From Demequina activiva (lineage in GTDB: Bacteria > Actinomycetota > Actinomycetes > Actinomycetales > Demequinaceae): a stretch of 64,000 nt of DNA. The stretch lies in contig NZ_BONR01000002.1 in the NCBI RefSeq assembly GCF_016862815.1, positions 310,001-374,000 on the forward strand, read 5' to 3'. The notes under the pieces are model-generated. The model saw only the letters and a program-made list of their open reading frames with translations. It had not been told where the DNA came from and searched no databases. The position numbers and the translations under genes were made by a program. Positions 1 through 64,000 of this stretch are shown one piece after another; within the stretch, counting starts at the first letter, position 1; each line of letters begins with the position of its first letter.

Positions 1-703
1 GCTGTTCGCCGAGACGAACGAGGCGAAGGTGCGCGGCTACGGACCCGGCCGGTTCTCCTTCAACGTCAAGGGCGGCAGGTGCGAGTCCTGCTCGGGCGAC
101 GGCACGCTCAAGATCGAGATGAACTTCCTGCCGGACGTCTACGTGCCGTGCGAGGTCTGCAAGGGCGCCCGGTACAACCGCGAGACGCTCGAGGTGCACT
201 TCAAGGGCAAGAACGTGGCCGATGTGCTGGACATGCCCATCGAGGAGGCGGCGCACTTCTTCGAGGCGATCCCCGCGATCTCGCGGCACCTGCGGACGCT
301 GGTGGAGGTGGGGCTGGGCTACGTCCGGCTGGGACAGCCCGCTCCCACCCTGTCCGGCGGCGAGGCTCAGCGCGTCAAGCTCGCGTCCGAGCTGCAGCGG
401 CGCTCGACCGGCCGCACCATCTACGTGCTCGACGAGCCCACCACGGGACTGCACTTCGAGGACGTTCGCAAGCTCCTCGGCGTGCTCCAGGACCTCGTGG
501 ACAAGGGCAACACCGTGATCGTGATCGAGCACAACCTCGACGTGATCAAGTCCGCCGACTGGGTCGTGGACATGGGGCCGGAGGGTGGCTCCGGCGGTGG
601 CCTCGTGGTCGCCGAGGGCACCCCGGAGGAGATCGCGCAGGTCGACGCCAGCCACACCGGCGCGTTCCTCAAGGAGATCCTCGCGGTGCCGTCGCGCGCG
701 TAG
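1..703 (+). CDS. uvrA: UvrABC excinuclease subunit A, C-terminal part
   Basis: This is the 3' end of uvrA; the window opens inside the gene, with the reading frame beginning at base 2 and 233 codons visible. UvrA is the damage-sensing ATPase of nucleotide excision repair, acting as a dimer with UvrB. The visible part holds a CxxC...CxxC zinc module (CESC, then CEVC), the second ABC signature [15 protein letters not shown], Walker B with [11 protein letters not shown] and the switch histidine in [10 protein letters not shown]. The stop codon lies 10 bp before uvrC, matching the repair role of the pair. The 5' end cannot be assessed. Confidence 0.97.
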
Positions 704-713
704 GCTGGCGATC

Positions 714-2597
714 GTGACCAACCCCGCGGACTACCGGCCCGCGCCCGGCAGCATCCCCGCCGAGCCCGGCGTGTACCGGTTCCGCGACCCGCACGGCCGC
801 GTGGTCTACGTGGGCAAGGCCAAGAGCCTGCGCGCGCGACTGTCGAACTACTTCCAGGACCTCAGCAACCTCCACCCTCGCACGCGCATCATGGTGACCA
901 CCGCAGCCTCGGTGGAGTGGACCGTGGTCCGCAACGAGGTCGAGGCGTTGATCCTCGAGCACACCTGGATCAAGCAGTACGACCCGCGGTTCAACGTGGT
1001 CTTCAAGGACGACAAGTCCTACCCCTACCTCGCGGTGACCATGGGCGAGACGTACCCCCGCATCCAGGTCATGAGGGGTGAGCGCCGCAAGGGCGTGAGG
1101 TACTTCGGCCCGTACGCGCGTGCGTGGCAGATCCGCGACACCGTCGACACGCTGCTGACGGCGCTGCCCGTGCGCACCTGCGCGCCGGGGGTGTTCCGCA
1201 AGGCCGAGCGCCAGGGACGGCCGTGCCTCCTGGGGTACATCGACAAGTGCTCGGCGCCCTGCGTGGGGCGCATCAGCGAGGAGGACCACCGCGCGCTGGC
1301 GGAACGCGTGTGCGCGGTGCTCGGCGGCGACGCCAAGGGCATGATCCGGGACCTCACCCAGTCGATGACCGACGCTGCTGAGCGCGAGGACTTCGAGGCC
1401 GCCGCGCGCGCCCGCGACCGACTGCACGCGCTGCGCGACGTGCTCGACCGCAACGCTGTGGTGCTCGCGCAGGGGACGGATGCGGACATCTTCAGCCTGG
1501 TCGACGACGAGATGGAGGCGGCCGCCCACGTCTTCCACGTGCGTGACGGGCGCATCGCCGGGGAGAGGGGCTGGGTGGTCGACAAGCCCGAGCCGCTCGA
1601 GGTGCCTGGCATGGTCGCCCAGCTGATCCAGGAGGCCTACGGAGCGGTGGAGGGGGTCGACGTGCCACCGGAGGTGCTGGTGCCTGCGGCGCCCGAGGGC
1701 GCGGACGCGCTGCGCGAGTGGCTGCGCGGCGTTCGCGGTGCCGCGGTTGACATTCGTGTCCCCTCGCGGGGGAAGAAGGCGGAGCTTGCCGGAACAGGCC
1801 ACCAGAACGCCCTGCAGGTGCTCGAGCAGCACCGGCTCAAGCGCTCATCGGACCTGTCGACCCGTGCCGCAGCGCTGCAGGAGCTGCAGGAGGCGATCGG
1901 CATGGTCGAGGCCCCGCTGCGCATCGAGTGCTACGACATCTCGCACACCGGCGGCACCAACCAGGTCGGATCCATGGTGGTGTTCGAGGACGCTCTGCCG
2001 CGCAAGGCGGAGTACCGCCAGTTCTCGATCGCGGACGGCACGGACGACACCGCCGCGATGCGTGAGGTGCTGACGCGGCGCTTCAAGCGCTACCTCGAGG
2101 AGTCGCGGCTCCCGCCCGAGGAGCGCGAGACGGCGCGGTTCGCGTACCCGCCGCAGCTGGTGCTCGTGGACGGTGGCCTCCCGCAGGTGAACGTGGCACG
2201 GGAGGCGCTGGACGCGCTCGGGGTGGCCGACGTGATGGTCGTGGGTCTCGCGAAGCGTCTCGAGGAGGTATGGGTGCCGGGCGAGGAGTTTCCCGTCATC
2301 CTCCCGCGAGGCTCCGAGGCGCTGTTCCTCCTGCAGCGGCTGCGAGATGAGGCGCACCGCTTCGCCATCACGCGGCATCGTGGCAAGCGCGGCAAGGCGA
2401 TGAAGGCGTCGGCGCTGGACGACGTGCCGGGGGTGGGACCCGAGCGCGCGAAGGCGCTCATCCGACACTTCGGTTCGCTCGCCAAGGTCAAGCAGGCCTC
2501 CGTGGAGCAGCTCACGCTCGTTCCCGGCATCGGCGCCGGCACGGCGCAGGCGATCCTCCGAGCCGTGCGCGGCGACGATGGCATGCTGGACACATGA
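714..2597 (+). CDS. uvrC: UvrABC excinuclease subunit C
   Basis: UvrC makes the dual incisions in nucleotide excision repair once UvrB is loaded. The 627-residue product has the expected order: GIY-YIG nuclease near residues 14-95 (EPGVYRF, VVYVGKAKSLRARL), a UvrB-binding UVR helix pair around 212-247, the RNase H-like 5' nuclease around 400-520 (IECYDISHTGG) and two helix-hairpin-helix motifs near 567 and 603 (DDVPGVGPERAKAL, VPGIGAGTAQAI). Length is normal. The GTG at 714 gives the canonical N-terminus, and TAGGCT at 701-706 sits at leaderless -10 spacing. The stop overlaps rapZ by 4 bp. Confidence 0.97.
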   Translation: MTNPADYRPAPGSIPAEPGVYRFRDPHGRVVYVGKAKSLRARLSNYFQDLSNLHPRTRIMVTTAASVEWTVVRNEVEALILEHTWIKQYDPRFNVVFKDDKSYPYLAVTMGETYPRIQVMRGERRKGVRYFGPYARAWQIRDTVDTLLTALPVRTCAPGVFRKAERQGRPCLLGYIDKCSAPCVGRISEEDHRALAERVCAVLGGDAKGMIRDLTQSMTDAAEREDFEAAARARDRLHALRDVLDRNAVVLAQGTDADIFSLVDDEMEAAAHVFHVRDGRIAGERGWVVDKPEPLEVPGMVAQLIQEAYGAVEGVDVPPEVLVPAAPEGADALREWLRGVRGAAVDIRVPSRGKKAELAGTGHQNALQVLEQHRLKRSSDLSTRAAALQELQEAIGMVEAPLRIECYDISHTGGTNQVGSMVVFEDALPRKAEYRQFSIADGTDDTAAMREVLTRRFKRYLEESRLPPEERETARFAYPPQLVLVDGGLPQVNVAREALDALGVADVMVVGLAKRLEEVWVPGEEFPVILPRGSEALFLLQRLRDEAHRFAITRHRGKRGKAMKASALDDVPGVGPERAKALIRHFGSLAKVKQASVEQLTLVPGIGAGTAQAILRAVRGDDGMLDT

Positions 2598-3517
2598 CTG
2601 AGGAGCCACCAGCCGTCACCTATCCGTCCGGCATCCCGCGGCCCAGCTTCGAGGCCCCCGAGGTCGCCCCGGAGGTGATGGTGCTGACCGGCATGTCCGG
2701 AGCAGGACGCACGAAGGCTGCCGCGGTGCTGGCGGACCTGGGCTGGTACGTGGTCGACAACCTGCCGCCGCATCTGCTCTCCGGGCTCGTGACGTCGTTG
2801 ATCGGGGGCGACACGCGCCGACGGCTCGCGGCCGTGGTCGACGTGCGAGGAGGCGAGTTCTTCAAGGACCTCGAGACCGTGGTCGACGATCTCGAGGTGA
2901 AGGGGGTGCCGGTCCGCCTGCTGTTCCTCGACGCGTCCGACGAGGCGCTCGTGCGTCGCTTCGAGGAGGCGAGACGGCCCCACCCACTCCAGCAGGACGG
3001 CACGCTGCTGGAGGGCATCGCGCGCGAGCGCACCATGGTCGCGGACGTGCGCGACCGGGCCGATCACATCATCGACACATCGCGGTTGAACGTCCACGAG
3101 CTCCGAGACGTGATGACGCGCGAGGTGTCCGACGAGACTCCGCGCCTGCAGATCAACGTCCAGTCGTTCGGCTTCAAGAACGGGATCCCCGCGGATGCGG
3201 ACTTCGTCGCGGACGTGCGATTCCTCCACAATCCGCACTGGGTGCCCGAGCTGCGCCCCCTCACCGGCCTCGATCCTGCGGTGCGGGATCACGTGCTGGG
3301 AGCCGAGGGCGCCCAGGAGTTCGTGGATGGGTACGCTTCCGTGATCGACAGCGCGCTGCACCTGTACCGGGCCCACGACAAGCATGCGGTGACCATCGCT
3401 GTCGGATGCACCGGCGGCAAGCACCGCTCCGTGGTGATGGCGGAGGCGTTGGGCGCGGACCTGCGCGCACGTGGCTACGACGTCCGCACGACGCATCGGG
3501 ACCGTCCGCGCGCATGA
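2594..3517 (+). CDS. rapZ: RNase adapter / nucleotide-binding protein RapZ
   Basis: RapZ family P-loop protein of 307 residues. In enterobacteria RapZ binds glucosamine-6-phosphate and guides RNase E to small RNAs. The role in actinobacteria is less settled. A Walker A-like loop GMSGAGRT lies near residue 35; Arg in place of the usual Lys is common in actinobacterial members. The C-terminal half carries the conserved VGCTGGKHRSVV segment near residue 277. The ATG overlaps the uvrC stop and the stop overlaps the yvcK ATG, so translation is probably coupled along uvrC-rapZ-yvcK. This order with whiA is a conserved Gram-positive cluster. Confidence 0.94.
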   Translation: MTEEPPAVTYPSGIPRPSFEAPEVAPEVMVLTGMSGAGRTKAAAVLADLGWYVVDNLPPHLLSGLVTSLIGGDTRRRLAAVVDVRGGEFFKDLETVVDDLEVKGVPVRLLFLDASDEALVRRFEEARRPHPLQQDGTLLEGIARERTMVADVRDRADHIIDTSRLNVHELRDVMTREVSDETPRLQINVQSFGFKNGIPADADFVADVRFLHNPHWVPELRPLTGLDPAVRDHVLGAEGAQEFVDGYASVIDSALHLYRAHDKHAVTIAVGCTGGKHRSVVMAEALGADLRARGYDVRTTHRDRPRA

Positions 3518-4482
3518 GCGGCGAGCCGCGCGTGGTGGCGATGGGGGGCGGCCACGGCCTGTACGCGACCCTCACCGCCCTGCGCGGGTTGACGCCGCAC
3601 CTCACCGCGGTGGTGACAGTGGCGGATGACGGTGGCTCGTCAGGCAGACTGCGATCCGAGATGGGCATCGTCCCGCCCGGAGACCTGCGGATGGCGCTGT
3701 CCGCGCTGTGCGCCGACACGGAGTGGGGACGCACTTGGCGGGATGTCCTGCAGTGGCGCTTCTCCACCGACGGCCCGCTCGACGGCCACGCGATGGGAAA
3801 CCTGCTGATCGCCGCACTGTGGGACCGCACCGACGACGTCGTCGACGGACTGGCCTGGGTGGGCAGGCTGCTGCAGTCGCAGGGAAAGGTGCTGCCGCTG
3901 TCGGTCGACCCGTTGGAGGTCTCGGCGCTCGTCGAGGGTCCCCACGGCTCCCACGAGGTGGTGGGGCAGGTGGCGGTCGCGACCGCGGATGGCCGGATCC
4001 AGGAGCTGCGTCTGGCACCCGAGAATCCGCGCGTCCCACAGGAGACCATCGACGCGATCGACCACGCCGATCTGGTGGTGCTGGGGCCCGGCAGCTGGTA
4101 CACCTCGGTGCTCACCCATTTCAAGGTCGCCCAGGTCGCGGCGGCGCTCGAGCGCGCCGCCTCGCGCTGCGTGGTGGTCCTCAACGTCGGCCACGACGAC
4201 GAGGAGACCGCGGGCACGGACCGCATCGACGATGTGCGCGCGCTGCGTCACGCCGCGCCGTGGTTCGTGCCCGCTGACGTGCTGATCGACGTCGCGCACG
4301 GCACGGAGGGAGCGCTGGAGGACGAGGTGGCCGCGTGGGGAGCGCGACTGCGCATCGGCGACGTGTGCTCGAAGGCCTCCGCGGACGCCCATGACGCGAC
4401 CGCGCTGCGGCGCGAGCTCGTGGCGATCGCCCGTGAGCGGGGTCTCACCGTCACCGCCGGAGCGGGAGGAGTGGCAGGATAA
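3514..4482 (+). CDS. yvcK: gluconeogenesis factor YvcK/CofD-like protein
   Basis: 322-residue member of the YvcK/CofD family. In Bacillus and mycobacteria YvcK binds UDP-sugars and is needed for cell-wall homeostasis and growth on gluconeogenic carbon. It belongs to the same fold as CofD (2-phospho-L-lactate transferase) but lies in the rapZ-whiA cluster typical of YvcK. Visible motifs are the N-terminal [21 protein letters not shown] near residue 33, a conserved GNLLIAALW and [11 protein letters not shown] near residue 190. The start at 3514 overlaps the rapZ stop by 4 bp. Ligand and exact role are inferred. Confidence 0.93.
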
Positions 4483-4486
4483 GCGC

Positions 4487-5470
4487 ATGGCTCTGACCGC
4501 ACAGGTGAAGGATGAACTGGCACGCGTCGCCGTCGAGAAGACGTCCGCACGCAAGGCCGAGGTGGCGACGACCCTCAGGTTCGCGGGCGGTCTGCACATC
4601 GTCTCCGGTCGGATCGTGATCGAGGCCGAGCTCGACACCGCGGTGGGGGCGCGCCGCCTGCGCGCGTTCATCCACGAGGTGTTCGGCCTGATGAGCGAGA
4701 TCATCGTGGTCTCCGGCGGGGCCCTCAAGAAGGGCAACCGCTATGTGGTCCGCGTGGTCAAGGAGGGGGAGTCCCTCGCCCGACAGACCGGTCTGCTGGA
4801 TCACCGCGGACGTCCCGTCCGCGGCCTCCCGCCGCAGGTGGTGGGTGGATCGATCGAGGACACCGTGGCCGCCTGGCGTGGCGCCTTCCTGGCGCACGGA
4901 TCACTGACGGAGCCGGGCCGCTCCTCCGCGCTCGAGGTCACGTCTCCGGGGCCGGAGGCGGCTCTGGCCCTCGTGGGCGCCGCGCGCCGCCTGGGCGTGA
5001 GCGCCAAGTCGCGCGAGGTGAGGGGCGTGGATCGCGTGGTGATCCGCGACGGCGATGCGATCGCGACGCTGCTGACTCGCCTCGGCGCCCACGACTCGGT
5101 GCTCGAGTGGGAGGACAAGCGCACGCGTCGCGAGGTGCGTGGCACCGCGAACCGGCTGGCCAACTTCGACGACGCGAACCTGCGTCGCAGCGCCCAGGCG
5201 GCCGTCGCCGCCGGCGCCAGGGTCCAGCGGGCCTTCGAGATCCTGGGCGACGAGGTGCCCGAGCACCTCGTGGAGGCGGGGCGCCTGCGCCTCGAGAACA
5301 AGGACGCGTCGCTCGAGGAGCTCGGCAAGCTCGCGACCCCTCAGCTCACCAAGGACGCCGTCGCCGGCCGCATCCGGCGCCTCCTCGCCACGGCAGACAA
5401 GCGCGCCGAGGAGCTGGGCATCCCCGATACCGAGGCCGGCATCACGCAGGAGATGCTGGAGCTCGACTAG
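4487..5470 (+). CDS. whiA: DNA-binding protein WhiA
   Basis: WhiA is a sporulation/cell-division transcription regulator in Streptomyces and is retained in non-sporulating actinobacteria. The 327-residue protein has the WhiA N-terminal domain, a central LAGLIDADG homing-endonuclease-like fold ([21 protein letters not shown] around residue 120, without a nuclease signature) and a C-terminal helix-turn-helix ([21 protein letters not shown] is the core; only its first part is diagnostic). It starts 5 bp after yvcK. A CAGGAT hexamer at 4475-4480 sits 6 bp before the ATG, so a leaderless internal transcript is possible in addition to read-through from rapZ-yvcK. Confidence 0.95.
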
Positions 5471-6634
<1,164 letters not shown>

Positions 6635-6653
6635 GCGACACACCCGTGAACAC

Positions 6654-6692
6654 GGCGACGTCCGCGCACGCTCAGCGTGTGCGGACGTCGCC
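6654..6692. terminator. 19-bp inverted repeat between gap and pgk
   Basis: Arms at 6654-6672 and 6674-6692 are complementary apart from a single G-U/G-C-type position and form one long GC-rich hairpin. There is no T tract after it. It lies 20 bp past the gap stop and 27 bp before pgk, so it may be a partial terminator, a processing site or an mRNA stabiliser that sets gap above pgk-tpiA. Which of these applies cannot be decided from sequence. Confidence 0.65.
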
Positions 6693-6718
6693 ATGTTCGG
6701 ACCTGTAAGGACACCGTC

Positions 6719-7909
6719 ATGAAGACCATCGACAGCCTCGGAGACCTCACCGGCAAGAAGGTGCTGGTGCGCTCCGACCTCAACGTGCCGCTCGACGGCA
6801 CCACCATCACCGACGACGGCCGCGTGCGCGCCTCGGTCCCCACGATCCAGCGCCTCCTGGACGCCGGAGCGTCCGTGATCGTCACGGCGCACCTGGGCCG
6901 TCCGGGCGGCGAGCCCAATCCGGACTACTCGTTGGCACCGGCCGCCGCGCGGCTCGCGGAGCTGCTCGGCCAGCCCGTGACCCTGGCCGAGGACCTCGTG
7001 GGCCCCTCGGCCGAGGCGACGGTCGCGGCGCTCGAGCCCGCGCAGGTCGCGATGCTCGAGAACGTCCGCTTCGACGCTCGCGAGACCTCGAAGGACGATG
7101 CGGAGCGCGAGGCACTGGCGGACGCCCTCGCCGAGCTGGCGGACGCGTTCGTCTCCGACGGCTTCGGAGTGGTGCACCGCAAGCAGGCCTCCGTGTACGA
7201 CATCGCGAAGAAGCTGCCGTCCGCCGCGGGGCTGCTGGTCCAGAACGAGGTCGAGTCGCTGTCGCGCGCGACCACGGACCCCGAGCGTCCCTACGCCGTC
7301 GTGCTGGGCGGCTCCAAGGTGTCCGACAAGCTCGGCGTGATCGAGAACCTGCTGGGCAAGGCCGACCGGCTGCTGATCGGCGGCGGCATGGTGTTCACCT
7401 TCCTGGCCGCCAAGGGCCACGGGGTGGGCTCCTCGCTGCTCGAGGCGGACCAGATCGACAAGGTCAAGGGCTACCTGGCCACGGCCGAGGCCAACGGCGT
7501 CGAGATCATCCTCCCCGAGGACATCGAGGTCGCCTCGGCGTTCGCGGCCGATGCGGAGCACCGCACCGTGCCTGCCGCAGAGATCCCCGACGGCTGGATG
7601 GGTCTGGACATCGGTCCTGAGGCGGGCAAGGCCTTCGCCGCCGCGATCGCGGATGCGAAGACCATCGTCTGGAACGGCCCGATGGGCGTGTTCGAGTTCG
7701 AGGCGTTCGCCGGCGGCACCACCGCGGTGGCGCAGGCCATGATCGACTCGGACGGCTTCTCCGTCGTCGGCGGTGGCGACTCCGCCGCTGCGGTGCGGCG
7801 CTTGGGCTTCGACGAGGCCGGCTTCTCTCACATTTCCACGGGCGGCGGCGCGTCGCTCGAGCTGCTCGAGGGCAAGGTCCTGCCGGGCCTGGCCGTACTG
7901 GAGGACTGA
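6719..7909 (+). CDS. pgk: phosphoglycerate kinase
   Basis: Transfers phosphate from 1,3-bisphosphoglycerate to ADP in glycolysis. The 396-residue product shows the substrate-binding [11 protein letters not shown] near residue 17, a GRPGG loop near 60, the hinge and nucleotide-binding [11 protein letters not shown] near 197 and the C-terminal [13 protein letters not shown] around 350. Length fits the family. The ATG at 6719 gives the usual N-terminus ([18 protein letters not shown]). tpiA follows after 3 bp, so the two are certainly cotranscribed. Confidence 0.98.
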
Positions 7910-7912
7910 CAC

Positions 7913-8704
7913 ATGGCACGCACCCCCCTCATCGCAGGGAACTGGAAGCTCAACCTCGACCACCTCGAGGCCACCCACACCGTGCAGAAGCTCGCCTGGC
8001 TCCTGCGCGACGCCAAGCACGACTTCGACGACGTCGAGGTGGCGGTGCTGGCCTCGTTCACCTCGATTCGGTCCGTGCAGACGCTCGTGGATGCGGACCA
8101 GCTGGAGCTCAAGTACGGAGCGCAGGACATCTCCCAGCACGCGTCCGGTGCCTACACCGGAGAGGTCTCCGGCGCGCAGCTGTCGAAGCTGGGCGTGAGC
8201 TACGTCGCCGTGGGCCACTCCGAGCGCCGTGAGTACCACGGCGAGGGCGACGAGGTGGTCGCGGCGAAGACCAAGGCCGCGTTCGACTCGGGCATCGTGC
8301 CGATCGTGTGCGTGGGCGAGGGACTCGATGTGCGCAAGGCCGGCGATCAGGTCGAGTACACGCTTGCCCAGGTGGACGGCGCGCTCAAGGACCTCCCCGC
8401 CGACAAGGCCAAGGACGTCGTCATCGCGTACGAGCCCGTCTGGGCCATCGGCACGGGAGAGGTCGCGACGCCTGCAGATGCGCAGGAGGTCTGCGGCGCG
8501 ATCCGCGGCCGTCTCGCCGAGCTCTACGACGACGAGCTCGCCGCAGGCGTGCGCGTGCTCTATGGCGGGTCGGTGAAGTCCGGCTCGATCGCCCAGCTGA
8601 TGGCGGAGCCGGACGTCGACGGCGGCCTCGTGGGCGGTGCCAGCCTCGATCCCGAGGAGTTTGCGAAGATCGCCCGCTTCCGGTCTCACCAGGTGGGACT
8701 GTAA
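7913..8704 (+). CDS. tpiA: triosephosphate isomerase
   Basis: Interconverts dihydroxyacetone phosphate and glyceraldehyde-3-phosphate. The 263-residue TIM barrel has the substrate lysine motif GNWKLN at residue 9, the electrophilic histidine in VGHSERR near 102, the catalytic glutamate in [11 protein letters not shown] near 172 and the phosphate-binding YGGSVK near 220. It begins 3 bp after pgk and is followed by secG after 67 bp, an order widely conserved in Gram-positive bacteria. Confidence 0.98.
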
Positions 8705-8771
8705 CGGTCTCGCTGGAGGGCATCGTCGCGTATCCTGGTACCCGTTCGACCGCGATCCTAGAAGGAGCACT

Positions 8772-9017
8772 GTGAATTTCCTCGAGACCACGCTGTGGGT
8801 GCTGCTGGTGATCACCAGCTTCATGCTCATTGGCCTCGTCCTCATTCACCGAGGCAGGGGAGGCGGCATCACCGACATGTTCGGCGGTGGCTTCTCCTCG
8901 GGAGTGCAGTCCTCCGCAGTGGGTGAGCGCAACCTGACGCGCTTCACCTGGATCACGGCGATCGTGTGGGTGATGGTGATCGTGCTGCTCGGTCTCATCT
9001 CCCGCTTCGCTCTCTGA
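8772..9017 (+). CDS. secG: preprotein translocase subunit SecG
   Basis: 81-residue SecG, a small subunit of the SecYEG protein-export channel. It has an N-terminal membrane helix (residues about 4-24), a polar GRGGGITDMFGGG loop typical of the family and a second helix at the C-terminus (about 57-77). The GTG at 8772 has an AGAAGGAG ribosome-binding site 6 bp upstream, which decides the start; a longer in-frame reading into tpiA is not needed. Position after tpiA is classical. Confidence 0.95.
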   Translation: MNFLETTLWVLLVITSFMLIGLVLIHRGRGGGITDMFGGGFSSGVQSSAVGERNLTRFTWITAIVWVMVIVLLGLISRFAL

Positions 9018-9036
9018 GGGACAACGAGGGGGACAC

Positions 9037-9408
9037 ATGGCTGCAGGCAATGCGATCAGAGGCTCGCGCGTAGGCGCGGGCCCGCTGGGCGAGGACGAGC
9101 GCGGCGAGTCCGCGCCTCGCCAGACCGTCAACTACTACTGCGCGCGTGGTCACATCACGTCGCCGAGCTTCGCGCTCGGGGACGAGACCGACGCGCCGGA
9201 GATTCCGCTGGAGTGGGACTGCCCCAAGTGCGGCTTCCCGGCCGGGCTCGACGCGGAGAACCCGCCGGAGCCCATCCGCAACGAGCCGTACAAGACGCAC
9301 CTCGCGTATGTGAAGGAGCGTCGCTCGGACGAGGAGGGCCAGGCCCTGCTCGACGAGGCGCTCACCGAGCTGCGTGCGCGTCGCGAGTCCGTCTCCGTCG
9401 CCGACTGA
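9037..9408 (+). CDS. rbpA: RNA polymerase-binding protein RbpA
   Basis: RbpA is an actinobacteria-specific general transcription factor that binds the primary sigma factor and stabilises the open promoter complex. The 123-residue protein contains the N-terminal tail with GSRVGAGP, the core domain with YYCARGHITSPSFA near residue 31 and a zinc-type WDCPKCGFPAG near residue 63, then the basic linker and the C-terminal sigma-interaction helix (KTHLAYVKERRS). It starts 19 bp after secG and is followed by a strong terminator. A diagnostic actinobacterial marker. Confidence 0.96.
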   Translation: MAAGNAIRGSRVGAGPLGEDERGESAPRQTVNYYCARGHITSPSFALGDETDAPEIPLEWDCPKCGFPAGLDAENPPEPIRNEPYKTHLAYVKERRSDEEGQALLDEALTELRARRESVSVAD

Positions 9409-9423
9409 CTCCAGCACGCCGTC

Positions 9424-9461
9424 GTCAGGCCGCCGTCCCGGATCGGGGACGGCGGCCTGAC
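9424..9461. terminator. rho-independent-type hairpin after rbpA
   Basis: A perfect 16-bp inverted repeat (9424-9439 and 9446-9461) with a 6-nt loop begins 15 bp past the rbpA stop. The 3' side is not T-rich, as is common in high-GC genomes. It probably ends the gap/pgk-tpiA-secG-rbpA transcript. Confidence 0.8.
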
Positions 9462-9552
9462 GCGTCTGGGGGCAGGGGGAGGGGAATGGTCGCACGGGCG
9501 ATAGTGTCGTAGAAGGTGGGCACCTGGGCCCAGCGATGACACGAGGAGAGAC

Positions 9553-9777
9553 ATGCAGATCGAGATCGAGTACTGCGTTCCCTGCGGCTACCTGGACCGC
9601 GCCGTCGAGGCTCAGAAGACGCTGCTGAGCACCTTCGGTCAGAGCCTCGAGGGGGTCACGCTGAAGCCGGGCGAGAAGGGTGTCTTCACGTTCCGCGCCG
9701 GTGACGACGTGATCTACTCCAAGCCCGATGAGTACGACATCACCACGATCGTCGAGACGGTCAAGGCTCGTCTCTAG
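9553..9777 (+). CDS. SelT/SelW/SelH (Rdx) family redox protein
   Basis: 74-residue thioredoxin-fold protein of the SelW-like Rdx family, with the CxxC redox pair in YCVPCGYLDRA near residue 8 (Cys where eukaryotic SelW carries selenocysteine) and the usual beta-alpha-beta ending in YDITTIVETVKARL. It is likely cytosolic and thiol-based. Its substrate is unknown. It is monocistronic: rbpA's terminator lies upstream and pgl is convergent 24 bp downstream. A GAGGAGAG ribosome-binding site precedes the ATG. Confidence 0.88.
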   Translation: MQIEIEYCVPCGYLDRAVEAQKTLLSTFGQSLEGVTLKPGEKGVFTFRAGDDVIYSKPDEYDITTIVETVKARL

Positions 9778-9801
9778 TCCTCGCGCTCGTCGTCTCCGAG
9801 C

Positions 9802-10515
9802 TCAGATGCGCGTGGCCGCGGCGGCGTCGATGAGCCACAACGTCCGGTCGGTGCCGCGGACGGCCGAGCCGGGAAGGTCTGCGTCCCCATAGAGGCAGCC
9901 CGCGACCACGTCGGCCTTGGCGGCGCCTGCAGCCACCACCCACACCTCTGCGGCCCGGTTGATCGCCTCGAGAGTGAGCGAGACCCGTGTGGGCGGCGGC
10001 TTGGGGGAGTCGTGGACGGCGATCGCCGCGGCGCCGGCGGTCCGGTATCCCGCGTGGCCGGGGAACAGGCTTGCCACATGGCCGTCGGGACCGAGCCCGA
10101 GCATCAGCACGTCGAAGGCGGGGCTGCCGTTCGCTGCGATCTCAGTCGCATAGGACTCGGCGGCTGCCTCCGCGGACGCGAAGCCACTGGTCGAGCCCAT
10201 GCGATGGATGGTGTCCTCGGCGAGCGGGAGCCGCGACAGCAGCGCGCGCTGCGCCTGACCCTCGTTGCGGTCGGGGTCGCCGTCGGCCACGAAGCGCTCG
10301 TCGCCCCACCAGATGTGCACAGCCGTCCAGTCGATGCCTGCGGCGAGCGGCGACGCGGCTGCCGCCTCGAGCGTCGCGATCCCGACGGTCCCGCCGGTGA
10401 GGACGATGTCCGCTCGGCCGCGGTGAGCGAGCACGTCGCCGATGCGCACGAGCAGTCTCGCGGCCGTGGCCTGTGCGACGTCGTCGGGGTCTGCGTAGAC
10501 GATGACGTCCGGCAT
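9802..10515 (-). CDS. pgl: 6-phosphogluconolactonase
   Basis: Hydrolyses 6-phosphogluconolactone in the oxidative pentose-phosphate pathway. The 237-residue protein of the NagB/DevB fold has VLTGGTVGIATL near residue 36, WWGDERFVADGD near 68 and GLGPDGHVASLFPG near 128, all typical of the family. Last gene of the minus-strand operon tkt-zwf-opcA-pgl, 19 bp after opcA. The ATG at 10515 is preferred over one 9 bp upstream because the GGAG ribosome-binding site is correctly spaced for it. Confidence 0.95.
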   Translation of the reverse strand: MPDVIVYADPDDVAQATAARLLVRIGDVLAHRGRADIVLTGGTVGIATLEAAAASPLAAGIDWTAVHIWWGDERFVADGDPDRNEGQAQRALLSRLPLAEDTIHRMGSTSGFASAEAAAESYATEIAANGSPAFDVLMLGLGPDGHVASLFPGHAGYRTAGAAAIAVHDSPKPPPTRVSLTLEAINRAAEVWVVAAGAAKADVVAGCLYGDADLPGSAVRGTDRTLWLIDAAAATRI

Positions 10516-10534
10516 GGTGACCATCTCCGTTCGA

Positions 10535-11442
10535 TCAGCCCCGGGCGCGGGCGAACTGGGCGAGCGCCTCGCCGTAGACGGGGTCCTCGTCGAGCCGGCG
10601 CAGCTCCTCCGCGAGGCAGTCGCCGAGGCTCCTGGCAGGCAGGGCGATGGTGTGGTCGGGCTGACCGGGCTGCGTCAGGGTCGCGTTGTGGCCGTCCGGA
10701 CGGAAGATGCCGATCTCACCCGAGGGCGTCTCGAGCACGATCGACTGCAGTCCTCGGACGGTATCGTCGTACGAGTCCTCGATCTCGCACCCCAGGGTGT
10801 TCTGCAGCCACGCGCCCAACAGCAGGATCGACGGGCTGCCGGTGTCGCCGTGCAGGCGCGCCCGCGTGACCCGGCGATCGTCGACCTGCTCGAGGGCGGA
10901 TGCGAGCAGAGCGCGCCAGCGCGTCACGCGCGTCCACGCCAGGTCCGTGTCGCCTGGCAGGTACGACTCCGCCAGGCGCACCAGCACGTCACCGGGCTCC
11001 TCCTCGCCCTTGGTGTCGGTGATGCGGCGCACCGCCATCTGGCCGATGCCGGATCCCGAGGCCGAGGCGGGAACCTCCGCCGGCCACCACGCGACGATGG
11101 GCGCATCGGGCAGGAGCAGGGGAGTGACGAGCGTGTCGCCGTGGGGGATCTGCGCACCAGAAGGACGCAGCACCACGACCTCCGAGGCGCCCGCGTCACC
11201 GCCGACGCGGAGCTCCGCGTTGAGGCAGTCGTCTCCATCGTCGTGAGGCGCGACCACGATGATGCGGCACGGGTGCTCACGTGAGGCGACGTTGGCCGTC
11301 TCGATCGCCTCGTCGGCATTGGCGCCGGTGGCGTCGATCACGAGGGTCATGACGCGGCTGAGCGACACGACGCCGCCCTCCTTGCGCGCGTTCACCAACG
11401 CCTTGTTGATCTCCGAGGTGTTGGTCTTGGGCAGGGTGATGA

Positions 11443-11446
<4 letters not shown>
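10535..11446 (-). CDS. opcA: glucose-6-phosphate dehydrogenase assembly protein OpcA
   Basis: 303-residue OpcA, which in cyanobacteria and actinobacteria binds and activates glucose-6-phosphate dehydrogenase. Recognisable segments are the N-terminal TSEINKALVNARKEGG, HPCRIIVVAP near residue 57 and a central PIVAWWPAEVPA near 110 followed by a C-terminal domain that includes SYLPGDTDLAWTRVTRW. The start overlaps the zwf stop by 4 bp, which suggests coupled translation in proportion to its partner enzyme. Confidence 0.93.
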
Positions 11447-12960
<1,514 letters not shown>

Positions 12961-13021
12961 GAAAGGTCCTCCAGCTCGTTGGTGCGCGGCGCGCGACCGT
13001 GAGGACGCGCGCCGCGACCGA

Positions 13022-15094
13022 TCACTTGGCGGCGGCGACCGACTCGCGCGCGTGCGCGGCCACGTTGTCAGCCGTGAAGCCGAACTTCTCGAACAGCAGG
13101 TCGGCGTCCGCCGAGGCGCCGTAGTGCTCGATGGAGACGATGCGACCGGCGTCGCCCACGATGTCGTGCCAGGGCTGCGCGATGCCTGCCTCGACGGCGA
13201 CACGGGCCTTGACTGCCGAGGGCAGGACCGACTCACGGTACGCCTCGTCCTGGTCGTCGAACCACTCGCGACACGGCATCGAGACCACGCGTGCGTGGAT
13301 GCCGTCCTCTGCCAGCAGGTCGCGGGCGCCCAGCGCGTGCTGGACCTCGGAGCCGGTGCCGATCAGGATCACGTCGGGGGTGCCCTCGGTGTCCGCGAGG
13401 ACGTAGGCGCCCTTGAGCACGCCCTCGGCCGACGCGAACTCGTCGCGGTCGACCGTGGGCACGCCCTGACGGGTCAGGATGATGCCCGCGGGGCCGTCGA
13501 CGCGCTCGAGGATCCCGCGCCAGGCGTAGGACGTCTCGTTCGCATCGGCGGGACGGACCACGGCGAGGCCGGGGATGGCCCGCAGCGCTGCGAGGTGCTC
13601 GATGGGCTGGTGCGTGGGGCCGTCCTCGCCCAGGCCGATGCTGTCGTGGGTCCACACGAAGATGCTCGGCGCCTTCATGAGGGCGCCCAGTCGCACCGCG
13701 GGACGCATGTAGTCGGAGAACGTGAGGAACGTGCCTCCGTACGCGCGAGTGGGGCCGTGCAGGGCGATGCCGTTGAGGATCGCGCCCATCGCGTGCTCGC
13801 GGATGCCGAAGTGCAGGGTGCGGCCGTAGATGTTGCCGGAGAACTTCTCCGTCGAGCGGTGCTCGGGCAGGAACGACGGCTCGCCGTCCATGGTGGTGTT
13901 GTTCGAGCCTGCGAGGTCGGCCGAGCCGCCCCAGAGCTCGGGCAGCACCGGCGCGAGCGCGCTGAGCACCTTGCCGGACGCCGCACGGGTGGCGATGGAG
14001 GTCCCGGCCTCGAACGTGGGCAGGACGTCGGTCCATCCGTCGGGCAGCTGCTCCGAGTGGAAGCGCTTCAGCAGCGCGGCACGCTCCGGGTTCTCGGCCT
14101 CCCAGCGCGCGATGTCGGCGTTCCAGTCCGAGTGCGCCGCCTGGCCGCGCTCGCGCACCTTGAGCGCGTGGTCGAGCACCTGCGGATCGACGTCGAAGGT
14201 CTTGTCGGGGTCGAAGCCCAGGACCTCCTTGAGCCCCTTGACCTCGTCGCCTCCCAGCTTCGAGCCGTGGATGCCGCCGGTGTCCTGCTTGGTGGGCGAC
14301 GGCCAGCCGATGATGGTGCTGAGCGCGATGAACGAGGGCTTCGAGGTCTCTGCCTTCGCCGCCTCGATCGCGGACGCGAGGGCGTCGATGTCCTCGACGT
14401 ATTCCTCGCCCTCCTTCTTCCACGCGACGTGGTGCGTGTCCCAGCCGTACGCGGCGTAGCGAGCGATGACGTCCTCGGTGAAGGCGACGTCCGTGTCGTC
14501 CTCGATCGAGATGTTGTTGTCATCCCAGATCACCACGAGGTTGCCGAGCTCCTGGGTGCCGGCGAGCGACGACGCCTCGGCGGACACGCCCTCCTGCAGG
14601 TCGCCGTCCGAGGCGATCACATAGATGAAGTGGTCGAACGGGCTCTGGCCGGCAGGTGCGTCGGGGTCCAGCAGCCCGCGCTCCCGGCGAGCGGCCATCG
14701 CCATGCCCACGGCGGTCGCGACGCCCTGGCCGAGCGGTCCGGTGGTGGTCTCCACGCCATCCGTGTGGCCCAGCTCCGGGTGACCCGGGGTGCGCGAGCC
14801 CCACGTGCGCAGCGCCTTGATGTCGTCGAGGTCGACGTCGTAGCCCGAGGCGAACAGCTGGAGGTACAGCGTGAGGGAGGAGTGACCGGCGGAGAGCACG
14901 AACCGATCGCGTCCCATCCAACGCGAGTCCGAGGGATCGTGACGCATGACGTTCTGGAACAGCAGGTAGGCGGCCGGCGCGAGCGAGATGGCGGTGCCGG
15001 GGTGGCCGTTGCCGACCTTCTCGACGGCATCGGCGGCGAGGACGCGAAGGGTGTCGACGGCGCGGCGATCCGCGTCAGTCCAGTTGACGGTCAC
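13022..15094 (-). CDS. tkt: transketolase
   Basis: Thiamine-diphosphate enzyme moving two-carbon units in the non-oxidative pentose-phosphate pathway. The 690-residue protein has the ThDP-binding [11 protein letters not shown] near residue 29 and GDGDLQEG-like [13 protein letters not shown] near 156, the pyrimidine domain with GIREHAMGA near 420 and [16 protein letters not shown] near 475, then the C-terminal domain. Full length. GTG at 15094 is supported by GGGAG 6 bp upstream. First gene of the tkt-zwf-opcA-pgl operon and divergent from ctaB, a common actinobacterial arrangement. Confidence 0.97.
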
Positions 15095-15279
15095 AGAATT
15101 CTCCCAAGGATCTCGAGTCGTGATTCCCGGCCAGCCTACCGGCGACTGCGCCGCTCGCGACACCGATCCGCGGAACTCACAGCGCCCAGGTGGGAGCGGT
15201 GAACGACGCGACACACGGTGGTCATGGAGCGCCCGTCGGCAAGGCCAGGGCGCGGGCGTGCCGCAGGTAGGATGGAGGC

Positions 15280-16245
15280 ATGTCCCCGGCAGCCCCCGTC
15301 ACCGATCCGGTGACCGCACCCGCGGTGCCTCGCTGGCTGCAGGCGACGCGCACGGTCAAGGGCTACATCGCGCTCACCAAGCCACGCATCATCGAGCTGC
15401 TGCTGGTAACCACGATCCCCACCATGGTGCTCGCGGCGAACGGCTGGCCATCCTGGACGCTGCTGCTCAGCACCCTCGTGGGCGGCGCACTGTCCGCTGG
15501 CGCCGCCAACGCCTTCAACATGTACATCGACCGCGACATCGACGCCGTGATGAAGCGCACCCGCAACCGGCCGCTCGTCACCGGCGCGGTGAGCGAGCGC
15601 GGCGCGCTCGTGTTCGCGTGGGTGCTGGCCGTCGTGTCGACGGCATGGTTCGTGTGGGTCGTGGACTCGCCGCTCGCGGCGCTGCTGTCCGTGCTCGCGA
15701 TCCTGGGCTACGTCGTGGGCTACACGCTGATCCTCAAGCGCCGCACCTCGCAGAACATCGTGTGGGGAGGAGCGGCGGGCTGCATGCCGGTGCTGATCGG
15801 GTGGGCCGCCGTGACGCAGTCGCTGTCCTGGACGCCGGTGCTGCTGTTCGGGATCATCTTCTTCTGGACGCCCCCGCACTACTGGCCGCTGTCGATGCGG
15901 TTCCGTCGCGACTACGCGGACGCGGAGGTGCCGATGCTGCCCGTGGTCGCCTCGACGCACCGGGTGGCCGTGGAGATGATCGCGTACGCGGTCGCGATGG
16001 TCGCGGTGTCGCTGCTGCTGGTGCCCGTGGCCGGCATGACCTGGGTCTACGCCTTGGTCGCGACGGCGGCGGGTGCGTGGTTCGTCGCCGGCTGCGTGCG
16101 GCTGTACCGGCGCTCCGAGCGGGGCGAGGACAAGCTGCGGGAGATGCGCCTGTTCCGGGACTCGATCACGTACCTCACGATCGTGTTCGCCGCGATCCTG
16201 GTCGATCCGTTCCTGCCGGACGCCCTGACCGCCGTCGCGAGCTGA
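15280..16245 (+). CDS. ctaB: protoheme IX farnesyltransferase (heme o synthase)
   Basis: Integral membrane UbiA-type prenyltransferase that adds a farnesyl group to heme b for cytochrome oxidase. The 321-residue product carries the prenyl-diphosphate aspartate motif [15 protein letters not shown] near residue 80 and the second motif [11 protein letters not shown] near 210, with about eight membrane helices. Divergent from tkt. TAGGAT at 15268-15273 ends 6 bp before the ATG while GGAGG also precedes it, so it may be leaderless from a start at the ATG. It implies an aerobic terminal oxidase elsewhere in the genome. Confidence 0.95.
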
Positions 16246-16247
16246 CC

Positions 16248-17162
16248 GTGCTCGACGACGAGCGTGACGCCTACCTCGCGCACGTCACCGTCGAACGTGG
16301 CCTCAGCACCCACACCGTCTCCGCCTACCGGCGCGACCTCGCGCGCTACTGCCGCTTCCTCCAGGCGCGCGATCGATCGAGCGTGGCCCAGGTGACCCGC
16401 GCTGACGTCGCGGCGTTCGCGGAGGCGATCGGCACCGGATCTGACGGCGCTCGAGCGCTGGCCCCCGCATCGGCGTCACGGACCGTGGTGGCGGTGCGCG
16501 GCTGGCATCGCTTCGCCGTCGCCGAGGGCTGGGCCGTCGACGACGTCTCTGTCGAGGTCAAGCCTCGAGCGATCCCTCAGCGCCTGCCCAAGGCGATCTC
16601 GACGGACGCAGTGGCGCGCATCCTGGAGAGCGCCGGCGGCGACGAGGGCGCCGCGCTGCGCGACCGCGCGCTGCTCGAGCTGGTGTACGCGTCAGGCGCC
16701 CGCATCTCCGAGGCCACGGGTCTCGACGTCGACGACGTGCGCCTGGGCCGCGCCGAGGCCGCCGTGCTGCTGCGGGGCAAGGGCCGCAAGGAGCGGGTGG
16801 TGCCCATCGGCGGCTACGCCGCCGACGCGCTCGACGCGTACCTGGTGCGCTCGCGCGGCGCCCTCGCGCAGGCAGGGCGTGGCACGCCGGCGCTGTTCCT
16901 CAACACCCGCGGCGGGCGGCTGTCCCGTCAGAGCGCCTGGGCGATCCTCAAGGTCGCGGCCGAGCGCGCCGGCGTCGAGGACGTCTCGCCGCACACGCTG
17001 CGACACTCCTTCGCGACCCACCTCCTCGCGGGCGGAGCGGACGTGCGCGTGGTGCAGGAGCTGCTGGGCCATGCGTCCGTCACGACCACCCAGATCTACA
17101 CCGCAGTGACCCAGGACGCGCTGCGCGAGGTGTACGTGGCGGCGCACCCGCGCGCCCGCTGA
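16248..17162 (+). CDS. xerD: site-specific tyrosine recombinase XerD
   Basis: 304-residue tyrosine recombinase acting with XerC at dif to resolve chromosome dimers. It has the N-terminal SAM-like DNA-binding domain ([17 protein letters not shown]) and the catalytic residues in ASGARISE near 150, [12 protein letters not shown] near 249, [12 protein letters not shown] near 273 with the nucleophilic tyrosine. It is assigned XerD rather than XerC by its position before parA-scpA-scpB, the usual actinobacterial context. The GTG at 16248 lies 2 bp after ctaB. The extra track upstream of this GTG is out of family. Confidence 0.92.
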
Positions 17163-17195
17163 TCCGGTGCCCTACCTGCGCGGTAGTGTGGGAGC

Positions 17196-18011
17196 GTGAG
17201 CGATTTCCCCGTCCCCGAGCCCCTCAGCGGTCACGGCCCGGCTCGTGTGATCGCGCTGTGCAACCAGAAGGGCGGCGTGGGCAAGACCACCACGACCGTC
17301 AACATGGCAGCCGCGCTGGCGGAGTACGGGCGCCGGGTTCTGGTGGTGGACTTCGACCCTCAGGGCGCCGCGTCCGCCGGGCTCGGCGTCAACGCCAACG
17401 AGCTCGACACCACCATCTACGACCTGCTCATGCGGTCGGGAGTCAGCGCTGCCGACGTGATCCGCTCGACCGCGGTCGACGGCCTCGACCTGATCCCTGC
17501 CAACATCGACCTGAGCGCCGCCGAGGTGCAGCTGGTGGGCGAGGTCGCGCGGGAGTCCACGCTGGCCCGGGGGCTGCGGGCCGTCGCGGACGACTATGAC
17601 GTGATCCTCATCGACTGCCAGCCGTCGCTGGGCCTGCTCACCGTCAACGCGCTCGTGGCCGCGCACGGCGTGATCATCCCGCTTGCGTGCGAGTTCTTCG
17701 CGATGCGCGGCGTCGCCCTGCTGGTCGAGACCATCGACAAGGTCCAGGACCGCCTCAACCCGCGCCTGACGATCGACGCGATCATCCCGACGATGTACGA
17801 CGGCCGCACCCTGCACGCTCAGGAGGTCGTCGAGCGCGTTCAGCAGCGGTTCGGGGACAAGGTCACCCGGACGATGATCCACCGCACGGTGAAGTTCCCC
17901 GACGCGACGGTCGCCGCAGAGCCGATCACGACCTTCGCTCCCAAGCACGCCGGCGCCGAGGCCTACCGCGCCCTCGCCCGCGAGCTCGTGTCACGCGGCA
18001 TCGCCGCCTGA
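17196..18011 (+). CDS. ParA/Soj-family chromosome-partitioning ATPase
   Basis: 271-residue deviant Walker ATPase. It has NQKGGVGKTTTTVNMA near residue 23 with the signature lysine, DFDPQGAASAGLG near 53 and LIDCQPSLGLLT near 137. ParA paralogues located beside scpAB are common in actinobacteria and are distinct from the parAB pair near oriC; no parB lies here, so the cargo is unknown. It begins 33 bp after xerD with TAGTGT at 17184-17189 exactly 6 bp before the GTG, suggesting its own leaderless promoter. It heads the condensin genes scpA-scpB, so a role with chromosome organisation is plausible. Confidence 0.9.
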   Translation: MSDFPVPEPLSGHGPARVIALCNQKGGVGKTTTTVNMAAALAEYGRRVLVVDFDPQGAASAGLGVNANELDTTIYDLLMRSGVSAADVIRSTAVDGLDLIPANIDLSAAEVQLVGEVARESTLARGLRAVADDYDVILIDCQPSLGLLTVNALVAAHGVIIPLACEFFAMRGVALLVETIDKVQDRLNPRLTIDAIIPTMYDGRTLHAQEVVERVQQRFGDKVTRTMIHRTVKFPDATVAAEPITTFAPKHAGAEAYRALARELVSRGIAA

Positions 18012-18013
18012 TC

Positions 18014-18859
18014 GTGAGCGCCGTCCCTGACGCGCAGGCCGGCGAGCGCAGGCCGGGGTTCGAGGTCCACCTCGACAACTTCGAGGGCCCGTTCGACCTG
18101 CTGCTGTCCCTGATCTCCAAGCATGAGATGGAGATCACGGAGGTGGCGCTCGCACGCGTCACGGACGAGTTCCTCGCGACCATCGCGTCCCACGAGAGCG
18201 ACTGGGACCTGTCGCAGGCCAGCGAGTTCCTGGTGGTGGCGGCGACGCTGCTCGACCTGAAGGCGGCGCGCCTGCTGCCGCAGGGACAGGTCGAGGACGC
18301 CGAGGACCTCGAGCTGCTCGAGGCTCGCGACCTGCTGTTCGCCCGTCTGCTCCAGTACCGCGCGTTCAAGCAGGTGGCACTGACCTTCGAGCAGATGCTC
18401 GCGGCCCCCCGTCGCCTGCCGCGCGACGTGCCGTTGGAGCCGCAGTTCGCGATGCTGCTGCCCGAGCTCGTGTGGAGCGTGACCCCAGACGACCTCGCGC
18501 GGCTCGCGGCGCATGCGCTGCAGCCCAAGCAGGCGACAGCCGGCGTGAGCATCGCTCACCTGCACGCCCCAGCGGTCAGCGTGCGCGAGCAGGCCGCACT
18601 GGTCACGTCGCGGCTGCAGCGCGAGCGAGTCATGACGTTCAGGTCGCTCGTGCACGACGCCGACCACCTCAACATCGTGGTCGCCAGGTTCCTGGCGCTG
18701 CTCGAGCTGTTCAAGGAGGCCGTGGTCGCGTTCGATCAGATACGCTCTCTCGGCGAGCTCACGATCCGGTGGACCGGCGGCGAGGACCAGGTCGACATCG
18801 AGGTCTCGGACGAGTTCGACGAGGCAGCCCCTGTGGAGGAGAGCCGTGGAGACGAGTGA
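18014..18859 (+). CDS. scpA: segregation and condensation protein A
   Basis: Kleisin subunit of the SMC-ScpAB condensin that bridges SMC heads. The 281-residue protein begins with the family hallmark FEVHLDNFEGPFDLLLSLI near residue 16, followed by EVALARVTDEFL and the VVAATLLDLKAARLLPQ helix near 78, and ends with a winged-helix region (FLALLELFKEAVVAF near 217). The GTG at 18014 is 2 bp after parA and the 3' end overlaps scpB by 14 bp. Confidence 0.96.
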   Translation: MSAVPDAQAGERRPGFEVHLDNFEGPFDLLLSLISKHEMEITEVALARVTDEFLATIASHESDWDLSQASEFLVVAATLLDLKAARLLPQGQVEDAEDLELLEARDLLFARLLQYRAFKQVALTFEQMLAAPRRLPRDVPLEPQFAMLLPELVWSVTPDDLARLAAHALQPKQATAGVSIAHLHAPAVSVREQAALVTSRLQRERVMTFRSLVHDADHLNIVVARFLALLELFKEAVVAFDQIRSLGELTIRWTGGEDQVDIEVSDEFDEAAPVEESRGDE

Positions 18860-19397
18860 CGTGCACACCCGAGGCGCCATCGAGGCGATCCTCATGGTCG
18901 TCGACGAGCCCGTGCCCGCCGCCGATCTCGCCGCGGCGCTCGACGTGCCCGAGGATGCCGTGGTCGCGACCCTGGGGCGCCTGCGCGACGAGTACGCGGA
19001 CCCGGAAGCGCCCCGCGGCTTCGAGCTGCGTGAGGTCGACGGACGCTGGCGCGTGTACTCGTCGCGGCTGTACGCCGATGCGGTGGGGGCCTTCGTGGTG
19101 GAGGGGCAGTCGGCACGACTGTCGCAGGCGGCGCTCGAGACTCTCGCCGTGGTCGCCTACCGCCAGCCCGTCACCCGCGGCCAGGTGTCGCAGGTGCGCG
19201 GCGTGAACGTGGACTCCGTGATGAAGACGCTGTCCGCCCGTGGCCTGGTGACCGAGGTGGGAGAGATCGGCGGTGCCGTGCAGTACGGCACCACGACCGA
19301 GTTCCTCGAGAGACTGGGCCTGGCGTCGCTCGACGACCTTCCCGAGCTCGCGCCGTACCTGCCGGACCTGGCGGACATCGACGGAGAGGGACGCTGA
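18846..19397 (+). CDS. scpB: segregation and condensation protein B
   Basis: 183-residue ScpB, the kite subunit that binds ScpA in condensin. Two winged-helix domains are visible. The first has AIEAILMVVDEPVPAADLA at residues 9-27, the second LSQAALETLAVVAYRQPVT near 93 and RGVNVDSVMKTLSARGLV near 118. It starts with GTG inside scpA and its stop shares one base with the rluB ATG, so scpA-scpB-rluB are coupled, as in most Gram-positives. Confidence 0.96.
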   Translation: METSDVHTRGAIEAILMVVDEPVPAADLAAALDVPEDAVVATLGRLRDEYADPEAPRGFELREVDGRWRVYSSRLYADAVGAFVVEGQSARLSQAALETLAVVAYRQPVTRGQVSQVRGVNVDSVMKTLSARGLVTEVGEIGGAVQYGTTTEFLERLGLASLDDLPELAPYLPDLADIDGEGR

Positions 19398-20146
19398 TGG
19401 GCGATCTGGAGATCCACCGGCCCGAGGGCGTGCGCCTGCAGAAGGTGCTCGCCGCCGCGGGCGTGGGCTCGCGGCGCAAGTGCGAGGTGCTGATCGAGCG
19501 GGGAGACGTCAAGGTCGACGGCGAGGTCGTCACGCAGCTGGGCGTGCGTGTCGATCCCGACGCCGTGAAGATCGAGGTCAAGGGCAAGCGCATCGTCGTG
19601 GACGACCACAGCGTCACGGTGGTGCTGAACAAGCCGCGCGGCGTGGTCTCCACGATGTCCGACCCCCAGGGGCGGCCCGCGCTGGACGCGTTCGTGCAGG
19701 ACTACTCCGAGAGGCTGTTCCATGTGGGCCGGCTCGACGCGGAGACCACGGGCGTGCTGCTCCTCACGAACGACGGCGAGCTCGCCAACAGGCTCGCCCA
19801 TCCCACGCACGGCGTGCCCAAGGTGTACGTGGCGAAGGTCGAGGGCCAGGTGGGCAAGCAGCTGTGCACGCAGTTGCGCGCCGGGGTCGATCTCGACGAC
19901 GGTCCCGTGCGCGTCACGGACTGCGCGATCCTCGACGTGAGCAAGGGCCACTCCCTGGTCAAGGTGGAGCTCCACGAGGGACGCAACCGGATCGTGCGTC
20001 GCATGCTGGACAAGGTGGGTCACCCCGTGGTCGATCTGGTGCGCACGGACTTCGGCCCCATCAGCCTGGGGACGCTGCAGCCGGGCGAGGTGCGGCGTCT
20101 CAGCCGCGAGGAGGTCGGCGGGCTGATGGCGGTCGCCGGGCTGTGA
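19397..20146 (+). CDS. rluB: 23S rRNA pseudouridine synthase RluB-type
   Basis: 249-residue RsuA/RluB-family pseudouridine synthase acting on ribosomal RNA. It has an N-terminal S4 RNA-binding domain (VRLQKVLAAAGVGSRRKCE near residue 11) and the catalytic domain with the key aspartate in HVGRLDAETTGVLLLTNDG near residue 112, plus EGRNRIVRRMLDKVGHPV near 193. Target position (2605 in E. coli numbering for RluB) is inferred from family and synteny with scpB. Confidence 0.92.
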   Translation: MGDLEIHRPEGVRLQKVLAAAGVGSRRKCEVLIERGDVKVDGEVVTQLGVRVDPDAVKIEVKGKRIVVDDHSVTVVLNKPRGVVSTMSDPQGRPALDAFVQDYSERLFHVGRLDAETTGVLLLTNDGELANRLAHPTHGVPKVYVAKVEGQVGKQLCTQLRAGVDLDDGPVRVTDCAILDVSKGHSLVKVELHEGRNRIVRRMLDKVGHPVVDLVRTDFGPISLGTLQPGEVRRLSREEVGGLMAVAGL

Positions 20147-20179
20147 ACGCGACCCCGCGCCCCCGATACGATGGTGCGC

Positions 20180-20542
20180 ATGCCAGTCAGAGCCATCCGC
20201 GGAGCCACGACCCTCGACGCTGACGACCGCGAGCACCTGCACGGCAGGACCCAGGAGCTGGTCGAGGCGCTCATGAGCGCCAACAGTCTCGACACCGAGG
20301 ACGTGATCTCGGTGATCTTCACGTGCACGCAGGACATCGTCAGCGACTTCCCGGCGGCAGCGGCGCGCGAGCTGGGCTTCGGCGCCGTGCCGCTCATGTG
20401 CGCTCAGGAGATGGCGGTGCCCGGGGCCCTGCCACGGGTGGTCCGCGTGCTCGCGCACGTCGAGACCGCTCTCGCCCGCGAGGCCGTCACGCACGTGTAC
20501 CTGCACGAGGCGGTCGCGCTGCGGCGCGACCTGGCGCAGTGA
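20180..20542 (+). CDS. aroH: chorismate mutase, AroH class
   Basis: Converts chorismate to prephenate for phenylalanine and tyrosine. The 120-residue protein is of the monofunctional Bacillus AroH trimer type: VRAIRGATT at the N-terminus with the active-site Arg, VISVIFTCTQD near 45, RELGFGAVPLMCAQEM near 63 and VTHVYLHEAV near 103. ATG 20180 is favoured over 20171 because TACGAT at 20167-20172 lies 7 bp upstream, giving a leaderless start, and the product then starts as in homologues. The stop overlaps tyrA by 4 bp, joining consecutive pathway steps. Confidence 0.94.
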   Translation: MPVRAIRGATTLDADDREHLHGRTQELVEALMSANSLDTEDVISVIFTCTQDIVSDFPAAAARELGFGAVPLMCAQEMAVPGALPRVVRVLAHVETALAREAVTHVYLHEAVALRRDLAQ

Positions 20543-21600
20543 GCGCACCCGTGTCCGCCCCGCGCACTCATGTGATCGGCGCCGGGCTGATCGGTGCGAG
20601 CATCGGCATCGGGCTGAGCGCCGAGGGCTGGTCCGTGACCATCGAGGACGCGGACGAGGAGGCGGAGGCGCTCGCTCGCTCGATCGGAGCGGGGCGTGCG
20701 CTCGACGGCGGCGCACCCGACCTGGTGATCGTCGCGGTGCCGCCGTCCTTTGCGGCCGATGTGGTGGTCTCCTCGCTTGACCGGTTCCCTGGAGCGGTCG
20801 TCACCGACGTGGCGAGCGTGAAGGCACCGATCGCGGCCGCGGCCGATGCCTCGGGCCACGGGGAACGGTACGTCGGCTCTCACCCCATGGCCGGTCGCGA
20901 GATCTCGGGCGGCATGGCCGCCCAGGGCGACCTCTTCAAGGCCCGGCCATGGGTGGTGTGCGCGAACGGCGCGAGCGCATCGGCCGTCGAGACCGTGACG
21001 CGCCTCGCCCACGCGCTCCAGTGCGACGTGGTGCGCATGGAGGCCGGCGCGCACGACGCCGCGGTGGCGCGCGTGTCCCACGCCCCCCAGGTCGCCGCGT
21101 CCGCCGTCGCCGCGGCACTCGGTCCGCTCGAAGCGGATGACGTGGCCCTCGCGGGGCAGGGGCTCAGGGACGTCACCCGCATCGCCGCGTCCGACCCGGG
21201 GATGTGGGCGGACATCGCGCGCCTCAACCGCTCGGCTCTGGTCGCGACGATCGATCACATCATCGCGGACCTCGAGGACATCCGAGATGCCGACGACGTG
21301 GGCGAGGCGGTGACCGACCTCATCGAGCGTGGCCGCGTCGAGGTCGCGCGCATCCCTGGCAAGCACGGCGGCGCCAAGCGGGACTGGACTCCGGTCACCG
21401 TCGTGGTCCCCGACGCACCGGGACAGCTGCTGCGCCTGCTGGGCGACGCCGCGGCCGTGGGCGTCAACGTCGAGGACATCACCATCGAGCACTCGCCGCG
21501 TCAGCCCGTGGGCCTGACGACGCTTCACGTGCTCCCGGCGCGAGCGGGCGAGCTCGCCCAGGCACTCGCCGCCAACGATTGGGAGATCGCCGCACCATGA
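20539..21600 (+). CDS. tyrA: prephenate dehydrogenase
   Basis: Oxidative decarboxylation of prephenate to 4-hydroxyphenylpyruvate in tyrosine synthesis. The 353-residue product has the nucleotide-binding HVIGAGLIGASIGIGL near residue 8, the conserved VTDVASVKAPI near 90 and GSHPMAGREISGG near 113, and a C-terminal ACT-type domain (VTVVVPDAPGQLLRLL near 288) that probably binds an amino-acid effector. The GTG overlaps the aroH stop. The stop overlaps the cmk ATG. Confidence 0.95.
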   Translation: MSAPVSAPRTHVIGAGLIGASIGIGLSAEGWSVTIEDADEEAEALARSIGAGRALDGGAPDLVIVAVPPSFAADVVVSSLDRFPGAVVTDVASVKAPIAAAADASGHGERYVGSHPMAGREISGGMAAQGDLFKARPWVVCANGASASAVETVTRLAHALQCDVVRMEAGAHDAAVARVSHAPQVAASAVAAALGPLEADDVALAGQGLRDVTRIAASDPGMWADIARLNRSALVATIDHIIADLEDIRDADDVGEAVTDLIERGRVEVARIPGKHGGAKRDWTPVTVVVPDAPGQLLRLLGDAAAVGVNVEDITIEHSPRQPVGLTTLHVLPARAGELAQALAANDWEIAAP

Positions 21601-22274
21601 CTGGAATCGTCATCGCCATCGACGGACCTGCCGGCACCGGCAAGTCGACCGTGTCTCGGGAGGTCGCGACGCGGCTGGGACTGGCGTACTTCGACACCGG
21701 GGCGACGTACCGCGTCGCGACTCTGGCGTGCCTCAAGGAGGGCGTCGACTTCAGCAGGACGAGCGACGTCGCCGCGATGGTCGCCACCATGAACGTCGAG
21801 CTGGTGCTCGATCCCGGAGCCCCGCGGGTGCTGCTCGACGGCGAGGACGTGTCGCGCCAGATCCGCACGGACACGGTCGCTCTGACGGTCTCCAAGGTCG
21901 CCACCAACCTGGAGGCGCGGCCCATCCTCCAGGAGATGCAGCGCACGGTGATCCGACACGAGCTGGAGGCGGGATTCTCGCGAGGCCGCGGCGTGTGCGC
22001 CGAGGGCCGTGACATCACCACGGTGATCGCGCCCGAGGCCGACGTGCGCGTGCTGATGACAGCGGACGACGAGGTACGGGTGGCACGCCGCGCCGGGGAG
22101 GGCGCGGACCGGATGACCGTGCGCGAGGCGGTGCTCGGGCGCGACCGGAGGGACAGCGCCGTGGTCAGCTTCCACGAGGCGGCCGATGGCGTGCACACGC
22201 TCGACACGACCGACCTCACCATCGAGGAGGCCGTGCGCGCGGTGATCTCGCTCGCGCACGAGGCCCAGCTGTGA
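21597..22274 (+). CDS. cmk: cytidylate kinase
   Basis: Phosphorylates CMP/dCMP. 225 residues with the Walker A loop AIDGPAGTGKSTVSRE near residue 6, FDTGATYRVATLACL near 33 and the conserved GRDITTVIAPEADV near 137. The LID region (RRAGEGADRMTVREAVLGRD) lies near 163. Translationally coupled on both sides (4-bp overlaps with tyrA and plsC). The tyrA-cmk-plsC-der order is frequent in actinobacteria. Confidence 0.96.
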   Translation: MTGIVIAIDGPAGTGKSTVSREVATRLGLAYFDTGATYRVATLACLKEGVDFSRTSDVAAMVATMNVELVLDPGAPRVLLDGEDVSRQIRTDTVALTVSKVATNLEARPILQEMQRTVIRHELEAGFSRGRGVCAEGRDITTVIAPEADVRVLMTADDEVRVARRAGEGADRMTVREAVLGRDRRDSAVVSFHEAADGVHTLDTTDLTIEEAVRAVISLAHEAQL

Positions 22275-22966
22275 CCACTGCCCAGGCTCCGAGCCAGTGG
22301 GGACCGCGCTGGTCCCGATGGGTGGGCCGCGTGCTCGCCCGGGGCCTGTGGGCCACCGAGGTGCGCGGTCGGGACCGTGTGCCGAGCGCCGGTCCAGCCA
22401 TCGTGGTCGCCAACCACGTGGGGTTCATCGACGGGCCGGTGCTGCATGGCGTGATCCCTCGCGGGTCGCACTTCCTCATCGGCTCCCACATGTTCCACGG
22501 CGCGCTCGGAGCGTTGCTGCGCGGCGCGTCGCAGATCGAGGTCGAGGGCTCCGGTCGTGCCGCTCTCGCGCAGGGGCTCGCGGTCCTGCGGCGCGGTGAC
22601 GTGGTGGGGATGTTCCCCGAAGGCACCCGGGGGGCGGGACGGGCGGACGCGGTCCATGGCGGCGCGGCGTGGCTCGCCCTGCAGTCCGGCGCTCCCATCG
22701 TGCCCACGACGATGCTGGGCACCCGTCACACCGGCGAGCCGGTGAGCGTGTGGCCCCGGCCGCGCCGGCGCATCCTGGTGGAATTCGGCCACCCGCAGGT
22801 GCTCGAGCCACCCGCTGAGCTGAAGGGGCGCCGGCGTCAGGAATGGGCGCAGGAGGCCGTCGCTGAGGCACTGCGTGCCCAGGTCGCGGGGACGCTCGCG
22901 ACCACCACCATCGAGTTGCCCGCCGACGACGGCGGACGCAGCGACACTGAGGAGGCTCTGTCATGA
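22271..22966 (+). CDS. plsC: 1-acyl-sn-glycerol-3-phosphate acyltransferase family protein
   Basis: 231-residue LPLAT-family acyltransferase, peripheral or single-pass at the membrane, expected to acylate lysophosphatidic acid. The catalytic HX4D is in [11 protein letters not shown] near residue 44 and the phosphate-binding motif in [12 protein letters not shown] near 116. The substrate is inferred from the family. The GTG start overlaps the cmk stop and the stop overlaps der. A C-terminal polar tail is typical of the der-linked members in actinobacteria. Confidence 0.88.
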
Positions 22967-24465
22967 GCGACGACCAGGAGTACCACGGCCTCGAGGACGT
23001 TCCCGCTCCGTTGCAGGTGCCCTCGGATCCGGAGGAGTCACTCGACGAGGTGCGCGAGGCGGCTCTGCGGGCGGGGCTCGAGGAGTACGACCTCACGCCG
23101 GAGGACCTCGCCGCGCTGGCAGGGGAGGAGGCGCCGGAGACGGAGGCCGCTCTGCCGACCCTCGCCGTCGTCGGCCGTCCCAACGTGGGCAAGTCCACGC
23201 TCGTGAACCGCATCATCGGCAGGCGGCTGGCCGTGGTGGAGGACACCCCCGGCGTCACGCGCGACCGCGTGTCCTACCCCGCTGAGTGGGCGGGAACCGA
23301 CTTCATGCTCATGGACACCGGAGGCTGGGAGGCCAAGGTGCAGGGCCTCGACCTGTCCGTGGCCCAGCAGGCCGAGGTCGCGATCGACATGGCGGACGCG
23401 ATCCTGTTCGTCGTCGATGCGACCGTGGGCGCCACGGCGTCGGACGAGAAGGTGGTCAGGCTCCTGCGCAAGTCGGGCAAGCCGGTGGTGCTCGCCGCCA
23501 ACAAGGTCGACGGCCCGCAGGGCGAGCTCGAGGCGGCCTCGCTGTGGAACCTCGGACTCGGAGAGCCCTACCCTGTGAGCGCGCTGCACGGACGCGGCAC
23601 AGGCGACCTGCTCGACGCCGCGGTGGCGGCGCTCCCCACGGAGATGGAGCAGGTCGCGGTCGACCCGGAGGCGCCGCGCCGCATCGCGCTCGTGGGCCGC
23701 CCCAACGTGGGCAAGAGCTCGCTCCTCAACCAGCTGGCGGGAGAGCGCCGAGTGGTGGTCGATGAGACGGCCGGCACCACTCGAGACCCCGTGGACGAGC
23801 GCGTCGAGATCGGCGGGCGCGCGTGGACCCTGGTGGACACCGCGGGCATTCGACGTCGCGTGCACATGACCAAGGGCGCGGACTTCTACGCGTCCCTGCG
23901 CACAGGGGCGGCGATCGAGCGGGCGGAGGTGGCCCTGGTGCTGCTGGATGCCTCGGTGCCGCTGACGGACCAGGACACTCGGGTGATCTCCCAGGTGGTC
24001 GAGGCGGGCCGGGCGATGGTGCTCGTCTTCAACAAGTGGGACCTCGTGGGCGAGGACGAGCGCTTCCTGCTGGAGCGCTCGATCGAGCAGGACCTGGTCC
24101 AGCTCCCGTGGGCCCTGCGGATCAACCTGTCGGCCCGCACGGGGTGGCACACCAACCGCCTGGTGCCGGCGATCGACCTGGCGCTCGGGAGCTGGGATCA
24201 GCGCATCTCGACGGGACGCCTCAACAGCTTCCTGGGAGAGCTGGTCGCCGAGCACCCTCACCCCGTGAGATCCGGCAAGCAGCCCAAGATCCTGTTCGCC
24301 ACGCAGGCGTCCACTCGCCCGCCGCGCTTCGTGATCTTCACCAGCGGATTCCTGGACCCCACGTACCGCCGCTTCATCGAGCGACGACTCCGCGAGGCGT
24401 TCGGGTTCGAGGGCTCGCCCCTCCAGATCTCGGTGCGCGTCAGGGAGAAGCGCAAGCGCCGCTGA
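22963..24465 (+). CDS. der: ribosome biogenesis GTPase Der
   Basis: Essential tandem-G-domain GTPase for 50S assembly. The 500-residue product has an acidic N-terminal extension of about 60 residues common in actinobacteria, then G1 of domain one ([13 protein letters not shown] near 70), DTPGVTRDR and DTGGWE, NKVDG near 181; domain two repeats with [13 protein letters not shown] near 245, [17 protein letters not shown] and NKWDL near 360; the KH-like C-terminal domain ends at RVREKRKRR. Ends the coupled ctaB-to-der block. Confidence 0.97.
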
Positions 24466-24483
24466 CGGCTCGCGGCTCGAGAC

Positions 24484-25047
24484 CTAGGGCTGCGCCGGCG
24501 CGGACAGGTGCACGAGCTCGAAGGACTCTCCATCGCTGTCCCGCGGCAGGCCCGTGCGGATGTCGCACGCCCACGTGCGCCCCGTCTGCGCGTCCAGCCC
24601 GCGGATGGCGGCGTGGACGTCGCGGCTCTTGATCGCCTTCGCGGCCGCATCCTTGGCCGCCTCGCCCAGGCGCGAGAGGGGAGTGTCGGCGTCGGCCACG
24701 CCATCGACGATCTCCAGGATGGTCGCAGAGGGCATCGCGGCGCGATCGAGCTGGAGACCGGCGACCGGGGACACGGTGACCTCGACCCTGCCGTACTGAG
24801 CGCGCACCCGTTCGAGACCGCCCACGCCCCAGAGGTAGGCACCCATGCGGGAGGTGTTGGCCCAGACAGAGACCTGCGAGTAGCGGTGGGCCCCGACGCC
24901 CCCGGATCCTGCCTCACGCACCCCGTGGGCGAACAGCACCAGACCGGCGGCCGCGTCCATCGCCGGTCCGTCCGCGGCGATGCGGGAGCGCACCCGCGCC
25001 ATGTCGTAGTCGCGCGGAAGGGCCACGGAGCAGTGCAGGACGATCAT
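24484..25047 (-). CDS. DUF4865 family protein
   Basis: 187-residue protein resembling the DUF4865 family, whose function is unknown. The N-terminal signature HCSVALPRDYDMARVRSRIA (residues 5-24), a GLVLFAHGVRE strand where other members carry GL-FKAYL, and a SQVSVWANTSRMGAYLWG segment near 57 support this. No catalytic residues or membrane segments stand out. Convergent with der, 18 bp away. It is followed upstream by an unrelated DUF1801 gene on the same strand 9 bp away, so the two may be cotranscribed. Confidence 0.72.
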   Translation of the reverse strand: MIVLHCSVALPRDYDMARVRSRIAADGPAMDAAAGLVLFAHGVREAGSGGVGAHRYSQVSVWANTSRMGAYLWGVGGLERVRAQYGRVEVTVSPVAGLQLDRAAMPSATILEIVDGVADADTPLSRLGEAAKDAAAKAIKSRDVHAAIRGLDAQTGRTWACDIRTGLPRDSDGESFELVHLSAPAQP

Positions 25048-25056
25048 GCGGCCAGC

Positions 25057-25476
25057 CTAGGCCGTGGCGTCGTGGTCACCGCGCTGGAAGGCGAGCTCGA
25101 CGAGCTCGCGCAGCACGCCCTCGTCGACGGCATCGAGGCGCTTGACGTACACGCATCCCGCACCCGTCGTGTGCGGACCGAGCCGCGCAAGCAGGGACTC
25201 GGCGCCAGGATGATCCTGGATCCCATACACGGACATCTGGGCCTTGCGGGGCGAGAACCCCACGTTCATCCAGTCGCCTTCGCGTCCGGAGGCGTAACGG
25301 TAGTGGTGGTGCCCGAACCCGACGATGCTCGTCCCCCACATCACCGGCGAGGCGCCGGTGACCTCCTCGATGAGCGCGACCAGCCGCCACGCCTCCTCGC
25401 GTCGGCGTTCGGGCTCGACGCCTGACAGGAACTGCTCAACCGGCTGATCCGTGGGCTGCGTCGTGTTCTGCGCCAT
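25057..25476 (-). CDS. DUF1801 domain protein
   Basis: 139-residue YdhG/DUF1801-type protein. Characteristic parts are VEQFLSGVEPERRREEAWRL near residue 12, ASPVMWGTSIVGFGHHHYRY near 42 and WMNVGFSPRKAQMSVYG near 68. The fold is frataxin-like and iron binding has been suggested for some relatives, but no function is established. It precedes the DUF4865 gene by 9 bp and is divergent from the GGDEF gene across a 99-bp spacer. Confidence 0.82.
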   Translation of the reverse strand: MAQNTTQPTDQPVEQFLSGVEPERRREEAWRLVALIEEVTGASPVMWGTSIVGFGHHHYRYASGREGDWMNVGFSPRKAQMSVYGIQDHPGAESLLARLGPHTTGAGCVYVKRLDAVDEGVLRELVELAFQRGDHDATA

Positions 25477-25575
25477 GCCCTCAGGCTAGATCCACGCGCG
25501 TGAGCGCGCTGGACGGCGGGTGAGATGCGTCACGACCATGGCCTGCGCCCGAGCGGCTGCCGATAGCGTGGCCTC

Positions 25576-26748
25576 GTGCTCGACATCATGACCATGCGGA
25601 TCGCCCTCGGCACGGTGTCGATCCTCGTGACCGTGCTGTTCTTCATGGGCGTCTATCGGCCCACGCGGTCGACGTTCGCCGGGTGGTGGACGGTGGGACT
25701 GCTGTGCTCGGGAGGGAGCACGAGCCTCCTGATGCTCAACGGCACCAGCGCGCAGGTGGTGACCAACCCCGCCGCGAACGTGCTCTCGGTCCTCGGCACC
25801 ACCTGCGTATGGTTCGCGACCCGGTCCCTGCGGGGAGGGGGGCTGCCGCAGTGGCTCATGCCGGTCGCCGCCGCCGCGATCGTCGCCGTGTCAGCGCTGG
25901 ACCAACCGGCCACGAATGCGTGGGCCGGCAACGGTGTGCTGTTCGCGTACATGGCCGTGATGTTCGTGCTCGGTTCCGTGGAGCTCTGGCGCAGCTGGCG
26001 GAGCCGTCGCGTGAGCGAGGGCCCGGTCCGCTCGACGGAGGCGCTGGTCGCTCTCCTCGTGGCAGCGCTGGCGGCGAGCGTGCTCGCAGTCTTCTACTCG
26101 CTGCGCACGGTGCTGTTCCTGACCGTCGGCAAGGACTCCGGCCTGTTCGAGACGCTCGTGGGCACCGGCACCACGACGGCGATCCTGCTGCTGACGCTGG
26201 TGGCGGTCACGTTCAGTGCCTCGACCATCGGCTGGGACCAGCAGACTCGCGTGCTGCGCCGGCGTGCTGTCTCCGATGACCTGACCGGGCTGCTGGGCCG
26301 CTCCGAGTTCCTCACCTGGACGGACACCGCGCTGTCCCAGAGCTCGCCAGGGGTGTCGCTGGTCGTGGCCGACCTGGACCACTTCAAGCGCATCAACGAC
26401 GAGCATGGTCATGCTGCTGGCGATACGGCGCTGCTCGCCTTCGCCGATGCGCTGCGGGACGTGGTGGGCGAGGGCGAGTTCGCCGGCAGGCTCGGCGGCG
26501 AGGAGTTCGCGCTCCTGCTGCGTGACGCGCCCGAGCGCGCGACGTCCCGGCTGGAGTCTCTGGCACACGCACTCGCGCAACGATCGCGGACGGCAGACGT
26601 CCCCTTGCCCACCGCGAGCTTCGGGATCGCAGCCGCGACGCAGGGTGACACCCTCACGGCGCTCTTCGAGCGCGCGGATCAAGCGATGTATCAGGCGAAG
26701 GCGGAAGGCCGCGACCGCGTCGTGGTCTACGCCGAGCCCGCGCTCTGA
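25576..26748 (+). CDS. membrane-bound GGDEF diguanylate cyclase
   Basis: 390-residue candidate diguanylate cyclase that makes c-di-GMP from two GTP. The N-terminal half holds about six membrane helices (residues 8-220). The C-terminal GGDEF domain has DDLTGLLGRSEF near 234, DLDHFKRINDEHGHAAGD near 263 and the active loop GRLGGEEFALLL near 303, so the A-site is intact as GGEEF. No RxxD inhibitory I-site is seen before it, suggesting weak product inhibition. Start GTG 25576 has TAGCGT at 25564-25569 six bases upstream (leaderless type). No phosphodiesterase gene lies nearby. Confidence 0.9.
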   Translation: MLDIMTMRIALGTVSILVTVLFFMGVYRPTRSTFAGWWTVGLLCSGGSTSLLMLNGTSAQVVTNPAANVLSVLGTTCVWFATRSLRGGGLPQWLMPVAAAAIVAVSALDQPATNAWAGNGVLFAYMAVMFVLGSVELWRSWRSRRVSEGPVRSTEALVALLVAALAASVLAVFYSLRTVLFLTVGKDSGLFETLVGTGTTTAILLLTLVAVTFSASTIGWDQQTRVLRRRAVSDDLTGLLGRSEFLTWTDTALSQSSPGVSLVVADLDHFKRINDEHGHAAGDTALLAFADALRDVVGEGEFAGRLGGEEFALLLRDAPERATSRLESLAHALAQRSRTADVPLPTASFGIAAATQGDTLTALFERADQAMYQAKAEGRDRVVVYAEPAL

Positions 26749-26854
26749 CGGCGCGACACGCCCGAGCCCGCGACCGTCTGCCTCGCCGCGCCCCGGCCTT
26801 CGCCGCCACGGTGGGCGCGCGCCTCGGCCGCGGTCCTCGGGGCTGACCGGGACC

Positions 26855-26921
26855 TTGGACCCAGTCCGCGGTGAGCACTAGATCTAGTGTGACGATGCGA
26901 GTGGCACCACGACATCTAGTG
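26855..26921 (+). promoter_or_regulatory. nrdDG promoter with two NrdR boxes
   Basis: A fully palindromic 14-mer CACTAGATCTAGTG at 26876-26889 and a second copy CACGACATCTAGTG at 26908-26921 start 32 bp apart, about three helical turns. The sequence, pairing and spacing match NrdR boxes, bound by the ATP/dATP-sensing repressor NrdR. A possible -35 TTGGAC at 26855-26860 and -10 CTAGAT at 26878-26883 (17-bp spacer) put box 1 over the -10, so binding would block transcription of nrdD. Confidence 0.85.
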
Positions 26922-26954
26922 ATGCGACGACGCGCGGACCGATAGGGGAGTCAC

Positions 26955-29195
26955 ATGAGCATCACCGATCTCGACCGCGAAGGCGGCGCTGCAGACGCTG
27001 CGTCTGCACCCACCGTCGTCAAGCGCGACGGGCGGACGGTGGCCTTCGACGAGCGCCGCATCGCAGTGGCGCTGACCAAGGCCTATGCGGCGGTGCATGG
27101 CACCGTCGAGCGCGCGCACCAGCGCAGCGTGGACGCGCTGGTGCGGCGCGTGGTCGCCGAGCTCGCGCACCGTGGCCCCGATCCGGTCAAGATCTACGAG
27201 ATCCAGGCCGTGGTCGAGCACGAGCTGCTCGATGCTGGCGAGAGAGAGGTCGCGCGCGCGTACATCGACTACCGGGTGGAGCGGGACCTGCGCCGCTCGG
27301 AGGCGATGGATCTCAATCACTCGATCCACCGCCTGCTGGACAAGGACGCTGCGGTGGTGCACGAGAACGCGAACAAGGACGCGCAGGTGTACAACACCCA
27401 GCGCGACCTGACCGCCGGGATGGTGGCCCGGGCGATCGGGCTGCGGATGCTCCCTGCCCATGTGGCGAACGCCCATCAGAAGGGCGACATCCACTTCCAC
27501 GATCTCGACTACCACCCGTACGCACCCATGACGAACTGCTGCCTGATCGACTTCCGCGGCATGCTGTCGACCGGCTTCAGGATCGGCAACGCTCAGGTGG
27601 ATCCGCCACGATCCATCCAGACGGCCACCGCGCAGATCGCGCAGATCATCGCGAACGTGTCCTCGAGCCAGTACGGCGGCTGCACGGTGGACCGGATCGA
27701 CGAGCTGCTCGCGCCGTACGCCGCCCTCAACCAGGCCAAGCACGAGGCCGACGCGCGGCGCTGGATCGCCGGAGACCGCGCCCAGCGGGACTACGCCCGC
27801 GAGAGGACCACGAAGGACATCTACGATGCGATGCAGAGCCTCGAGTACGAGATCAACACGCTCTTCACCTCGAACGGCCAGACGCCGTTCACCTCGGTCG
27901 GATTCGGGCTCGGCACCAGCTGGCTCGAGAAGGAGATCCAGCGGGCGATCCTGCGGGTGCGCATCCACGGGCTCGGAGCCGAGCGCCGTACGGCGATCTT
28001 CCCCAAGCTCCTGTTCACGCTGCGCCGCGGTATCAACCTCGACGCAGCCGACCCCAACTACGACATCAAGCGCCTGGCCGTCGAGTGCGCGACCAAGCGC
28101 ATGTACCCGGACATCCTCAGCTACGACCGCATCGTCGAGATCACCGGCTCGTTCAAGGCGCCCATGGGCTGCCGGTCGTTCCTGCAGGGGTGGCAGGACG
28201 ATGCTGGCGCGGAGGTGGTGGACGGGCGCATGAATCTCGGGGTGGTGACGCTGAACCTGCCACGCATCGCCCTCGAGGCCCAGGGTGATCTCGATCAGTT
28301 CTGGCGCATCCTGGACGAGCGGCTCCAGACCATGCGGGACGCGATCCTGTATCGGGTGGAGCGCTGCAAGGAGGCGGTGCCTGGCAACGCTCCCATCCTC
28401 TATCTTCACGGGGCGTTCGGACACCGGCTGAACCCCACGGATGAGGTGGACGCGCTGTTCCGGGACGGCCGCGCGACCGTGTCGCTCGGGTACATCGGAC
28501 TGTACGAGGTCGCCGCGGCCTTCTTCGGCGGAGCCTGGGAGCAGGATCAGGACGCGAAGGCGCTCACGGTGGCGGTGCTCGGACGGCTGGGTGACGCCGC
28601 GGCGTCGTGGTCGGCGCACACGGGCTATCACGTGGGCGTGTACTCGACGCCGTCGGAGAGCCTCACGGATCGCTTCTGCCGGCTCGACAAGGACAGGTTC
28701 GGGGCCGTGCCCGACATCACGGACAAGGACTACTACACGAACTCCTTCCACTACGACGTCCGCAAGAGCCCCACGCCGTTCGAGAAGCTCGACTTCGAGG
28801 CCGAGTACGCGCCGCTGACGTCAGGCGGCTTCATCCACTACTGCGAGTACCCCGTGCTCGAGCACAATCCGAGCGCCCTCGAGGCGGTGTGGGACTACGC
28901 GTACGACCGCATCGGCTACCTCGGGACGAACACGCCGGTGGACCGCTGCTACGAGTGCGAGTTCGCAGGAGAGTTCGAGCCGACCGCGCGCGGCTTCCGC
29001 TGTCCGGCGTGCGGCAACGAGGATCCCCGCACCTGCGACGTCGTGAAGCGCACCTGCGGCTACCTGGGCAACCCGCAGCAGCGCCCCATGGTCCATGGCA
29101 GGCACGCGGAGATCGCCGCGCGGGTCAAGCACCTGACGGGCGACACCCGTGCGTGGCCCCTCCCGGCGGACGCGTCACCTCGGACGCGCGGCTGA
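26955..29195 (+). CDS. nrdD: anaerobic ribonucleoside-triphosphate reductase
   Basis: Class III glycyl-radical ribonucleotide reductase making dNTPs without oxygen. The 746-residue protein has an N-terminal ATP-cone (VVKRDGRTVAFDERRIAVAL near residue 19) for allosteric control, an N-x-CCLID active-site region near 195 (MTNCCLIDF), zinc-binding CYEC and CPAC pairs near 665 and 683, and the radical-bearing C-terminal RTCGYLG near 698 with its conserved downstream arginine. A GGGGAG ribosome-binding site precedes the ATG. Controlled by the two NrdR boxes upstream. It implies anaerobic or microaerobic growth ability. Confidence 0.97.
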   Translation: MSITDLDREGGAADAASAPTVVKRDGRTVAFDERRIAVALTKAYAAVHGTVERAHQRSVDALVRRVVAELAHRGPDPVKIYEIQAVVEHELLDAGEREVARAYIDYRVERDLRRSEAMDLNHSIHRLLDKDAAVVHENANKDAQVYNTQRDLTAGMVARAIGLRMLPAHVANAHQKGDIHFHDLDYHPYAPMTNCCLIDFRGMLSTGFRIGNAQVDPPRSIQTATAQIAQIIANVSSSQYGGCTVDRIDELLAPYAALNQAKHEADARRWIAGDRAQRDYARERTTKDIYDAMQSLEYEINTLFTSNGQTPFTSVGFGLGTSWLEKEIQRAILRVRIHGLGAERRTAIFPKLLFTLRRGINLDAADPNYDIKRLAVECATKRMYPDILSYDRIVEITGSFKAPMGCRSFLQGWQDDAGAEVVDGRMNLGVVTLNLPRIALEAQGDLDQFWRILDERLQTMRDAILYRVERCKEAVPGNAPILYLHGAFGHRLNPTDEVDALFRDGRATVSLGYIGLYEVAAAFFGGAWEQDQDAKALTVAVLGRLGDAAASWSAHTGYHVGVYSTPSESLTDRFCRLDKDRFGAVPDITDKDYYTNSFHYDVRKSPTPFEKLDFEAEYAPLTSGGFIHYCEYPVLEHNPSALEAVWDYAYDRIGYLGTNTPVDRCYECEFAGEFEPTARGFRCPACGNEDPRTCDVVKRTCGYLGNPQQRPMVHGRHAEIAARVKHLTGDTRAWPLPADASPRTRG

Positions 29196-29200
29196 CGTTC

Positions 29201-29758
29201 ATGCACCGCTCGCCAGACTCGCGCACGTGGATCGCCAGCAAGGTGAGCCAGGATCATGTCGCCGACTACAAGCCCTTCCAGTTCGTGGATGGGGAAGGCG
29301 TGCGATGCAGCCTCTACGTCGCTGGCTGCCTGTTCGGGTGCGAGGGGTGCTTCAACGAGCAGGCGTGGAGCTTTCGCCGGGGTGAGCCGTACTCGGACGC
29401 CCTCGAGGAGCGCATCATCGCGGATCTCGCGCACCCGGGGGTGCAGGGCCTGTCCCTGCTGGGCGGGGAGCCGTTCCTCAACACGACCGTGTGCCTGCGC
29501 ATCGTGCGCCGTGTGCGCGATCAGCTGCCCGGCAAGGACGTGTGGTGCTGGACGGGGTACACGTTCGAGCAGCTGGCAGCCGACAGCGGGGACAAGCAGG
29601 AGCTGTTGAGCCTGGTGGACGTGCTGGTCGACGGCCCCTTCGAGCTGGCCCGGCGCGACCTCCGGCTGGCCTTCCGCGGGTCGGACAATCAGCGGGTGCT
29701 CGACGCGCGGCTGTCTGTCGCGGCCGGGCGGGCGATCGCGTGGACGGCATCGGGATGA
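29201..29758 (+). CDS. nrdG: anaerobic ribonucleoside-triphosphate reductase activating protein
   Basis: Radical-SAM activase that installs the glycyl radical on NrdD. The 185-residue product has the [4Fe-4S] motif in VAGCLFGCEGCFNEQAW near residue 41, LLGGEPFLN near 87 and CWTGYTFEQL near 117, all typical of NrdG. It starts 5 bp after nrdD with little sign of its own ribosome-binding site, consistent with coupled translation, and overlaps the next gene by 4 bp. Confidence 0.95.
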   Translation: MHRSPDSRTWIASKVSQDHVADYKPFQFVDGEGVRCSLYVAGCLFGCEGCFNEQAWSFRRGEPYSDALEERIIADLAHPGVQGLSLLGGEPFLNTTVCLRIVRRVRDQLPGKDVWCWTGYTFEQLAADSGDKQELLSLVDVLVDGPFELARRDLRLAFRGSDNQRVLDARLSVAAGRAIAWTASG

Positions 29759-30834
29759 CGTGGTGGTTCGATCCTCGACGCACCTACGAGGACAACGTCG
29801 CACGCGGACCCTTCGGTGCGTTCGCCCCCGACGCCCGCTTGCCTGAGCCGACCGCGCAGGCACCGGGGGAGACGTTCCTGGCTCGACCGGTGCATCGACC
29901 GTTCGGGATCGCAGCCGGACCCTTGCCCACCGCGCGCCATTGCGCCGCCGCCTTCGCGCACGGCTTCGACATCAACGTCTACAAGACCGTCCGCTCCCGA
30001 GCGGTCCGCGCGCATCCGTTCCCGCACGCTCTCGCCGTCCGTGTCGAGGGCGACCTGCCAGCGGGCGGCCGGGAGACGCTCGTGGCCGACGCGGACATCG
30101 ACTCAGCCTGGAGCATCTCGAACTCGTACGGCGTGCCGTCGTCCGACCCCGACGTCTGGCAGCCGGACATGGAGCGGGCAGCCCAGGCAGCCGGCGCCGG
30201 CCAGCTGCTCGTGGGCTCCTGCCAAGGGACGCGGGACGGTGGATCGGAACGCTCCCTCATCGAGGACTACGCCCGAACCGCCGCACTGGTCGCGGAGACC
30301 GGCGCCCATGCGATCGAGCTGAACCTCAGCTGTCCCAACGAGGGCACGTCTCAGCTGGTGTGCCACGATCCTCGCCTGACCGGCAGGGTGGTCGGCGCGG
30401 TCAAGGAGCGCGTGGGCGACGTGCCGGTGGTCGTCAAGATCGCCTACGTGCGCTCGGACCACGACCTCGCGGCCCTGGTCGCCTCCGTGACCGACGCGGT
30501 CGAGGGCATCGCGGCGGTGAACACGCTGCCGGCGCGGCTGGTCCGCGTCGACGGCTCGCCCGCCCTGCCCGGTGCGGGCCGTGAGGTCGCAGGGGTGTGC
30601 GGCGCGGCGATCCGATGGGCGGGCCTCGAGATGAGCTCGCGGCTGGCCCGGCTGCGGGAACGGACGGGTGCCGCGTTCGTGATCGTGGGGGTCGGAGGGG
30701 TGCTCACCGCCCACGACTACGTCGCCTACAGGCTCGCCGGGGCTGACGCGGTGATGGCGGCGACAGGCGCCATGCGGGACCCGGCTCTGGCACGGGCCGT
30801 GCGCGCCGTGCGGGTGGGCGAGCCGACGGGCTAG
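29755..30834 (+). CDS. dihydroorotate dehydrogenase-like flavoprotein
   Basis: 359-residue TIM-barrel FMN protein of the dihydroorotate dehydrogenase superfamily. FMN/substrate motifs include FGIAAGPLPTA near residue 49, INVYKTVRSR near 74, and ELNLSCPNEGTSQ near 188, whose cysteine sits where class 1 enzymes have their catalytic base. IVGVGGVLTAHDYVAY lies near 310. The first 40 residues (MTWWFDPRRTYEDN) are not typical pyrD. It overlaps nrdG by 4 bp, so it is coexpressed with the anaerobic reductase under NrdR. Physiological reaction unproven: it may be a fumarate-type anaerobic PyrD or another dihydropyrimidine oxidoreductase. Confidence 0.75.
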   Translation: MTWWFDPRRTYEDNVARGPFGAFAPDARLPEPTAQAPGETFLARPVHRPFGIAAGPLPTARHCAAAFAHGFDINVYKTVRSRAVRAHPFPHALAVRVEGDLPAGGRETLVADADIDSAWSISNSYGVPSSDPDVWQPDMERAAQAAGAGQLLVGSCQGTRDGGSERSLIEDYARTAALVAETGAHAIELNLSCPNEGTSQLVCHDPRLTGRVVGAVKERVGDVPVVVKIAYVRSDHDLAALVASVTDAVEGIAAVNTLPARLVRVDGSPALPGAGREVAGVCGAAIRWAGLEMSSRLARLRERTGAAFVIVGVGGVLTAHDYVAYRLAGADAVMAATGAMRDPALARAVRAVRVGEPTG

Positions 30835-32582
30835 CCCTGAGCGTGCGCTCCCTGCGACCTCGCCGCCTCGATGTCGCGCAGTCCGCGGCGCAGAACCTTG
30901 CCCACGTTGGTCTTGGGCAGCTCGTCGAGGAACTCGATCTGGCGCGGCCGCTTGTATCCCGTGAGGTGCTCCTTGAGATAGTCCGCGAGCTCGGCCTCCG
31001 TGAGAGAGTCGTCACGACGCACCACGAACAGCTTGGGCACCTCGCCGGCCCGCTCGTCCGGGATGGGGATGGCCCCGGCCTCGGCGACCTTGGGGTGGAG
31101 CATCGCAGCGTCCTCGAGATCCCCGGGGTACACGTTGAAGCCGGAGACGACGATGATCTCCTTCTTGCGGTCGACGATGCGCAGATAGCCGTCCTCGTCG
31201 AACGTGGCGACGTCTCCCGTGAGCAGCCAGCCGTCCTCGGTGATCACGGCGGCCGTCTCCTCCGGCTTGTGCCAGTAGCCCGCCATGACCTGTGGACCCT
31301 TGACCGCGAGCTCGCCGGGCTCGCCTGGCGGCACGTCGCGGCCCTCGTCGTCCAGCACGCGCACATCGGTCGAGGGCAGCGGCACCCCGATGGTGCCGAT
31401 GCGCGGCGGCAGGTGGGTGGGGTTCACGCTCACCACGGGCGACGCCTCGGTGAGGCCGTAGCCCTCGACGATGTCCGAGCCCGTCATCTCGCGCCAGCGA
31501 GCGCCCACCGCGGAGCGCAGCGCCATGCCGCCGGCGACGGAGATCTTCACGTTCGATAGATCCAGCCTCGCGAAGTCCGCGTTGTCCATGAGTGCTCCGG
31601 CGAGCGTGCTCACCAGGACCAGCGCATCGGGCTTCGAGGCGTCGATGGTCTTGACGAAGCCGGGGATGTCGCGTGGGTTGGTGACCAGCACGTTGTGGCC
31701 GCCGAACCGCAGGAAGCCGATGCAGTTCACGGTCAGCGAGAACACGTGGTACAGCGGGAGGGCCGCGATCACGGTCGACCCGCCGTCCTCGAGCACGGCG
31801 CGGATGTTGCCGATGAACTGCTCCTGGTTGCACAGCATGTTCCAGTGGGTGAGGACGGCTGCCTTGGTGCCGCCGGTGGTGCCTCCCGTGTACTGGAGGA
31901 ACGCGACGTCCTCGTGGGTCACGCCCGGCTCGGTGAACCGCTCAGGGTCGCCGCCCAGGATGGTGCGGAAGGGGATCGCCTGGGGAAGGAAGTAGGCGGG
32001 AACCATCTTCTTGACCCTCTTCGCGACCAGGTTCACGATGGCGCGCTTGGGCTGGTGCAGCATGTCGCCGGCCTCGGTGACGATGACGCTCTCGATCGAC
32101 GATCCCGGGAGGACCTTCTGCACCGTGTGAGCGAAGTTGGCGAGGACGACGATCGCCCGCGGCTCGGCGTCCGCGATGACCTTGGACAGCTCGTCCGCGG
32201 TGTACAACGGGTTCGCACCGACCACGACGAGGCCGGCGCGCAGCGCTCCGTACAGCACCACCGGGTACTGCATGAGGTTGGGCATCTGGATCACGATGCG
32301 GTCGCCCTTGGTCAGGCCGAGGTCGTGCTGGAGGTACGCGGCCACGCGCGTCGCGAGGTCGTCCAGCTCCGCGAAGCTGAGCGTGCCGCCCAGGTTCGAG
32401 AAGGCCGTGCGGTCGCCGTACCGCAGGGCAGCCTGGTGTGCCATGTCTCCCAGGCTGGACTCCTGGGGCACCTCGATGGTGCGGTCGACCCCTGGCGGGT
32501 AGTGGGCGAACCAGGGCCGGTCGCCGCCGGCGACCGGGTCGTGGCCGGGAAGGGGGCGGGCGGTGTCGTCGTGCGTCATCAT
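30831..32582 (-). CDS. fadD: long-chain fatty-acid--CoA ligase
   Basis: 583-residue adenylate-forming enzyme that activates fatty acids to acyl-CoA via acyl-AMP. It has the P-loop YTGGTTGGTKAAVLTH near residue 227, the YGLTEASPV motif near 375, GWLLTGDVATFDEDGYLRI near 450 and the catalytic lysine region near the C-terminus (LPKTNVGKVLRR). Convergent with the nrdDG operon, sharing 4 bp. GGAG is near two adjacent ATGs at 32582 and 32579; either could be used. It lies beside the fadA/fabG/maoC cluster, so it probably supplies acyl-CoA for that pathway. Confidence 0.93.
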   Translation of the reverse strand: MMTHDDTARPLPGHDPVAGGDRPWFAHYPPGVDRTIEVPQESSLGDMAHQAALRYGDRTAFSNLGGTLSFAELDDLATRVAAYLQHDLGLTKGDRIVIQMPNLMQYPVVLYGALRAGLVVVGANPLYTADELSKVIADAEPRAIVVLANFAHTVQKVLPGSSIESVIVTEAGDMLHQPKRAIVNLVAKRVKKMVPAYFLPQAIPFRTILGGDPERFTEPGVTHEDVAFLQYTGGTTGGTKAAVLTHWNMLCNQEQFIGNIRAVLEDGGSTVIAALPLYHVFSLTVNCIGFLRFGGHNVLVTNPRDIPGFVKTIDASKPDALVLVSTLAGALMDNADFARLDLSNVKISVAGGMALRSAVGARWREMTGSDIVEGYGLTEASPVVSVNPTHLPPRIGTIGVPLPSTDVRVLDDEGRDVPPGEPGELAVKGPQVMAGYWHKPEETAAVITEDGWLLTGDVATFDEDGYLRIVDRKKEIIVVSGFNVYPGDLEDAAMLHPKVAEAGAIPIPDERAGEVPKLFVVRRDDSLTEAELADYLKEHLTGYKRPRQIEFLDELPKTNVGKVLRRGLRDIEAARSQGAHAQG

Positions 32583-32636
32583 GCATCTCCATTGATGTCG
32601 ATGGTGGTGGGAAAACTGTAGTGCGTGGCAGGGATC

Positions 32637-33158
32637 TCAGCTGACAGGGGAGCGGGTGTGGTGCGTCCAGTCGCTCATCCACGGCGCGATCCTGAGGTGG
32701 GCGGGGAAGCCTCCGACGGCACGCTCGAGCTCGTCGACCTCGACCGTGCCGCCGGCCCGGCGCACGAACCGCCCCCGCACCACCGCGTGGGCGTGGACGG
32801 TCTCACCCACGACGAAGCGATGCTCCAGATAGCACCAGCGTTCGTCGAAGCCCAGGACGCGGGTGTGGAGATCGAAGCGCTGGCCCAGCCGGAGCTCCTT
32901 GCGGTACGTGATGGTCTGACCTGCCACGACCGCCGCCCAGCCACGCTCGGCCAGGCGCTCCCACCAGCCCGAGCGCTTGAGCAGCTCGTACCTGCCCAGG
33001 TCCATGAGCGTCAGATAGCGACCGTTGTTCATGTGTCCGAGCACGTCCAGGTCCGTGGGGGTCACGATGAAGCTCACCGCCACGTCATCCCACAGCGACG
33101 CAGGGCGTGGTCGCATGAGGGCGATCCACCTGCGCAGCAGGCGCCACCACAGATTCAT
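32637..33158 (-). CDS. acyl-CoA thioesterase, hotdog fold
   Basis: 173-residue protein with a 4HBT-like hotdog fold. VTPTDLDVLGHMNNGRYLT near residue 31 resembles the PTDLD/HMNNGRY signature of Them6-like and YbgC/FadM-type acyl-CoA thioesterases, and the VVAGQTITYRKELRLGQRFD segment supports this. Substrate unknown. It is the last gene of the fadA-fabG-maoC operon with a 4-bp overlap on maoC, so it probably releases or edits acyl-CoA from that pathway. Confidence 0.8.
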   Translation of the reverse strand: MNLWWRLLRRWIALMRPRPASLWDDVAVSFIVTPTDLDVLGHMNNGRYLTLMDLGRYELLKRSGWWERLAERGWAAVVAGQTITYRKELRLGQRFDLHTRVLGFDERWCYLEHRFVVGETVHAHAVVRGRFVRRAGGTVEVDELERAVGGFPAHLRIAPWMSDWTHHTRSPVS

Positions 33159-34039
33159 GGGGCCTCCGTCACCTGCAGGCGCAGGAGCGGCCGGCTGCCG
33201 TCGCGTGACGTGACGGTCGCATCGATGGCGTGCTCGCGTGCCGTGCTCGCGAAGCCGACCGGCCCTGGCAGAAGGATGGGCTTCAGGAAGTCGACATGGA
33301 CGCGGTAGGACGCGGGGAGTCGGTTCTCGAGCGCGGCGAGCGCGCGGGCGTGCGTCCACATGCCGTGGATGATGGGCCGGGCGAATCCGAAGGCCTTGGC
33401 GGCGATGCGGCTGGTGTGGATCGGATTGGGATCGTGCGACACGCGCCGGTACCGGCGTCCGAGGTCACCGGGCAGTCGCCACGTGGCATGGGGGACGAGC
33501 GGCTCCCACGGTGGCCTCTCGGCTTCCTCTGGCTCGCCCGGCGTGCTCATCCCCGATGCCAGGTAGGTGCTGACTCCCTCCCACACCACGTCCCCTGCGA
33601 CGGTGATGGTGCCCACGAGGTCCACCAGCGCTCCACGCCGGTGGGGCCGGAGGTTCTGCGCGTGCACCGCGATGTCGAGGGACTCCTGAACGCCCACCGG
33701 GCGGTGGAGCGTCATGGAGTTCGACACGTGCACCGCGCCCGCCAGACGCACCGTGGAGCTCCGATCTCCCAGCACGTGCACGTGCAGGGGGAAGGTGAGC
33801 ACGTGGAGCCACGTGGGTGGCACGTGATCGCGCAGCGTGAACCCGCAGACCCTGCTGTACTCGGCGAGCCTCGCGGGATCCTGCCGGTAGCCACTCACCT
33901 GAACGGCGTGGCGAGGCAGGCGGGCCTCGTCTCGGCGCGAGGGCGCGAGCGCACGTGCGAAGGCGGCGGCCATCCCCGGCATGGCGTCGAGGTGCTGGAC
34001 GGGACGATCGGCGGCGCCGGCGGCCGGGGGGACGGACAT
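33155..34039 (-). CDS. MaoC-like hydratase/dehydratase
   Basis: 294-residue protein of the MaoC/hotdog dehydratase family. The C-terminal half has the catalytic hydratase signature in RVSHDPNPIHTSRIAAKAFGF near residue 203 (Asp-His dyad) followed by IIHGMWTHARALAAL. The N-terminal half resembles a degenerate hotdog repeat. It would hydrate enoyl-CoA or dehydrate hydroxyacyl-CoA. Overlaps fabG and the thioesterase gene by 4 bp each, forming a coupled operon. The related mycobacterial FabG4-HtdX pair suggests the same partnership with the long FabG here. Confidence 0.88.
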   Translation of the reverse strand: MSVPPAAGAADRPVQHLDAMPGMAAAFARALAPSRRDEARLPRHAVQVSGYRQDPARLAEYSRVCGFTLRDHVPPTWLHVLTFPLHVHVLGDRSSTVRLAGAVHVSNSMTLHRPVGVQESLDIAVHAQNLRPHRRGALVDLVGTITVAGDVVWEGVSTYLASGMSTPGEPEEAERPPWEPLVPHATWRLPGDLGRRYRRVSHDPNPIHTSRIAAKAFGFARPIIHGMWTHARALAALENRLPASYRVHVDFLKPILLPGPVGFASTAREHAIDATVTSRDGSRPLLRLQVTEAP

Positions 34040-35385
34040 CAGGCGCCCACCAGGTTCTGGCCGCACACTCGGATCACCTGACCCGTCACGCCTTGCGACG
34101 AGGGATCGAGCAGGTAGCCGATGGTCTCCGCGACGTCCTCCGGCCTCCCTCCCTGGCTCAGGGAGTTGGAACGGCGGAACACCTCGCGCTGCACGAAGGG
34201 TATCCGTCCCGTCATCTCCGTCTCGATGAATCCCGGGGCGACGGCGTTGACGGTGATGGCGCGCGCCGCGAGGTCCGGCGCCATCGCGGCGACGAGCCCT
34301 GCGACTCCTGCCTTGGACGCCGCATAGTTGGTCTGGCCCTTGTTGCCCGCCAGGCCCGAGGTGGAGGCGATCCCGATCACGCGGCCGCCGTCCTCGATGC
34401 CGCCTGCTGTGGCCGGATCGAGCAGGACCTCGTTGATGCGCATCTGGGCGGCGAGATTCACCTCGAGGACCGAGGCCCAGCGCTGCGCATCGGTATTGAC
34501 GAGCATCTTGTCGCGCGTGATGCCGGCGTTGTGGACGATGCCGTGGATGCGCTCGCCGCGCTGGGCGACGTGCGACGCGATCCGCAGTCCCGCATCGGCC
34601 GCGGTGATGTCGAGCTGCAGCGCCGTGCCTCCCACCTCGTTCGCGACGGCGGCGAGCGCCTCGCCGGCGGGAGGGATGTCGATGGCGACGATGCGCGCTC
34701 CGTCGCGTGCCAGGGTTCGCGCGATCGCGGCGCCAATGCCCCGCGCAGCGCCGGTCACGACGATGGTCCGACCGTCGAGCGGCCTCTCGGCGAGGGGGTC
34801 CTGCGCCTGGTTCGCCGCGTCCACGTGCCAGCGCTGGCCGTCGACGAACGCCGAACGCCCCTGCAGGACGAAGCCGAGCGTGGACACCAGATCTCCGGGC
34901 CCGGCATCCGGCGCGACCTCGAGGAGCGTCGCGGTGGCGCCGCCGCGCAGCTCCTTGCCCACGGTTCGATTGATGCCGTCGAGGGCCCGCGCGACCGCCT
35001 GCGCCTCCCAGTCACCGGCGGCGGGCCTCGCGAGCACGACGATGCGGCCCGAGCGCTCGATCGCCCGCACCGCGGGTCGCAGGAGCGCGCGCAGCTCCTC
35101 GAGCTGATCGATGCGCGTCGCGGCCGTCGCGTCGACCACGAGAGCGCCGATGCGCGAGCCGTAGCCGGGCGCGCTCTCGCCCTCGTCGACCACGGGCTCC
35201 TCGGTGGCGCGGCCCAGAAGGCGCATGGTGCGCGACGCGAGGTCGCCCCCACCGATGGAGGCCAGGACGATGGGACCGTCCGGCCACGTGCGTCCGCGGC
35301 GCAGCCGCGGCGGCTCCTTGAGGCCTGCCTTGGCGGAGACCGCCTTGCCGACGGGGGAGTAGAAGGCCTTCTCGAGCGCGCCCAT
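34039..35385 (-). CDS. fabG: 3-oxoacyl-ACP/CoA reductase, high-molecular-weight FabG (FabG4 type)
   Basis: 448-residue SDR reductase about 200 residues longer than ordinary FabG, as in mycobacterial FabG4. The N-terminal 200 residues form a flavodoxin-like extension of unclear function. The C-terminal SDR part has the cofactor loop VVTGAARGIGAAIA near 212, HNAGITRD near 284 and the catalytic YAASKAG near 355 with the preceding SSG-like Ser. FabG4 enzymes prefer CoA substrates. It sits between fadA and maoC with 4-bp overlaps, matching a keto-reduction step in acyl-CoA elongation or reverse beta-oxidation. Confidence 0.9.
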   Translation of the reverse strand: MGALEKAFYSPVGKAVSAKAGLKEPPRLRRGRTWPDGPIVLASIGGGDLASRTMRLLGRATEEPVVDEGESAPGYGSRIGALVVDATAATRIDQLEELRALLRPAVRAIERSGRIVVLARPAAGDWEAQAVARALDGINRTVGKELRGGATATLLEVAPDAGPGDLVSTLGFVLQGRSAFVDGQRWHVDAANQAQDPLAERPLDGRTIVVTGAARGIGAAIARTLARDGARIVAIDIPPAGEALAAVANEVGGTALQLDITAADAGLRIASHVAQRGERIHGIVHNAGITRDKMLVNTDAQRWASVLEVNLAAQMRINEVLLDPATAGGIEDGGRVIGIASTSGLAGNKGQTNYAASKAGVAGLVAAMAPDLAARAITVNAVAPGFIETEMTGRIPFVQREVFRRSNSLSQGGRPEDVAETIGYLLDPSSQGVTGQVIRVCGQNLVGA

Positions 35386-36653
35386 CACACGGCCTCCAGG
35401 ATCGCGACGACGCCCTGTCCGCCTGCAGCACACATGGAGATGAGCCCCTTCGAGCCGGCGCCACGCTGGTGCAGCAGCTTCGCCAGCGTGGGCACGATCC
35501 GTGCGCCGGTCGCGGCGAACGGGTGACCCACCGCCAACGAGGAGCCGGTCACGTTGAGCCTGGCGCGGTCGATGGTGCCGAGCTTGCCGTCGAGCCCGAG
35601 GCCGCGGCAATAGTCCTCGTCGTCCCACGCCTTGAGCGTGGTCAGCACGGTCGAGGCGAATGCCTCGTGGATCTCGATCAGGTCGAAGTCGTCCAGCGTG
35701 AGGCCCTGGCGCTCCAGCATCCGTCCGGCCGCTGCGACCGGCCCCAGCAGGAGGTCGTCTCCGCCCGGGTGATCCACCGCGGCGACCTCTGCGTCCACGA
35801 CCTTGGCGAGCACGGGCATGTGGTGTGCCGCTGCCCACTCCTCGCTCGCCAGCAGTGCCGTCGCGGCGCCGTCGGACAGCGCGGTGGAGTTGCCCGCCGT
35901 CATGGTGCCGTGCTCGCCGCCGAACGCCGGGCGCAGCTTCGCCAGCTTCTCGACGGAGGTGTCGGCGCGGAGGATCGCGTCACCCGCGACGCGGAGGTAC
36001 GGCGTGACGAGGTCGTCGAAGAAGCCGTCGTCCCAGGCGGCCGCGAGGTGGTGGTGCGATGCGGCCGCGAGCTCGTCCTGCTCCTCGCGCGAGATGCCCC
36101 AACGCTCGGTGGTGAGGGCCTGGTGCTCGCCCATGGACAGGCCGGTGCGCGGCTCCGTGACGCTGGGCGCCTGAGGCTTCAGGTGGCTGGGTCGCACGCT
36201 GGCGAAGGGCTTGATGCGATCCATCGCCGAGCGCGCGCTGTTGGCCTTGAGCAGGGTGCGCCGCAAGGGGTCCGACACGGTGATGGGGGCGTCGGACGTC
36301 GAGTCGACGCCGCCGGCGATCCCGGACTCGATCTGCCCCAGGCGAATCTTGTTCGCGATGTAGATCGTGGTCTCCAGGCCCGTCCCGCACGCCTGCTGCA
36401 GGTCGCATGCGGGCGTCGCGGGGGAAAGCGCGGAGCTGAGGACCGCTTCGCGGGTGAGGTTGAAGTCCTTGGGGTGCTTCAGGACGGCGCCTGCGGCGAC
36501 CTCGCCGATGCGCTCGCCGGCGAGGCCGAAGCGCGCCACGAGCCCGTCGAGGGCTGCAGTGAGCAGGTCATGATTCGAGGCCTGGGCGAACGGGCCGCCG
36601 GCCTTCGCGAACGGGGTGCGATTGCCCCCGACCACCACGGCGTTGTGGGTCAT
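35385..36653 (-). CDS. fadA: acetyl-CoA C-acyltransferase (thiolase)
   Basis: 422-residue type of thiolase cleaving or forming beta-ketoacyl-CoA. The nucleophilic cysteine is in QQACGTGLETT near residue 88, the base histidine in IHEAFAST near 329 and the second cysteine in SMCAAGGQG near 408. First gene of the minus-strand operon fadA-fabG-maoC-thioesterase. Its upstream region holds a TetR-type inverted repeat shared with the divergent tetR. The pathway direction is not fixed by sequence. Confidence 0.93.
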   Translation of the reverse strand: MTHNAVVVGGNRTPFAKAGGPFAQASNHDLLTAALDGLVARFGLAGERIGEVAAGAVLKHPKDFNLTREAVLSSALSPATPACDLQQACGTGLETTIYIANKIRLGQIESGIAGGVDSTSDAPITVSDPLRRTLLKANSARSAMDRIKPFASVRPSHLKPQAPSVTEPRTGLSMGEHQALTTERWGISREEQDELAAASHHHLAAAWDDGFFDDLVTPYLRVAGDAILRADTSVEKLAKLRPAFGGEHGTMTAGNSTALSDGAATALLASEEWAAAHHMPVLAKVVDAEVAAVDHPGGDDLLLGPVAAAGRMLERQGLTLDDFDLIEIHEAFASTVLTTLKAWDDEDYCRGLGLDGKLGTIDRARLNVTGSSLAVGHPFAATGARIVPTLAKLLHQRGAGSKGLISMCAAGGQGVVAILEAV

Positions 36654-36684
36654 GCGGTGCCTCCATCGTTGAGAGAAACTAACC

Positions 36685-36699
36685 GATACCAACGGTAGC
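36685..36699. promoter_or_regulatory. candidate TetR operator between fadA and tetR
   Basis: An inverted repeat GATACC-AAC-GGTAGC (one mismatch) lies in the 78-bp divergent spacer, 32 bp from the fadA start and upstream of the -10 TAATGT (36719-36724) of tetR. Position and symmetry fit a repressor site controlling both directions. Confidence 0.5.
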
Positions 36700-36731
36700 A
36701 GATACCGCGAGTGTCGGGTAATGTGGCGACC

Positions 36732-37364
36732 ATGACCACCGACGGCAGAGACGCCCGCTGGGAGCAGCACCGCGCCGACAGGCGGCGGGAGCTGGTCTCT
36801 CACGCCCTGCGTGCCATCCGCGTGCACGGCGCGCAGGTGGGCATGGATGCGATCGCCGCCCGGGCGGGCACCTCCAAGACCGTCATCTACCGCCACTTCG
36901 GCGACCGCGAGGGCCTCTACGACGCGGTCGTCGAGTCCGTCCACAGCTACATCCACGAGGGTCTCGCCGCGGCCTTCCGGCTGTCGGACCCCGCGGACCT
37001 CGGCAGGCTCACCGCTGATCTCGCCGACGCCTATCTGGAGCTCGTGGAGCGCGATCCCGAGATCTATCGGTTCGTCATGACTCCGCCGCCGCAGGGAGCT
37101 GACGCGGTGGTCGATCCCGTCCGTGGCCTGCCAGGCGTGATCGGCGAGGAGATCTCCGCTGCGATCGCCCACAGCCTCACGGAACGCGGCCTGGACGCCT
37201 CGGCCGCTCCCACGTGGGGGCATGGCCTCGTCGGCTTCATCAAGGCCACCGCAGATCACTGGATGGCATCGAGCCCGCGACCACCGCGTGAAGACGTGGT
37301 GGCGCACATCGCAGACTTCTTCGCCCCCGCACGAGTCGGCGCACCCGCGCCGGCACCCCACTGA
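36732..37364 (+). CDS. TetR/AcrR family transcriptional regulator
   Basis: 210-residue one-component regulator. The N-terminal helix-turn-helix contains MDAIAARAGTSKTVIYRHF near residue 38; the rest is a helical ligand-binding domain. It is divergent from the fadA operon and 14 bp upstream of an acyl-CoA dehydrogenase gene, so it probably senses an acyl-CoA or fatty acid. ATG 36732 is preferred to an in-frame GTG at 36711 because TAATGT ends 7 bp before it. The shared spacer holds a candidate operator. Confidence 0.9.
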   Translation: MTTDGRDARWEQHRADRRRELVSHALRAIRVHGAQVGMDAIAARAGTSKTVIYRHFGDREGLYDAVVESVHSYIHEGLAAAFRLSDPADLGRLTADLADAYLELVERDPEIYRFVMTPPPQGADAVVDPVRGLPGVIGEEISAAIAHSLTERGLDASAAPTWGHGLVGFIKATADHWMASSPRPPREDVVAHIADFFAPARVGAPAPAPH

Positions 37365-37378
37365 CTGGAGGATCGACG

Positions 37379-39337
37379 ATGACGTTGACCGCGCAGCACC
37401 ACCGCGAGACCACCCCCTTGCGCGACGAACGGCTGACCACGCTGGGCTCACGACTGCGCGTGGCCCTCGACGGCCCCTTCGCCGCCGAGCGAGCGGTGCG
37501 CCGCGCCACCTTCCCGGCGGAGGGCATGCTCCGCGATCCCGAGCTCGACGTGGCCGCCTCGCGCGCATGGACCCTGCAGCGCCTGCTCGACCTCGACAAG
37601 CAGGGCTTCGGGCACGTGGGCGTGCCGGAGGGTGCGGACGCCGTCTCGGACCCGCTGACCGCCGTGCTGGCGTTCGAGATGCTGAGCCATGGCGACCTCT
37701 CCGTGACCATCAAGTCGGGCGTGCAGTTCGGCCTGTTCGGTGGGGCGGTGACGAACCTGGGCACCGCGTGGCACCACGACACCTACCTGCCTGACATCAC
37801 GTCGATGACCCTGCTGGGCGGCTTCGCGATGACTGAGCTGGGGCACGGCAGCGACGTCGCGAGCCTCGAGACCACCATCACCTACGTGCCCGAGACGGAC
37901 GAGTACGAGGTGCATTCGCCCACCCCCGGATCCACCAAGGCCTACATCGGCAACGCTGCCAAGGACGGCACGATGGCCGCCGTGTTCGGTCAGCTCGTGG
38001 TCGACGGCACGGGGCACGGGGTGCATGTCATCCTCGTGCCGCTGCGCGACGACGCCGGTGGGGACCTGCCCGGCGTGACCACCGGCGACCACGGTCACAA
38101 GGGCGGGCTCCTGGGGGTCGACAACGGCACCCTCCGCTTCGACCACGTCCGGGTGCCGCGACGGATGCTGCTGAACCGCTACGGCGGCGTCGATGAGACC
38201 GGCGCGTACGTCTCGCCCATCGACAACCCCAACCGTCGGTTCTTCACGATGCTCGGCACGCTCGTCCGTGGACGCGTGTGCGTGGGGGGAGGCGGAGGCA
38301 TCACCGCACGCCGAGCCCTGTCGATCGCCACGCGGTACGGACTGTCGCGCCGGCAGTTCCCGGCCTCAGGACGCCCCGACGGGGTGCGCCTCATGGACTA
38401 CCTGGTGCATCAGAAGCGACTGCTTCCTCGCATCGCTCGGGCGTACGCGCTGGGCTTCGCGCAGAACGAGCTCATCGTCGACCTCGTGCACGTCCAAGGT
38501 GCGGACGACTCGAGCGAGGAGGACCAGCGACGCCTCGAGACCCACGCCGCAGGGCTCAAGGCCGTCACCACGTGGTTCGCGAACGACACCGTCCAGGAGG
38601 CTCGCGAGGCATGCGGCGGCAGCGGGTACCTCAGCGAGAACCAGCTGGTCGAGATGCGGCGCGACGTCGACATCTTCGCGACGTTCGAGGGCGACAACAC
38701 CGTCCTCATGCAGCTCGTCTCGAAGGCGCTCCTGACCGACTACAAGAAGGAGTGGAGCGAGCTGGATCGCACGGGCGTGGTGCAGGCGACGGCTCGCGTG
38801 GCAGGCGAGACGGTGATGGAGGCCACCTCTGCGAACCTGGTCCTCGAGCGCCTCGCGGACGCCGTGCGGCGCAAGCCGGAGGAGACCACGCTGGTCGACA
38901 GGCGCTGGCACGCGCTGATGTTCGAGGAGCGCGCTCGTCACTCGCTCGAGTCGCTCGCCCAGCGGATGCGGGCGGCGAGCAAGGAGCAGGGTGACTCCTT
39001 CGAGGCGTTCAACGCCCTGGGCGACCACGTGCAGTTCGTCGCCCATGCGTACATGGAGCAGCGCATCCTGACCGCGTTCGTCGACGCTCTCGAGACGGTG
39101 GAGGACGAGGAGACCCGCGACGTCCTCGAGCGCCTGTGCAGCCTGTACGCCTTGCATTCGATCCATCAGGACCGCGCGTGGTTCATGGAGCACAATCGGA
39201 TCAGCTCGGGCCGCTCCAAGGCCATCGGCGCGCAGATCAACGACCTGTGCCGTGAGCTCAGGCCGCACGCGCTGAGCCTGGTGGAGGGCATGGGCATCCC
39301 CGAGGCATGGTTGGGAGCCGCGATACTCAAGGTTTGA
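37379..39337 (+). CDS. acyl-CoA dehydrogenase/oxidase family protein
   Basis: 652-residue flavoprotein, longer than standard acyl-CoA dehydrogenases and closer to acyl-CoA oxidases (ACOX-like). FAMTELGHGSDVASLETT near residue 150 matches the ACOX/ACAD middle-domain signature, and CGGSGYLSENQLVEMRRDVD near 413 is the C-terminal FAD-contact region. A long C-terminal extension of about 200 residues follows. Expected to form enoyl-CoA. A GGAGG ribosome-binding site precedes the ATG. Cotranscribed with tetR, opposite the fadA operon. Confidence 0.9.
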   Translation: MTLTAQHHRETTPLRDERLTTLGSRLRVALDGPFAAERAVRRATFPAEGMLRDPELDVAASRAWTLQRLLDLDKQGFGHVGVPEGADAVSDPLTAVLAFEMLSHGDLSVTIKSGVQFGLFGGAVTNLGTAWHHDTYLPDITSMTLLGGFAMTELGHGSDVASLETTITYVPETDEYEVHSPTPGSTKAYIGNAAKDGTMAAVFGQLVVDGTGHGVHVILVPLRDDAGGDLPGVTTGDHGHKGGLLGVDNGTLRFDHVRVPRRMLLNRYGGVDETGAYVSPIDNPNRRFFTMLGTLVRGRVCVGGGGGITARRALSIATRYGLSRRQFPASGRPDGVRLMDYLVHQKRLLPRIARAYALGFAQNELIVDLVHVQGADDSSEEDQRRLETHAAGLKAVTTWFANDTVQEAREACGGSGYLSENQLVEMRRDVDIFATFEGDNTVLMQLVSKALLTDYKKEWSELDRTGVVQATARVAGETVMEATSANLVLERLADAVRRKPEETTLVDRRWHALMFEERARHSLESLAQRMRAASKEQGDSFEAFNALGDHVQFVAHAYMEQRILTAFVDALETVEDEETRDVLERLCSLYALHSIHQDRAWFMEHNRISSGRSKAIGAQINDLCRELRPHALSLVEGMGIPEAWLGAAILKV

Positions 39338-39365
39338 CGCCAGGCACCGGAACCCAGAACGAGAG

Positions 39366-39417
39366 TTTGGCACCATTTTCATCTCTCAGGGCGTTAGGTG
39401 ATGAAAATGGTGCCAAA
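39366..39417. repeat. 18-bp perfect inverted repeat between dehydrogenase and DUF2254 genes
   Basis: Arms 39366-39383 and 39400-39417 are perfectly complementary, separated by 16 bp. They are much richer in A+T than their surroundings. It lies 28 bp past the acyl-CoA dehydrogenase stop and 25 bp before the DUF2254 start. It may terminate transcription, though no clear T tract follows, or it may be a palindromic insertion. Confidence 0.7.
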
Positions 39418-39442
39418 TTCTGATGAGGGGTGGCGTGGGGCG

Positions 39443-40717
39443 ATGTCGACCAACGGCTGGATGAGCGCGGTGGGGCGCGTCACGGAGCGCATCTGGTTCC
39501 GCCTGACCCTGTTCGGCGTGGTGGCGATCCTGCTGGCGCTGCTCGCGCGACTCGTGGGCGAGCTCGTGCCGGGCTCGATCACGATCGACTTCGGCCAGGA
39601 CTCCGTGAGCGGGATCCTGCAGATCCTCGCGACGTCGATGCTCGCGGTCACCACCTTCTCGCTGACCGCGATGATCTCCGCCTATGCCAGCGCATCGGCC
39701 GGGACTACGCCTCGGGCTACCCAGCTGCTCATCGCCGACCGCACGTCGCAGAATGCCCTCAGCACGTTCCTGGGGTCCTTCGTGTTCGCGATCGTGGGCA
39801 TCGTCGCGCTGTCCACGAGCTACTACGGCGAGTCCGGGCGCACCGTGCTGTACGTCGGCACGCTGGTGGTGATCGCCCTCATCGTCGTGACCCTCATGAG
39901 GTGGATCCATCACCTGACCGAGTTCGGCCGCATGGCGGATGTGATCGATCGCGTCGAGCGGGCCGCCACGGACGCCGCGTGCGAGCACGCGCGCTCGCCG
40001 CACCTCGGCGGAGCGCCGCCGGTGGAGATCCCCGCGGCGGCACGGCCGCTCGCCGCGTCCCGCGCAGGCTGCGTCACGGGAATCGACATGGCCGAGCTGG
40101 CGACGATCTGCGACAGCGCCAGGCTCACCGTCCATGTGCACGCCCTCCCCGGTGCCGCCGTGGGCCTGGGCAGGCCGCTCGCGACCGTCGAGGGCACGGC
40201 GGACGAGGCGACGGTGGAGCGCCTGCGCGGCGTGTTCCGCATCGAGGATCACCGCACCTACGAGCAGGACCCGCGGCTGGGCTACGTCGCCCTGGCGGAG
40301 ATCGGCTCCCGTGCGCTGTCGCCGTCCACCAACGACCCGGGATCCGCGATCGAGGCGCTCAACGCGATCCAACGAGTGCTGACGCGGATGCTTACCACCA
40401 CCACCACCGATGCCGAGGTGCGCCATCCGCGTGTCCACGTGCCGACCGTGACGCTCGAGGACATCGTGGAGGATGCGCTGCGGCCGCTGGCTCGCGACGG
40501 GGCGGCGGTGGTCGAGGTGGGGCTGCGCATCCAACGCGTGATCGGAGACATCATCGGCATCGTCTCCGCCGACGATGCGTCGGTGCTGCGCAAGGCCTCC
40601 ACGCGAGCGGAGCGCCGTGCAGTCGGCGGGCTCGCGGACGCGGGCGACCAGGAGCTGGTGACGGCGGCAGCGCTGGAGGTCCGGGCACGTGAGGCAGGCT
40701 CCGCTCTGCACCCGTGA
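39443..40717 (+). CDS. DUF2254 family membrane protein
   Basis: 424-residue member of DUF2254, function unknown. The first 150 residues hold four membrane helices with the family segments LVPGSITIDFGQDSVSGIL near 39 and LATSMLAVTTFSLTAMISAY; the remainder is a soluble domain ending cytoplasmically or outside. GIDMAELATICDSARLTVHV and EIGSRALSPSTNDPGSAIEA (near 293, the most conserved region) support the assignment. ATG 39443 is chosen because the in-frame extension upstream runs through the inverted repeat. Confidence 0.88.
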   Translation: MSTNGWMSAVGRVTERIWFRLTLFGVVAILLALLARLVGELVPGSITIDFGQDSVSGILQILATSMLAVTTFSLTAMISAYASASAGTTPRATQLLIADRTSQNALSTFLGSFVFAIVGIVALSTSYYGESGRTVLYVGTLVVIALIVVTLMRWIHHLTEFGRMADVIDRVERAATDAACEHARSPHLGGAPPVEIPAAARPLAASRAGCVTGIDMAELATICDSARLTVHVHALPGAAVGLGRPLATVEGTADEATVERLRGVFRIEDHRTYEQDPRLGYVALAEIGSRALSPSTNDPGSAIEALNAIQRVLTRMLTTTTTDAEVRHPRVHVPTVTLEDIVEDALRPLARDGAAVVEVGLRIQRVIGDIIGIVSADDASVLRKASTRAERRAVGGLADAGDQELVTAAALEVRAREAGSALHP

Positions 40718-40729
40718 CAAGGCGTTCGG

Positions 40730-41869
40730 CTATGCGGGAGAGCGGCCAGCGCGACGGCGGGGCTGCGGGGGCCACACGGCGTCCGTGAGGTACGCCTCGG
40801 CGTCGCGCGCGATGCGTCGCGCGCCGCGGTTCGCGCTGATCGTGGACGCCTGCGGCCCATAGCCGGCGAGGAATAGTCCTGGGACGTGCACCGCGTGGCC
40901 ATGCTCGACGCGTACTCCCTCCGCGGCGCTGACTCCCAGCGGCGCGAGCGGCCCGAGCTCCGCGCGGAAGCCGATCGCCCAGATCACCGCGTCGAGCGCC
41001 TGGAAGCGGCCATCCTGCAGCACCACGCCATCGCCGACCATGCGGGTGAACATCGGCTCGCGCCGCAGCACCCCCAGGTCGCGCAGGCGCTGCAGGCGAG
41101 GCGTCACGGGCATGCCGGTGGTCGACACGATCGACGGAAGCTCGCGACCCGCGCGGGCGGCCTCGTCCTGGAGACGCACCGACTCGCGGCCCAGCTCCTC
41201 GCGCAGCGTGGAGTCCCGCTCGTGGAACACCACGGGCCTGCGGGTGAACCACGTCAACGACGCGGCAGTGCCGGCGAGCTCGCGCAGGAACCCGATCGCC
41301 GATGCACCGCCTCCCACGACGGCGACACGCCGTCCCGCGAAGTCCTGCGCCGCCGTGTACTCAGGCGTCACGATCTGCTGGCCGTGGAAGTCCTCCGACC
41401 CCGGGACGTCAGGCAGCCGCGGGCTTCCCCACGTTCCCACCGCGGCGACCAGGACTCGAGGCCGGAAGGCGTCCCGGGCATCGGCCGTGTCCACCTCGAA
41501 CGCGCCGTCCTCCGCGCGACGCACGGACGTGATCTCGACGGGCCGCAGCACGTTGAGCCCGAAATGACGCTCATAGCGCCCGTAGTAGTCGGCGACGACC
41601 TCGCGCGCTGGCGGCTCGGTGGGAGCTCCTGCGAAGCTCACACCGGCCTCGTCCATGGCTGGCAGGTCGTGGATGCGGTGGGCGTCGCCCAGCCGCAGGG
41701 AGTCCCAGCGGTGCTGCCATGCGCCGCCGGCACCGGGACCGCGGTCAACGATCACGAAGTCCGTGCCGGGCGCGAAGGAACGCCGCAGCAGGTGGTACGC
41801 CACGGAGAGTCCGGCCTGCCCTGCACCGACGACGAGGAGGTCAAGGGCCGATGCTCGCGTCGAGGTCAC
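40730..41869 (-). CDS. FAD-dependent NAD(P)-binding monooxygenase-like protein
   Basis: 379-residue two-dinucleotide-binding flavoprotein, similar to flavin-containing monooxygenases and CzcO-type oxidoreductases. The FAD loop LLVVGAGQAGLSVAYHLL is near residue 12 and the NAD(P) loop VAVVGGGASAIGFLREL near 177; AWQHRWDSLRLGDAHR near 51 is typical of the family. Substrate unknown. It is flanked by unrelated genes on the opposite strand, 12 bp from DUF2254 (convergent) and 102 bp from the YitT gene (divergent). Confidence 0.88.
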   Translation of the reverse strand: MTSTRASALDLLVVGAGQAGLSVAYHLLRRSFAPGTDFVIVDRGPGAGGAWQHRWDSLRLGDAHRIHDLPAMDEAGVSFAGAPTEPPAREVVADYYGRYERHFGLNVLRPVEITSVRRAEDGAFEVDTADARDAFRPRVLVAAVGTWGSPRLPDVPGSEDFHGQQIVTPEYTAAQDFAGRRVAVVGGGASAIGFLRELAGTAASLTWFTRRPVVFHERDSTLREELGRESVRLQDEAARAGRELPSIVSTTGMPVTPRLQRLRDLGVLRREPMFTRMVGDGVVLQDGRFQALDAVIWAIGFRAELGPLAPLGVSAAEGVRVEHGHAVHVPGLFLAGYGPQASTISANRGARRIARDAEAYLTDAVWPPQPRRRAGRSPA

Positions 41870-41971
41870 GACTCAGGTGTACGCGGTCAGGGGGCGCCCT
41901 CGCAAATGACGCGCACGCATCGGGGACAATGGAGGTCTTCGCCCCGTCGCCGTCACCTCCGGAGGTCTCCC

Positions 41972-42586
41972 GTGTCCGTCGTCGATCCGCCCATCGCGGA
42001 GAAGCATGCGGTGTGGGAGGACGCGCTCGCACTCCCGTTCGGCGCGTTCCTCCTGTCCTTCGGGCTGTTCCTGCTGAGCGAGATCGGCGGGGTGTCCGGG
42101 GGACTGGCCGGCGTGGCGATCCTGGGCAGCTACTGGACAGGGTTCGGGTTCGGCGTCATCTTCTTCGTGGTCAACCTGCCCTTCTACTGGCTCGCGGTGC
42201 GGCGCATGGGCTGGGCGTTCACGCTCAAGACGCTCATCACGGTGTCACTGATCTCGCTGTTCACGGCGGTGCACGGTCTGTACCTGGATGTGAGCGAGAT
42301 CGCTCCGCTGTACGCCGTGATCTTCGCCGGGCTGGTCATCGGCGTGGGAATGCTGATGGTGTTCCGCCACGGCGCCTCCGCGGGCGGCTTCGGGATCCTC
42401 GCGGCCTACCTGCAGGAGCGCCACGGGATCCGAGCGGGGTACGTCCAGGGGGCGCTCGACCTGATCGTCGTGATCGCCTCGCTCGCACTGGTGCCGCTCG
42501 ACATCCTGGCCTACTCGATCGTGGGAGCGGTGCTGCTCAACCTGGTGCTCGCCATCAACCACCGGCCGGGCCGGTACTTCGGCTGA
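41972..42586 (+). CDS. YitT family integral membrane protein
   Basis: 204-residue protein with about five or six membrane helices and the GGVSGGLAGVAILGSYW signature near residue 35 of the YitT/DUF161 family, whose transported substrate is unknown. The GTG at 41972 has GGAGGT 7 bp upstream. GACAAT at 41926-41931 may be a -10 for it. It lies 47 bp before tRNA-Pro and is the last chromosomal gene before the integrated element. Confidence 0.85.
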   Translation: MSVVDPPIAEKHAVWEDALALPFGAFLLSFGLFLLSEIGGVSGGLAGVAILGSYWTGFGFGVIFFVVNLPFYWLAVRRMGWAFTLKTLITVSLISLFTAVHGLYLDVSEIAPLYAVIFAGLVIGVGMLMVFRHGASAGGFGILAAYLQERHGIRAGYVQGALDLIVVIASLALVPLDILAYSIVGAVLLNLVLAINHRPGRYFG

Positions 42587-42633
42587 TTCGTCACGCGCAC
42601 CCTCTGACATCCGATAGCATTGTCGGGCTGTCA

Positions 42634-42710
<77 letters not shown>

Positions 42711-42712
42711 GT

Positions 42713-42756
42713 AAACGCGCTGGTAGCGGTCAAACTGACCTGCTACCAGCGCGTTT
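42713..42756. terminator. bidirectional hairpin between tRNA-Pro and integrase
   Basis: Perfect 15-bp arms AAACGCGCTGGTAGC (42713-42727) and its complement (42742-42756), with inner bases GGTCA/TGACC extending the stem past one bulged T. It begins 3 bp after the tRNA CCA and ends 14 bp before the integrase stop, so it can end both transcripts. It belongs to the element, not the host. Confidence 0.85.
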
Positions 42757-42770
42757 CATCGTTAGGTGGA

Positions 42771-44033
42771 CTACTGCTCGTTGTGCACTCGTTGTGCAGT
42801 GCGTTCCCGGGGGACGAGAGCGGACGCACGTCCCGCCGCTTTTCGCGCAGCGTCTCCGATGAGGTGTGAGTACACGTCAGACGTGATGCCGATGCTGCTG
42901 TGCCCAAGACGCTTCGAGATGAGGGCGATGTCGGCACCAGACTCGATCAGCAGGCTTGCGTGCTCGTGTCGCAAGCCGTGGAACGTCATCTTCGGGAGCT
43001 GCGCACGATTGCGAATGCGATCGAAGAGGCGCGTCACATACTGCGGGAGAAGTGGATCGCCCGCCGGACTAGTGAACACATAGCCTGATGTGCTCCATGT
43101 CGCCCCCAGTGCGGTGCACTCGCTCTGCTGACGGAGCTGCCACTCCATGAGGCATCCGACGGCGGCCTCATCGAGGTCGACAATGCGGCGCCCAGATGTG
43201 GTCTTGGGCGACTGCTCGAGGACTCCGCGCTCGGTCTGGATTCGGGTGCGACGAACCTGAAGCTTGTACGAGGCAACGTCAACGTCCTCCCACCGCAGGC
43301 CAAGGAGTTCGCCGCGGCGGAGTCCGGTGAAGACGGCGAACTCAAACAGCGGGCCCAAACGGTCGGCTGCAGCTGAATCGAGAAATGCGCCGATCTGCGC
43401 GGGAGACCAGGGCTCAAAATCGTGACGGCCGACCGTTGGCAACTTCACGCCGCGCGCAGGGTTCGTAGAGATGAGGTCTTCGTGAACGGCAGCCGTGAGC
43501 GATCCCTGCACAACCGCGACGATCCTTCTGATCGTTGTGGCGCCACGTCCCGATGCTCCGAGATCATCGATGAACTGGCGGATGTGCGATCGTCTGATAT
43601 CCGTGACGCGCATTGCGCCAAGGGGCGAATCCTTGATGTCCTGATCGATGTAGCGCCGGTAGTTCTGCACTGTCGACGGCTTGAGATCCCCTCGCTGAAT
43701 GCGTGACGAAAGCCAATCGTCGAGCCAGGCGGCGAACCTCGTGCGACTGTTCTCGACATAGCTGCCACGGTCGTGATCGTGCTTCGCTGATGCAAATGCC
43801 TTGAGCGCAGCGGATCTCGTGTCGAAGTTGGCGCTACGCGTCTGGAGCCGGCGCCCTCGTGAGTCGAAGCCTCGTGAGAGGTAGAAGCCCCACTTGCCGT
43901 GTCTGCCGCCGCTCGTGTGCGCGGCGACGAGTGCAGGGCAAGCGCGCTGCAACTGTTGCGGCGAAGGGTGCTCGGGCAGATTTGCATACGCCCGCCCGTC
44001 GGCTGTGCGGCATGCGCAACGGCGATAGATCAT
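42771..44033 (-). CDS. int: tyrosine-type site-specific integrase
   Basis: 420-residue phage-type integrase that would insert the element at tRNA-Pro. An N-terminal AP2-like arm-binding region (FYLSRGFDSRGRRLQTRS) precedes a core-binding SAM-like domain (residues about 97-195) and the catalytic domain with Arg239 (TGLRRGE), His352 and Arg355 (HGLRHEH), His378 (GHSS) and Tyr388 (DVYSHL). All catalytic residues are present, so it looks functional. It lies immediately inside attL, transcribed toward the tRNA, and its start overlaps the upstream regulator by 4 bp. Confidence 0.96.
   Translation of the reverse strand: MIYRRCACRTADGRAYANLPEHPSPQQLQRACPALVAAHTSGGRHGKWGFYLSRGFDSRGRRLQTRSANFDTRSAALKAFASAKHDHDRGSYVENSRTRFAAWLDDWLSSRIQRGDLKPSTVQNYRRYIDQDIKDSPLGAMRVTDIRRSHIRQFIDDLGASGRGATTIRRIVAVVQGSLTAAVHEDLISTNPARGVKLPTVGRHDFEPWSPAQIGAFLDSAAADRLGPLFEFAVFTGLRRGELLGLRWEDVDVASYKLQVRRTRIQTERGVLEQSPKTTSGRRIVDLDEAAVGCLMEWQLRQQSECTALGATWSTSGYVFTSPAGDPLLPQYVTRLFDRIRNRAQLPKMTFHGLRHEHASLLIESGADIALISKRLGHSSIGITSDVYSHLIGDAARKAAGRASALVPRERTAQRVHNEQ
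42777..42798 (+). repeat. tandem 11-bp repeats, candidate integrase arm sites (left)
   Basis: Two direct copies of CTCGTTGTGCA (42777-42787, 42788-42798) lie within the last codons of the integrase gene, 70-90 bp from the core. The GTTGTGCA core reappears near attR at 51682-51702 in the same orientation. One-turn spacing suits integrase arm binding. Confidence 0.5.
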
Positions 44034-44599
44034 TGGTCGTCCTCTCGTGGTTCAAGGTTGAGTAGGCCCTCGTTTCGGCACCGCGCGGCCCAGCGGTTCG
44101 CAGTGGCGCGAGAGAGACCTAGTTCGCGTGCAGCAAGAGTCATGGCGGCGTCGGAGTAGGTACTGTGCTTGGTGTAGACCTCGGCAAACCTGGTCAGCTC
44201 TTCGTGAGTCGGGCCGCGTCGGCCGCGCTTGCTTGGCGCAGCGGACGCTTCGGCGTGGGACTCGACCCGCTCGGTCATACCTTCGAAACGGGCAAGTCCA
44301 GTCGGCCCGAGTGCGCCGACAGACCGGGGTGGGAGAGTGCCGCTCTCGCGCCACTGAATAGTGCGGATGATCTCTCCGGGTTTGATCGCTCTCAGCGCCT
44401 GGCCCGTGACTTCGTCGATGCCGTCTCCCATGACGAGGCCAGTGATGACGAGCTTCCCGTCACTCGACTTCGCGACGCGAACCAATAGGGAGCCCGCCGC
44501 TCCGGTTTCGTCGACAACCCTGTGCCAGTCGGCATCGTCGAGCGAGTCGAGGTTCAAGTTGGCTGGGGTCTGGACGTCCCAACGGGAGAAGTTCTGCAT
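44030..44599 (-). CDS. helix-turn-helix regulator next to integrase
   Basis: 189-residue protein not matching a well-known family. Residues 140-185 contain a predicted helix-turn-helix (TYSDAAMTLAARELGLSRAT then ANRWAARCRNEGLL), preceded by a basic linker SKRGRRGPTHEELTRF. The N-terminal 115 residues look like a separate, acidic globular domain. ATG 44599 is taken as the start; longer in-frame readings lack similarity and run through the promoter region. It overlaps int by 4 bp, so it may control integrase or the divergent early genes. Confidence 0.7.
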   Translation of the reverse strand: MQNFSRWDVQTPANLNLDSLDDADWHRVVDETGAAGSLLVRVAKSSDGKLVITGLVMGDGIDEVTGQALRAIKPGEIIRTIQWRESGTLPPRSVGALGPTGLARFEGMTERVESHAEASAAPSKRGRRGPTHEELTRFAEVYTKHSTYSDAAMTLAARELGLSRATANRWAARCRNEGLLNLEPREDDQ

Positions 44600-44697
44600 G
44601 CATAGAACGTACAAGGATGTAACCCAATGTGCAACATGCGTGCAGAACTGTGGCATAGGTACCGGCCCTGGTAGAATGCCTATTGACTTGGAGCATC

Positions 44698-44776
44698 GCG
44701 TCTCATTTCGCTGCAATAAGATGCAACATGAGACGCTAGCGCAGAAGTGTGCCGATACGTAACCTGACGCTATAAA
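44698..44776. promoter_or_regulatory. divergent control region of the element
   Basis: The spacer between the leftward regulator and rightward Xre genes (44600-44789) holds a 9-bp inverted repeat GCGTCTCAT/ATGAGACGC (44698-44706, 44728-44736). A TATAAA (44771-44776) about 13 bp before the Xre GTG is a good -10. GTGCA-containing repeats also occur at 44630-44640. This fits a lysogeny-type switch. Confidence 0.45.
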
Positions 44777-44789
44777 CATTCTTGATGAG

Positions 44790-45008
44790 GTGTCCGCGGA
44801 CCGGGCATTGCCGACCCCCTCCGTCTCTCGCGCGATTCGGCAATCGTGCGGACTGTCGCAGGCGCGAGTCGCACTAGAGCTTGGCGTGTCCCGAATGACT
44901 GTGAGTCGCTGGGAGCGGGGCGCGAGGCGCCCGCGTGGCCTGCGTCTAGTCGCATACACGGCACTGCTTTCGGATCTGGCAGCAGCAGCAAAGAGGGGCC
45001 CACAGTGA
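44790..45008 (+). CDS. Xre-type DNA-binding protein
   Basis: 72-residue protein with a Cro/C1 helix-turn-helix in AIRQSCGLSQARVALELGVS and RMTVSRWERGARRPRG (residues about 15-50). It is the first gene rightward from the control region and is likely a regulator of it. The GTG at 44790 follows TGATGAGG closely; the short leader makes the exact start uncertain. Stop and the next gene's GTG overlap (GTGA). Confidence 0.8.
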   Translation: MSADRALPTPSVSRAIRQSCGLSQARVALELGVSRMTVSRWERGARRPRGLRLVAYTALLSDLAAAAKRGPQ

Positions 45009-45202
45009 ACACCCAGCTTGAGGCTGCGCGGCTGACGTACACAGTTGAGGAGGCGGGGCGACTGCTCGGCATCGGGCGCGGCGCCGCGTATGCAGCTGTC
45101 CGCAGGGGAGAGATCCCCGTGATCGCCCTCGGCAAGAGGCTTGTCGTGCCGAAGGCGCCGCTCCTCCGAATGCTTGGTGCCGGCAGTGGCAGCGATGAGT
45201 AG
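45005..45202 (+). CDS. xis: excisionase / AlpA-like helix-turn-helix protein
   Basis: 65-residue winged-helix protein of the HTH_17 type: LTYTVEEAGRLLGIGRGAA near residue 10, then YAAVRRGEIPVIALGKRLVV and KAPLLRML. This is the classic excisionase/AlpA pattern. Expected to bend DNA at the attachment sites and direct excision, or to activate the rightward operon. GTG 45005 overlaps the xre stop; the 3' end overlaps the next gene by 8 bp. A longer in-frame upstream reading overlaps xre in another frame and is rejected. Confidence 0.82.
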   Translation: MNTQLEAARLTYTVEEAGRLLGIGRGAAYAAVRRGEIPVIALGKRLVVPKAPLLRMLGAGSGSDE

Positions 45203-45674
45203 CCGGTCAAGGTCGAACGACCCGGGACGAACTGGCGCGGCTGAGCCCGCCAAAGCGGGCCTTGGCACATGGGTGCGACGTCTCATGTGGGAATCCGACC
45301 TCGACCATCATGAACTCGTGGTCTATATCGCGCTTCTTACTCATCGCTCCGACGCGGGTGAGGCGTGGCCGTCTAGGACCACGCTTGCGCGGGAGTCGAA
45401 GGTGTCTCTTGACTCAGTGAAGCGAACGCTTCGGAAGCTCGAGGCGCGAGGGTTGATCGAGATCACTCGGCGCAAGAACGGGAAGCAGAACGCGTCGAAC
45501 CTCTACCGAGTCGATATCTACGACCCGGCACAGCATCACGCAAGCAAATCGCATGCGAATCTCAAAGCGCGCGAAGTCGGAGCAGGCAGCGCCTATCCGG
45601 GTGCAGTGGGCACTGAAGTAGGGTGCCCAGAGCACCAGGAACAGATAAGAGAACAGGTAATTGAACATGGTTAG
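45195..45674 (+). CDS. HTH_36 domain protein, possible replication/early protein
   Basis: 159-residue protein with a GntR/HTH_36-like winged helix: DLDHHELVVYIALLTHRS near residue 33, AWPSRTTLARESKVSLDSV near 55, then KRTLRKLEARGLIEITRR. Such proteins occur in actinophages and plasmids as replication-initiation or regulatory proteins. The C-terminal 60 residues are polar and unrecognised. It starts inside xis at ATG 45195, so xre-xis-HTH_36 form a coupled early operon. No helicase or polymerase is found nearby, so replication would rely on host factors. Confidence 0.72.
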   Translation: MSSRSRSNDPGRTGAAEPAKAGLGTWVRRLMWESDLDHHELVVYIALLTHRSDAGEAWPSRTTLARESKVSLDSVKRTLRKLEARGLIEITRRKNGKQNASNLYRVDIYDPAQHHASKSHANLKAREVGAGSAYPGAVGTEVGCPEHQEQIREQVIEHG

Positions 45675-45704
45675 GCGCGCCGCGACGCGGCGACGCCCGC
45701 CAGC

Positions 45705-46007
45705 ATGCAGGCCGGCAGGTCAAAGGCTCTCGATGCTGGGAGCACGTCGAACGTCGAGGCCGCCGACGCACAGCTGCAGTACCTGCGCGATCTCTTCCTC
45801 CATGAGCATTCGGTAACGCCGGGGAAGGCTCGGATTGATGCATGGCGCTCTCACTCCGTCAGCTCTGCCTCCGTGGAGATCTCGGATCGGCTGAGGACAG
45901 TGCGCCGCGGTTCGGACTACCGCGGACCCTGGCCCACTGACACTGCATACGGCGAGCTCTCACAGTCCGGCCGGGATTGGGCTGACAAGGCATTGGTGCC
46001 CGAGTAG
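45705..46007 (+). CDS. hypothetical protein
   Basis: 100-residue protein of no recognised family. It contains DAQLQYLRDLFLHEHSVTPG, mildly helical, and no obvious motifs, membrane segments or cysteines. It lies 30 bp after the HTH_36 gene in the same direction and 264 bp before the RES gene. The codon pattern is plausible but the ORF is short, so it may not be expressed. The spacer 46008-46271 holds only a weakly convincing in-frame extension of the RES gene. Confidence 0.4.
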   Translation: MQAGRSKALDAGSTSNVEAADAQLQYLRDLFLHEHSVTPGKARIDAWRSHSVSSASVEISDRLRTVRRGSDYRGPWPTDTAYGELSQSGRDWADKALVPE

Positions 46008-46271
46008 GACAAGAGCGCTCCCGTGGCTGCCGTCTGGTCGCGTGAAGACTTCGTGGGCAACCCATGGAGCAGAAAGCATCGAAAGCCTGCGGCCGGGGTC
46101 TGCGTCACGTTCGTCGGCCGAGGCGAGCATCTTGGAACAACGACGTCTCAGAAAGTGCGTGGAGACCAAGACGGCGCAGACTTGTTTCCTGTCTACGAGG
46201 CGCGGCGCGTAGCCACGACTGAATGCGCGGAAATGCGTGAAGACCCCGCGTGGGTCCGGGATGATTGCTTC

Positions 46272-47519
46272 ATGGGATTGGCCAAGCGCATGTGGATGGA
46301 ACAAGAGGCGCAGGGCTGGTCTTACTCTGACAAGTACGTGTGTGCTGGGTGCGTCGACGATGAGGTTCTACAAGCCGCAGTTGCAGGAGCCGTTGAAGAC
46401 GGGGAGAAGTGTTCGTTCTGTGGTGCTGCCGGAGCCGCGTCCCTCGACGTACTGACAGAGGCATTCGTGGTTGGTATCGGGCACTACTACGGGGACCCTG
46501 ACGCCGAATTGGTCCCTTGGGAGAGCCGCGAAGGGGGCTACCAGGTCGCCACGTACTCCACTGGCGAGCTAATGATGGATTTTGGTGACGTGCTCACCGG
46601 TCCCGGCGTACTAGACGCAGTTGAAGAGGCGATTGGCGATCGTGACTGGGTAGAAGCGCTGTGGATGGAGTCCAAGAGGGACGCGGCACTTGAATCCGCG
46701 TGGGATCGCTTCCGCCATGCAGTCATGCATGAGACACGGTTCATCTATTGGCTGGCTGATGGAGATGACGAGTCGTGGCTTGGAGCGGGAGACATCCCCG
46801 CAAGTCGTTTCCTCCATCACTTCGCGCAGATGGTTGTCGACCACGATCTCATTGTTGAGTTTGCTCCGGGAGAAGCCTTCCATCGAGCGCAAATCCATTC
46901 GGGTCCGGCAATTGACGGCGGTGCTACTGCATACCGTCTCGGAACCGCTCCGTACGAGCTGTCGATGCGTCCGAACCGCATGAACCCTGCAGGTATCCCG
47001 ATGTTCTACGGTGCTCTTGAGCCAGAGACCGCAATCGCAGAGGTCTCGGCGCACACGCCAGGTAGCGGCGACCACGTCACCGTTGGCACGTTCGTCGCGA
47101 GCGAAAGGATTGATGTCGTCGACCTGACTCGGCTCCCCGTGCTGCCATCAGTCTTCGACCCCGAACGAGGTGGCGACGTGCGGCGAGAAATCCAGTTCAT
47201 GCACTCCTTCGTAAAGGAGTTGCAGCGACCGTCAGGTGAGCTGACCGCTGCGGTCGACTATGTGCCCACCCAGGTCGTCACTGAGTTCATTCTCCGTGCG
47301 CTTCATAGAGTCGTCGAGGGAGTGCGACAGCTCAGCGGTGTCATCTATCCATCCGTGGCCTTAGTCGGAGGACGAGCGTTGGTGCTCGACGTCGACAATT
47401 CCCGTTGCGTCGATGAATTGGGCAAAGACCCGGAAGTAGCTCCTCGGTTCGGGCCGACGCCCGACAGGTTGCGGCTGGTACTCGCCAAGGACTCGGTCAA
47501 GACACGCCCGCTCCGATAG
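46272..47519 (+). CDS. HEPN-like/RES domain protein, candidate NAD-degrading toxin
   Basis: 415-residue protein with an N-terminal zinc module (CAGC near residue 24, CSFC near 46) as found in HEPN-associated RES proteins, a middle domain around residues 70-190 and a C-terminal RES domain. RES hallmarks are FHRAQIH near 202, RMNPAGIPMFYGALEPETA then IAEV near 235 with conserved Arg, Tyr and Glu, and GVIYPSV near 355. RES toxins degrade NAD+. No Xre antitoxin adjoins it. It starts at ATG 46272, where family similarity begins; a GTG at 46023 would add 83 residues without it. Confidence 0.8.
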   Translation: MGLAKRMWMEQEAQGWSYSDKYVCAGCVDDEVLQAAVAGAVEDGEKCSFCGAAGAASLDVLTEAFVVGIGHYYGDPDAELVPWESREGGYQVATYSTGELMMDFGDVLTGPGVLDAVEEAIGDRDWVEALWMESKRDAALESAWDRFRHAVMHETRFIYWLADGDDESWLGAGDIPASRFLHHFAQMVVDHDLIVEFAPGEAFHRAQIHSGPAIDGGATAYRLGTAPYELSMRPNRMNPAGIPMFYGALEPETAIAEVSAHTPGSGDHVTVGTFVASERIDVVDLTRLPVLPSVFDPERGGDVRREIQFMHSFVKELQRPSGELTAAVDYVPTQVVTEFILRALHRVVEGVRQLSGVIYPSVALVGGRALVLDVDNSRCVDELGKDPEVAPRFGPTPDRLRLVLAKDSVKTRPLR

Positions 47520-47618
47520 GCGCTGCCCAGTCAATCTCCTGTCGGCTCAAAGCGCACATTGCTCAGACGCCTGTGGCTTGCGTGCACAGCGTCTGCACAA
47601 TGTCTCGTAAAACGTCTG

Positions 47619-48290
47619 CTAAATGACTGTGCGACTTGATTGACTGTCAAGCGGTCGAGAGCGCGTTCCAGATTGCAGCGCGGCCTTCGCATCGGTGCCG
47701 CACACGCAGCGGCACTTGCGAGCGGAAGCCGCGACTGAAGCGCCAGTTTGGCGGGCCGAGGCACGAGCCAGCTGCAATCCTCCGGTCAACGCTTCTCGCA
47801 TCGTGGCGTCGGGCGCGTGGCGGTAGCGCCATCGTTGCCAACGTGACGGATGGTATGGATGCTCGCCAAGCATCCACGTCGGCGTACCGCGTGTCACGAG
47901 GTGGTCAATCAGCCAAGAGACTTGGCTTCGGTGATGCAGCCGCGCTGCGCCACTGGGTTCGGTCTTGCCGTACGCGAGCAGCGCGCCGGACGCATGCGCG
48001 AGCGCATCTTCGAGCTCGATGCGCGCATCTTCCCACCCGTGTGCGCTGGCGCCGACCGCGGTAATCTCTCCACTACTTCTCGTTGCGATTCCAAAGATGT
48101 TTGCGACAGATAGTGATTCGTACCCAAGAACCTCCTTGGCCAGATCGAGTCGCGCGAGAGTCCGTGCGCCGCTGGTCAAGGGTGGGTTGCACAGCACTGC
48201 GACGAGGTTTCCTCTGGCGACGTGGGTGCGCGTCATCGCTCGATCCATTTCGCAAGAGTACGCGCCACGAGAATGCGGAATGTGACTCAT
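47619..48290 (-). CDS. DUF1643-like protein, divergent from the restriction controller
   Basis: Up to 223 residues. The core (about 28-150) resembles DUF1643: VAVLCNPPLTSGARTLARLD, then AKEVLGYESLSVANIFGIAT and a DDL-like HGWEDARIELEDAL, ending in HPYHPSRW. The function is unknown, and members occur in phages and mobile elements. ATG 48290 overlaps the C-box of the divergent controller; internal starts at 48248 and 48236 are possible and would leave the operator in its leader. The C-terminal 60 residues are basic and unconserved. Convergent with the RES gene, 99 bp apart. Confidence 0.6.
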   Translation of the reverse strand: MSHIPHSRGAYSCEMDRAMTRTHVARGNLVAVLCNPPLTSGARTLARLDLAKEVLGYESLSVANIFGIATRSSGEITAVGASAHGWEDARIELEDALAHASGALLAYGKTEPSGAARLHHRSQVSWLIDHLVTRGTPTWMLGEHPYHPSRWQRWRYRHAPDATMREALTGGLQLARASARQTGASVAASARKCRCVCGTDAKAALQSGTRSRPLDSQSSRTVI

Positions 48291-48309
48291 AGTCTGTGGA
48301 CTGATAGGC
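48284..48309. promoter_or_regulatory. C-box operator of the restriction controller
   Basis: The sequence reads GACT-CAT-AGTC-TGTG, then GACT-GAT-AGGC. The left half is a perfect GACT-N3-AGTC site, the right half differs by one base, and the GTG spacer is present. This is the layout of C-boxes bound by controller proteins of PvuII-type systems. It ends 11 bp before the controller ATG and covers the ATG of the divergent DUF1643-like ORF. Confidence 0.82.
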
Positions 48310-48320
48310 GTCAGTCTTCG

Positions 48321-48557
48321 ATGCTGAGGCCCGTGAACGCGACTGGAAGACAACTGCTGGCCGCTGCAATGCGGCGTGAACGCGAGGCCCTACAGATCTC
48401 GCAGGAGGCCCTGGCCCACAGGGCCGGCCTGCATCGGACCTACGTGTCGCAGGTGGAGCGGTGCACCCGGAACGTGGGCATCGACAACATCGAGAGGATT
48501 GCCGGAGCTCTCGACATAAGCATTGCGGAACTTTTCGACCGGGCGGCCGACGAATGA
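48321..48557 (+). CDS. restriction-modification controller (C) protein, Xre family
   Basis: 78-residue helix-turn-helix protein. QISQEALAHRAGLHRTYVS and QVERCTRNVGIDNIERIAGA, with ALDISIAELF, follow the C-protein pattern (GLHRTYVS recognition helix, RN then NIE). Controllers of this kind bind C-boxes as paired dimers, first activating and then repressing their own operon so that nuclease appears after methylation. A C-box lies directly upstream and the HNH gene overlaps its stop by 4 bp. The start may be ATG 48321 or GTG 48333. Confidence 0.86.
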   Translation: MLRPVNATGRQLLAAAMRREREALQISQEALAHRAGLHRTYVSQVERCTRNVGIDNIERIAGALDISIAELFDRAADE

Positions 48558-49207
48558 GCGACGCCATGGCTGGTGCGGCGGCAGGAGATGAGCAGCAGAC
48601 CCAGGCTGAAGTCGACTTCTTCGAATCGTCGCCGCTTGCGGACATGGACTGGGCAGAAGGCGACTGGGAGCAGATGCTCGTGTACCTGGTCGAGTCTGGT
48701 CTTGTGACCTACCAGGAGGTGGCCGCTTTGGTGCTGGGGCACCTAAACCCGTCGCAGGTCGGCACTTCGATCGCTTCCAAGAAGACATTTCAGGCGCATT
48801 ATCCGCCTCGCAAGACGATGCAGGCCGTGCTCGCTTGGCACATCAACCAGGAAGGTGTCTGCGTCGACTGCGGGACGAGGCTCGAACTCCAGGCTGACCA
48901 CGTGGAGACCCGTGAGGAATACGGCGATGCCGCGGATCGACTTGAGAACATGACTCTCCGCTGTCGGCGGTGCAACGTCATCCGTAGGCCGTCGCACGCG
49001 AACGGTGGCAAGACCTTTCTCACGACGGAATCGGCGCTGATGTGGATTCTCCTTGTGAAGCGGCCGGGGACCTACCTGGAGTACGAGAGGCTCTGCCGCA
49101 ACTACGGGTTGACGATGGCGAATATTCGCTTCAAGGAGGCCTGGGCCATGGCCCACTGGCTCCAGCGTGTCGGTCTCTACACCATCGACGACTCGTCTAC
49201 TTTCTAG
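48554..49207 (+). CDS. HNH endonuclease, candidate restriction enzyme
   Basis: 217-residue protein. The HNH core at about residues 102-150 has CVDCGTRLELQADHVETREE, then LENMTLRCRRCNVIRR: two CxxC zinc pairs around the His-x-x-x-Asn frame, with DH as the catalytic start. The N-terminal 90 residues are acidic (MDWAEGDWEQ) and unrecognised; the C-terminal 55 may bind DNA. It is cotranscribed with the controller and convergent with the methyltransferase, with only 3 bp between stops. It is proposed as the cognate type II nuclease. Recognition site unknown. Confidence 0.78.
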   Translation: MSDAMAGAAAGDEQQTQAEVDFFESSPLADMDWAEGDWEQMLVYLVESGLVTYQEVAALVLGHLNPSQVGTSIASKKTFQAHYPPRKTMQAVLAWHINQEGVCVDCGTRLELQADHVETREEYGDAADRLENMTLRCRRCNVIRRPSHANGGKTFLTTESALMWILLVKRPGTYLEYERLCRNYGLTMANIRFKEAWAMAHWLQRVGLYTIDDSSTF

Positions 49208-49210
49208 ACA

Positions 49211-51538
49211 CTAGTCGAATAGAGGCAGCATCGAGTCTTCGCGAGCGATGAAGTCCTCGGTCATCTTTGTGCAGAGTTGTGCGTATGCCGGATCTCTTTC
49301 GATCATCACTGACCGCATTCCGGCCCGATGAGCCGCCCGCGCCGTTGTGCCCGAGCCGCCGTACGGATCGAGAACCAACGAACCCTTTGCGAGACCGCTA
49401 AGCAAGAGTGAGACGAGGTCGAGGGGATAGGGGGCGGTGTGCCCGTATGTGTTTTGTCCTCGCACCATCTTGATGACGGGTTGGATTCGTGTCACTGATG
49501 CGACTATATCCGCTGGAATTGCCAGCTCAGAGTCCAGCGTCTCCGGGCCGGGTGCCTTGCGGAGTAGCAGCACGTGTTCCCAGCAGTTGAACGGCGACTG
49601 GTAGAACGGCGAGAAGTTCCCGGCATTGAACCCGCGCTTGCCCTGAATCTCGCCCTTGTCCCACGGAATGACACCGACGAGCTCAAAGCCGATCCGTAAG
49701 AATGCGTCTGTCACTAGCGATGCCAGAGCGATGCGCTTCTTGCCCATGTCGGAGAAGACGACCGTGCGCTCGTTGTCGAAGTAGTCAAAGATGTTGTAGG
49801 CGTAGATGCCGCCCGGCTTGAGCACGCGGTGCACCTCGCGTGCGTTCTCGGCCATGTCGTACAAATAGGCATAGAGGTTCGGCCACTGCGAGTACTCGCG
49901 GGCATTGAAGTACGGGGGAGAAGTAACCGCCCGATCAAATGTCTCGGTCGGAATCGACTTCAACACCTCGTTTGAGTCGCCGTGGATTGTGGTGAATCGT
50001 GTGGGAGCGACGACACGCTGGGGCAATCCAGAACGCTCCGGCAGAGGTTCGTGGAGCTCGGTCGCTCGATACCGATGGAAGAACGCGGAATCCCAAAAAT
50101 CCGTCCGAGCGTGAACCCGCGCGAGGCTTTCGAAGCTGGTGCGGCGTCCCAAGTCGGCAACGCCGAGACGCTCGGGGGCGTTGATGACGGCGATACCGTC
50201 CCCCCACATCGAATAATGCGTGACAAGCGTCTCAACGATCTCCTGGTCGCTCTCAAACTCAAGGACATCGCGCTGCCACCTACGCACGCTGGCGACCGAG
50301 ACCCTGCTCTGGGGGTCCTCAATTGCGGCTTGGCTGATGACGGACTTGAACTGGAACCGTCGCCCGCGGTTGTAGATGCTTCGCGCCGGGCACAAGAGGT
50401 TCTGGCATTCCCAGCTCTTCACGCCAAGCGTGGGGTAGGAGTTCCCCTCAACGTGGGTGCTTCTGCAATCGGGGCACGGGATGGTCGTTTCGTCACGAAG
50501 GTTCTTCTGCATTACCAGGACGAGTCTGATCACCACCCCAGCGGGATCCGTCAGCACGAAGAGGTCGCGATAAGTAAAGCCTTCATTGAGGATGCCGAAG
50601 TCAGCACTCTCCTCGTTGAGACCCGGTATGTGCGCTGTTGTCTCCCGGGCCACCTCTTTGCTGCGGAAGAACATCTGGCGGAGGCGGGTCTCTTTGAAGC
50701 GCTCCGCGTATAGCATCGCGTCGTGAGCGGTTGCCCAAGCCGGTCCAGGATGTGCCGGGTCGACCTCGAGTACAGCAGCGATGAACCCGTGGTTATTGAG
50801 TCGCTGGTACTCGTCCGCGAGCCAGGCAGACAGCGCCGATCTGGTCTTGCTCACTTCGAGGACTTCCGCGGTGGCCACGAACCTCACGGAGAGTGTCCTC
50901 TCACGCTCGAAGAGTTCCGGCGAGCGTGCACGGAGGAACGATAGGTAGTCAGCCGTCGTGTCGCCCGCCCCTCCACTCCCGAAAGCCGCGTAAAGAGACT
51001 CGGCCGGCCACAGAGCCCACGCTAGAGGTCCGGCGCACGAACCCATGACATCGGCGGTGACACTTCGGTCGAGCGCCTTGCGAAGCTTCGAGGGCTTGTG
51101 GGCCTCGTCCGCAAGAGCCTGCCGTGTTTCTGACGAGGTGGCGGGCTCGACCCCATTAAGTAGTGCACGGGCGCTCGCCGCGCTTACGCCCATCTCTTCA
51201 AGTGCTTTGGCGCATAGGTCCATGCGCGCCGAGTCAATGCATGACGAGAGACGCGACTTCTGGTGGTAATTGAAGGTGATGTCTTTGGCCGCCGCCCGCG
51301 TGTAGAGCGTCGCGAGTTGCGCACGGTTGACGCCGAGTTTCCTGTTGACCGTGCGGTAGAAGCGCGTCGCGAGCTCGCTCGGCGAGTCGATGGACGCGGG
51401 CCCAAGGGTAGCCAGAAGCGTCCGAAGCGCGTCAGAAGTGTCGCCAGGGAGATCTCCGCGAAGGCCAGTTAGCTCGCGCAGGAGCTGTTGGAAGGCATCG
51501 ACCGTCTCGACAACCTCTTGACTGGCGCTGGCAATCAT
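49211..51538 (-). CDS. DNA methyltransferase, beta class (probable N4-cytosine or N6-adenine)
   Basis: 775-residue amino-methyltransferase. Motif IV TSPPYFNAREYSQWPNLYAY near residue 537 precedes motif I LDPYGGSGTTARAAHRAGM near 723, the beta-class order IV-then-I. SPPY favours N4-cytosine but does not exclude adenine. Unusually, about 500 N-terminal residues precede motif IV, including a four-cysteine ribbon (CPDC near 353, CQNLLCPA near 375). ATG 51538 has GAGGAG 8 bp upstream and lies downstream of a TACAAT -10, so it is preferred to ATG 51634. It should protect the element and host from the HNH nuclease. Confidence 0.88.
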   Translation of the reverse strand: MIASASQEVVETVDAFQQLLRELTGLRGDLPGDTSDALRTLLATLGPASIDSPSELATRFYRTVNRKLGVNRAQLATLYTRAAAKDITFNYHQKSRLSSCIDSARMDLCAKALEEMGVSAASARALLNGVEPATSSETRQALADEAHKPSKLRKALDRSVTADVMGSCAGPLAWALWPAESLYAAFGSGGAGDTTADYLSFLRARSPELFERERTLSVRFVATAEVLEVSKTRSALSAWLADEYQRLNNHGFIAAVLEVDPAHPGPAWATAHDAMLYAERFKETRLRQMFFRSKEVARETTAHIPGLNEESADFGILNEGFTYRDLFVLTDPAGVVIRLVLVMQKNLRDETTIPCPDCRSTHVEGNSYPTLGVKSWECQNLLCPARSIYNRGRRFQFKSVISQAAIEDPQSRVSVASVRRWQRDVLEFESDQEIVETLVTHYSMWGDGIAVINAPERLGVADLGRRTSFESLARVHARTDFWDSAFFHRYRATELHEPLPERSGLPQRVVAPTRFTTIHGDSNEVLKSIPTETFDRAVTSPPYFNAREYSQWPNLYAYLYDMAENAREVHRVLKPGGIYAYNIFDYFDNERTVVFSDMGKKRIALASLVTDAFLRIGFELVGVIPWDKGEIQGKRGFNAGNFSPFYQSPFNCWEHVLLLRKAPGPETLDSELAIPADIVASVTRIQPVIKMVRGQNTYGHTAPYPLDLVSLLLSGLAKGSLVLDPYGGSGTTARAAHRAGMRSVMIERDPAYAQLCTKMTEDFIAREDSMLPLFD

Positions 51539-51557
51539 CTGGACTTCTCCTCGCGCC

Positions 51558-51601
51558 GTCAGGGATGTTGCGCGGTTTGCATTGTAGACGCGGTCCCTGA
51601 C
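51558..51601 (-). promoter_or_regulatory. methyltransferase promoter with flanking inverted repeat
   Basis: A minus-strand -10 TACAAT at 51586-51581 lies between perfect 8-bp arms GTCAGGGA (51558-51565) and TCCCTGAC (51594-51601). The arms flank the -10 and the expected transcription start, suiting autoregulation or another repressor. The -35 is weak. Confidence 0.5.
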
Positions 51602-51681
51602 GCTGACCGTTGGCCGGTCGATGCTTGTGGACACTCAGCCAGGTTGGCCCTTGCGGTGCGCAGCGTGGGTATAGCTGGCGT

Positions 51682-51702
51682 GATTGTGCAAACTGTTGTG
51701 CA
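51682..51702 (+). repeat. candidate integrase arm sites (right)
   Basis: GATTGTGCA (51682-51690) and TGTTGTGCA (51694-51702) are spaced 12 bp and share the GTTGTGCA core of the left-arm tandem repeats. They lie about 120 bp inside attR. The stretch 51602-51819 otherwise shows no convincing gene. Confidence 0.45.
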
Positions 51703-51819
51703 CACTGCGGACCATGGGATGGCACTCGACGACACGAGCGCCGTCAGACCCCATCGCCCTCGAGCATGCTTGGGCAAGAACTGCTACTAGGCGATATGGG
51801 ATGGCACGCGGGTTCGTTC

Positions 51820-51863
51820 ACTGGGGGTCAAGGGGTCGCAGGTTCAAATCCTGTCAGCCCGAC
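51820..51863 (+). repeat. attR: orphan 44-bp tRNA-Pro 3' fragment
   Basis: Perfect copy of 42665-42708 covering the anticodon loop through the acceptor 3' strand, without the 5' half and with CCA replaced by CGG. It marks the right end of the element. Confidence 0.95.
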
Positions 51864-51869
51864 GGTTCA

Positions 51870-51905
51870 GAGCCGTCTGCCTGGGGAGACCCAGGTGGGC
51901 GGCTC
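51870..51905 (+). terminator. hairpin after attR, probable original tRNA-Pro terminator
   Basis: Nested arms GAGCCG...CGGCTC (51870-51875, 51900-51905) and CCTGGG...CCCAGG with a GAGA loop, followed by TTTCGTT. It lies 7 bp past attR and would have ended the tRNA transcript before integration. Confidence 0.75.
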
Positions 51906-52021
51906 TTTCGTTGCTGCGGCCGGGCCGTCGGGACGATGGCTGCTCTCGCTGTGCCACGCGAAGGATCGCGGGTGCCACGGACAACCGGAGCGAGCCTGAG
52001 AACCGCGCCGTCCATCCCGTC

Positions 52022-53134
52022 TCAGCGTCGCGTCGAGACCGTGACGGTGAACTTGGCGTTGCGCGCGACCTGCTCGGTAGGGCCCACCGCATTCTCGAGC
52101 AAGGGCCGGTAACGCAGCGCCGAGTTCCACACGCACCACAGCTGTCCTCCGGCGCGCAGGACGCGGGCCGCATCGGCGAACAGCCGGGGCGCGAGGAGAT
52201 CGGTCACAGCCCCGCCCGAGTGGAACGGCGGGTTCAGCGCGATCAGAGATGCGCTGCCAGAGGGCCGCGTCGCGAGGGCATCGTCCCGGACGACGTCCAC
52301 ACGATGGTCGATGCCGTTGGCGAGCATCGTGGCCCGTGCAGACGCGACCGCGACGGCCGACTGGTCGCATGCGTAGACATGAGCGTGAGGATGCCGCGTC
52401 GCGAGCCATGCCGCCACGATCCCCGTTCCGCACGCGAGGTCGATCAACGGATCGTCCGCCGTCCCGCCCATCGGCTCAGACGGCAGGCTCTCCAGCAGCA
52501 GACGAGTGCCGATGTCCAGGCGCGCTCCTGCGAAGGCGCCCCCGAAGGCCCGCACCTCGAGCCCCTCGACATGCGCCGCGGCGGGCTCGGGATCGCGACC
52601 ATCGTGGGGCTCACGCGCCAGGAGCACACGGGACTTCTGCCGCGCGTGGGTCACATCCAACCGCCCGAAGAACTCGCTCAGCACCTCGTTCATCGACAAC
52701 GACATGTGCTTGAGCCGGCCGCCTGCGACCACCACCACGGCTGGATCTGCGTGTGCGGCGACGAGACCTGCGATGTCTCGCAGCCCCTCCAGGGACCGCG
52801 GCAGTCTCATGAGCACGACTCGCGCACCGCTCACGAGATCCGGGCCCAGGGGCAGCGCGCGGTAGCACCCCTCGAGCCCGGTGCGGTGCGCATTGGCCTC
52901 GAGGGCACGCTCTCCGTTGAGCGCATCGACATGCGACCTGATGTCCGTCGCGCCCGCGTGCGCTGCCCCCAGCGTGAGCGCACCGTAGGCGTCACCGATC
53001 ACGACGATCGAACCCGCGTCCGCGTCCGCGCGCAGCGCGGCGGATTCGTCGAGAATCAGGCGGTCGGCGGCATCGACGGCCACGAGTCCCGGGCCATCCA
53101 CGTCAGGCCAGCGCAGCAGCCCCTCGAGAACCAC
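52022..53134 (-). CDS. RsmC/RlmG-like class I SAM methyltransferase
   Basis: 370-residue two-domain protein resembling the 16S rRNA guanine-N2 methyltransferases RsmC and RlmG. The N-terminal half is a degenerate methyltransferase-like domain. The C-terminal half has motif I LIDLACGTGIVAAWLA near residue 235 and the N2-guanine motif NPPFHSGG near 300. Target nucleotide unproven. GTG 53134 is proposed. A short ORF ending 3 bp upstream may couple translation. Confidence 0.82.
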   Translation of the reverse strand: MVLEGLLRWPDVDGPGLVAVDAADRLILDESAALRADADAGSIVVIGDAYGALTLGAAHAGATDIRSHVDALNGERALEANAHRTGLEGCYRALPLGPDLVSGARVVLMRLPRSLEGLRDIAGLVAAHADPAVVVVAGGRLKHMSLSMNEVLSEFFGRLDVTHARQKSRVLLAREPHDGRDPEPAAAHVEGLEVRAFGGAFAGARLDIGTRLLLESLPSEPMGGTADDPLIDLACGTGIVAAWLATRHPHAHVYACDQSAVAVASARATMLANGIDHRVDVVRDDALATRPSGSASLIALNPPFHSGGAVTDLLAPRLFADAARVLRAGGQLWCVWNSALRYRPLLENAVGPTEQVARNAKFTVTVSTRR

Positions 53135-53136
53135 TC

Positions 53137-53238
53137 TCAGGGCTTCCCACGACCGTCAGGGCGACGCGCCCGCGGGGCGCTGCCGTGCGCGAGGGAGTCG
53201 AGGCGCGCGGCAAGCGTCGCCAGGTCAGTGCCGATCAT
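53137..53238 (-). CDS. possible 33-residue leader ORF
   Basis: Reads MIGTDLATLAARLDSLAHGS at its start and stops 2 bp before the GTG of the methyltransferase gene, in another frame. It has the look of a helical protein N-terminus, but it lacks a ribosome-binding site and any family. It could be a leader, chance, or the N-terminus of the downstream protein split by a sequence error. Confidence 0.25.
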   Translation of the reverse strand: MIGTDLATLAARLDSLAHGSAPRARRPDGRGKP

Positions 53239-53303
53239 GAGGAGATCCTAGACGCGCGTGGTCGCCGTGCGTGGACACCACCCGATGCTGCGAGGATGAG
53301 GCG

Positions 53304-53765
53304 ATGAGCGAGCCGAGAACCGAGAAGGGCCTGATCGCGCTGCCAGCGGTAGGCGCCCGTGTGGTGGTGCGGTACCTCTTGTCGACGGGACAGGCCACGG
53401 ATGCTCTGGGCCACCTGCTCAGCGCCGATGACCACACGGTGGTCGTCCAAGGAGTGCGCGGGGTCGAGCGCATCGCGGTCGGTGACATCGTTGCCGCCAA
53501 AGAGGTGCCGCCCCGCCCCGGACCGCGGCGAGCTACGGGCCAACAGGAGACCCGAGCCCTTACTCTGAGACCGTCCCCGACACAAGGAACCGCCATGCAC
53601 GCAGATCACGAGCAGTCCCCGCACGAGTCGAGCCCTGGTCCGGGCCAACCCGACGTTCCCGAGATCGAGGAGGACCAGACGGTCGCGCCGCGCCCCGAGG
53701 AAGAGATTGCGGACATCGCGCGGTCGGAGCCGGACCCCCAGGGCCACGGCGCCCATCCTGCGTGA
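53304..53765 (+). CDS. small protein with Rv0428c-N-like domain and acidic tail
   Basis: 153-residue protein. Residues 12-75 (VGARVVVRYLLSTGQATDAL, then VVVQGVRGVERIAVGDIVAA and KEVPPRP) resemble the SH3-like domain found at the N-terminus of mycobacterial Rv0428c-type GNAT proteins. Here no acetyltransferase domain follows. The tail is rich in Glu, Pro and Ser and looks disordered. An internal ATG at 53595 could start a separate 57-residue acidic protein. ATG 53304 is chosen over upstream starts by similarity. Function unknown. Confidence 0.6.
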   Translation: MSEPRTEKGLIALPAVGARVVVRYLLSTGQATDALGHLLSADDHTVVVQGVRGVERIAVGDIVAAKEVPPRPGPRRATGQQETRALTLRPSPTQGTAMHADHEQSPHESSPGPGQPDVPEIEEDQTVAPRPEEEIADIARSEPDPQGHGAHPA

Positions 53766-53804
53766 ACCCAGACGGCGTCCGGCCGCGGTGCCCCTGGCTC
53801 GCGC

Positions 53805-55376
53805 CTACGCCTCCCCGTCGCCCTCGGCTTCGGCTTCGGCGACGATCCTGTTGACCATGCCGCTGAAGATGAGGCCGTGGAAAGGGAGCATGGTGAGCCA
53901 GTAGAGCCGGCCGGTGAGACCACGCGGGAAGAACACCGCCCGCTGCCAGTAGCGGGAGCCCTCATCGGTGGGATCGACGCCCAGCTCGAGCCAGGCGCTG
54001 CCAGGCACACGCATCTCCGCGCGCAGGCGCAGCAGCCGGCCGCGATCCACGCGCTCCACGCGCCACACGTCGATCGCGTCGCCGACGCGGACCTTGCTGA
54101 GGGTGCGGCGGCCGCGGGCGCCGCCGACGCCCCCGGCGATGCGGTCGATGAGCCCGCGCGTGGCCCACAGCACCGACGCCGAGTACCAGCCGGTCGAGCC
54201 GCCGATCTGCGAGATGACGTCCCACACGGCATCGGGATCGGCGCTGGAGTCCTTGTGGCGCTCGTCCTTGAAGACGGTGCGACCCGACCATTCCGGGTCG
54301 CTGGGCATCGGGTCGCTCGGGACGCCAGAGAGACGAGCATCCACCCAGCTGGTCTCGACCTGGTCGATCTCGATGCGGCCGAGCGCGAGGCGCACCGACT
54401 CGTGATAGCCCGTGAGCCCGTCCGGGGGAGGCGGCACCACGGCGTCGATGGCGTCGTCCTTGACGATGCAGGTATGGAGCAGGGACTCCACCAAGGGCTT
54501 GGCGATCTGGCGGGGGACGGGCGTCACCACGTTCACCCAGTGCGATGCCAGTCGCGGCGTCAATACCGGCAGGGCGGCGATGTGGCGCTGCGGCAGACCG
54601 GCTTCCGTCGCATAGCCGTTCATCATCTCGGAGTAGCGCATGACGTCGGGCCCGCCGATGTCGAAGGGTCGGTTGACCGTGTCCTCGATGCGCGCCGAAG
54701 CCAACAGGTAGTAGACGACGTCGCGCACGGCGATGGGCTGGATGCGGTTGCGCACCCACCGCGGTGCCGGCATGACCGGCAGCACCTCGGTGAGGTGACG
54801 GATCATCTCGAAGGACGCCGATCCGGCTCCGATGACGACGCCGGCCTGGAGCACGACGGCGGGGGTGGCGGAGGCCAGCAGGATGTCGCCCACCTCCTTG
54901 CGCGAGGCCAGGTGGGGAGACAGCTCCACGTGGTCCGGGTGGAGGCCGCCCAGGTAGATGATGCGACCCACGCGGTGCTCGGCGGCCTGCACCGCCACCG
55001 TCAGCGCGATCTCGCGGTCCTTGCGTCCGTAGTCCTTGCCGCTGGTCATCGAGTGGACCAGGTAGTAGACGATGTCGATGTCCGCCATGGCCTGCGCCAT
55101 CGCTTCCGCATCGGTGGCGTCCCCCTCCACGACCTCCACCTGCTCCGCCCAGGGAAGGGCGGCGACGCGCTGCGCCGATCTCGTGAGCGTGCGGACCCGG
55201 TAGCCGCCTTGGAGGAGCCGGGGCACCAGCCGGCCACCGATGTATCCGGTCGCGCCGAGCACCAGGACCAGGGGAGCGGTGCCGTCCGGACCGGGCTGGG
55301 CGCGCAGGTCCGGCTCGCTCCCGAGGGGGCTGCTCAGCTCGACGTTGCTGACGCTCGCTTCGTCACCGGGTGTCAT
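53805..55376 (-). CDS. SDR/NmrA-type oxidoreductase fused to DUF2867
   Basis: 523-residue fusion. The N-terminal atypical SDR domain has VLGATGYIGGRLVPRLL near residue 36 and a YLVHSM segment near 114 and NRPFDIGGPDVMRYSEMM near 237. The C-terminal DUF2867 domain (from about 330, TVFKDERHK, then GGSTGWYSASVLWATRGLID) is typical of actinobacterial fusions. It probably binds NAD(P) and a lipid-like substrate. Reaction unknown. Single gene, convergent with the small gene upstream of it (53304-53765). Confidence 0.88.
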   Translation of the reverse strand: MTPGDEASVSNVELSSPLGSEPDLRAQPGPDGTAPLVLVLGATGYIGGRLVPRLLQGGYRVRTLTRSAQRVAALPWAEQVEVVEGDATDAEAMAQAMADIDIVYYLVHSMTSGKDYGRKDREIALTVAVQAAEHRVGRIIYLGGLHPDHVELSPHLASRKEVGDILLASATPAVVLQAGVVIGAGSASFEMIRHLTEVLPVMPAPRWVRNRIQPIAVRDVVYYLLASARIEDTVNRPFDIGGPDVMRYSEMMNGYATEAGLPQRHIAALPVLTPRLASHWVNVVTPVPRQIAKPLVESLLHTCIVKDDAIDAVVPPPPDGLTGYHESVRLALGRIEIDQVETSWVDARLSGVPSDPMPSDPEWSGRTVFKDERHKDSSADPDAVWDVISQIGGSTGWYSASVLWATRGLIDRIAGGVGGARGRRTLSKVRVGDAIDVWRVERVDRGRLLRLRAEMRVPGSAWLELGVDPTDEGSRYWQRAVFFPRGLTGRLYWLTMLPFHGLIFSGMVNRIVAEAEAEGDGEA

Positions 55377-55492
55377 CGTGGGCCTCTCGTCCGTGCGGCG
55401 GGAGCCGTCGCACCCAGGGAACCAGCAGTGGCACTGCGGCTATTCCGCGCGCCGTGCCGCACGGCACGGTACAGCCCGCGGGCCGGTGATCT

Positions 55493-56077
55493 CTAGGAGC
55501 CTCCCCGAGCGTTGTAGACCGTGACGTTCGCCGATCCGTAGGCGGCGTAGACGGCGAGCGCATCGGCGCGGCCCACGTCCTGCACCACCTCGATGCCGCG
55601 CCGCTCGAACTGCTCGGCCCAGTCCGGCACCATCGGCCCCTCGTCGAAGCCGGTGAGCCGTTCGAGCTCGGGCCCGTCGCCCGCGACCACCAGGTGTCGC
55701 ACGCCGGACCACATGGTGGCGCCGTAGCACTGCACACAGGGGCGCCAGTTGACCACGAGCGCGAGGTCGCGGCCGTCTCCCAGGTCCCACGCGTCCAAGC
55801 GCTGCTGCGCCAGGGCGAGCGCGGTGACCTCGGCATGAGCCGAGGAGATGCCCGTGGACAGCACCACGTTGACGCCCACGGACACCAGCTCACCGGTGGC
55901 GTGGTCGACCACGATCGCCGCGAACGGCCCCCCATTGCCCTCACGCCAGTTGCGGTCGGCGAGGCGGTTGACCAGACCCATCTGCTCCTGATGCGACTCG
56001 AGACGGCGGGGAAGTCCGGGGAGCTCGCCGACGAGCCAGGGTGGGAGGGAGATGGAGTACGCGGTGCTCACACTCAT
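55493..56077 (-). CDS. cytidine/deoxycytidylate deaminase-fold nucleoside deaminase
   Basis: 194-residue zinc deaminase of the CDA superfamily. The catalytic HAE is in SSAHAEVTALALAQ near residue 92 and the second zinc pair is RPCVQCYGA near 122. Family position and SHQEQM/LVNRLAD context resemble guanine- or tRNA-adenosine-deaminase-like proteins. Substrate unknown. ATG 56077 with GAGAGGA upstream is preferred over longer in-frame starts. Divergent from padR. Confidence 0.85.
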   Translation of the reverse strand: MSVSTAYSISLPPWLVGELPGLPRRLESHQEQMGLVNRLADRNWREGNGGPFAAIVVDHATGELVSVGVNVVLSTGISSAHAEVTALALAQQRLDAWDLGDGRDLALVVNWRPCVQCYGATMWSGVRHLVVAGDGPELERLTGFDEGPMVPDWAEQFERRGIEVVQDVGRADALAVYAAYGSANVTVYNARGGS

Positions 56078-56200
56078 GGCGGGTCCTCTCGGCCGATGCG
56101 GGTGAGCCGATCGTAGGGCGACGATGTTTCGTCCGGGTGTCCGCGCGTGGTGCGCGAGGCACACTTGCATGAACGGCCCTGGCATGTGACGATGGCGATA

Positions 56201-56218
56201 TGTCGTTCAGTGTCGTTC
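56201..56218. promoter_or_regulatory. direct repeat upstream of padR
   Basis: TGTCGTTC occurs at 56201-56208 and 56211-56218, 10 bp apart, upstream of GATACATT, a possible -10, and of the padR ribosome-binding site. A candidate autoregulatory site. Confidence 0.35.
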
Positions 56219-56244
56219 GCGATACATTCACCGAGGAGGTCACC

Positions 56245-56796
56245 ATGGGTTCGCACGGGTACAGCAAGGCGTCGGGATTCAGCGCAGGTCAGGCGGGCGA
56301 CGCGATGTGGCAGGCGATGGACCAGCTGCGGGCATCGTTCGACAAGCGCGTGGGAGTGCGCATGGGACGCGGCGACGTTCGCGCCGCCGTGCTCGCACTT
56401 CTGCACGAGCAGCCGATGCACGGGTATCAGATCATCCGCGAGATCGCCGAGCGCACGGACGGCCGCTGGAAGCCCAGCGCCGGCTCCGTGTATCCCACGC
56501 TGCAGCTTCTCGCGGACGAGGGTGTGGTGACGGCGGCCACGCAGCAGGACCGCAAGACCTACTCGCTCACGGAGGAGGGACGCGAGGAGGCTGCCGCAGC
56601 CGCTGGCTCAGCGCCGTGGGCACAGTCCGACACCGACGGCGCCGGTCCGTTCGGCGTGGTCCCTAAGGCAGGCGTGGACCTCGCTCAGGCCGCCGCCCAG
56701 GTGGTGCGGTCGGGTTCCGCCGCTCAGCAGGAGGAGGCCGCGAAGGTCATCGACGAGGCACGTCGTAAGATCTACTCGATCCTCGCCCAGGACTGA
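56245..56796 (+). CDS. PadR family transcriptional regulator
   Basis: 183-residue PadR-type regulator. The winged helix contains MHGYQIIREIAERTDGRWKP near residue 59 and AGSVYPTLQLLADEGVVTA near 80, then RKTYSLTEEGREEA. The C-terminal dimer part is short and Ala-rich. The 45 N-terminal residues are a flexible extension. ATG 56245 with GAGGAGG 7 bp upstream is chosen over 56200. It precedes a UbiB-like kinase gene by 37 bp and may regulate it. Confidence 0.9.
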   Translation: MGSHGYSKASGFSAGQAGDAMWQAMDQLRASFDKRVGVRMGRGDVRAAVLALLHEQPMHGYQIIREIAERTDGRWKPSAGSVYPTLQLLADEGVVTAATQQDRKTYSLTEEGREEAAAAAGSAPWAQSDTDGAGPFGVVPKAGVDLAQAAAQVVRSGSAAQQEEAAKVIDEARRKIYSILAQD

Positions 56797-56833
56797 CGCG
56801 ATCGGCGCAGCACGGCGGGGTCGAGGAGAATCG

Positions 56834-58513
56834 ATGCCCGACGAGATCCACGACCGCGCGCGCTACCGCCGCATCCTGCGCTTCGCGGCGCGACACCTCG
56901 CGGTCACCTGGTGGTACGAGATCCTGCTCCCGCGCATCGGCCTGCGCAGGGTCGCGGAGCGCACCCGCACGGCCCGCATGCGCACGTTCGCGCGGCGCTT
57001 CCGGGGACTCGCCGTCGATCTGGGCGGGCTCATGATCAAGCTGGGACAGTTCATGTCCTCACGCCTGGACGTGCTTCCACCAGAGATCACCAAGGAGCTG
57101 GAGGACCTCCAGGACGAGGTTCCGGCAGTGCCGTTCGACGCCATCCGCGAGCTTGCGGAGCACGAGCTGGGACTGCCGCTCGAGCGCGTCTTCTCGACCA
57201 TCGACACCGAGCCGGTCGCCGCGGCCTCCTTGGGCCAGGTCTACCGTGCGGTCCTGACGGACAGCGAGTCTCACGACACAGGCTTCGCCGGCGTCGTGAT
57301 GAAGGTGCAGCGTCCCGGCATCGGCGACATCGTGGCGATCGATCTCGCCGCGTTGCGACGTGTGGGTCGATGGCTCAGTCGCGTGCGTCTGGTGTCGAGT
57401 CGTGTCGACATCCGCGCACTGATCGAGGAGTTCGCTGACGTCAGTCGAGAGGAGATCGACTACCTCCACGAGGCAGGCAACGCGGAGCGCTTCGCGGCCA
57501 ACTTCGCCGACGACCCCCGTGTCAAGGTGCCCCAGGTGGCGTGGGAGCGCACCACCAGCAGGGTGCTGACTCTCGAGGACGTCACCGCGATCAAGATCAC
57601 GGACCGCGAGCGCCTGAGGGGCGCAGGGATCAAGCCAGCCGAGGTCGCACCCGTGTTCGCAGAGCTCATGTTCGACCAGCTCTTCGAGCACGGCTTCTTC
57701 CACGGCGACCCGCACCCCGGAAACCTGTTCGTGGAACCGGCGGCCCCAGGGGCGGAGGGCCCGCCGTGGCGCCTGACGTTCGTCGACTTCGGGATGATGG
57801 GATCCGTTCCTGACACCCTGCGCGGGTCGCTGCGGGCGCTGGTGATCGCCTCCGCCCAGCGCGACGGCGCCGGGATGGTGAAGGCGATGAGCAACGCAGG
57901 CGTGCTGCTGCCATCCGCGGACACCGTCGAGCTCGAGCGGGTGGTCAGCGAGGTGTTCTCCCGGTTCGGCGGCATGGGCTTCGCCGAGCTGCGGGAGGTG
58001 GACGAGCGGGAGTTCCGCGACTTCGCCATGGAGTTCAGCGACGTCCTGCTGACTCTCCCGTTCCAGCTCCCCGAGGACTTCCTGCTGGTGGTGCGGGCAG
58101 TGTCGCTGACCTCGGGCGTGTGCAGCTCGCTCGATCCTGCCTACAACGTGTGGGACACGGTCGAGCCGTACGCTCAGCGCCTGCTGAGGAGCGAGACGGG
58201 CGACTTCGTGGGCGACTTCGCTCGCGAGGCCACCCAGATCGCAGGCGTCGCATGGCGCCTGCCCAAGCGCTTCGACTCAGTGCTGTCCAGGTTGGAGGAC
58301 GGCAACCTGCCGGTGGCCGCGCCGCGCCTGGAGGCGACCGTCACGCGCTTGGAGCGGACTGCGCGCCGCCTCGTGTCCGCGTTGCTGTTCGCCGCTCTGC
58401 TGCTCGCGGGCGCCCTCGTGCACGCAGACTCGGAGGGCCTGGGCGTCACGCTCATGGTCGCGTCCGGCGTGCCGTTGCTCGTGACCGTCTTCGGTGGCCG
58501 ATCCAAGCGCTAG
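56834..58513 (+). CDS. ABC1/UbiB family protein kinase-like protein
   Basis: 559-residue atypical kinase family member, membrane anchored by two C-terminal helices (residues about 505-550). Family motifs are KLGQFMSSR near 63, the Ala-rich loop AAASLGQVYRA near 129, the lysine in VVMKVQRPG near 155, HGDPHPGNLF near 294 and DFGMMGSVP near 317. UbiB/ADCK proteins aid quinone biology; menaquinone or lipid roles are possible here. Cotranscribed with padR (37 bp). Confidence 0.92.
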   Translation: MPDEIHDRARYRRILRFAARHLAVTWWYEILLPRIGLRRVAERTRTARMRTFARRFRGLAVDLGGLMIKLGQFMSSRLDVLPPEITKELEDLQDEVPAVPFDAIRELAEHELGLPLERVFSTIDTEPVAAASLGQVYRAVLTDSESHDTGFAGVVMKVQRPGIGDIVAIDLAALRRVGRWLSRVRLVSSRVDIRALIEEFADVSREEIDYLHEAGNAERFAANFADDPRVKVPQVAWERTTSRVLTLEDVTAIKITDRERLRGAGIKPAEVAPVFAELMFDQLFEHGFFHGDPHPGNLFVEPAAPGAEGPPWRLTFVDFGMMGSVPDTLRGSLRALVIASAQRDGAGMVKAMSNAGVLLPSADTVELERVVSEVFSRFGGMGFAELREVDEREFRDFAMEFSDVLLTLPFQLPEDFLLVVRAVSLTSGVCSSLDPAYNVWDTVEPYAQRLLRSETGDFVGDFAREATQIAGVAWRLPKRFDSVLSRLEDGNLPVAAPRLEATVTRLERTARRLVSALLFAALLLAGALVHADSEGLGVTLMVASGVPLLVTVFGGRSKR

Positions 58514-58554
58514 GACGCGACTATCCTCGGGTGCAGAACCGAGAGGACGGGACC

Positions 58555-58911
58555 ATGGCAGGGCACAGGATCTTCGGTGTGAGCTTTGCGAGCATCTATC
58601 CGCTGTACGTGACCAAGGTGGAGCGCAAGGGACACTCTGTGGAGGAGCTGCACCAGGTGCTCACCTGGCTCACCGGCTATGACGACGAGGGCCTTCAGGA
58701 GACCGTCGCGGACGGGCGGACCCTCGAGGAGTTCTTCGCGCAGGCGCCGTCGCTCAACCCCCATGCCGGCCTCATCACGGGTGTGATCTGCGGCGTCAGG
58801 GTTGAGGAGATCGAGGATCCCCTCATGCAGCGGATCCGGTGGATGGACAAGCTGGTCGACGAGGTCGCGCGCGGGAAGAAGATGCAGTCGATCCTGCGCG
58901 GTGCCGCCTGA
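58555..58911 (+). CDS. DUF2200 family protein
   Basis: 118-residue protein matching DUF2200: FGVSFASIYPLYVTKVERKG near residue 7, ELHQVLTWLTGYD near 32 and RWMDKLVDEVARGKKMQ near 95. Function unknown. It begins 41 bp after the kinase gene and ends 1 bp before tdk, so it is probably cotranscribed with tdk. Confidence 0.88.
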   Translation: MAGHRIFGVSFASIYPLYVTKVERKGHSVEELHQVLTWLTGYDDEGLQETVADGRTLEEFFAQAPSLNPHAGLITGVICGVRVEEIEDPLMQRIRWMDKLVDEVARGKKMQSILRGAA

Positions 58912-58912
58912 C

Positions 58913-59515
58913 ATGGCCAAGCTCTACTTCCGCTACGGAGCGATGAACTCGTCCAAGACCGCGCTGCTGCTGACCGCGGCGTACAACTACGAGGAGCGCG
59001 ATCAGCGGCCCGTGATCGTGAAGCCTGGGATCGACACCAAGGCGGGCGAGGCAGTGTCCTCGCGCATCGGCGTCGAACGCCCGGTGGACGTGCTGCTGGG
59101 GGCGGACGACTCGCTGCTGGACGCCCTTCGGGCGCATGCGGATCTCGACGACATCGACGCCGTGTTCGTGGACGAGGCACAGTTCCTCACTCCGAGCCAG
59201 GTGGACGAGGCGTTCACGGTGGCCGTCACCCATGGCGTTCCGGTGCTGTGCTACGGACTGCGTGGCGACTTCACCACCCGCTCGTTCCCCGGATCACTGC
59301 GCCTGCTGGAGGTGTCGCACGCGATCGAGGAGCTGAAGACCATCTGCCGTTGCGGCTCGAAGGCGATCTTCAACGCTCGGATCGTGGCAGGCGAGTTCGT
59401 CAGCCACGGAGAGCAGGTCGCGATCGATGGCCAACAGGCGGAGTACGAGTCGCTGTGCGGTCGCTGCTACCTCGAGAAGGTGGGACCGCTGCGAGCGGGT
59501 GCCGGCTCTTCCTGA
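58913..59515 (+). CDS. tdk: thymidine kinase
   Basis: 200-residue type II thymidine kinase of the salvage pathway. Motifs are the P-loop GAMNSSKTALLL near residue 9, VFVDEAQFLTPSQV near 83 with the catalytic Glu, YGLRGDFTTRSFPGS near 112 (lasso/thymidine site) and zinc pairs CRCGSKA near 144 and CGRC near 182. All key residues are present. ATG 58913 lies 1 bp after the DUF2200 stop. Confidence 0.95.
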   Translation: MAKLYFRYGAMNSSKTALLLTAAYNYEERDQRPVIVKPGIDTKAGEAVSSRIGVERPVDVLLGADDSLLDALRAHADLDDIDAVFVDEAQFLTPSQVDEAFTVAVTHGVPVLCYGLRGDFTTRSFPGSLRLLEVSHAIEELKTICRCGSKAIFNARIVAGEFVSHGEQVAIDGQQAEYESLCGRCYLEKVGPLRAGAGSS

Positions 59516-59534
59516 GGGCCGATGCCCGGACCGC

Positions 59535-61286
59535 CTACGAGCGGCGCGGCTTGCGCGGCCCGCGGTCGCCGGACGCGCGCGGGGGGCGCGATGACCCTCG
59601 CGGCCCGCTGTCCGGCTTGAGGTCGATGAGGATGCCGCTGATGCGGGTGCCACCCAGCTTGCGCATGGTGTCCTGCGGAAGCTCGGCCGGCAGGTCCACG
59701 AGAGAGAAGTTGGGGAAGATGCGGATCTGGCCGAAGTCCCCCCGTCCCAGTCCGCCCTCGTTCGCGATCGCTCCCACGATCTGACGCGGCTCGACGCGGT
59801 GGCGCTTGCCCACGGCGATGCGATAGGTGGCCATGGGGCCCGACGGGGGCTGCCGGTCGCGGTCGGCACGGCTCTTCCCGTCCTTGCCGGCCGCACCGCG
59901 GAACTCCTCGCGCCGGGGCTCGTCATTCGGATCGAGCAGCAGCGGCGTGTCGCCCTGTGCGACGACGGCGAGCGCGGCAGCGACATCTGCCTCCGGCACG
60001 TCGTGATGCTCGACGTAGTGGCCGATGATGTCCCGGAAGCGGTCGATCCTGGCGGTCTGCGACAGCGCCGCCGTGATGGCGTCGTCGAAGCGCGACAGGC
60101 GCGTCGCGTTGACGTCGTCGACGCTGGGAAGGTGCATCTGCGTGAGGGATTGACGCGTGGCGCGCTCGATGTTGCTGAGGGTGCGCCGCTCGCGCGGGGT
60201 GACGAAGCTGATCGCATCGCCCGTGCGCCCGGCGCGGCCGGTGCGACCCACGCGGTGGACGTAGGACTCGGTGTCGATGGGGAGGTCGTAGTTGACCACG
60301 TGGCTGATGCGCTCGACGTCGAGTCCGCGCGCCGCCACGTCCGTGGCCACCAGGATGTCGAGCTTGCCGTCCTTGAGCTGCTTGACGGTGCGTTCCCGCT
60401 GAGTCTGCTGCACGTCGCCGTTGATCGCCGCGGCGGCGTACCCACGCGCGCGCAGCCGCTCTGCGAGCGTCTCCGTCTCATTCTTGGTGCGCGTGAACAC
60501 GATCATCGCCTCGAAGTTCTCGACCTCGAGGATGCGCGTGAGCGCGTCCACCTTCTGGGGGTAGGAGACGATCAGGTAGCGCTGGGTGAGGTTGGTCGCG
60601 GTGGTGGTCTTCTTCTTGACCGCGATCTCCTGAGGATCGTTGAGGTACTTGGAGGAGAGCCTGCGAATCTGGGGCGGCATCGTCGCGGAGAACATCGCGA
60701 CCTGCTTGTCATCCGGCGTCTGCGCGAGGATGGTCTCGACATCCTCGGCGAAGCCCATCTTGAGCATCTCGTCCGCCTCGTCGAGCACCAGGAACTTCAG
60801 CTCGGACAGGTCCAGCGTGCCCTTGTCCAGGTGATCCATGATGCGCCCGGGCGTGCCCACGACGATGTGCACGCCCCGGCGCAGCGCTGACAGCTGCACA
60901 CCGTAGCCCTGCCCGCCGTAGACGGGCAGGATGTGAACCGCCTTGCTGTGTCCCGCGTACTGCTCGAAGGCCTCGCACACCTGCAGCGCGAGCTCGCGCG
61001 TCGGGGCGAGCACGAGCGCCTGTGGCTGCTTCTGGCCGCGATCGAGCCGTTCGAGGATGGGCAGGGCGAACGCGGCGGTCTTGCCCGTGCCGGTCTGCGC
61101 GAGTCCCACGACGTCCTGGCCGCCGAGCAGGGTGGGGATGGTGGCGGCCTGGATCGCGGAGGGCTGCTCGTAGCCCACCGCGCTGAGCGCCTTCAGCACC
61201 TGCTCGCCCAGGCCGAGGTCAGCGAAGGTGAGGGTGTCGGTGGCGGTCGAGTCGCTGTCGAGGTCCGCGGAGGAGTCAGAAGGCAT
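59535..61286 (-). CDS. DEAD-box RNA helicase with DbpA-type RNA-binding domain
   Basis: 583-residue ATP-dependent RNA helicase, probably in ribosome assembly or cold adaptation. Motifs: Q motif (GYEQPSAIQAATIP near 38), Walker A AQTGTGKTAAFAL near 59, VLDEADEML near 163, SATMP near 198, HRVGRTGRAG near 345. The C-terminal 490-560 region (GAIANEGGLGRGDFGQIRI) is a DbpA/CsdA RNA-binding domain, followed by a basic RGPRKPRRS tail. Convergent with tdk. Confidence 0.94.
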   Translation of the reverse strand: MPSDSSADLDSDSTATDTLTFADLGLGEQVLKALSAVGYEQPSAIQAATIPTLLGGQDVVGLAQTGTGKTAAFALPILERLDRGQKQPQALVLAPTRELALQVCEAFEQYAGHSKAVHILPVYGGQGYGVQLSALRRGVHIVVGTPGRIMDHLDKGTLDLSELKFLVLDEADEMLKMGFAEDVETILAQTPDDKQVAMFSATMPPQIRRLSSKYLNDPQEIAVKKKTTTATNLTQRYLIVSYPQKVDALTRILEVENFEAMIVFTRTKNETETLAERLRARGYAAAAINGDVQQTQRERTVKQLKDGKLDILVATDVAARGLDVERISHVVNYDLPIDTESYVHRVGRTGRAGRTGDAISFVTPRERRTLSNIERATRQSLTQMHLPSVDDVNATRLSRFDDAITAALSQTARIDRFRDIIGHYVEHHDVPEADVAAALAVVAQGDTPLLLDPNDEPRREEFRGAAGKDGKSRADRDRQPPSGPMATYRIAVGKRHRVEPRQIVGAIANEGGLGRGDFGQIRIFPNFSLVDLPAELPQDTMRKLGGTRISGILIDLKPDSGPRGSSRPPRASGDRGPRKPRRS

Positions 61287-61357
61287 GTGCCAACGGTAGC
61301 CCGCTCACGGGCACCTGGGGGGACGGTGAGCGCGACAGGCGGCTCGCGGCAGCCGGA

Positions 61358-62959
61358 TCATGCCTCGTCGAAGGCGCTTGCGAGGGGCTCGAGCAGGGCC
61401 GGCGCCGCCGGCGCCTCGAAGGCTCCCACATCGGCCGCCACGTACTCGAGATGCCACGACTCGGGCTTCGAGCCTCCGGGTCGTGCCCATCGGGGGTGGA
61501 CCCAGCCGAACCTGTCGCCGTGGGCGCGCATCCACGCCGATGACGCGACATCGAGGTCGACCGCCATGCCCCACCCGTGGTTCGACGTTCCGGGGACGGC
61601 GGCCGTCGCCGGCTTGCGTGAGCGGGTCGTGACCTGGAGTCCGTAGGACCGGTAGGTGTCGGTGACCACGAGGTGGCGACCGGTCTCGGCGTGGTAGGCG
61701 GCATTCGCGTCCGCGAGCGCGCGAGCGGCGTCGCACTGCAGCAGGTGCCCCGCGGCGAAGTCGACCTCGCAGAGGCTGGCGGATGCGACCTGGCCGTTCG
61801 AGCCAGCGACCCCGACGGGCTGGCCGGCCCATCCGTTGGCGCGGGCGGCGACGGCCGAGAGGTTCGCCTCGACGTGCGCGGCGCGGGCCGACGCGACGTC
61901 CTCCTGGTGCTGGACCATGCGTCGATCGTTGATGAGCTCGCGCCTGGCGTTCTCGCCCGCCAGCCACTCGTCATGGGATCTCCTGAGGTCCGCGAGGGAG
62001 GCATCGAGACGGGACTGGGAGGCCTTGACCGCGACGCGTGCGCTCGCGACGGCGTCGGCGTCCGTCCTCTCCGCCTCACGGGCCCCGTCCAGAGCATGGG
62101 TCATCGCTGCGCTGGCCTCGAGGGCCGCCGTCACGGTGGTCGCGCTGGAGACCCTCCGACCCACCGCACCGATGCGATCGGTGGCGTCGGCGAGCTGGGC
62201 ATCGGCGAGCTCGATGGTCGTGTCGAGATCCGCGGCGCTCAGCTCGAGCGCAGCGGCTGCCGTGGCCGCCTCGAGGGAGGCCGCCTGCTGCTGGACCTTG
62301 AGAGTGGCTCGGTCGATCGTCTCGCTGGCCTCGGCGAGCGAAGCGGCGATGTCGTGCGCCTCCTGGCGCGATGTCAGGGACCCTTCGAGCGCCTTGGTCG
62401 CATCCCTGCCTGCCTCCTCGACGCGGTCCGCGATCGCGGCGTCCTGGTGAGCGGCGATCGCGGCGCTCAGATCGGCGCTCGTCGGCGCTGGTGCAGGAGC
62501 GGTCGCCGCGGGATCGGCGGTGGACTTCGCGACCCATTGGTCGGACTCGGGCGCGTTCGCCTCGTCGGGCTCGCCATGAGGGGTCGACGATGTCTCGGTC
62601 GCGCCGTCGACGACGATCTCCACCATCGCGGGCTCGGGCGTGTGCACGACGAGGGGTGCGGGATTCGCTGCGGCAGCGCTCGCATCGGCCACCGCCTTCT
62701 CGAGAGCCGCCGCTGCCGCCGCGACGTCGTCCTCCTCCAAGACGACCTTCGCCTCGTGCGCCACTCGCTCGGCTGCGCTGAGGCTCTCGTCGAGGGCCCG
62801 CCGGTCGGACTGAAGCTCGTGCGCGGCAGCGCGCGCCTCAGCGACGGCGACGTGCGTGCGCACGGCGTCTGTGCCGTGCGCGCTGAACAGGCCGATGGCG
62901 AAGCACGTGAGGGTGACGGAGGCCGCGATGTCACGGAAGGGCAGAGGAGGCAGGTGCAT
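61358..62959 (-). CDS. VanY-type D,D-carboxypeptidase with long coiled-coil region
   Basis: 533-residue exported protein. A membrane/signal segment (SVTLTCFAIGLFSAH) lies at residues 12-28. An Ala/Glu/Asp-rich region (about 30-370) is predicted to form coiled coil. The C-terminal VanY domain has TYRSYGLQV near 440, SNHGWGMAVDLD near 462 with the zinc His and Asp, and SWHLEY near 505 with the second His and base Glu. It probably trims peptidoglycan stem peptides. ATG 62959 is chosen because the signal segment then sits near the N-terminus. Confidence 0.87.
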   Translation of the reverse strand: MHLPPLPFRDIAASVTLTCFAIGLFSAHGTDAVRTHVAVAEARAAAHELQSDRRALDESLSAAERVAHEAKVVLEEDDVAAAAAALEKAVADASAAAANPAPLVVHTPEPAMVEIVVDGATETSSTPHGEPDEANAPESDQWVAKSTADPAATAPAPAPTSADLSAAIAAHQDAAIADRVEEAGRDATKALEGSLTSRQEAHDIAASLAEASETIDRATLKVQQQAASLEAATAAAALELSAADLDTTIELADAQLADATDRIGAVGRRVSSATTVTAALEASAAMTHALDGAREAERTDADAVASARVAVKASQSRLDASLADLRRSHDEWLAGENARRELINDRRMVQHQEDVASARAAHVEANLSAVAARANGWAGQPVGVAGSNGQVASASLCEVDFAAGHLLQCDAARALADANAAYHAETGRHLVVTDTYRSYGLQVTTRSRKPATAAVPGTSNHGWGMAVDLDVASSAWMRAHGDRFGWVHPRWARPGGSKPESWHLEYVAADVGAFEAPAAPALLEPLASAFDEA

Positions 62960-63214
62960 GCGAGAGGGTGGCTCGGGACTGGGACGCGCGCCCACGGCCG
63001 TGGCCGGGGAGCGTCGCCGTGCGCGCCACGTTCAGGTTCGTGGCGCGTGCGGCGTCGTCGTCGCCGAAGCGAGCGGCACTGTGGTGGCTGCCCGGGGTTC
63101 CAGGCCGGGTGAGGGCTCTGCGACAGAGACCTTCGCCCACAGTTCGCGGTTCGGTGCGACAGGCGGTGAACGCGTCGCACCCACCGAGCGTTCCTGCCGC
63201 ACGTGTGACAAGCG

Positions 63215-63859
63215 TCACTGGCTCGCGTTTCGTCCTTCGCTCGCGGCGGCGTGGACTGGAAGGCGTACCACGCGCATCGGCGCGCACGCATGGAGGATCG
63301 CAGCCACCACGAAGCCTGCGGCGGCGATGGCGGCGACGCTGCCGACCACGGACGCCAGGCCGTGAGCGGGATCGAGGAACGGATAGGGGACCCACCCGTC
63401 GGTCAGGGCGCGAGCGAACAGGTAGGCGAGCCACGCCGCGGGCACCGCGAGCACGGTCCACCACGTCCGCACGGGAAGTCGCGACCCCTGTCCCACCAGG
63501 AACCAGTCGGCGACGAGGATCGCGCCCGTGCCGCCGTGGAGCACGAGGTTGGCCCACGGGAAGACGGGCGTGGCCACCCCGGAGAGCAGCCACCAGTAGA
63601 CCACCCCGGTGACGACTCCGTAGGTGGCGGCGTTGACGCGCAGGAGAGCGATCCACCGCGGCTCCTGGGCCCCGGTGACGGCCGCGCCGGTGAGTGCGAC
63701 GACGGCAGTGATGGCGGCCAGCGGGGTGAAATAGCCCGGGAGCTCTGCCCAGGTGAAGGTGCCGAAGGTGAGATCCGCCCACGCCTGCACCCCGAGGGCG
63801 GCGACGATGACGGCTGCTGCCGTCAGCCGCATGGCTGCGATGGTGGCGACCTTGCTCAC
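63215..63859 (-). CDS. Pr6Pr family membrane protein
   Basis: 214-residue protein with six predicted membrane helices, similar to the Pr6Pr/FAR-17a-AIG1-like family; the conserved NLVLHGGTGAILVADWFLV near 105 and PYPFLDP near 160 support this. Function unknown. GTG 63859 has TAAAGT at 63867-63872 seven bases upstream, a leaderless arrangement. The gap to the VanY gene (62960-63214) holds nothing convincing. Confidence 0.85.
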   Translation of the reverse strand: MSKVATIAAMRLTAAAVIVAALGVQAWADLTFGTFTWAELPGYFTPLAAITAVVALTGAAVTGAQEPRWIALLRVNAATYGVVTGVVYWWLLSGVATPVFPWANLVLHGGTGAILVADWFLVGQGSRLPVRTWWTVLAVPAAWLAYLFARALTDGWVPYPFLDPAHGLASVVGSVAAIAAAGFVVAAILHACAPMRVVRLPVHAAASEGRNASQ

Positions 63860-63984
63860 GGTCCCTACTTTACGCAGACTTTGCTCTATAGAGAATCAGA
63901 CGCGCCCGAACTGTGACGAAGTGCATAACGTGGCGTTCCGCCGGACACCGGTGTCCGAGTCCCGACGTATGACACGCTGATCAG

Positions 63985-64000
63985 GTGACCACCCAAGACC
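63985..64000 (+). CDS. possible gene start at the window edge
   Basis: A GTG at 63985 opens a frame reading MTTQD that runs off the window. The preceding 63873-63984 contain no other feature. Too short to identify. Confidence 0.25.

Follow-up and report, generated by a model that had tools for sequence, protein, structure and literature searches.

A probable controller-regulated Type II restriction-modification system with a candidate HNH nuclease, carried by a tRNA-Pro integrative element of Demequina activiva

Organization of the locus

The window analysed here is a 64,000-nt stretch of Demequina activiva DNA (GCF_016862815.1, NZ_BONR01000002.1, positions 310,001-374,000, forward strand), and all coordinates below count from its first base. 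Between 48284 and 51538, an operator of C-protein type is followed by genes for a controller and an HNH nuclease, and then by a beta-class methyltransferase gene that is convergent with them; all three reading frames are intact. These lie within a 9.15-kb integrative element seated in a tRNA-Pro gene, with the following features:

42634-42710, plus strand: tRNA-Pro(GGG), the attachment gene; its 3' part (42662-42708, 47 bp) is the left direct repeat
42771-44033, minus strand: tyrosine integrase of the element (Phage_integrase, 4.9e-25)
48284-48309, plus strand: predicted C-protein operator, with OL GACTCATAGTC (48284-48294), spacer TGTG and OR GACTGATAGGC (48299-48309)
48333-48557, plus strand: controller (C) gene, Xre/HTH_3, with the GTG start chosen from the Blastococcus locus (ATG 48321 being the alternative)
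48554-49207, plus strand: candidate restriction endonuclease of 217 aa, with residues 103-142 as its HNH core
49211-51538, minus strand: DNA methyltransferase of the beta class (775 aa; N6_N4_Mtase, 1.5e-18), its gene convergent with that of the nuclease
49343-49369, minus strand: methyltransferase motif I, DPYGGSGTT, residues 724-732
49910-49924, minus strand: methyltransferase motif IV, TSPPY, residues 539-543
50249-50506, minus strand: zinc module, residues 345-430, candidate relocated target-recognition domain of the methyltransferase
51547-51552, minus strand: GAGGAG, resembling a ribosome-binding site, 8 nt ahead of ATG 51538
51581-51586, minus strand: TACAAT, -10-like hexamer lacking a full promoter match
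51817-51863, plus strand: right direct repeat of the element, 47 bp, 98%

In two relatives (G396 and G410), an intact tRNA-Pro gene is followed directly by the right flank, without the element. The methyltransferase, HNH nuclease and controller look like a complete anti-virus restriction-modification (R-M) set carried as cargo of a small mobile element, with nuclease and methyltransferase encoded by separate, linked genes as in Type II systems.

Controller and operator

The controller is a small protein of the Xre family, akin to the C proteins of the C.PvuII/Esp1396I class. Read from ATG 48321, it matches the PADLOC model Control_protein (PDLC03665, 1.9e-22), C.BclI (3e-12) and C.AhdI (2.4e-9). 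GTG 48333 is the more likely start, because it lies 23 nt downstream of the operator box, the same distance as the corresponding GTG in Blastococcus. The C-protein-like recognition helix GLHRTYVS that had been predicted is found in the controller. In an alignment with C.Esp1396I, residues R35, T36, Y37 and R46 correspond to R39, T40, Y41 and R50 of the window protein and S52 to N56, so that four of the five named contact residues are kept.

The operator was predicted as a GACT-N3-AGTC box with a one-mismatch partner upstream of the Xre gene, and this pair is present (N3 being cat and gat, with OR ending in AGgC). C-protein operators have the form of paired GACT-N3-AGTC sites with a central GT (PMC3115060), and such a pair stands upstream of the C gene here. 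Compared with GACTn3AGTCn4GACTn3AGTC, the box has one mismatch in 16 positions, while the next best sites within the 64 kb have four. In 100 sequences drawn from a first-order Markov model of 42001-52000, no box had fewer than three mismatches; this minimum was reached in 3 sequences, and four mismatches in 38. The GAC/GTC of OL is intact on both sides and one base of OR is altered; Blastococcus carries a weaker box (four mismatches) at the matching place, in which OL also retains GAC/GTC and OR is more degraded. In addition, ATGTGACTCATAGTC (48280-48294) shares 14 bases with the opening 15 of the Esp1396I OL oligonucleotide (PMC3758141). The operator and the DNA-contact residues support the comparison with PvuII and Esp1396I made in the original prediction.

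The HNH protein

The controller stop and the HNH start overlap in ATGA (48554-48557), giving the 4-bp coupling originally described. The HNH protein matches Pfam HNH weakly (5.7e-5, 23.6 bits against a cut-off of 21.4), and only four of the six members of its family match at E 0.1. D115, H116, N132 and N141 are invariant in all six, as are the zinc cysteines C103, C106 and C137, the fourth ligand being His in L014 and L015. The window protein has the DH...N...N core and zinc cysteines of an HNH nuclease. Its structural model, predicted from the six sequences, is too poor (pLDDT 49) to show the beta-beta-alpha metal fold typical of HNH nucleases. PADLOC contains no restriction-enzyme model for this family, and the titles and abstract beginnings searched hold no description of it. 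The restriction enzymes KpnI, PacI and Hpy99I share with the window protein a catalytic core of HNH type that carries pairs of cysteines (PMC4081073); as a difference, the best sequence match of the window protein among solved structures is not significant (E 0.34).

The methyltransferase and its zinc module

The methyltransferase matches PADLOC MTase_II (PDLC03236, 4.9e-85). Its stop begins at 49211 and the HNH gene ends at 49207, in agreement with the predicted convergence with 3 bp between stops. Motif IV (TSPPY) precedes motif I by about 180 residues, which bears out the assignment to the beta class; motif IV is invariant in 12 of 12 methyltransferases, while several positions of motif I vary among them. 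The fold of the catalytic domain resembles TTHA0409 (Z 23.4), and the fold matches are almost confined to residues 512-768, and therefore tell nothing of the rest of the protein. Both N4-cytosine and N6-adenine enzymes are found among its structural neighbours; an SPPY motif often marks an N4-cytosine enzyme.

In three more distant methyltransferases (L024, L026 and L027), the same zinc module lies between motifs IV and I (E 3e-26 to 8e-25), unlike in the window enzyme, where it precedes motif IV. The place between these motifs is where target recognition usually resides, and the enzymes that carry the module there are short ones of archaea and Bacteroidetes. We tentatively suggest that the module may be a portable target-recognition unit, relocated to before motif IV while the nuclease partners (the new HNH family, BstXI-like, PD-(D/E)XK-like) and the cassettes of controller plus operator were swapped around it, making this a possible three-way modular R-M lineage.

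The most likely start of the methyltransferase is ATG 51538, which is preceded by GAGGAG, with the open frame extending to GTG 51634. The gene had been credited with its own TACAAT promoter. The hexamer is there, and a scan of 48100-51900 gave no sigma-70-type promoter for any gene (mean of 0.8 in shuffles), so that the 'own promoter' is reduced to a -10-like hexamer. Terminators numbered one, against 2.9 in shuffles, so both counts fell below those of shuffled sequence. The lack of a recognisable promoter is what would be expected if a genuine R-M system were silent or decayed in this host and retained as element cargo; the three intact frames and the retention of the invariant residues (HNH 6/6, methyltransferase motif IV 12/12) make this improbable.

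Conservation of the nuclease-methyltransferase pair

A methyltransferase-led genome scan using two short peptide patterns gave six close methyltransferase relatives (L012-L017) from two phyla. Further loci from the genome scan (L018-L028, of which L025 ends inside the methyltransferase) and a viral scan (L029-L035) fall below 50% identity to the query in their best segment and were left out for that reason, as was the plasmid locus L011 (41%). A full-length HNH homologue adjoins the methyltransferase in five of the six (L013-L017), and in the sixth (L012) an HNH-like C-terminus lies opposite the methyltransferase at a contig end. The two genes are convergent in three relatives and divergent with a small Xre gene between them in two; since gene order differs, the linkage is not simple synteny. 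Identity tables for the two proteins correlate with r 0.68 (25 of 720 permutations as high). Blastococcus atacamensis (L013) shares the gene order, the 4-bp overlap and the box position of the window (identities of 76% for HNH, 52% for the methyltransferase and 47% for C), and differs in its neighbours, with a gene resembling serine recombinases (judged by eye) ahead of the methyltransferase and, on the far side of the controller, a gene for a PDDEXK_13 nuclease. Proteobacterial relatives have a different Xre controller and a different, apparently conserved upstream motif of 15 bases, and more distant methyltransferases adjoin other nucleases. These relatives suggest that nuclease and methyltransferase travel together while the controller is exchanged.

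Searches led by the HNH protein covered about a thousand genomes (396 and 47 at E 1e-3; 294, 112 and 201 at E 1e-10; query genomes included) and gave no full-length homologue away from this methyltransferase. HNH homologues consistently without a methyltransferase, the pattern that the original prediction had named as telling against it, were not seen in these samples. Weak matches to the HNH core, no longer than 75 residues and with E 5e-6 to 1e-3, came from eight further genomes of the 396 and were treated as generic HNH. The methyltransferase had no other match in the 396 phylum genomes at E 1e-30. In IMG/VR, no match was confirmed with the HNH protein, the HNH alignment or the methyltransferase alone, and the methyltransferase catalytic alignment retrieved seven distant loci (L029-L035); among them, L035 carries a frame of 99 aa that matches HNH very weakly (E 0.0026, 13 bits). 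Plasmids gave one partial match to the window HNH protein (Tsukamurella, residues 103-180, E 7e-4). Phages gave none with this protein (E 1e-3) or the methyltransferase (E 1e-20), nor did plasmids with the L014 and L016 HNH proteins or phages with that of L014.

The cargo of such elements is often mixed, and the HNH core weakly and partially resembles generic HNH proteins as well as the models of IscB and PtuB, as might be seen if an unrelated mobile or homing-type nuclease adjoined a solitary or regulatory methyltransferase by chance. Linkage in five of six relatives, in two phyla and both gene orders, and the absence of full-length HNH homologues elsewhere in the genomes searched make such a coincidence very unlikely. 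A toxin-antitoxin-like pairing of controller and HNH gene, with the methyltransferase serving something else, is extremely unlikely: Xre-family regulators do serve such pairs, and TIGR03070 matches at 34.4 bits against a cut-off of 71.65, but the best models of the controller are R-M control proteins, the operator is of C-protein form, and the methyltransferase remains with the HNH gene while the Xre gene is exchanged. The original prediction that the HNH protein is the cognate nuclease is very probably correct, judging from the company it keeps among the relatives.

Comparison with Esp1396I and BstXI

In Esp1396I, the C and R genes form one operon convergent with M (PMC4041747), a layout shared by the window locus. 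The comparison with Esp1396I covered gene layout, operator and controller residues. Esp1396I also has an operator, OM, at its methyltransferase gene (PMC4041747), whereas none of the five half-sites in the element (at most one mismatch) is a C-box by the window methyltransferase gene, and this part of the circuit is therefore missing.

Loci with BstXI-family endonucleases (PF09552), in a Staphylococcus saprophyticus plasmid (L011) and Jeotgalicoccus (L019), are convergent with a methyltransferase 41% identical to that of the window in its catalytic part. Their nuclease profile gives no sign of kinship with the HNH family described here (hhalign probability 0.1 percent), and the window HNH protein does not match PF09552. 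The BstXI site CCAN6TGG was considered as the specificity of this system and dropped, since M.BstXI proper is a gamma enzyme resembling those of Type I (PMC4335341; PMC3874165); we claim no specificity. CCAN6TGG occurs 20 times in the window (15.4 expected; 12 of 100 shuffles as high) and 1099 times genome-wide on the forward strand, compared with 484 for the backwards-read control pattern. None of the 20 window sites falls inside the element, an observation made post hoc and with little power.

Proposed mechanism and significance

The locus is most probably a controller-regulated Type II R-M system carried as cargo of the 9.15-kb tRNA-Pro integrative element. Its timing, cleavage and shared recognition sequence we infer as follows. 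On entry, the convergent methyltransferase gene would be expressed without the controller and mark host sites. At low levels, the controller would bind the strong OL and activate both its own gene and the nuclease gene that overlaps it; as its level rose, the weaker OR would also be filled and the promoter shut down. The HNH protein would then cut unmarked incoming DNA at the same sites as the methyltransferase.

The nuclease of this locus is a candidate, open to testing, for a new HNH family of restriction enzymes, and the locus provides what may be a natural case of a controller and operator exchanged around one nuclease-methyltransferase pair. It also holds a candidate specificity module that has shifted within the methyltransferase; should this zinc module determine the target, its two locations would allow the origin and change of specificity in methyltransferases to be studied.

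The insertion site and the probable restriction-modification (R-M) cassette

Features of the window
42634-42710, tRNA-Pro(GGG), followed by a tyrosine integrase gene
48284-48309, operator, upstream of the controller gene
ending at 48557, controller gene
48554-49207, HNH gene
51538-49211, methyltransferase gene, on the strand opposite to the controller and HNH genes

In this 2.47 Mb genome (7 contigs), 47 bp from the 3' part of the tRNA are repeated with one difference at 51817-51863, and G+C per kb is about 0.58-0.64 between the repeats versus 0.66-0.74 outside. In two congeners (G396 and G410), the right flank directly follows an intact tRNA-Pro and the element is absent; the match is a single unbroken stretch for G396 and is split into two pieces for G410. 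The direct repeats, the drop in G+C and the element-free tRNA of the congeners place the cassette inside a 9.15-kb integrative element. On the left, direct matching in both congeners is limited to about 26 bp ahead of the tRNA. The remainder of the left flank is separated from the tRNA by ∼1.25 kb (this intervening stretch is at about 2009-3269 in G396 locus L043 and about 1992-3241 in G410 locus L042), against about 10 bp in the window. This is another gain or loss, on the opposite side of the same tRNA.

The same element encodes a toxin-like protein, possibly a second defence gene, in which HEPN/RES N-terminal domain 1 (3.1e-26) is fused with a RES domain (2.3e-14; 46023-47519, plus strand). 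A perfect GACTGTGAGTC half-site at 44897-44907 falls inside another Xre gene of the element (44790-45008), perhaps by chance.

Controller and operator

The paired GACT box of the original prediction is present upstream of the controller gene and departs from the 16-base pattern at 1 position; no other site in the 64 kb comes closer than 4 mismatches, and none in 100 Markov sequences of 10 kb closer than 3. At the corresponding position, the related Blastococcus atacamensis locus (L013) carries ATGTGACTCATcGTCTGTaGAC, with 4 mismatches across the 16 bases; its GTG start follows the box by 23 nt, the same spacing as for the GTG at 48333 in the window. Both boxes have intact GAC/GTC bases in the left site (OL) and one altered half in the right site (OR), a pattern that a strong OL and a weak OR would predict. 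A DUF1643-like frame (0.0018, below the cut-off; 47619-48353, minus strand) diverges from the controller gene, and could also be regulated by the controller, since one in-frame ATG lies within the box and further ones just past it. Blastococcus L013 lacks this gene next to its controller. A PDDEXK_13 (1.1e-49)/REase-ARP nuclease gene (L013 7774-8733, minus strand) adjoins the Blastococcus controller.

The controller matches the PADLOC Control_protein model (1.9e-22) and the solved structures of C.BclI (3e-12), C.AhdI (2.4e-9) and C.Esp1396I (3clc, 1.8e-6). In C.Esp1396I, excerpts of one study name R35, T36 and R46 as base-binding and report tests of T36, Y37, R46 and S52 (PMC4041747). In the structure-hit alignment, R35/T36/Y37/R46/S52 correspond to R39/T40/Y41/R50/N56 of the window controller, on our reading that the chain numbering is shifted by 3. 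The Esp1396I OL oligonucleotide starts ATGTGACTTATAGTC, with specific contacts limited to the GAC bases (excerpt of PMC3758141); window 48280-48294, ATGTGACTCATAGTC, is identical to this start at 14/15 positions.

The HNH protein and its linkage to the methyltransferase

The 217-aa HNH protein has a weak yet above cut-off HNH match at residues 103-142. It has no PADLOC Type II restriction-enzyme match; over six family members, the weak PADLOC matches are to PtuB (0.0032 at best), to PDC models and to a single Type IV enzyme model (0.038). Residues C103, C106, D115, H116, N132, C137 and N141 are invariant in six full HNH proteins. Those of L014/L015 have an insertion inside the core, and those of L016/L017 an additional C-terminal domain of ∼150 residues (L016 2899-4128, L017 2889-4052).

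A methyltransferase-alignment scan over the genomes of 84,980 species turned up 40 matches to the pattern and 17 loci. The nearest six (L012-L017), with 51-69% identity over the catalytic part, come from Streptomyces, Blastococcus, Duganella, a betaproteobacterial MAG, Salinicola and an Alcanivorax MAG. An HNH homologue adjoins the methyltransferase in five of these (E 2e-108 to 2e-73), directly convergent in L013-L015 and divergent in L016 and L017, with an 84-aa Xre gene in between. The L012 contig stops 107 bp past the methyltransferase gene; there, the other strand encodes AEGAYTVDPSSRY followed by a stop, resembling the L013 HNH C-terminus EGLYEIDPESTF; this 13-residue likeness is slight evidence, and the remainder of the gene was not found in the genomes of the 17 loci. 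An R/M distance correlation as high was obtained in 25/720 permutations, with six taxa only.

HNH queries returned the own genome and eight weak partial matches from 396 phylum genomes, the own genome only from 47 family genomes, the query genomes only (E 1e-10) from the 294/112/201 genomes around L014/L013/L016, and the same five members from the 17 locus genomes, with no further full-length member in these samples. The family is rare and, in line with the nuclease role originally proposed, no full-length homologue was seen without a methyltransferase in these samples, which cover a small share of the species known.

The methyltransferase and its cysteine-rich module

Motif IV before motif I defines the beta class, to which the window methyltransferase is assigned because TSPPY lies ahead of DPYGGSGTT. 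A model built from 12 sequences (mean pLDDT 80) matches TTHA0409 over residues 514-768 (Z 23.4, rmsd 2.5, 208 aligned), as well as CcrM (22.4) and M.PvuII (20.0). Residues 345-430 form a cysteine-rich module conserved in 12/12 long methyltransferases compared, for which zinc binding would be expected from the cysteines. Its profile matches archaeal L024 and L027 and Bacteroidetes L026 (E 3e-26 to 8e-25) and viral contig L030 (2e-23). In L024, L026 and L027 by alignment, and in L030 from coordinates only, the module lies between motifs IV and I. In beta-class enzymes this is the place of the target-recognition domain, which suggests that the module may be a recognition domain whose position has changed.

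Apparent exchange of nucleases, controllers and operators

More distant methyltransferase relatives adjoin other nucleases. PF09552 (BstXI family) nucleases are found in L011 (a Staphylococcus saprophyticus plasmid) and L019 (Jeotgalicoccus), and distantly similar 373-385-aa proteins (17-21% identity to the L011 nuclease) in L018, L020-L022 and the second unit of L019; those of L021 and L022 match RE_BstXI only below the cut-off. In L019, two R-M units lie in tandem (4471-10303), and each methyltransferase, the second split into two frames (8023-8625 and 8779-9048), faces a nuclease gene of its own (6781-7956, of PF09552, and 9158-10303, which has no Pfam match). Proteins near the L024 and L027 methyltransferases may be PD-(D/E)XK nucleases (Pfam 0.017, below the cut-off, for L024; by eye only for L027). 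The L028 methyltransferase (25% identical), which the module profile did not match, lies next to a CfrBI-family nuclease gene. Profile comparison of the HNH family with the BstXI-like group found no relation.

Around the HNH/methyltransferase pair, L014, L015 and L017 have Xre proteins that share only 16-22% identity with the actinobacterial controllers and lack the R-T-Y contacts; the L016 Xre is a sister of that of L017. CGATTTTGGCATATT occurs once per locus upstream of the Xre genes in L014-L017 (as ATATGC-GATTTTG-GCATAT in L016/L017) and is absent from all other distinct loci among the 52 compared. No comparable GACT box was found in these four loci. From the dissimilar Xre proteins, their own upstream motif and the missing box, it would seem that the controller was exchanged jointly with its probable operator around one nuclease/methyltransferase pair.
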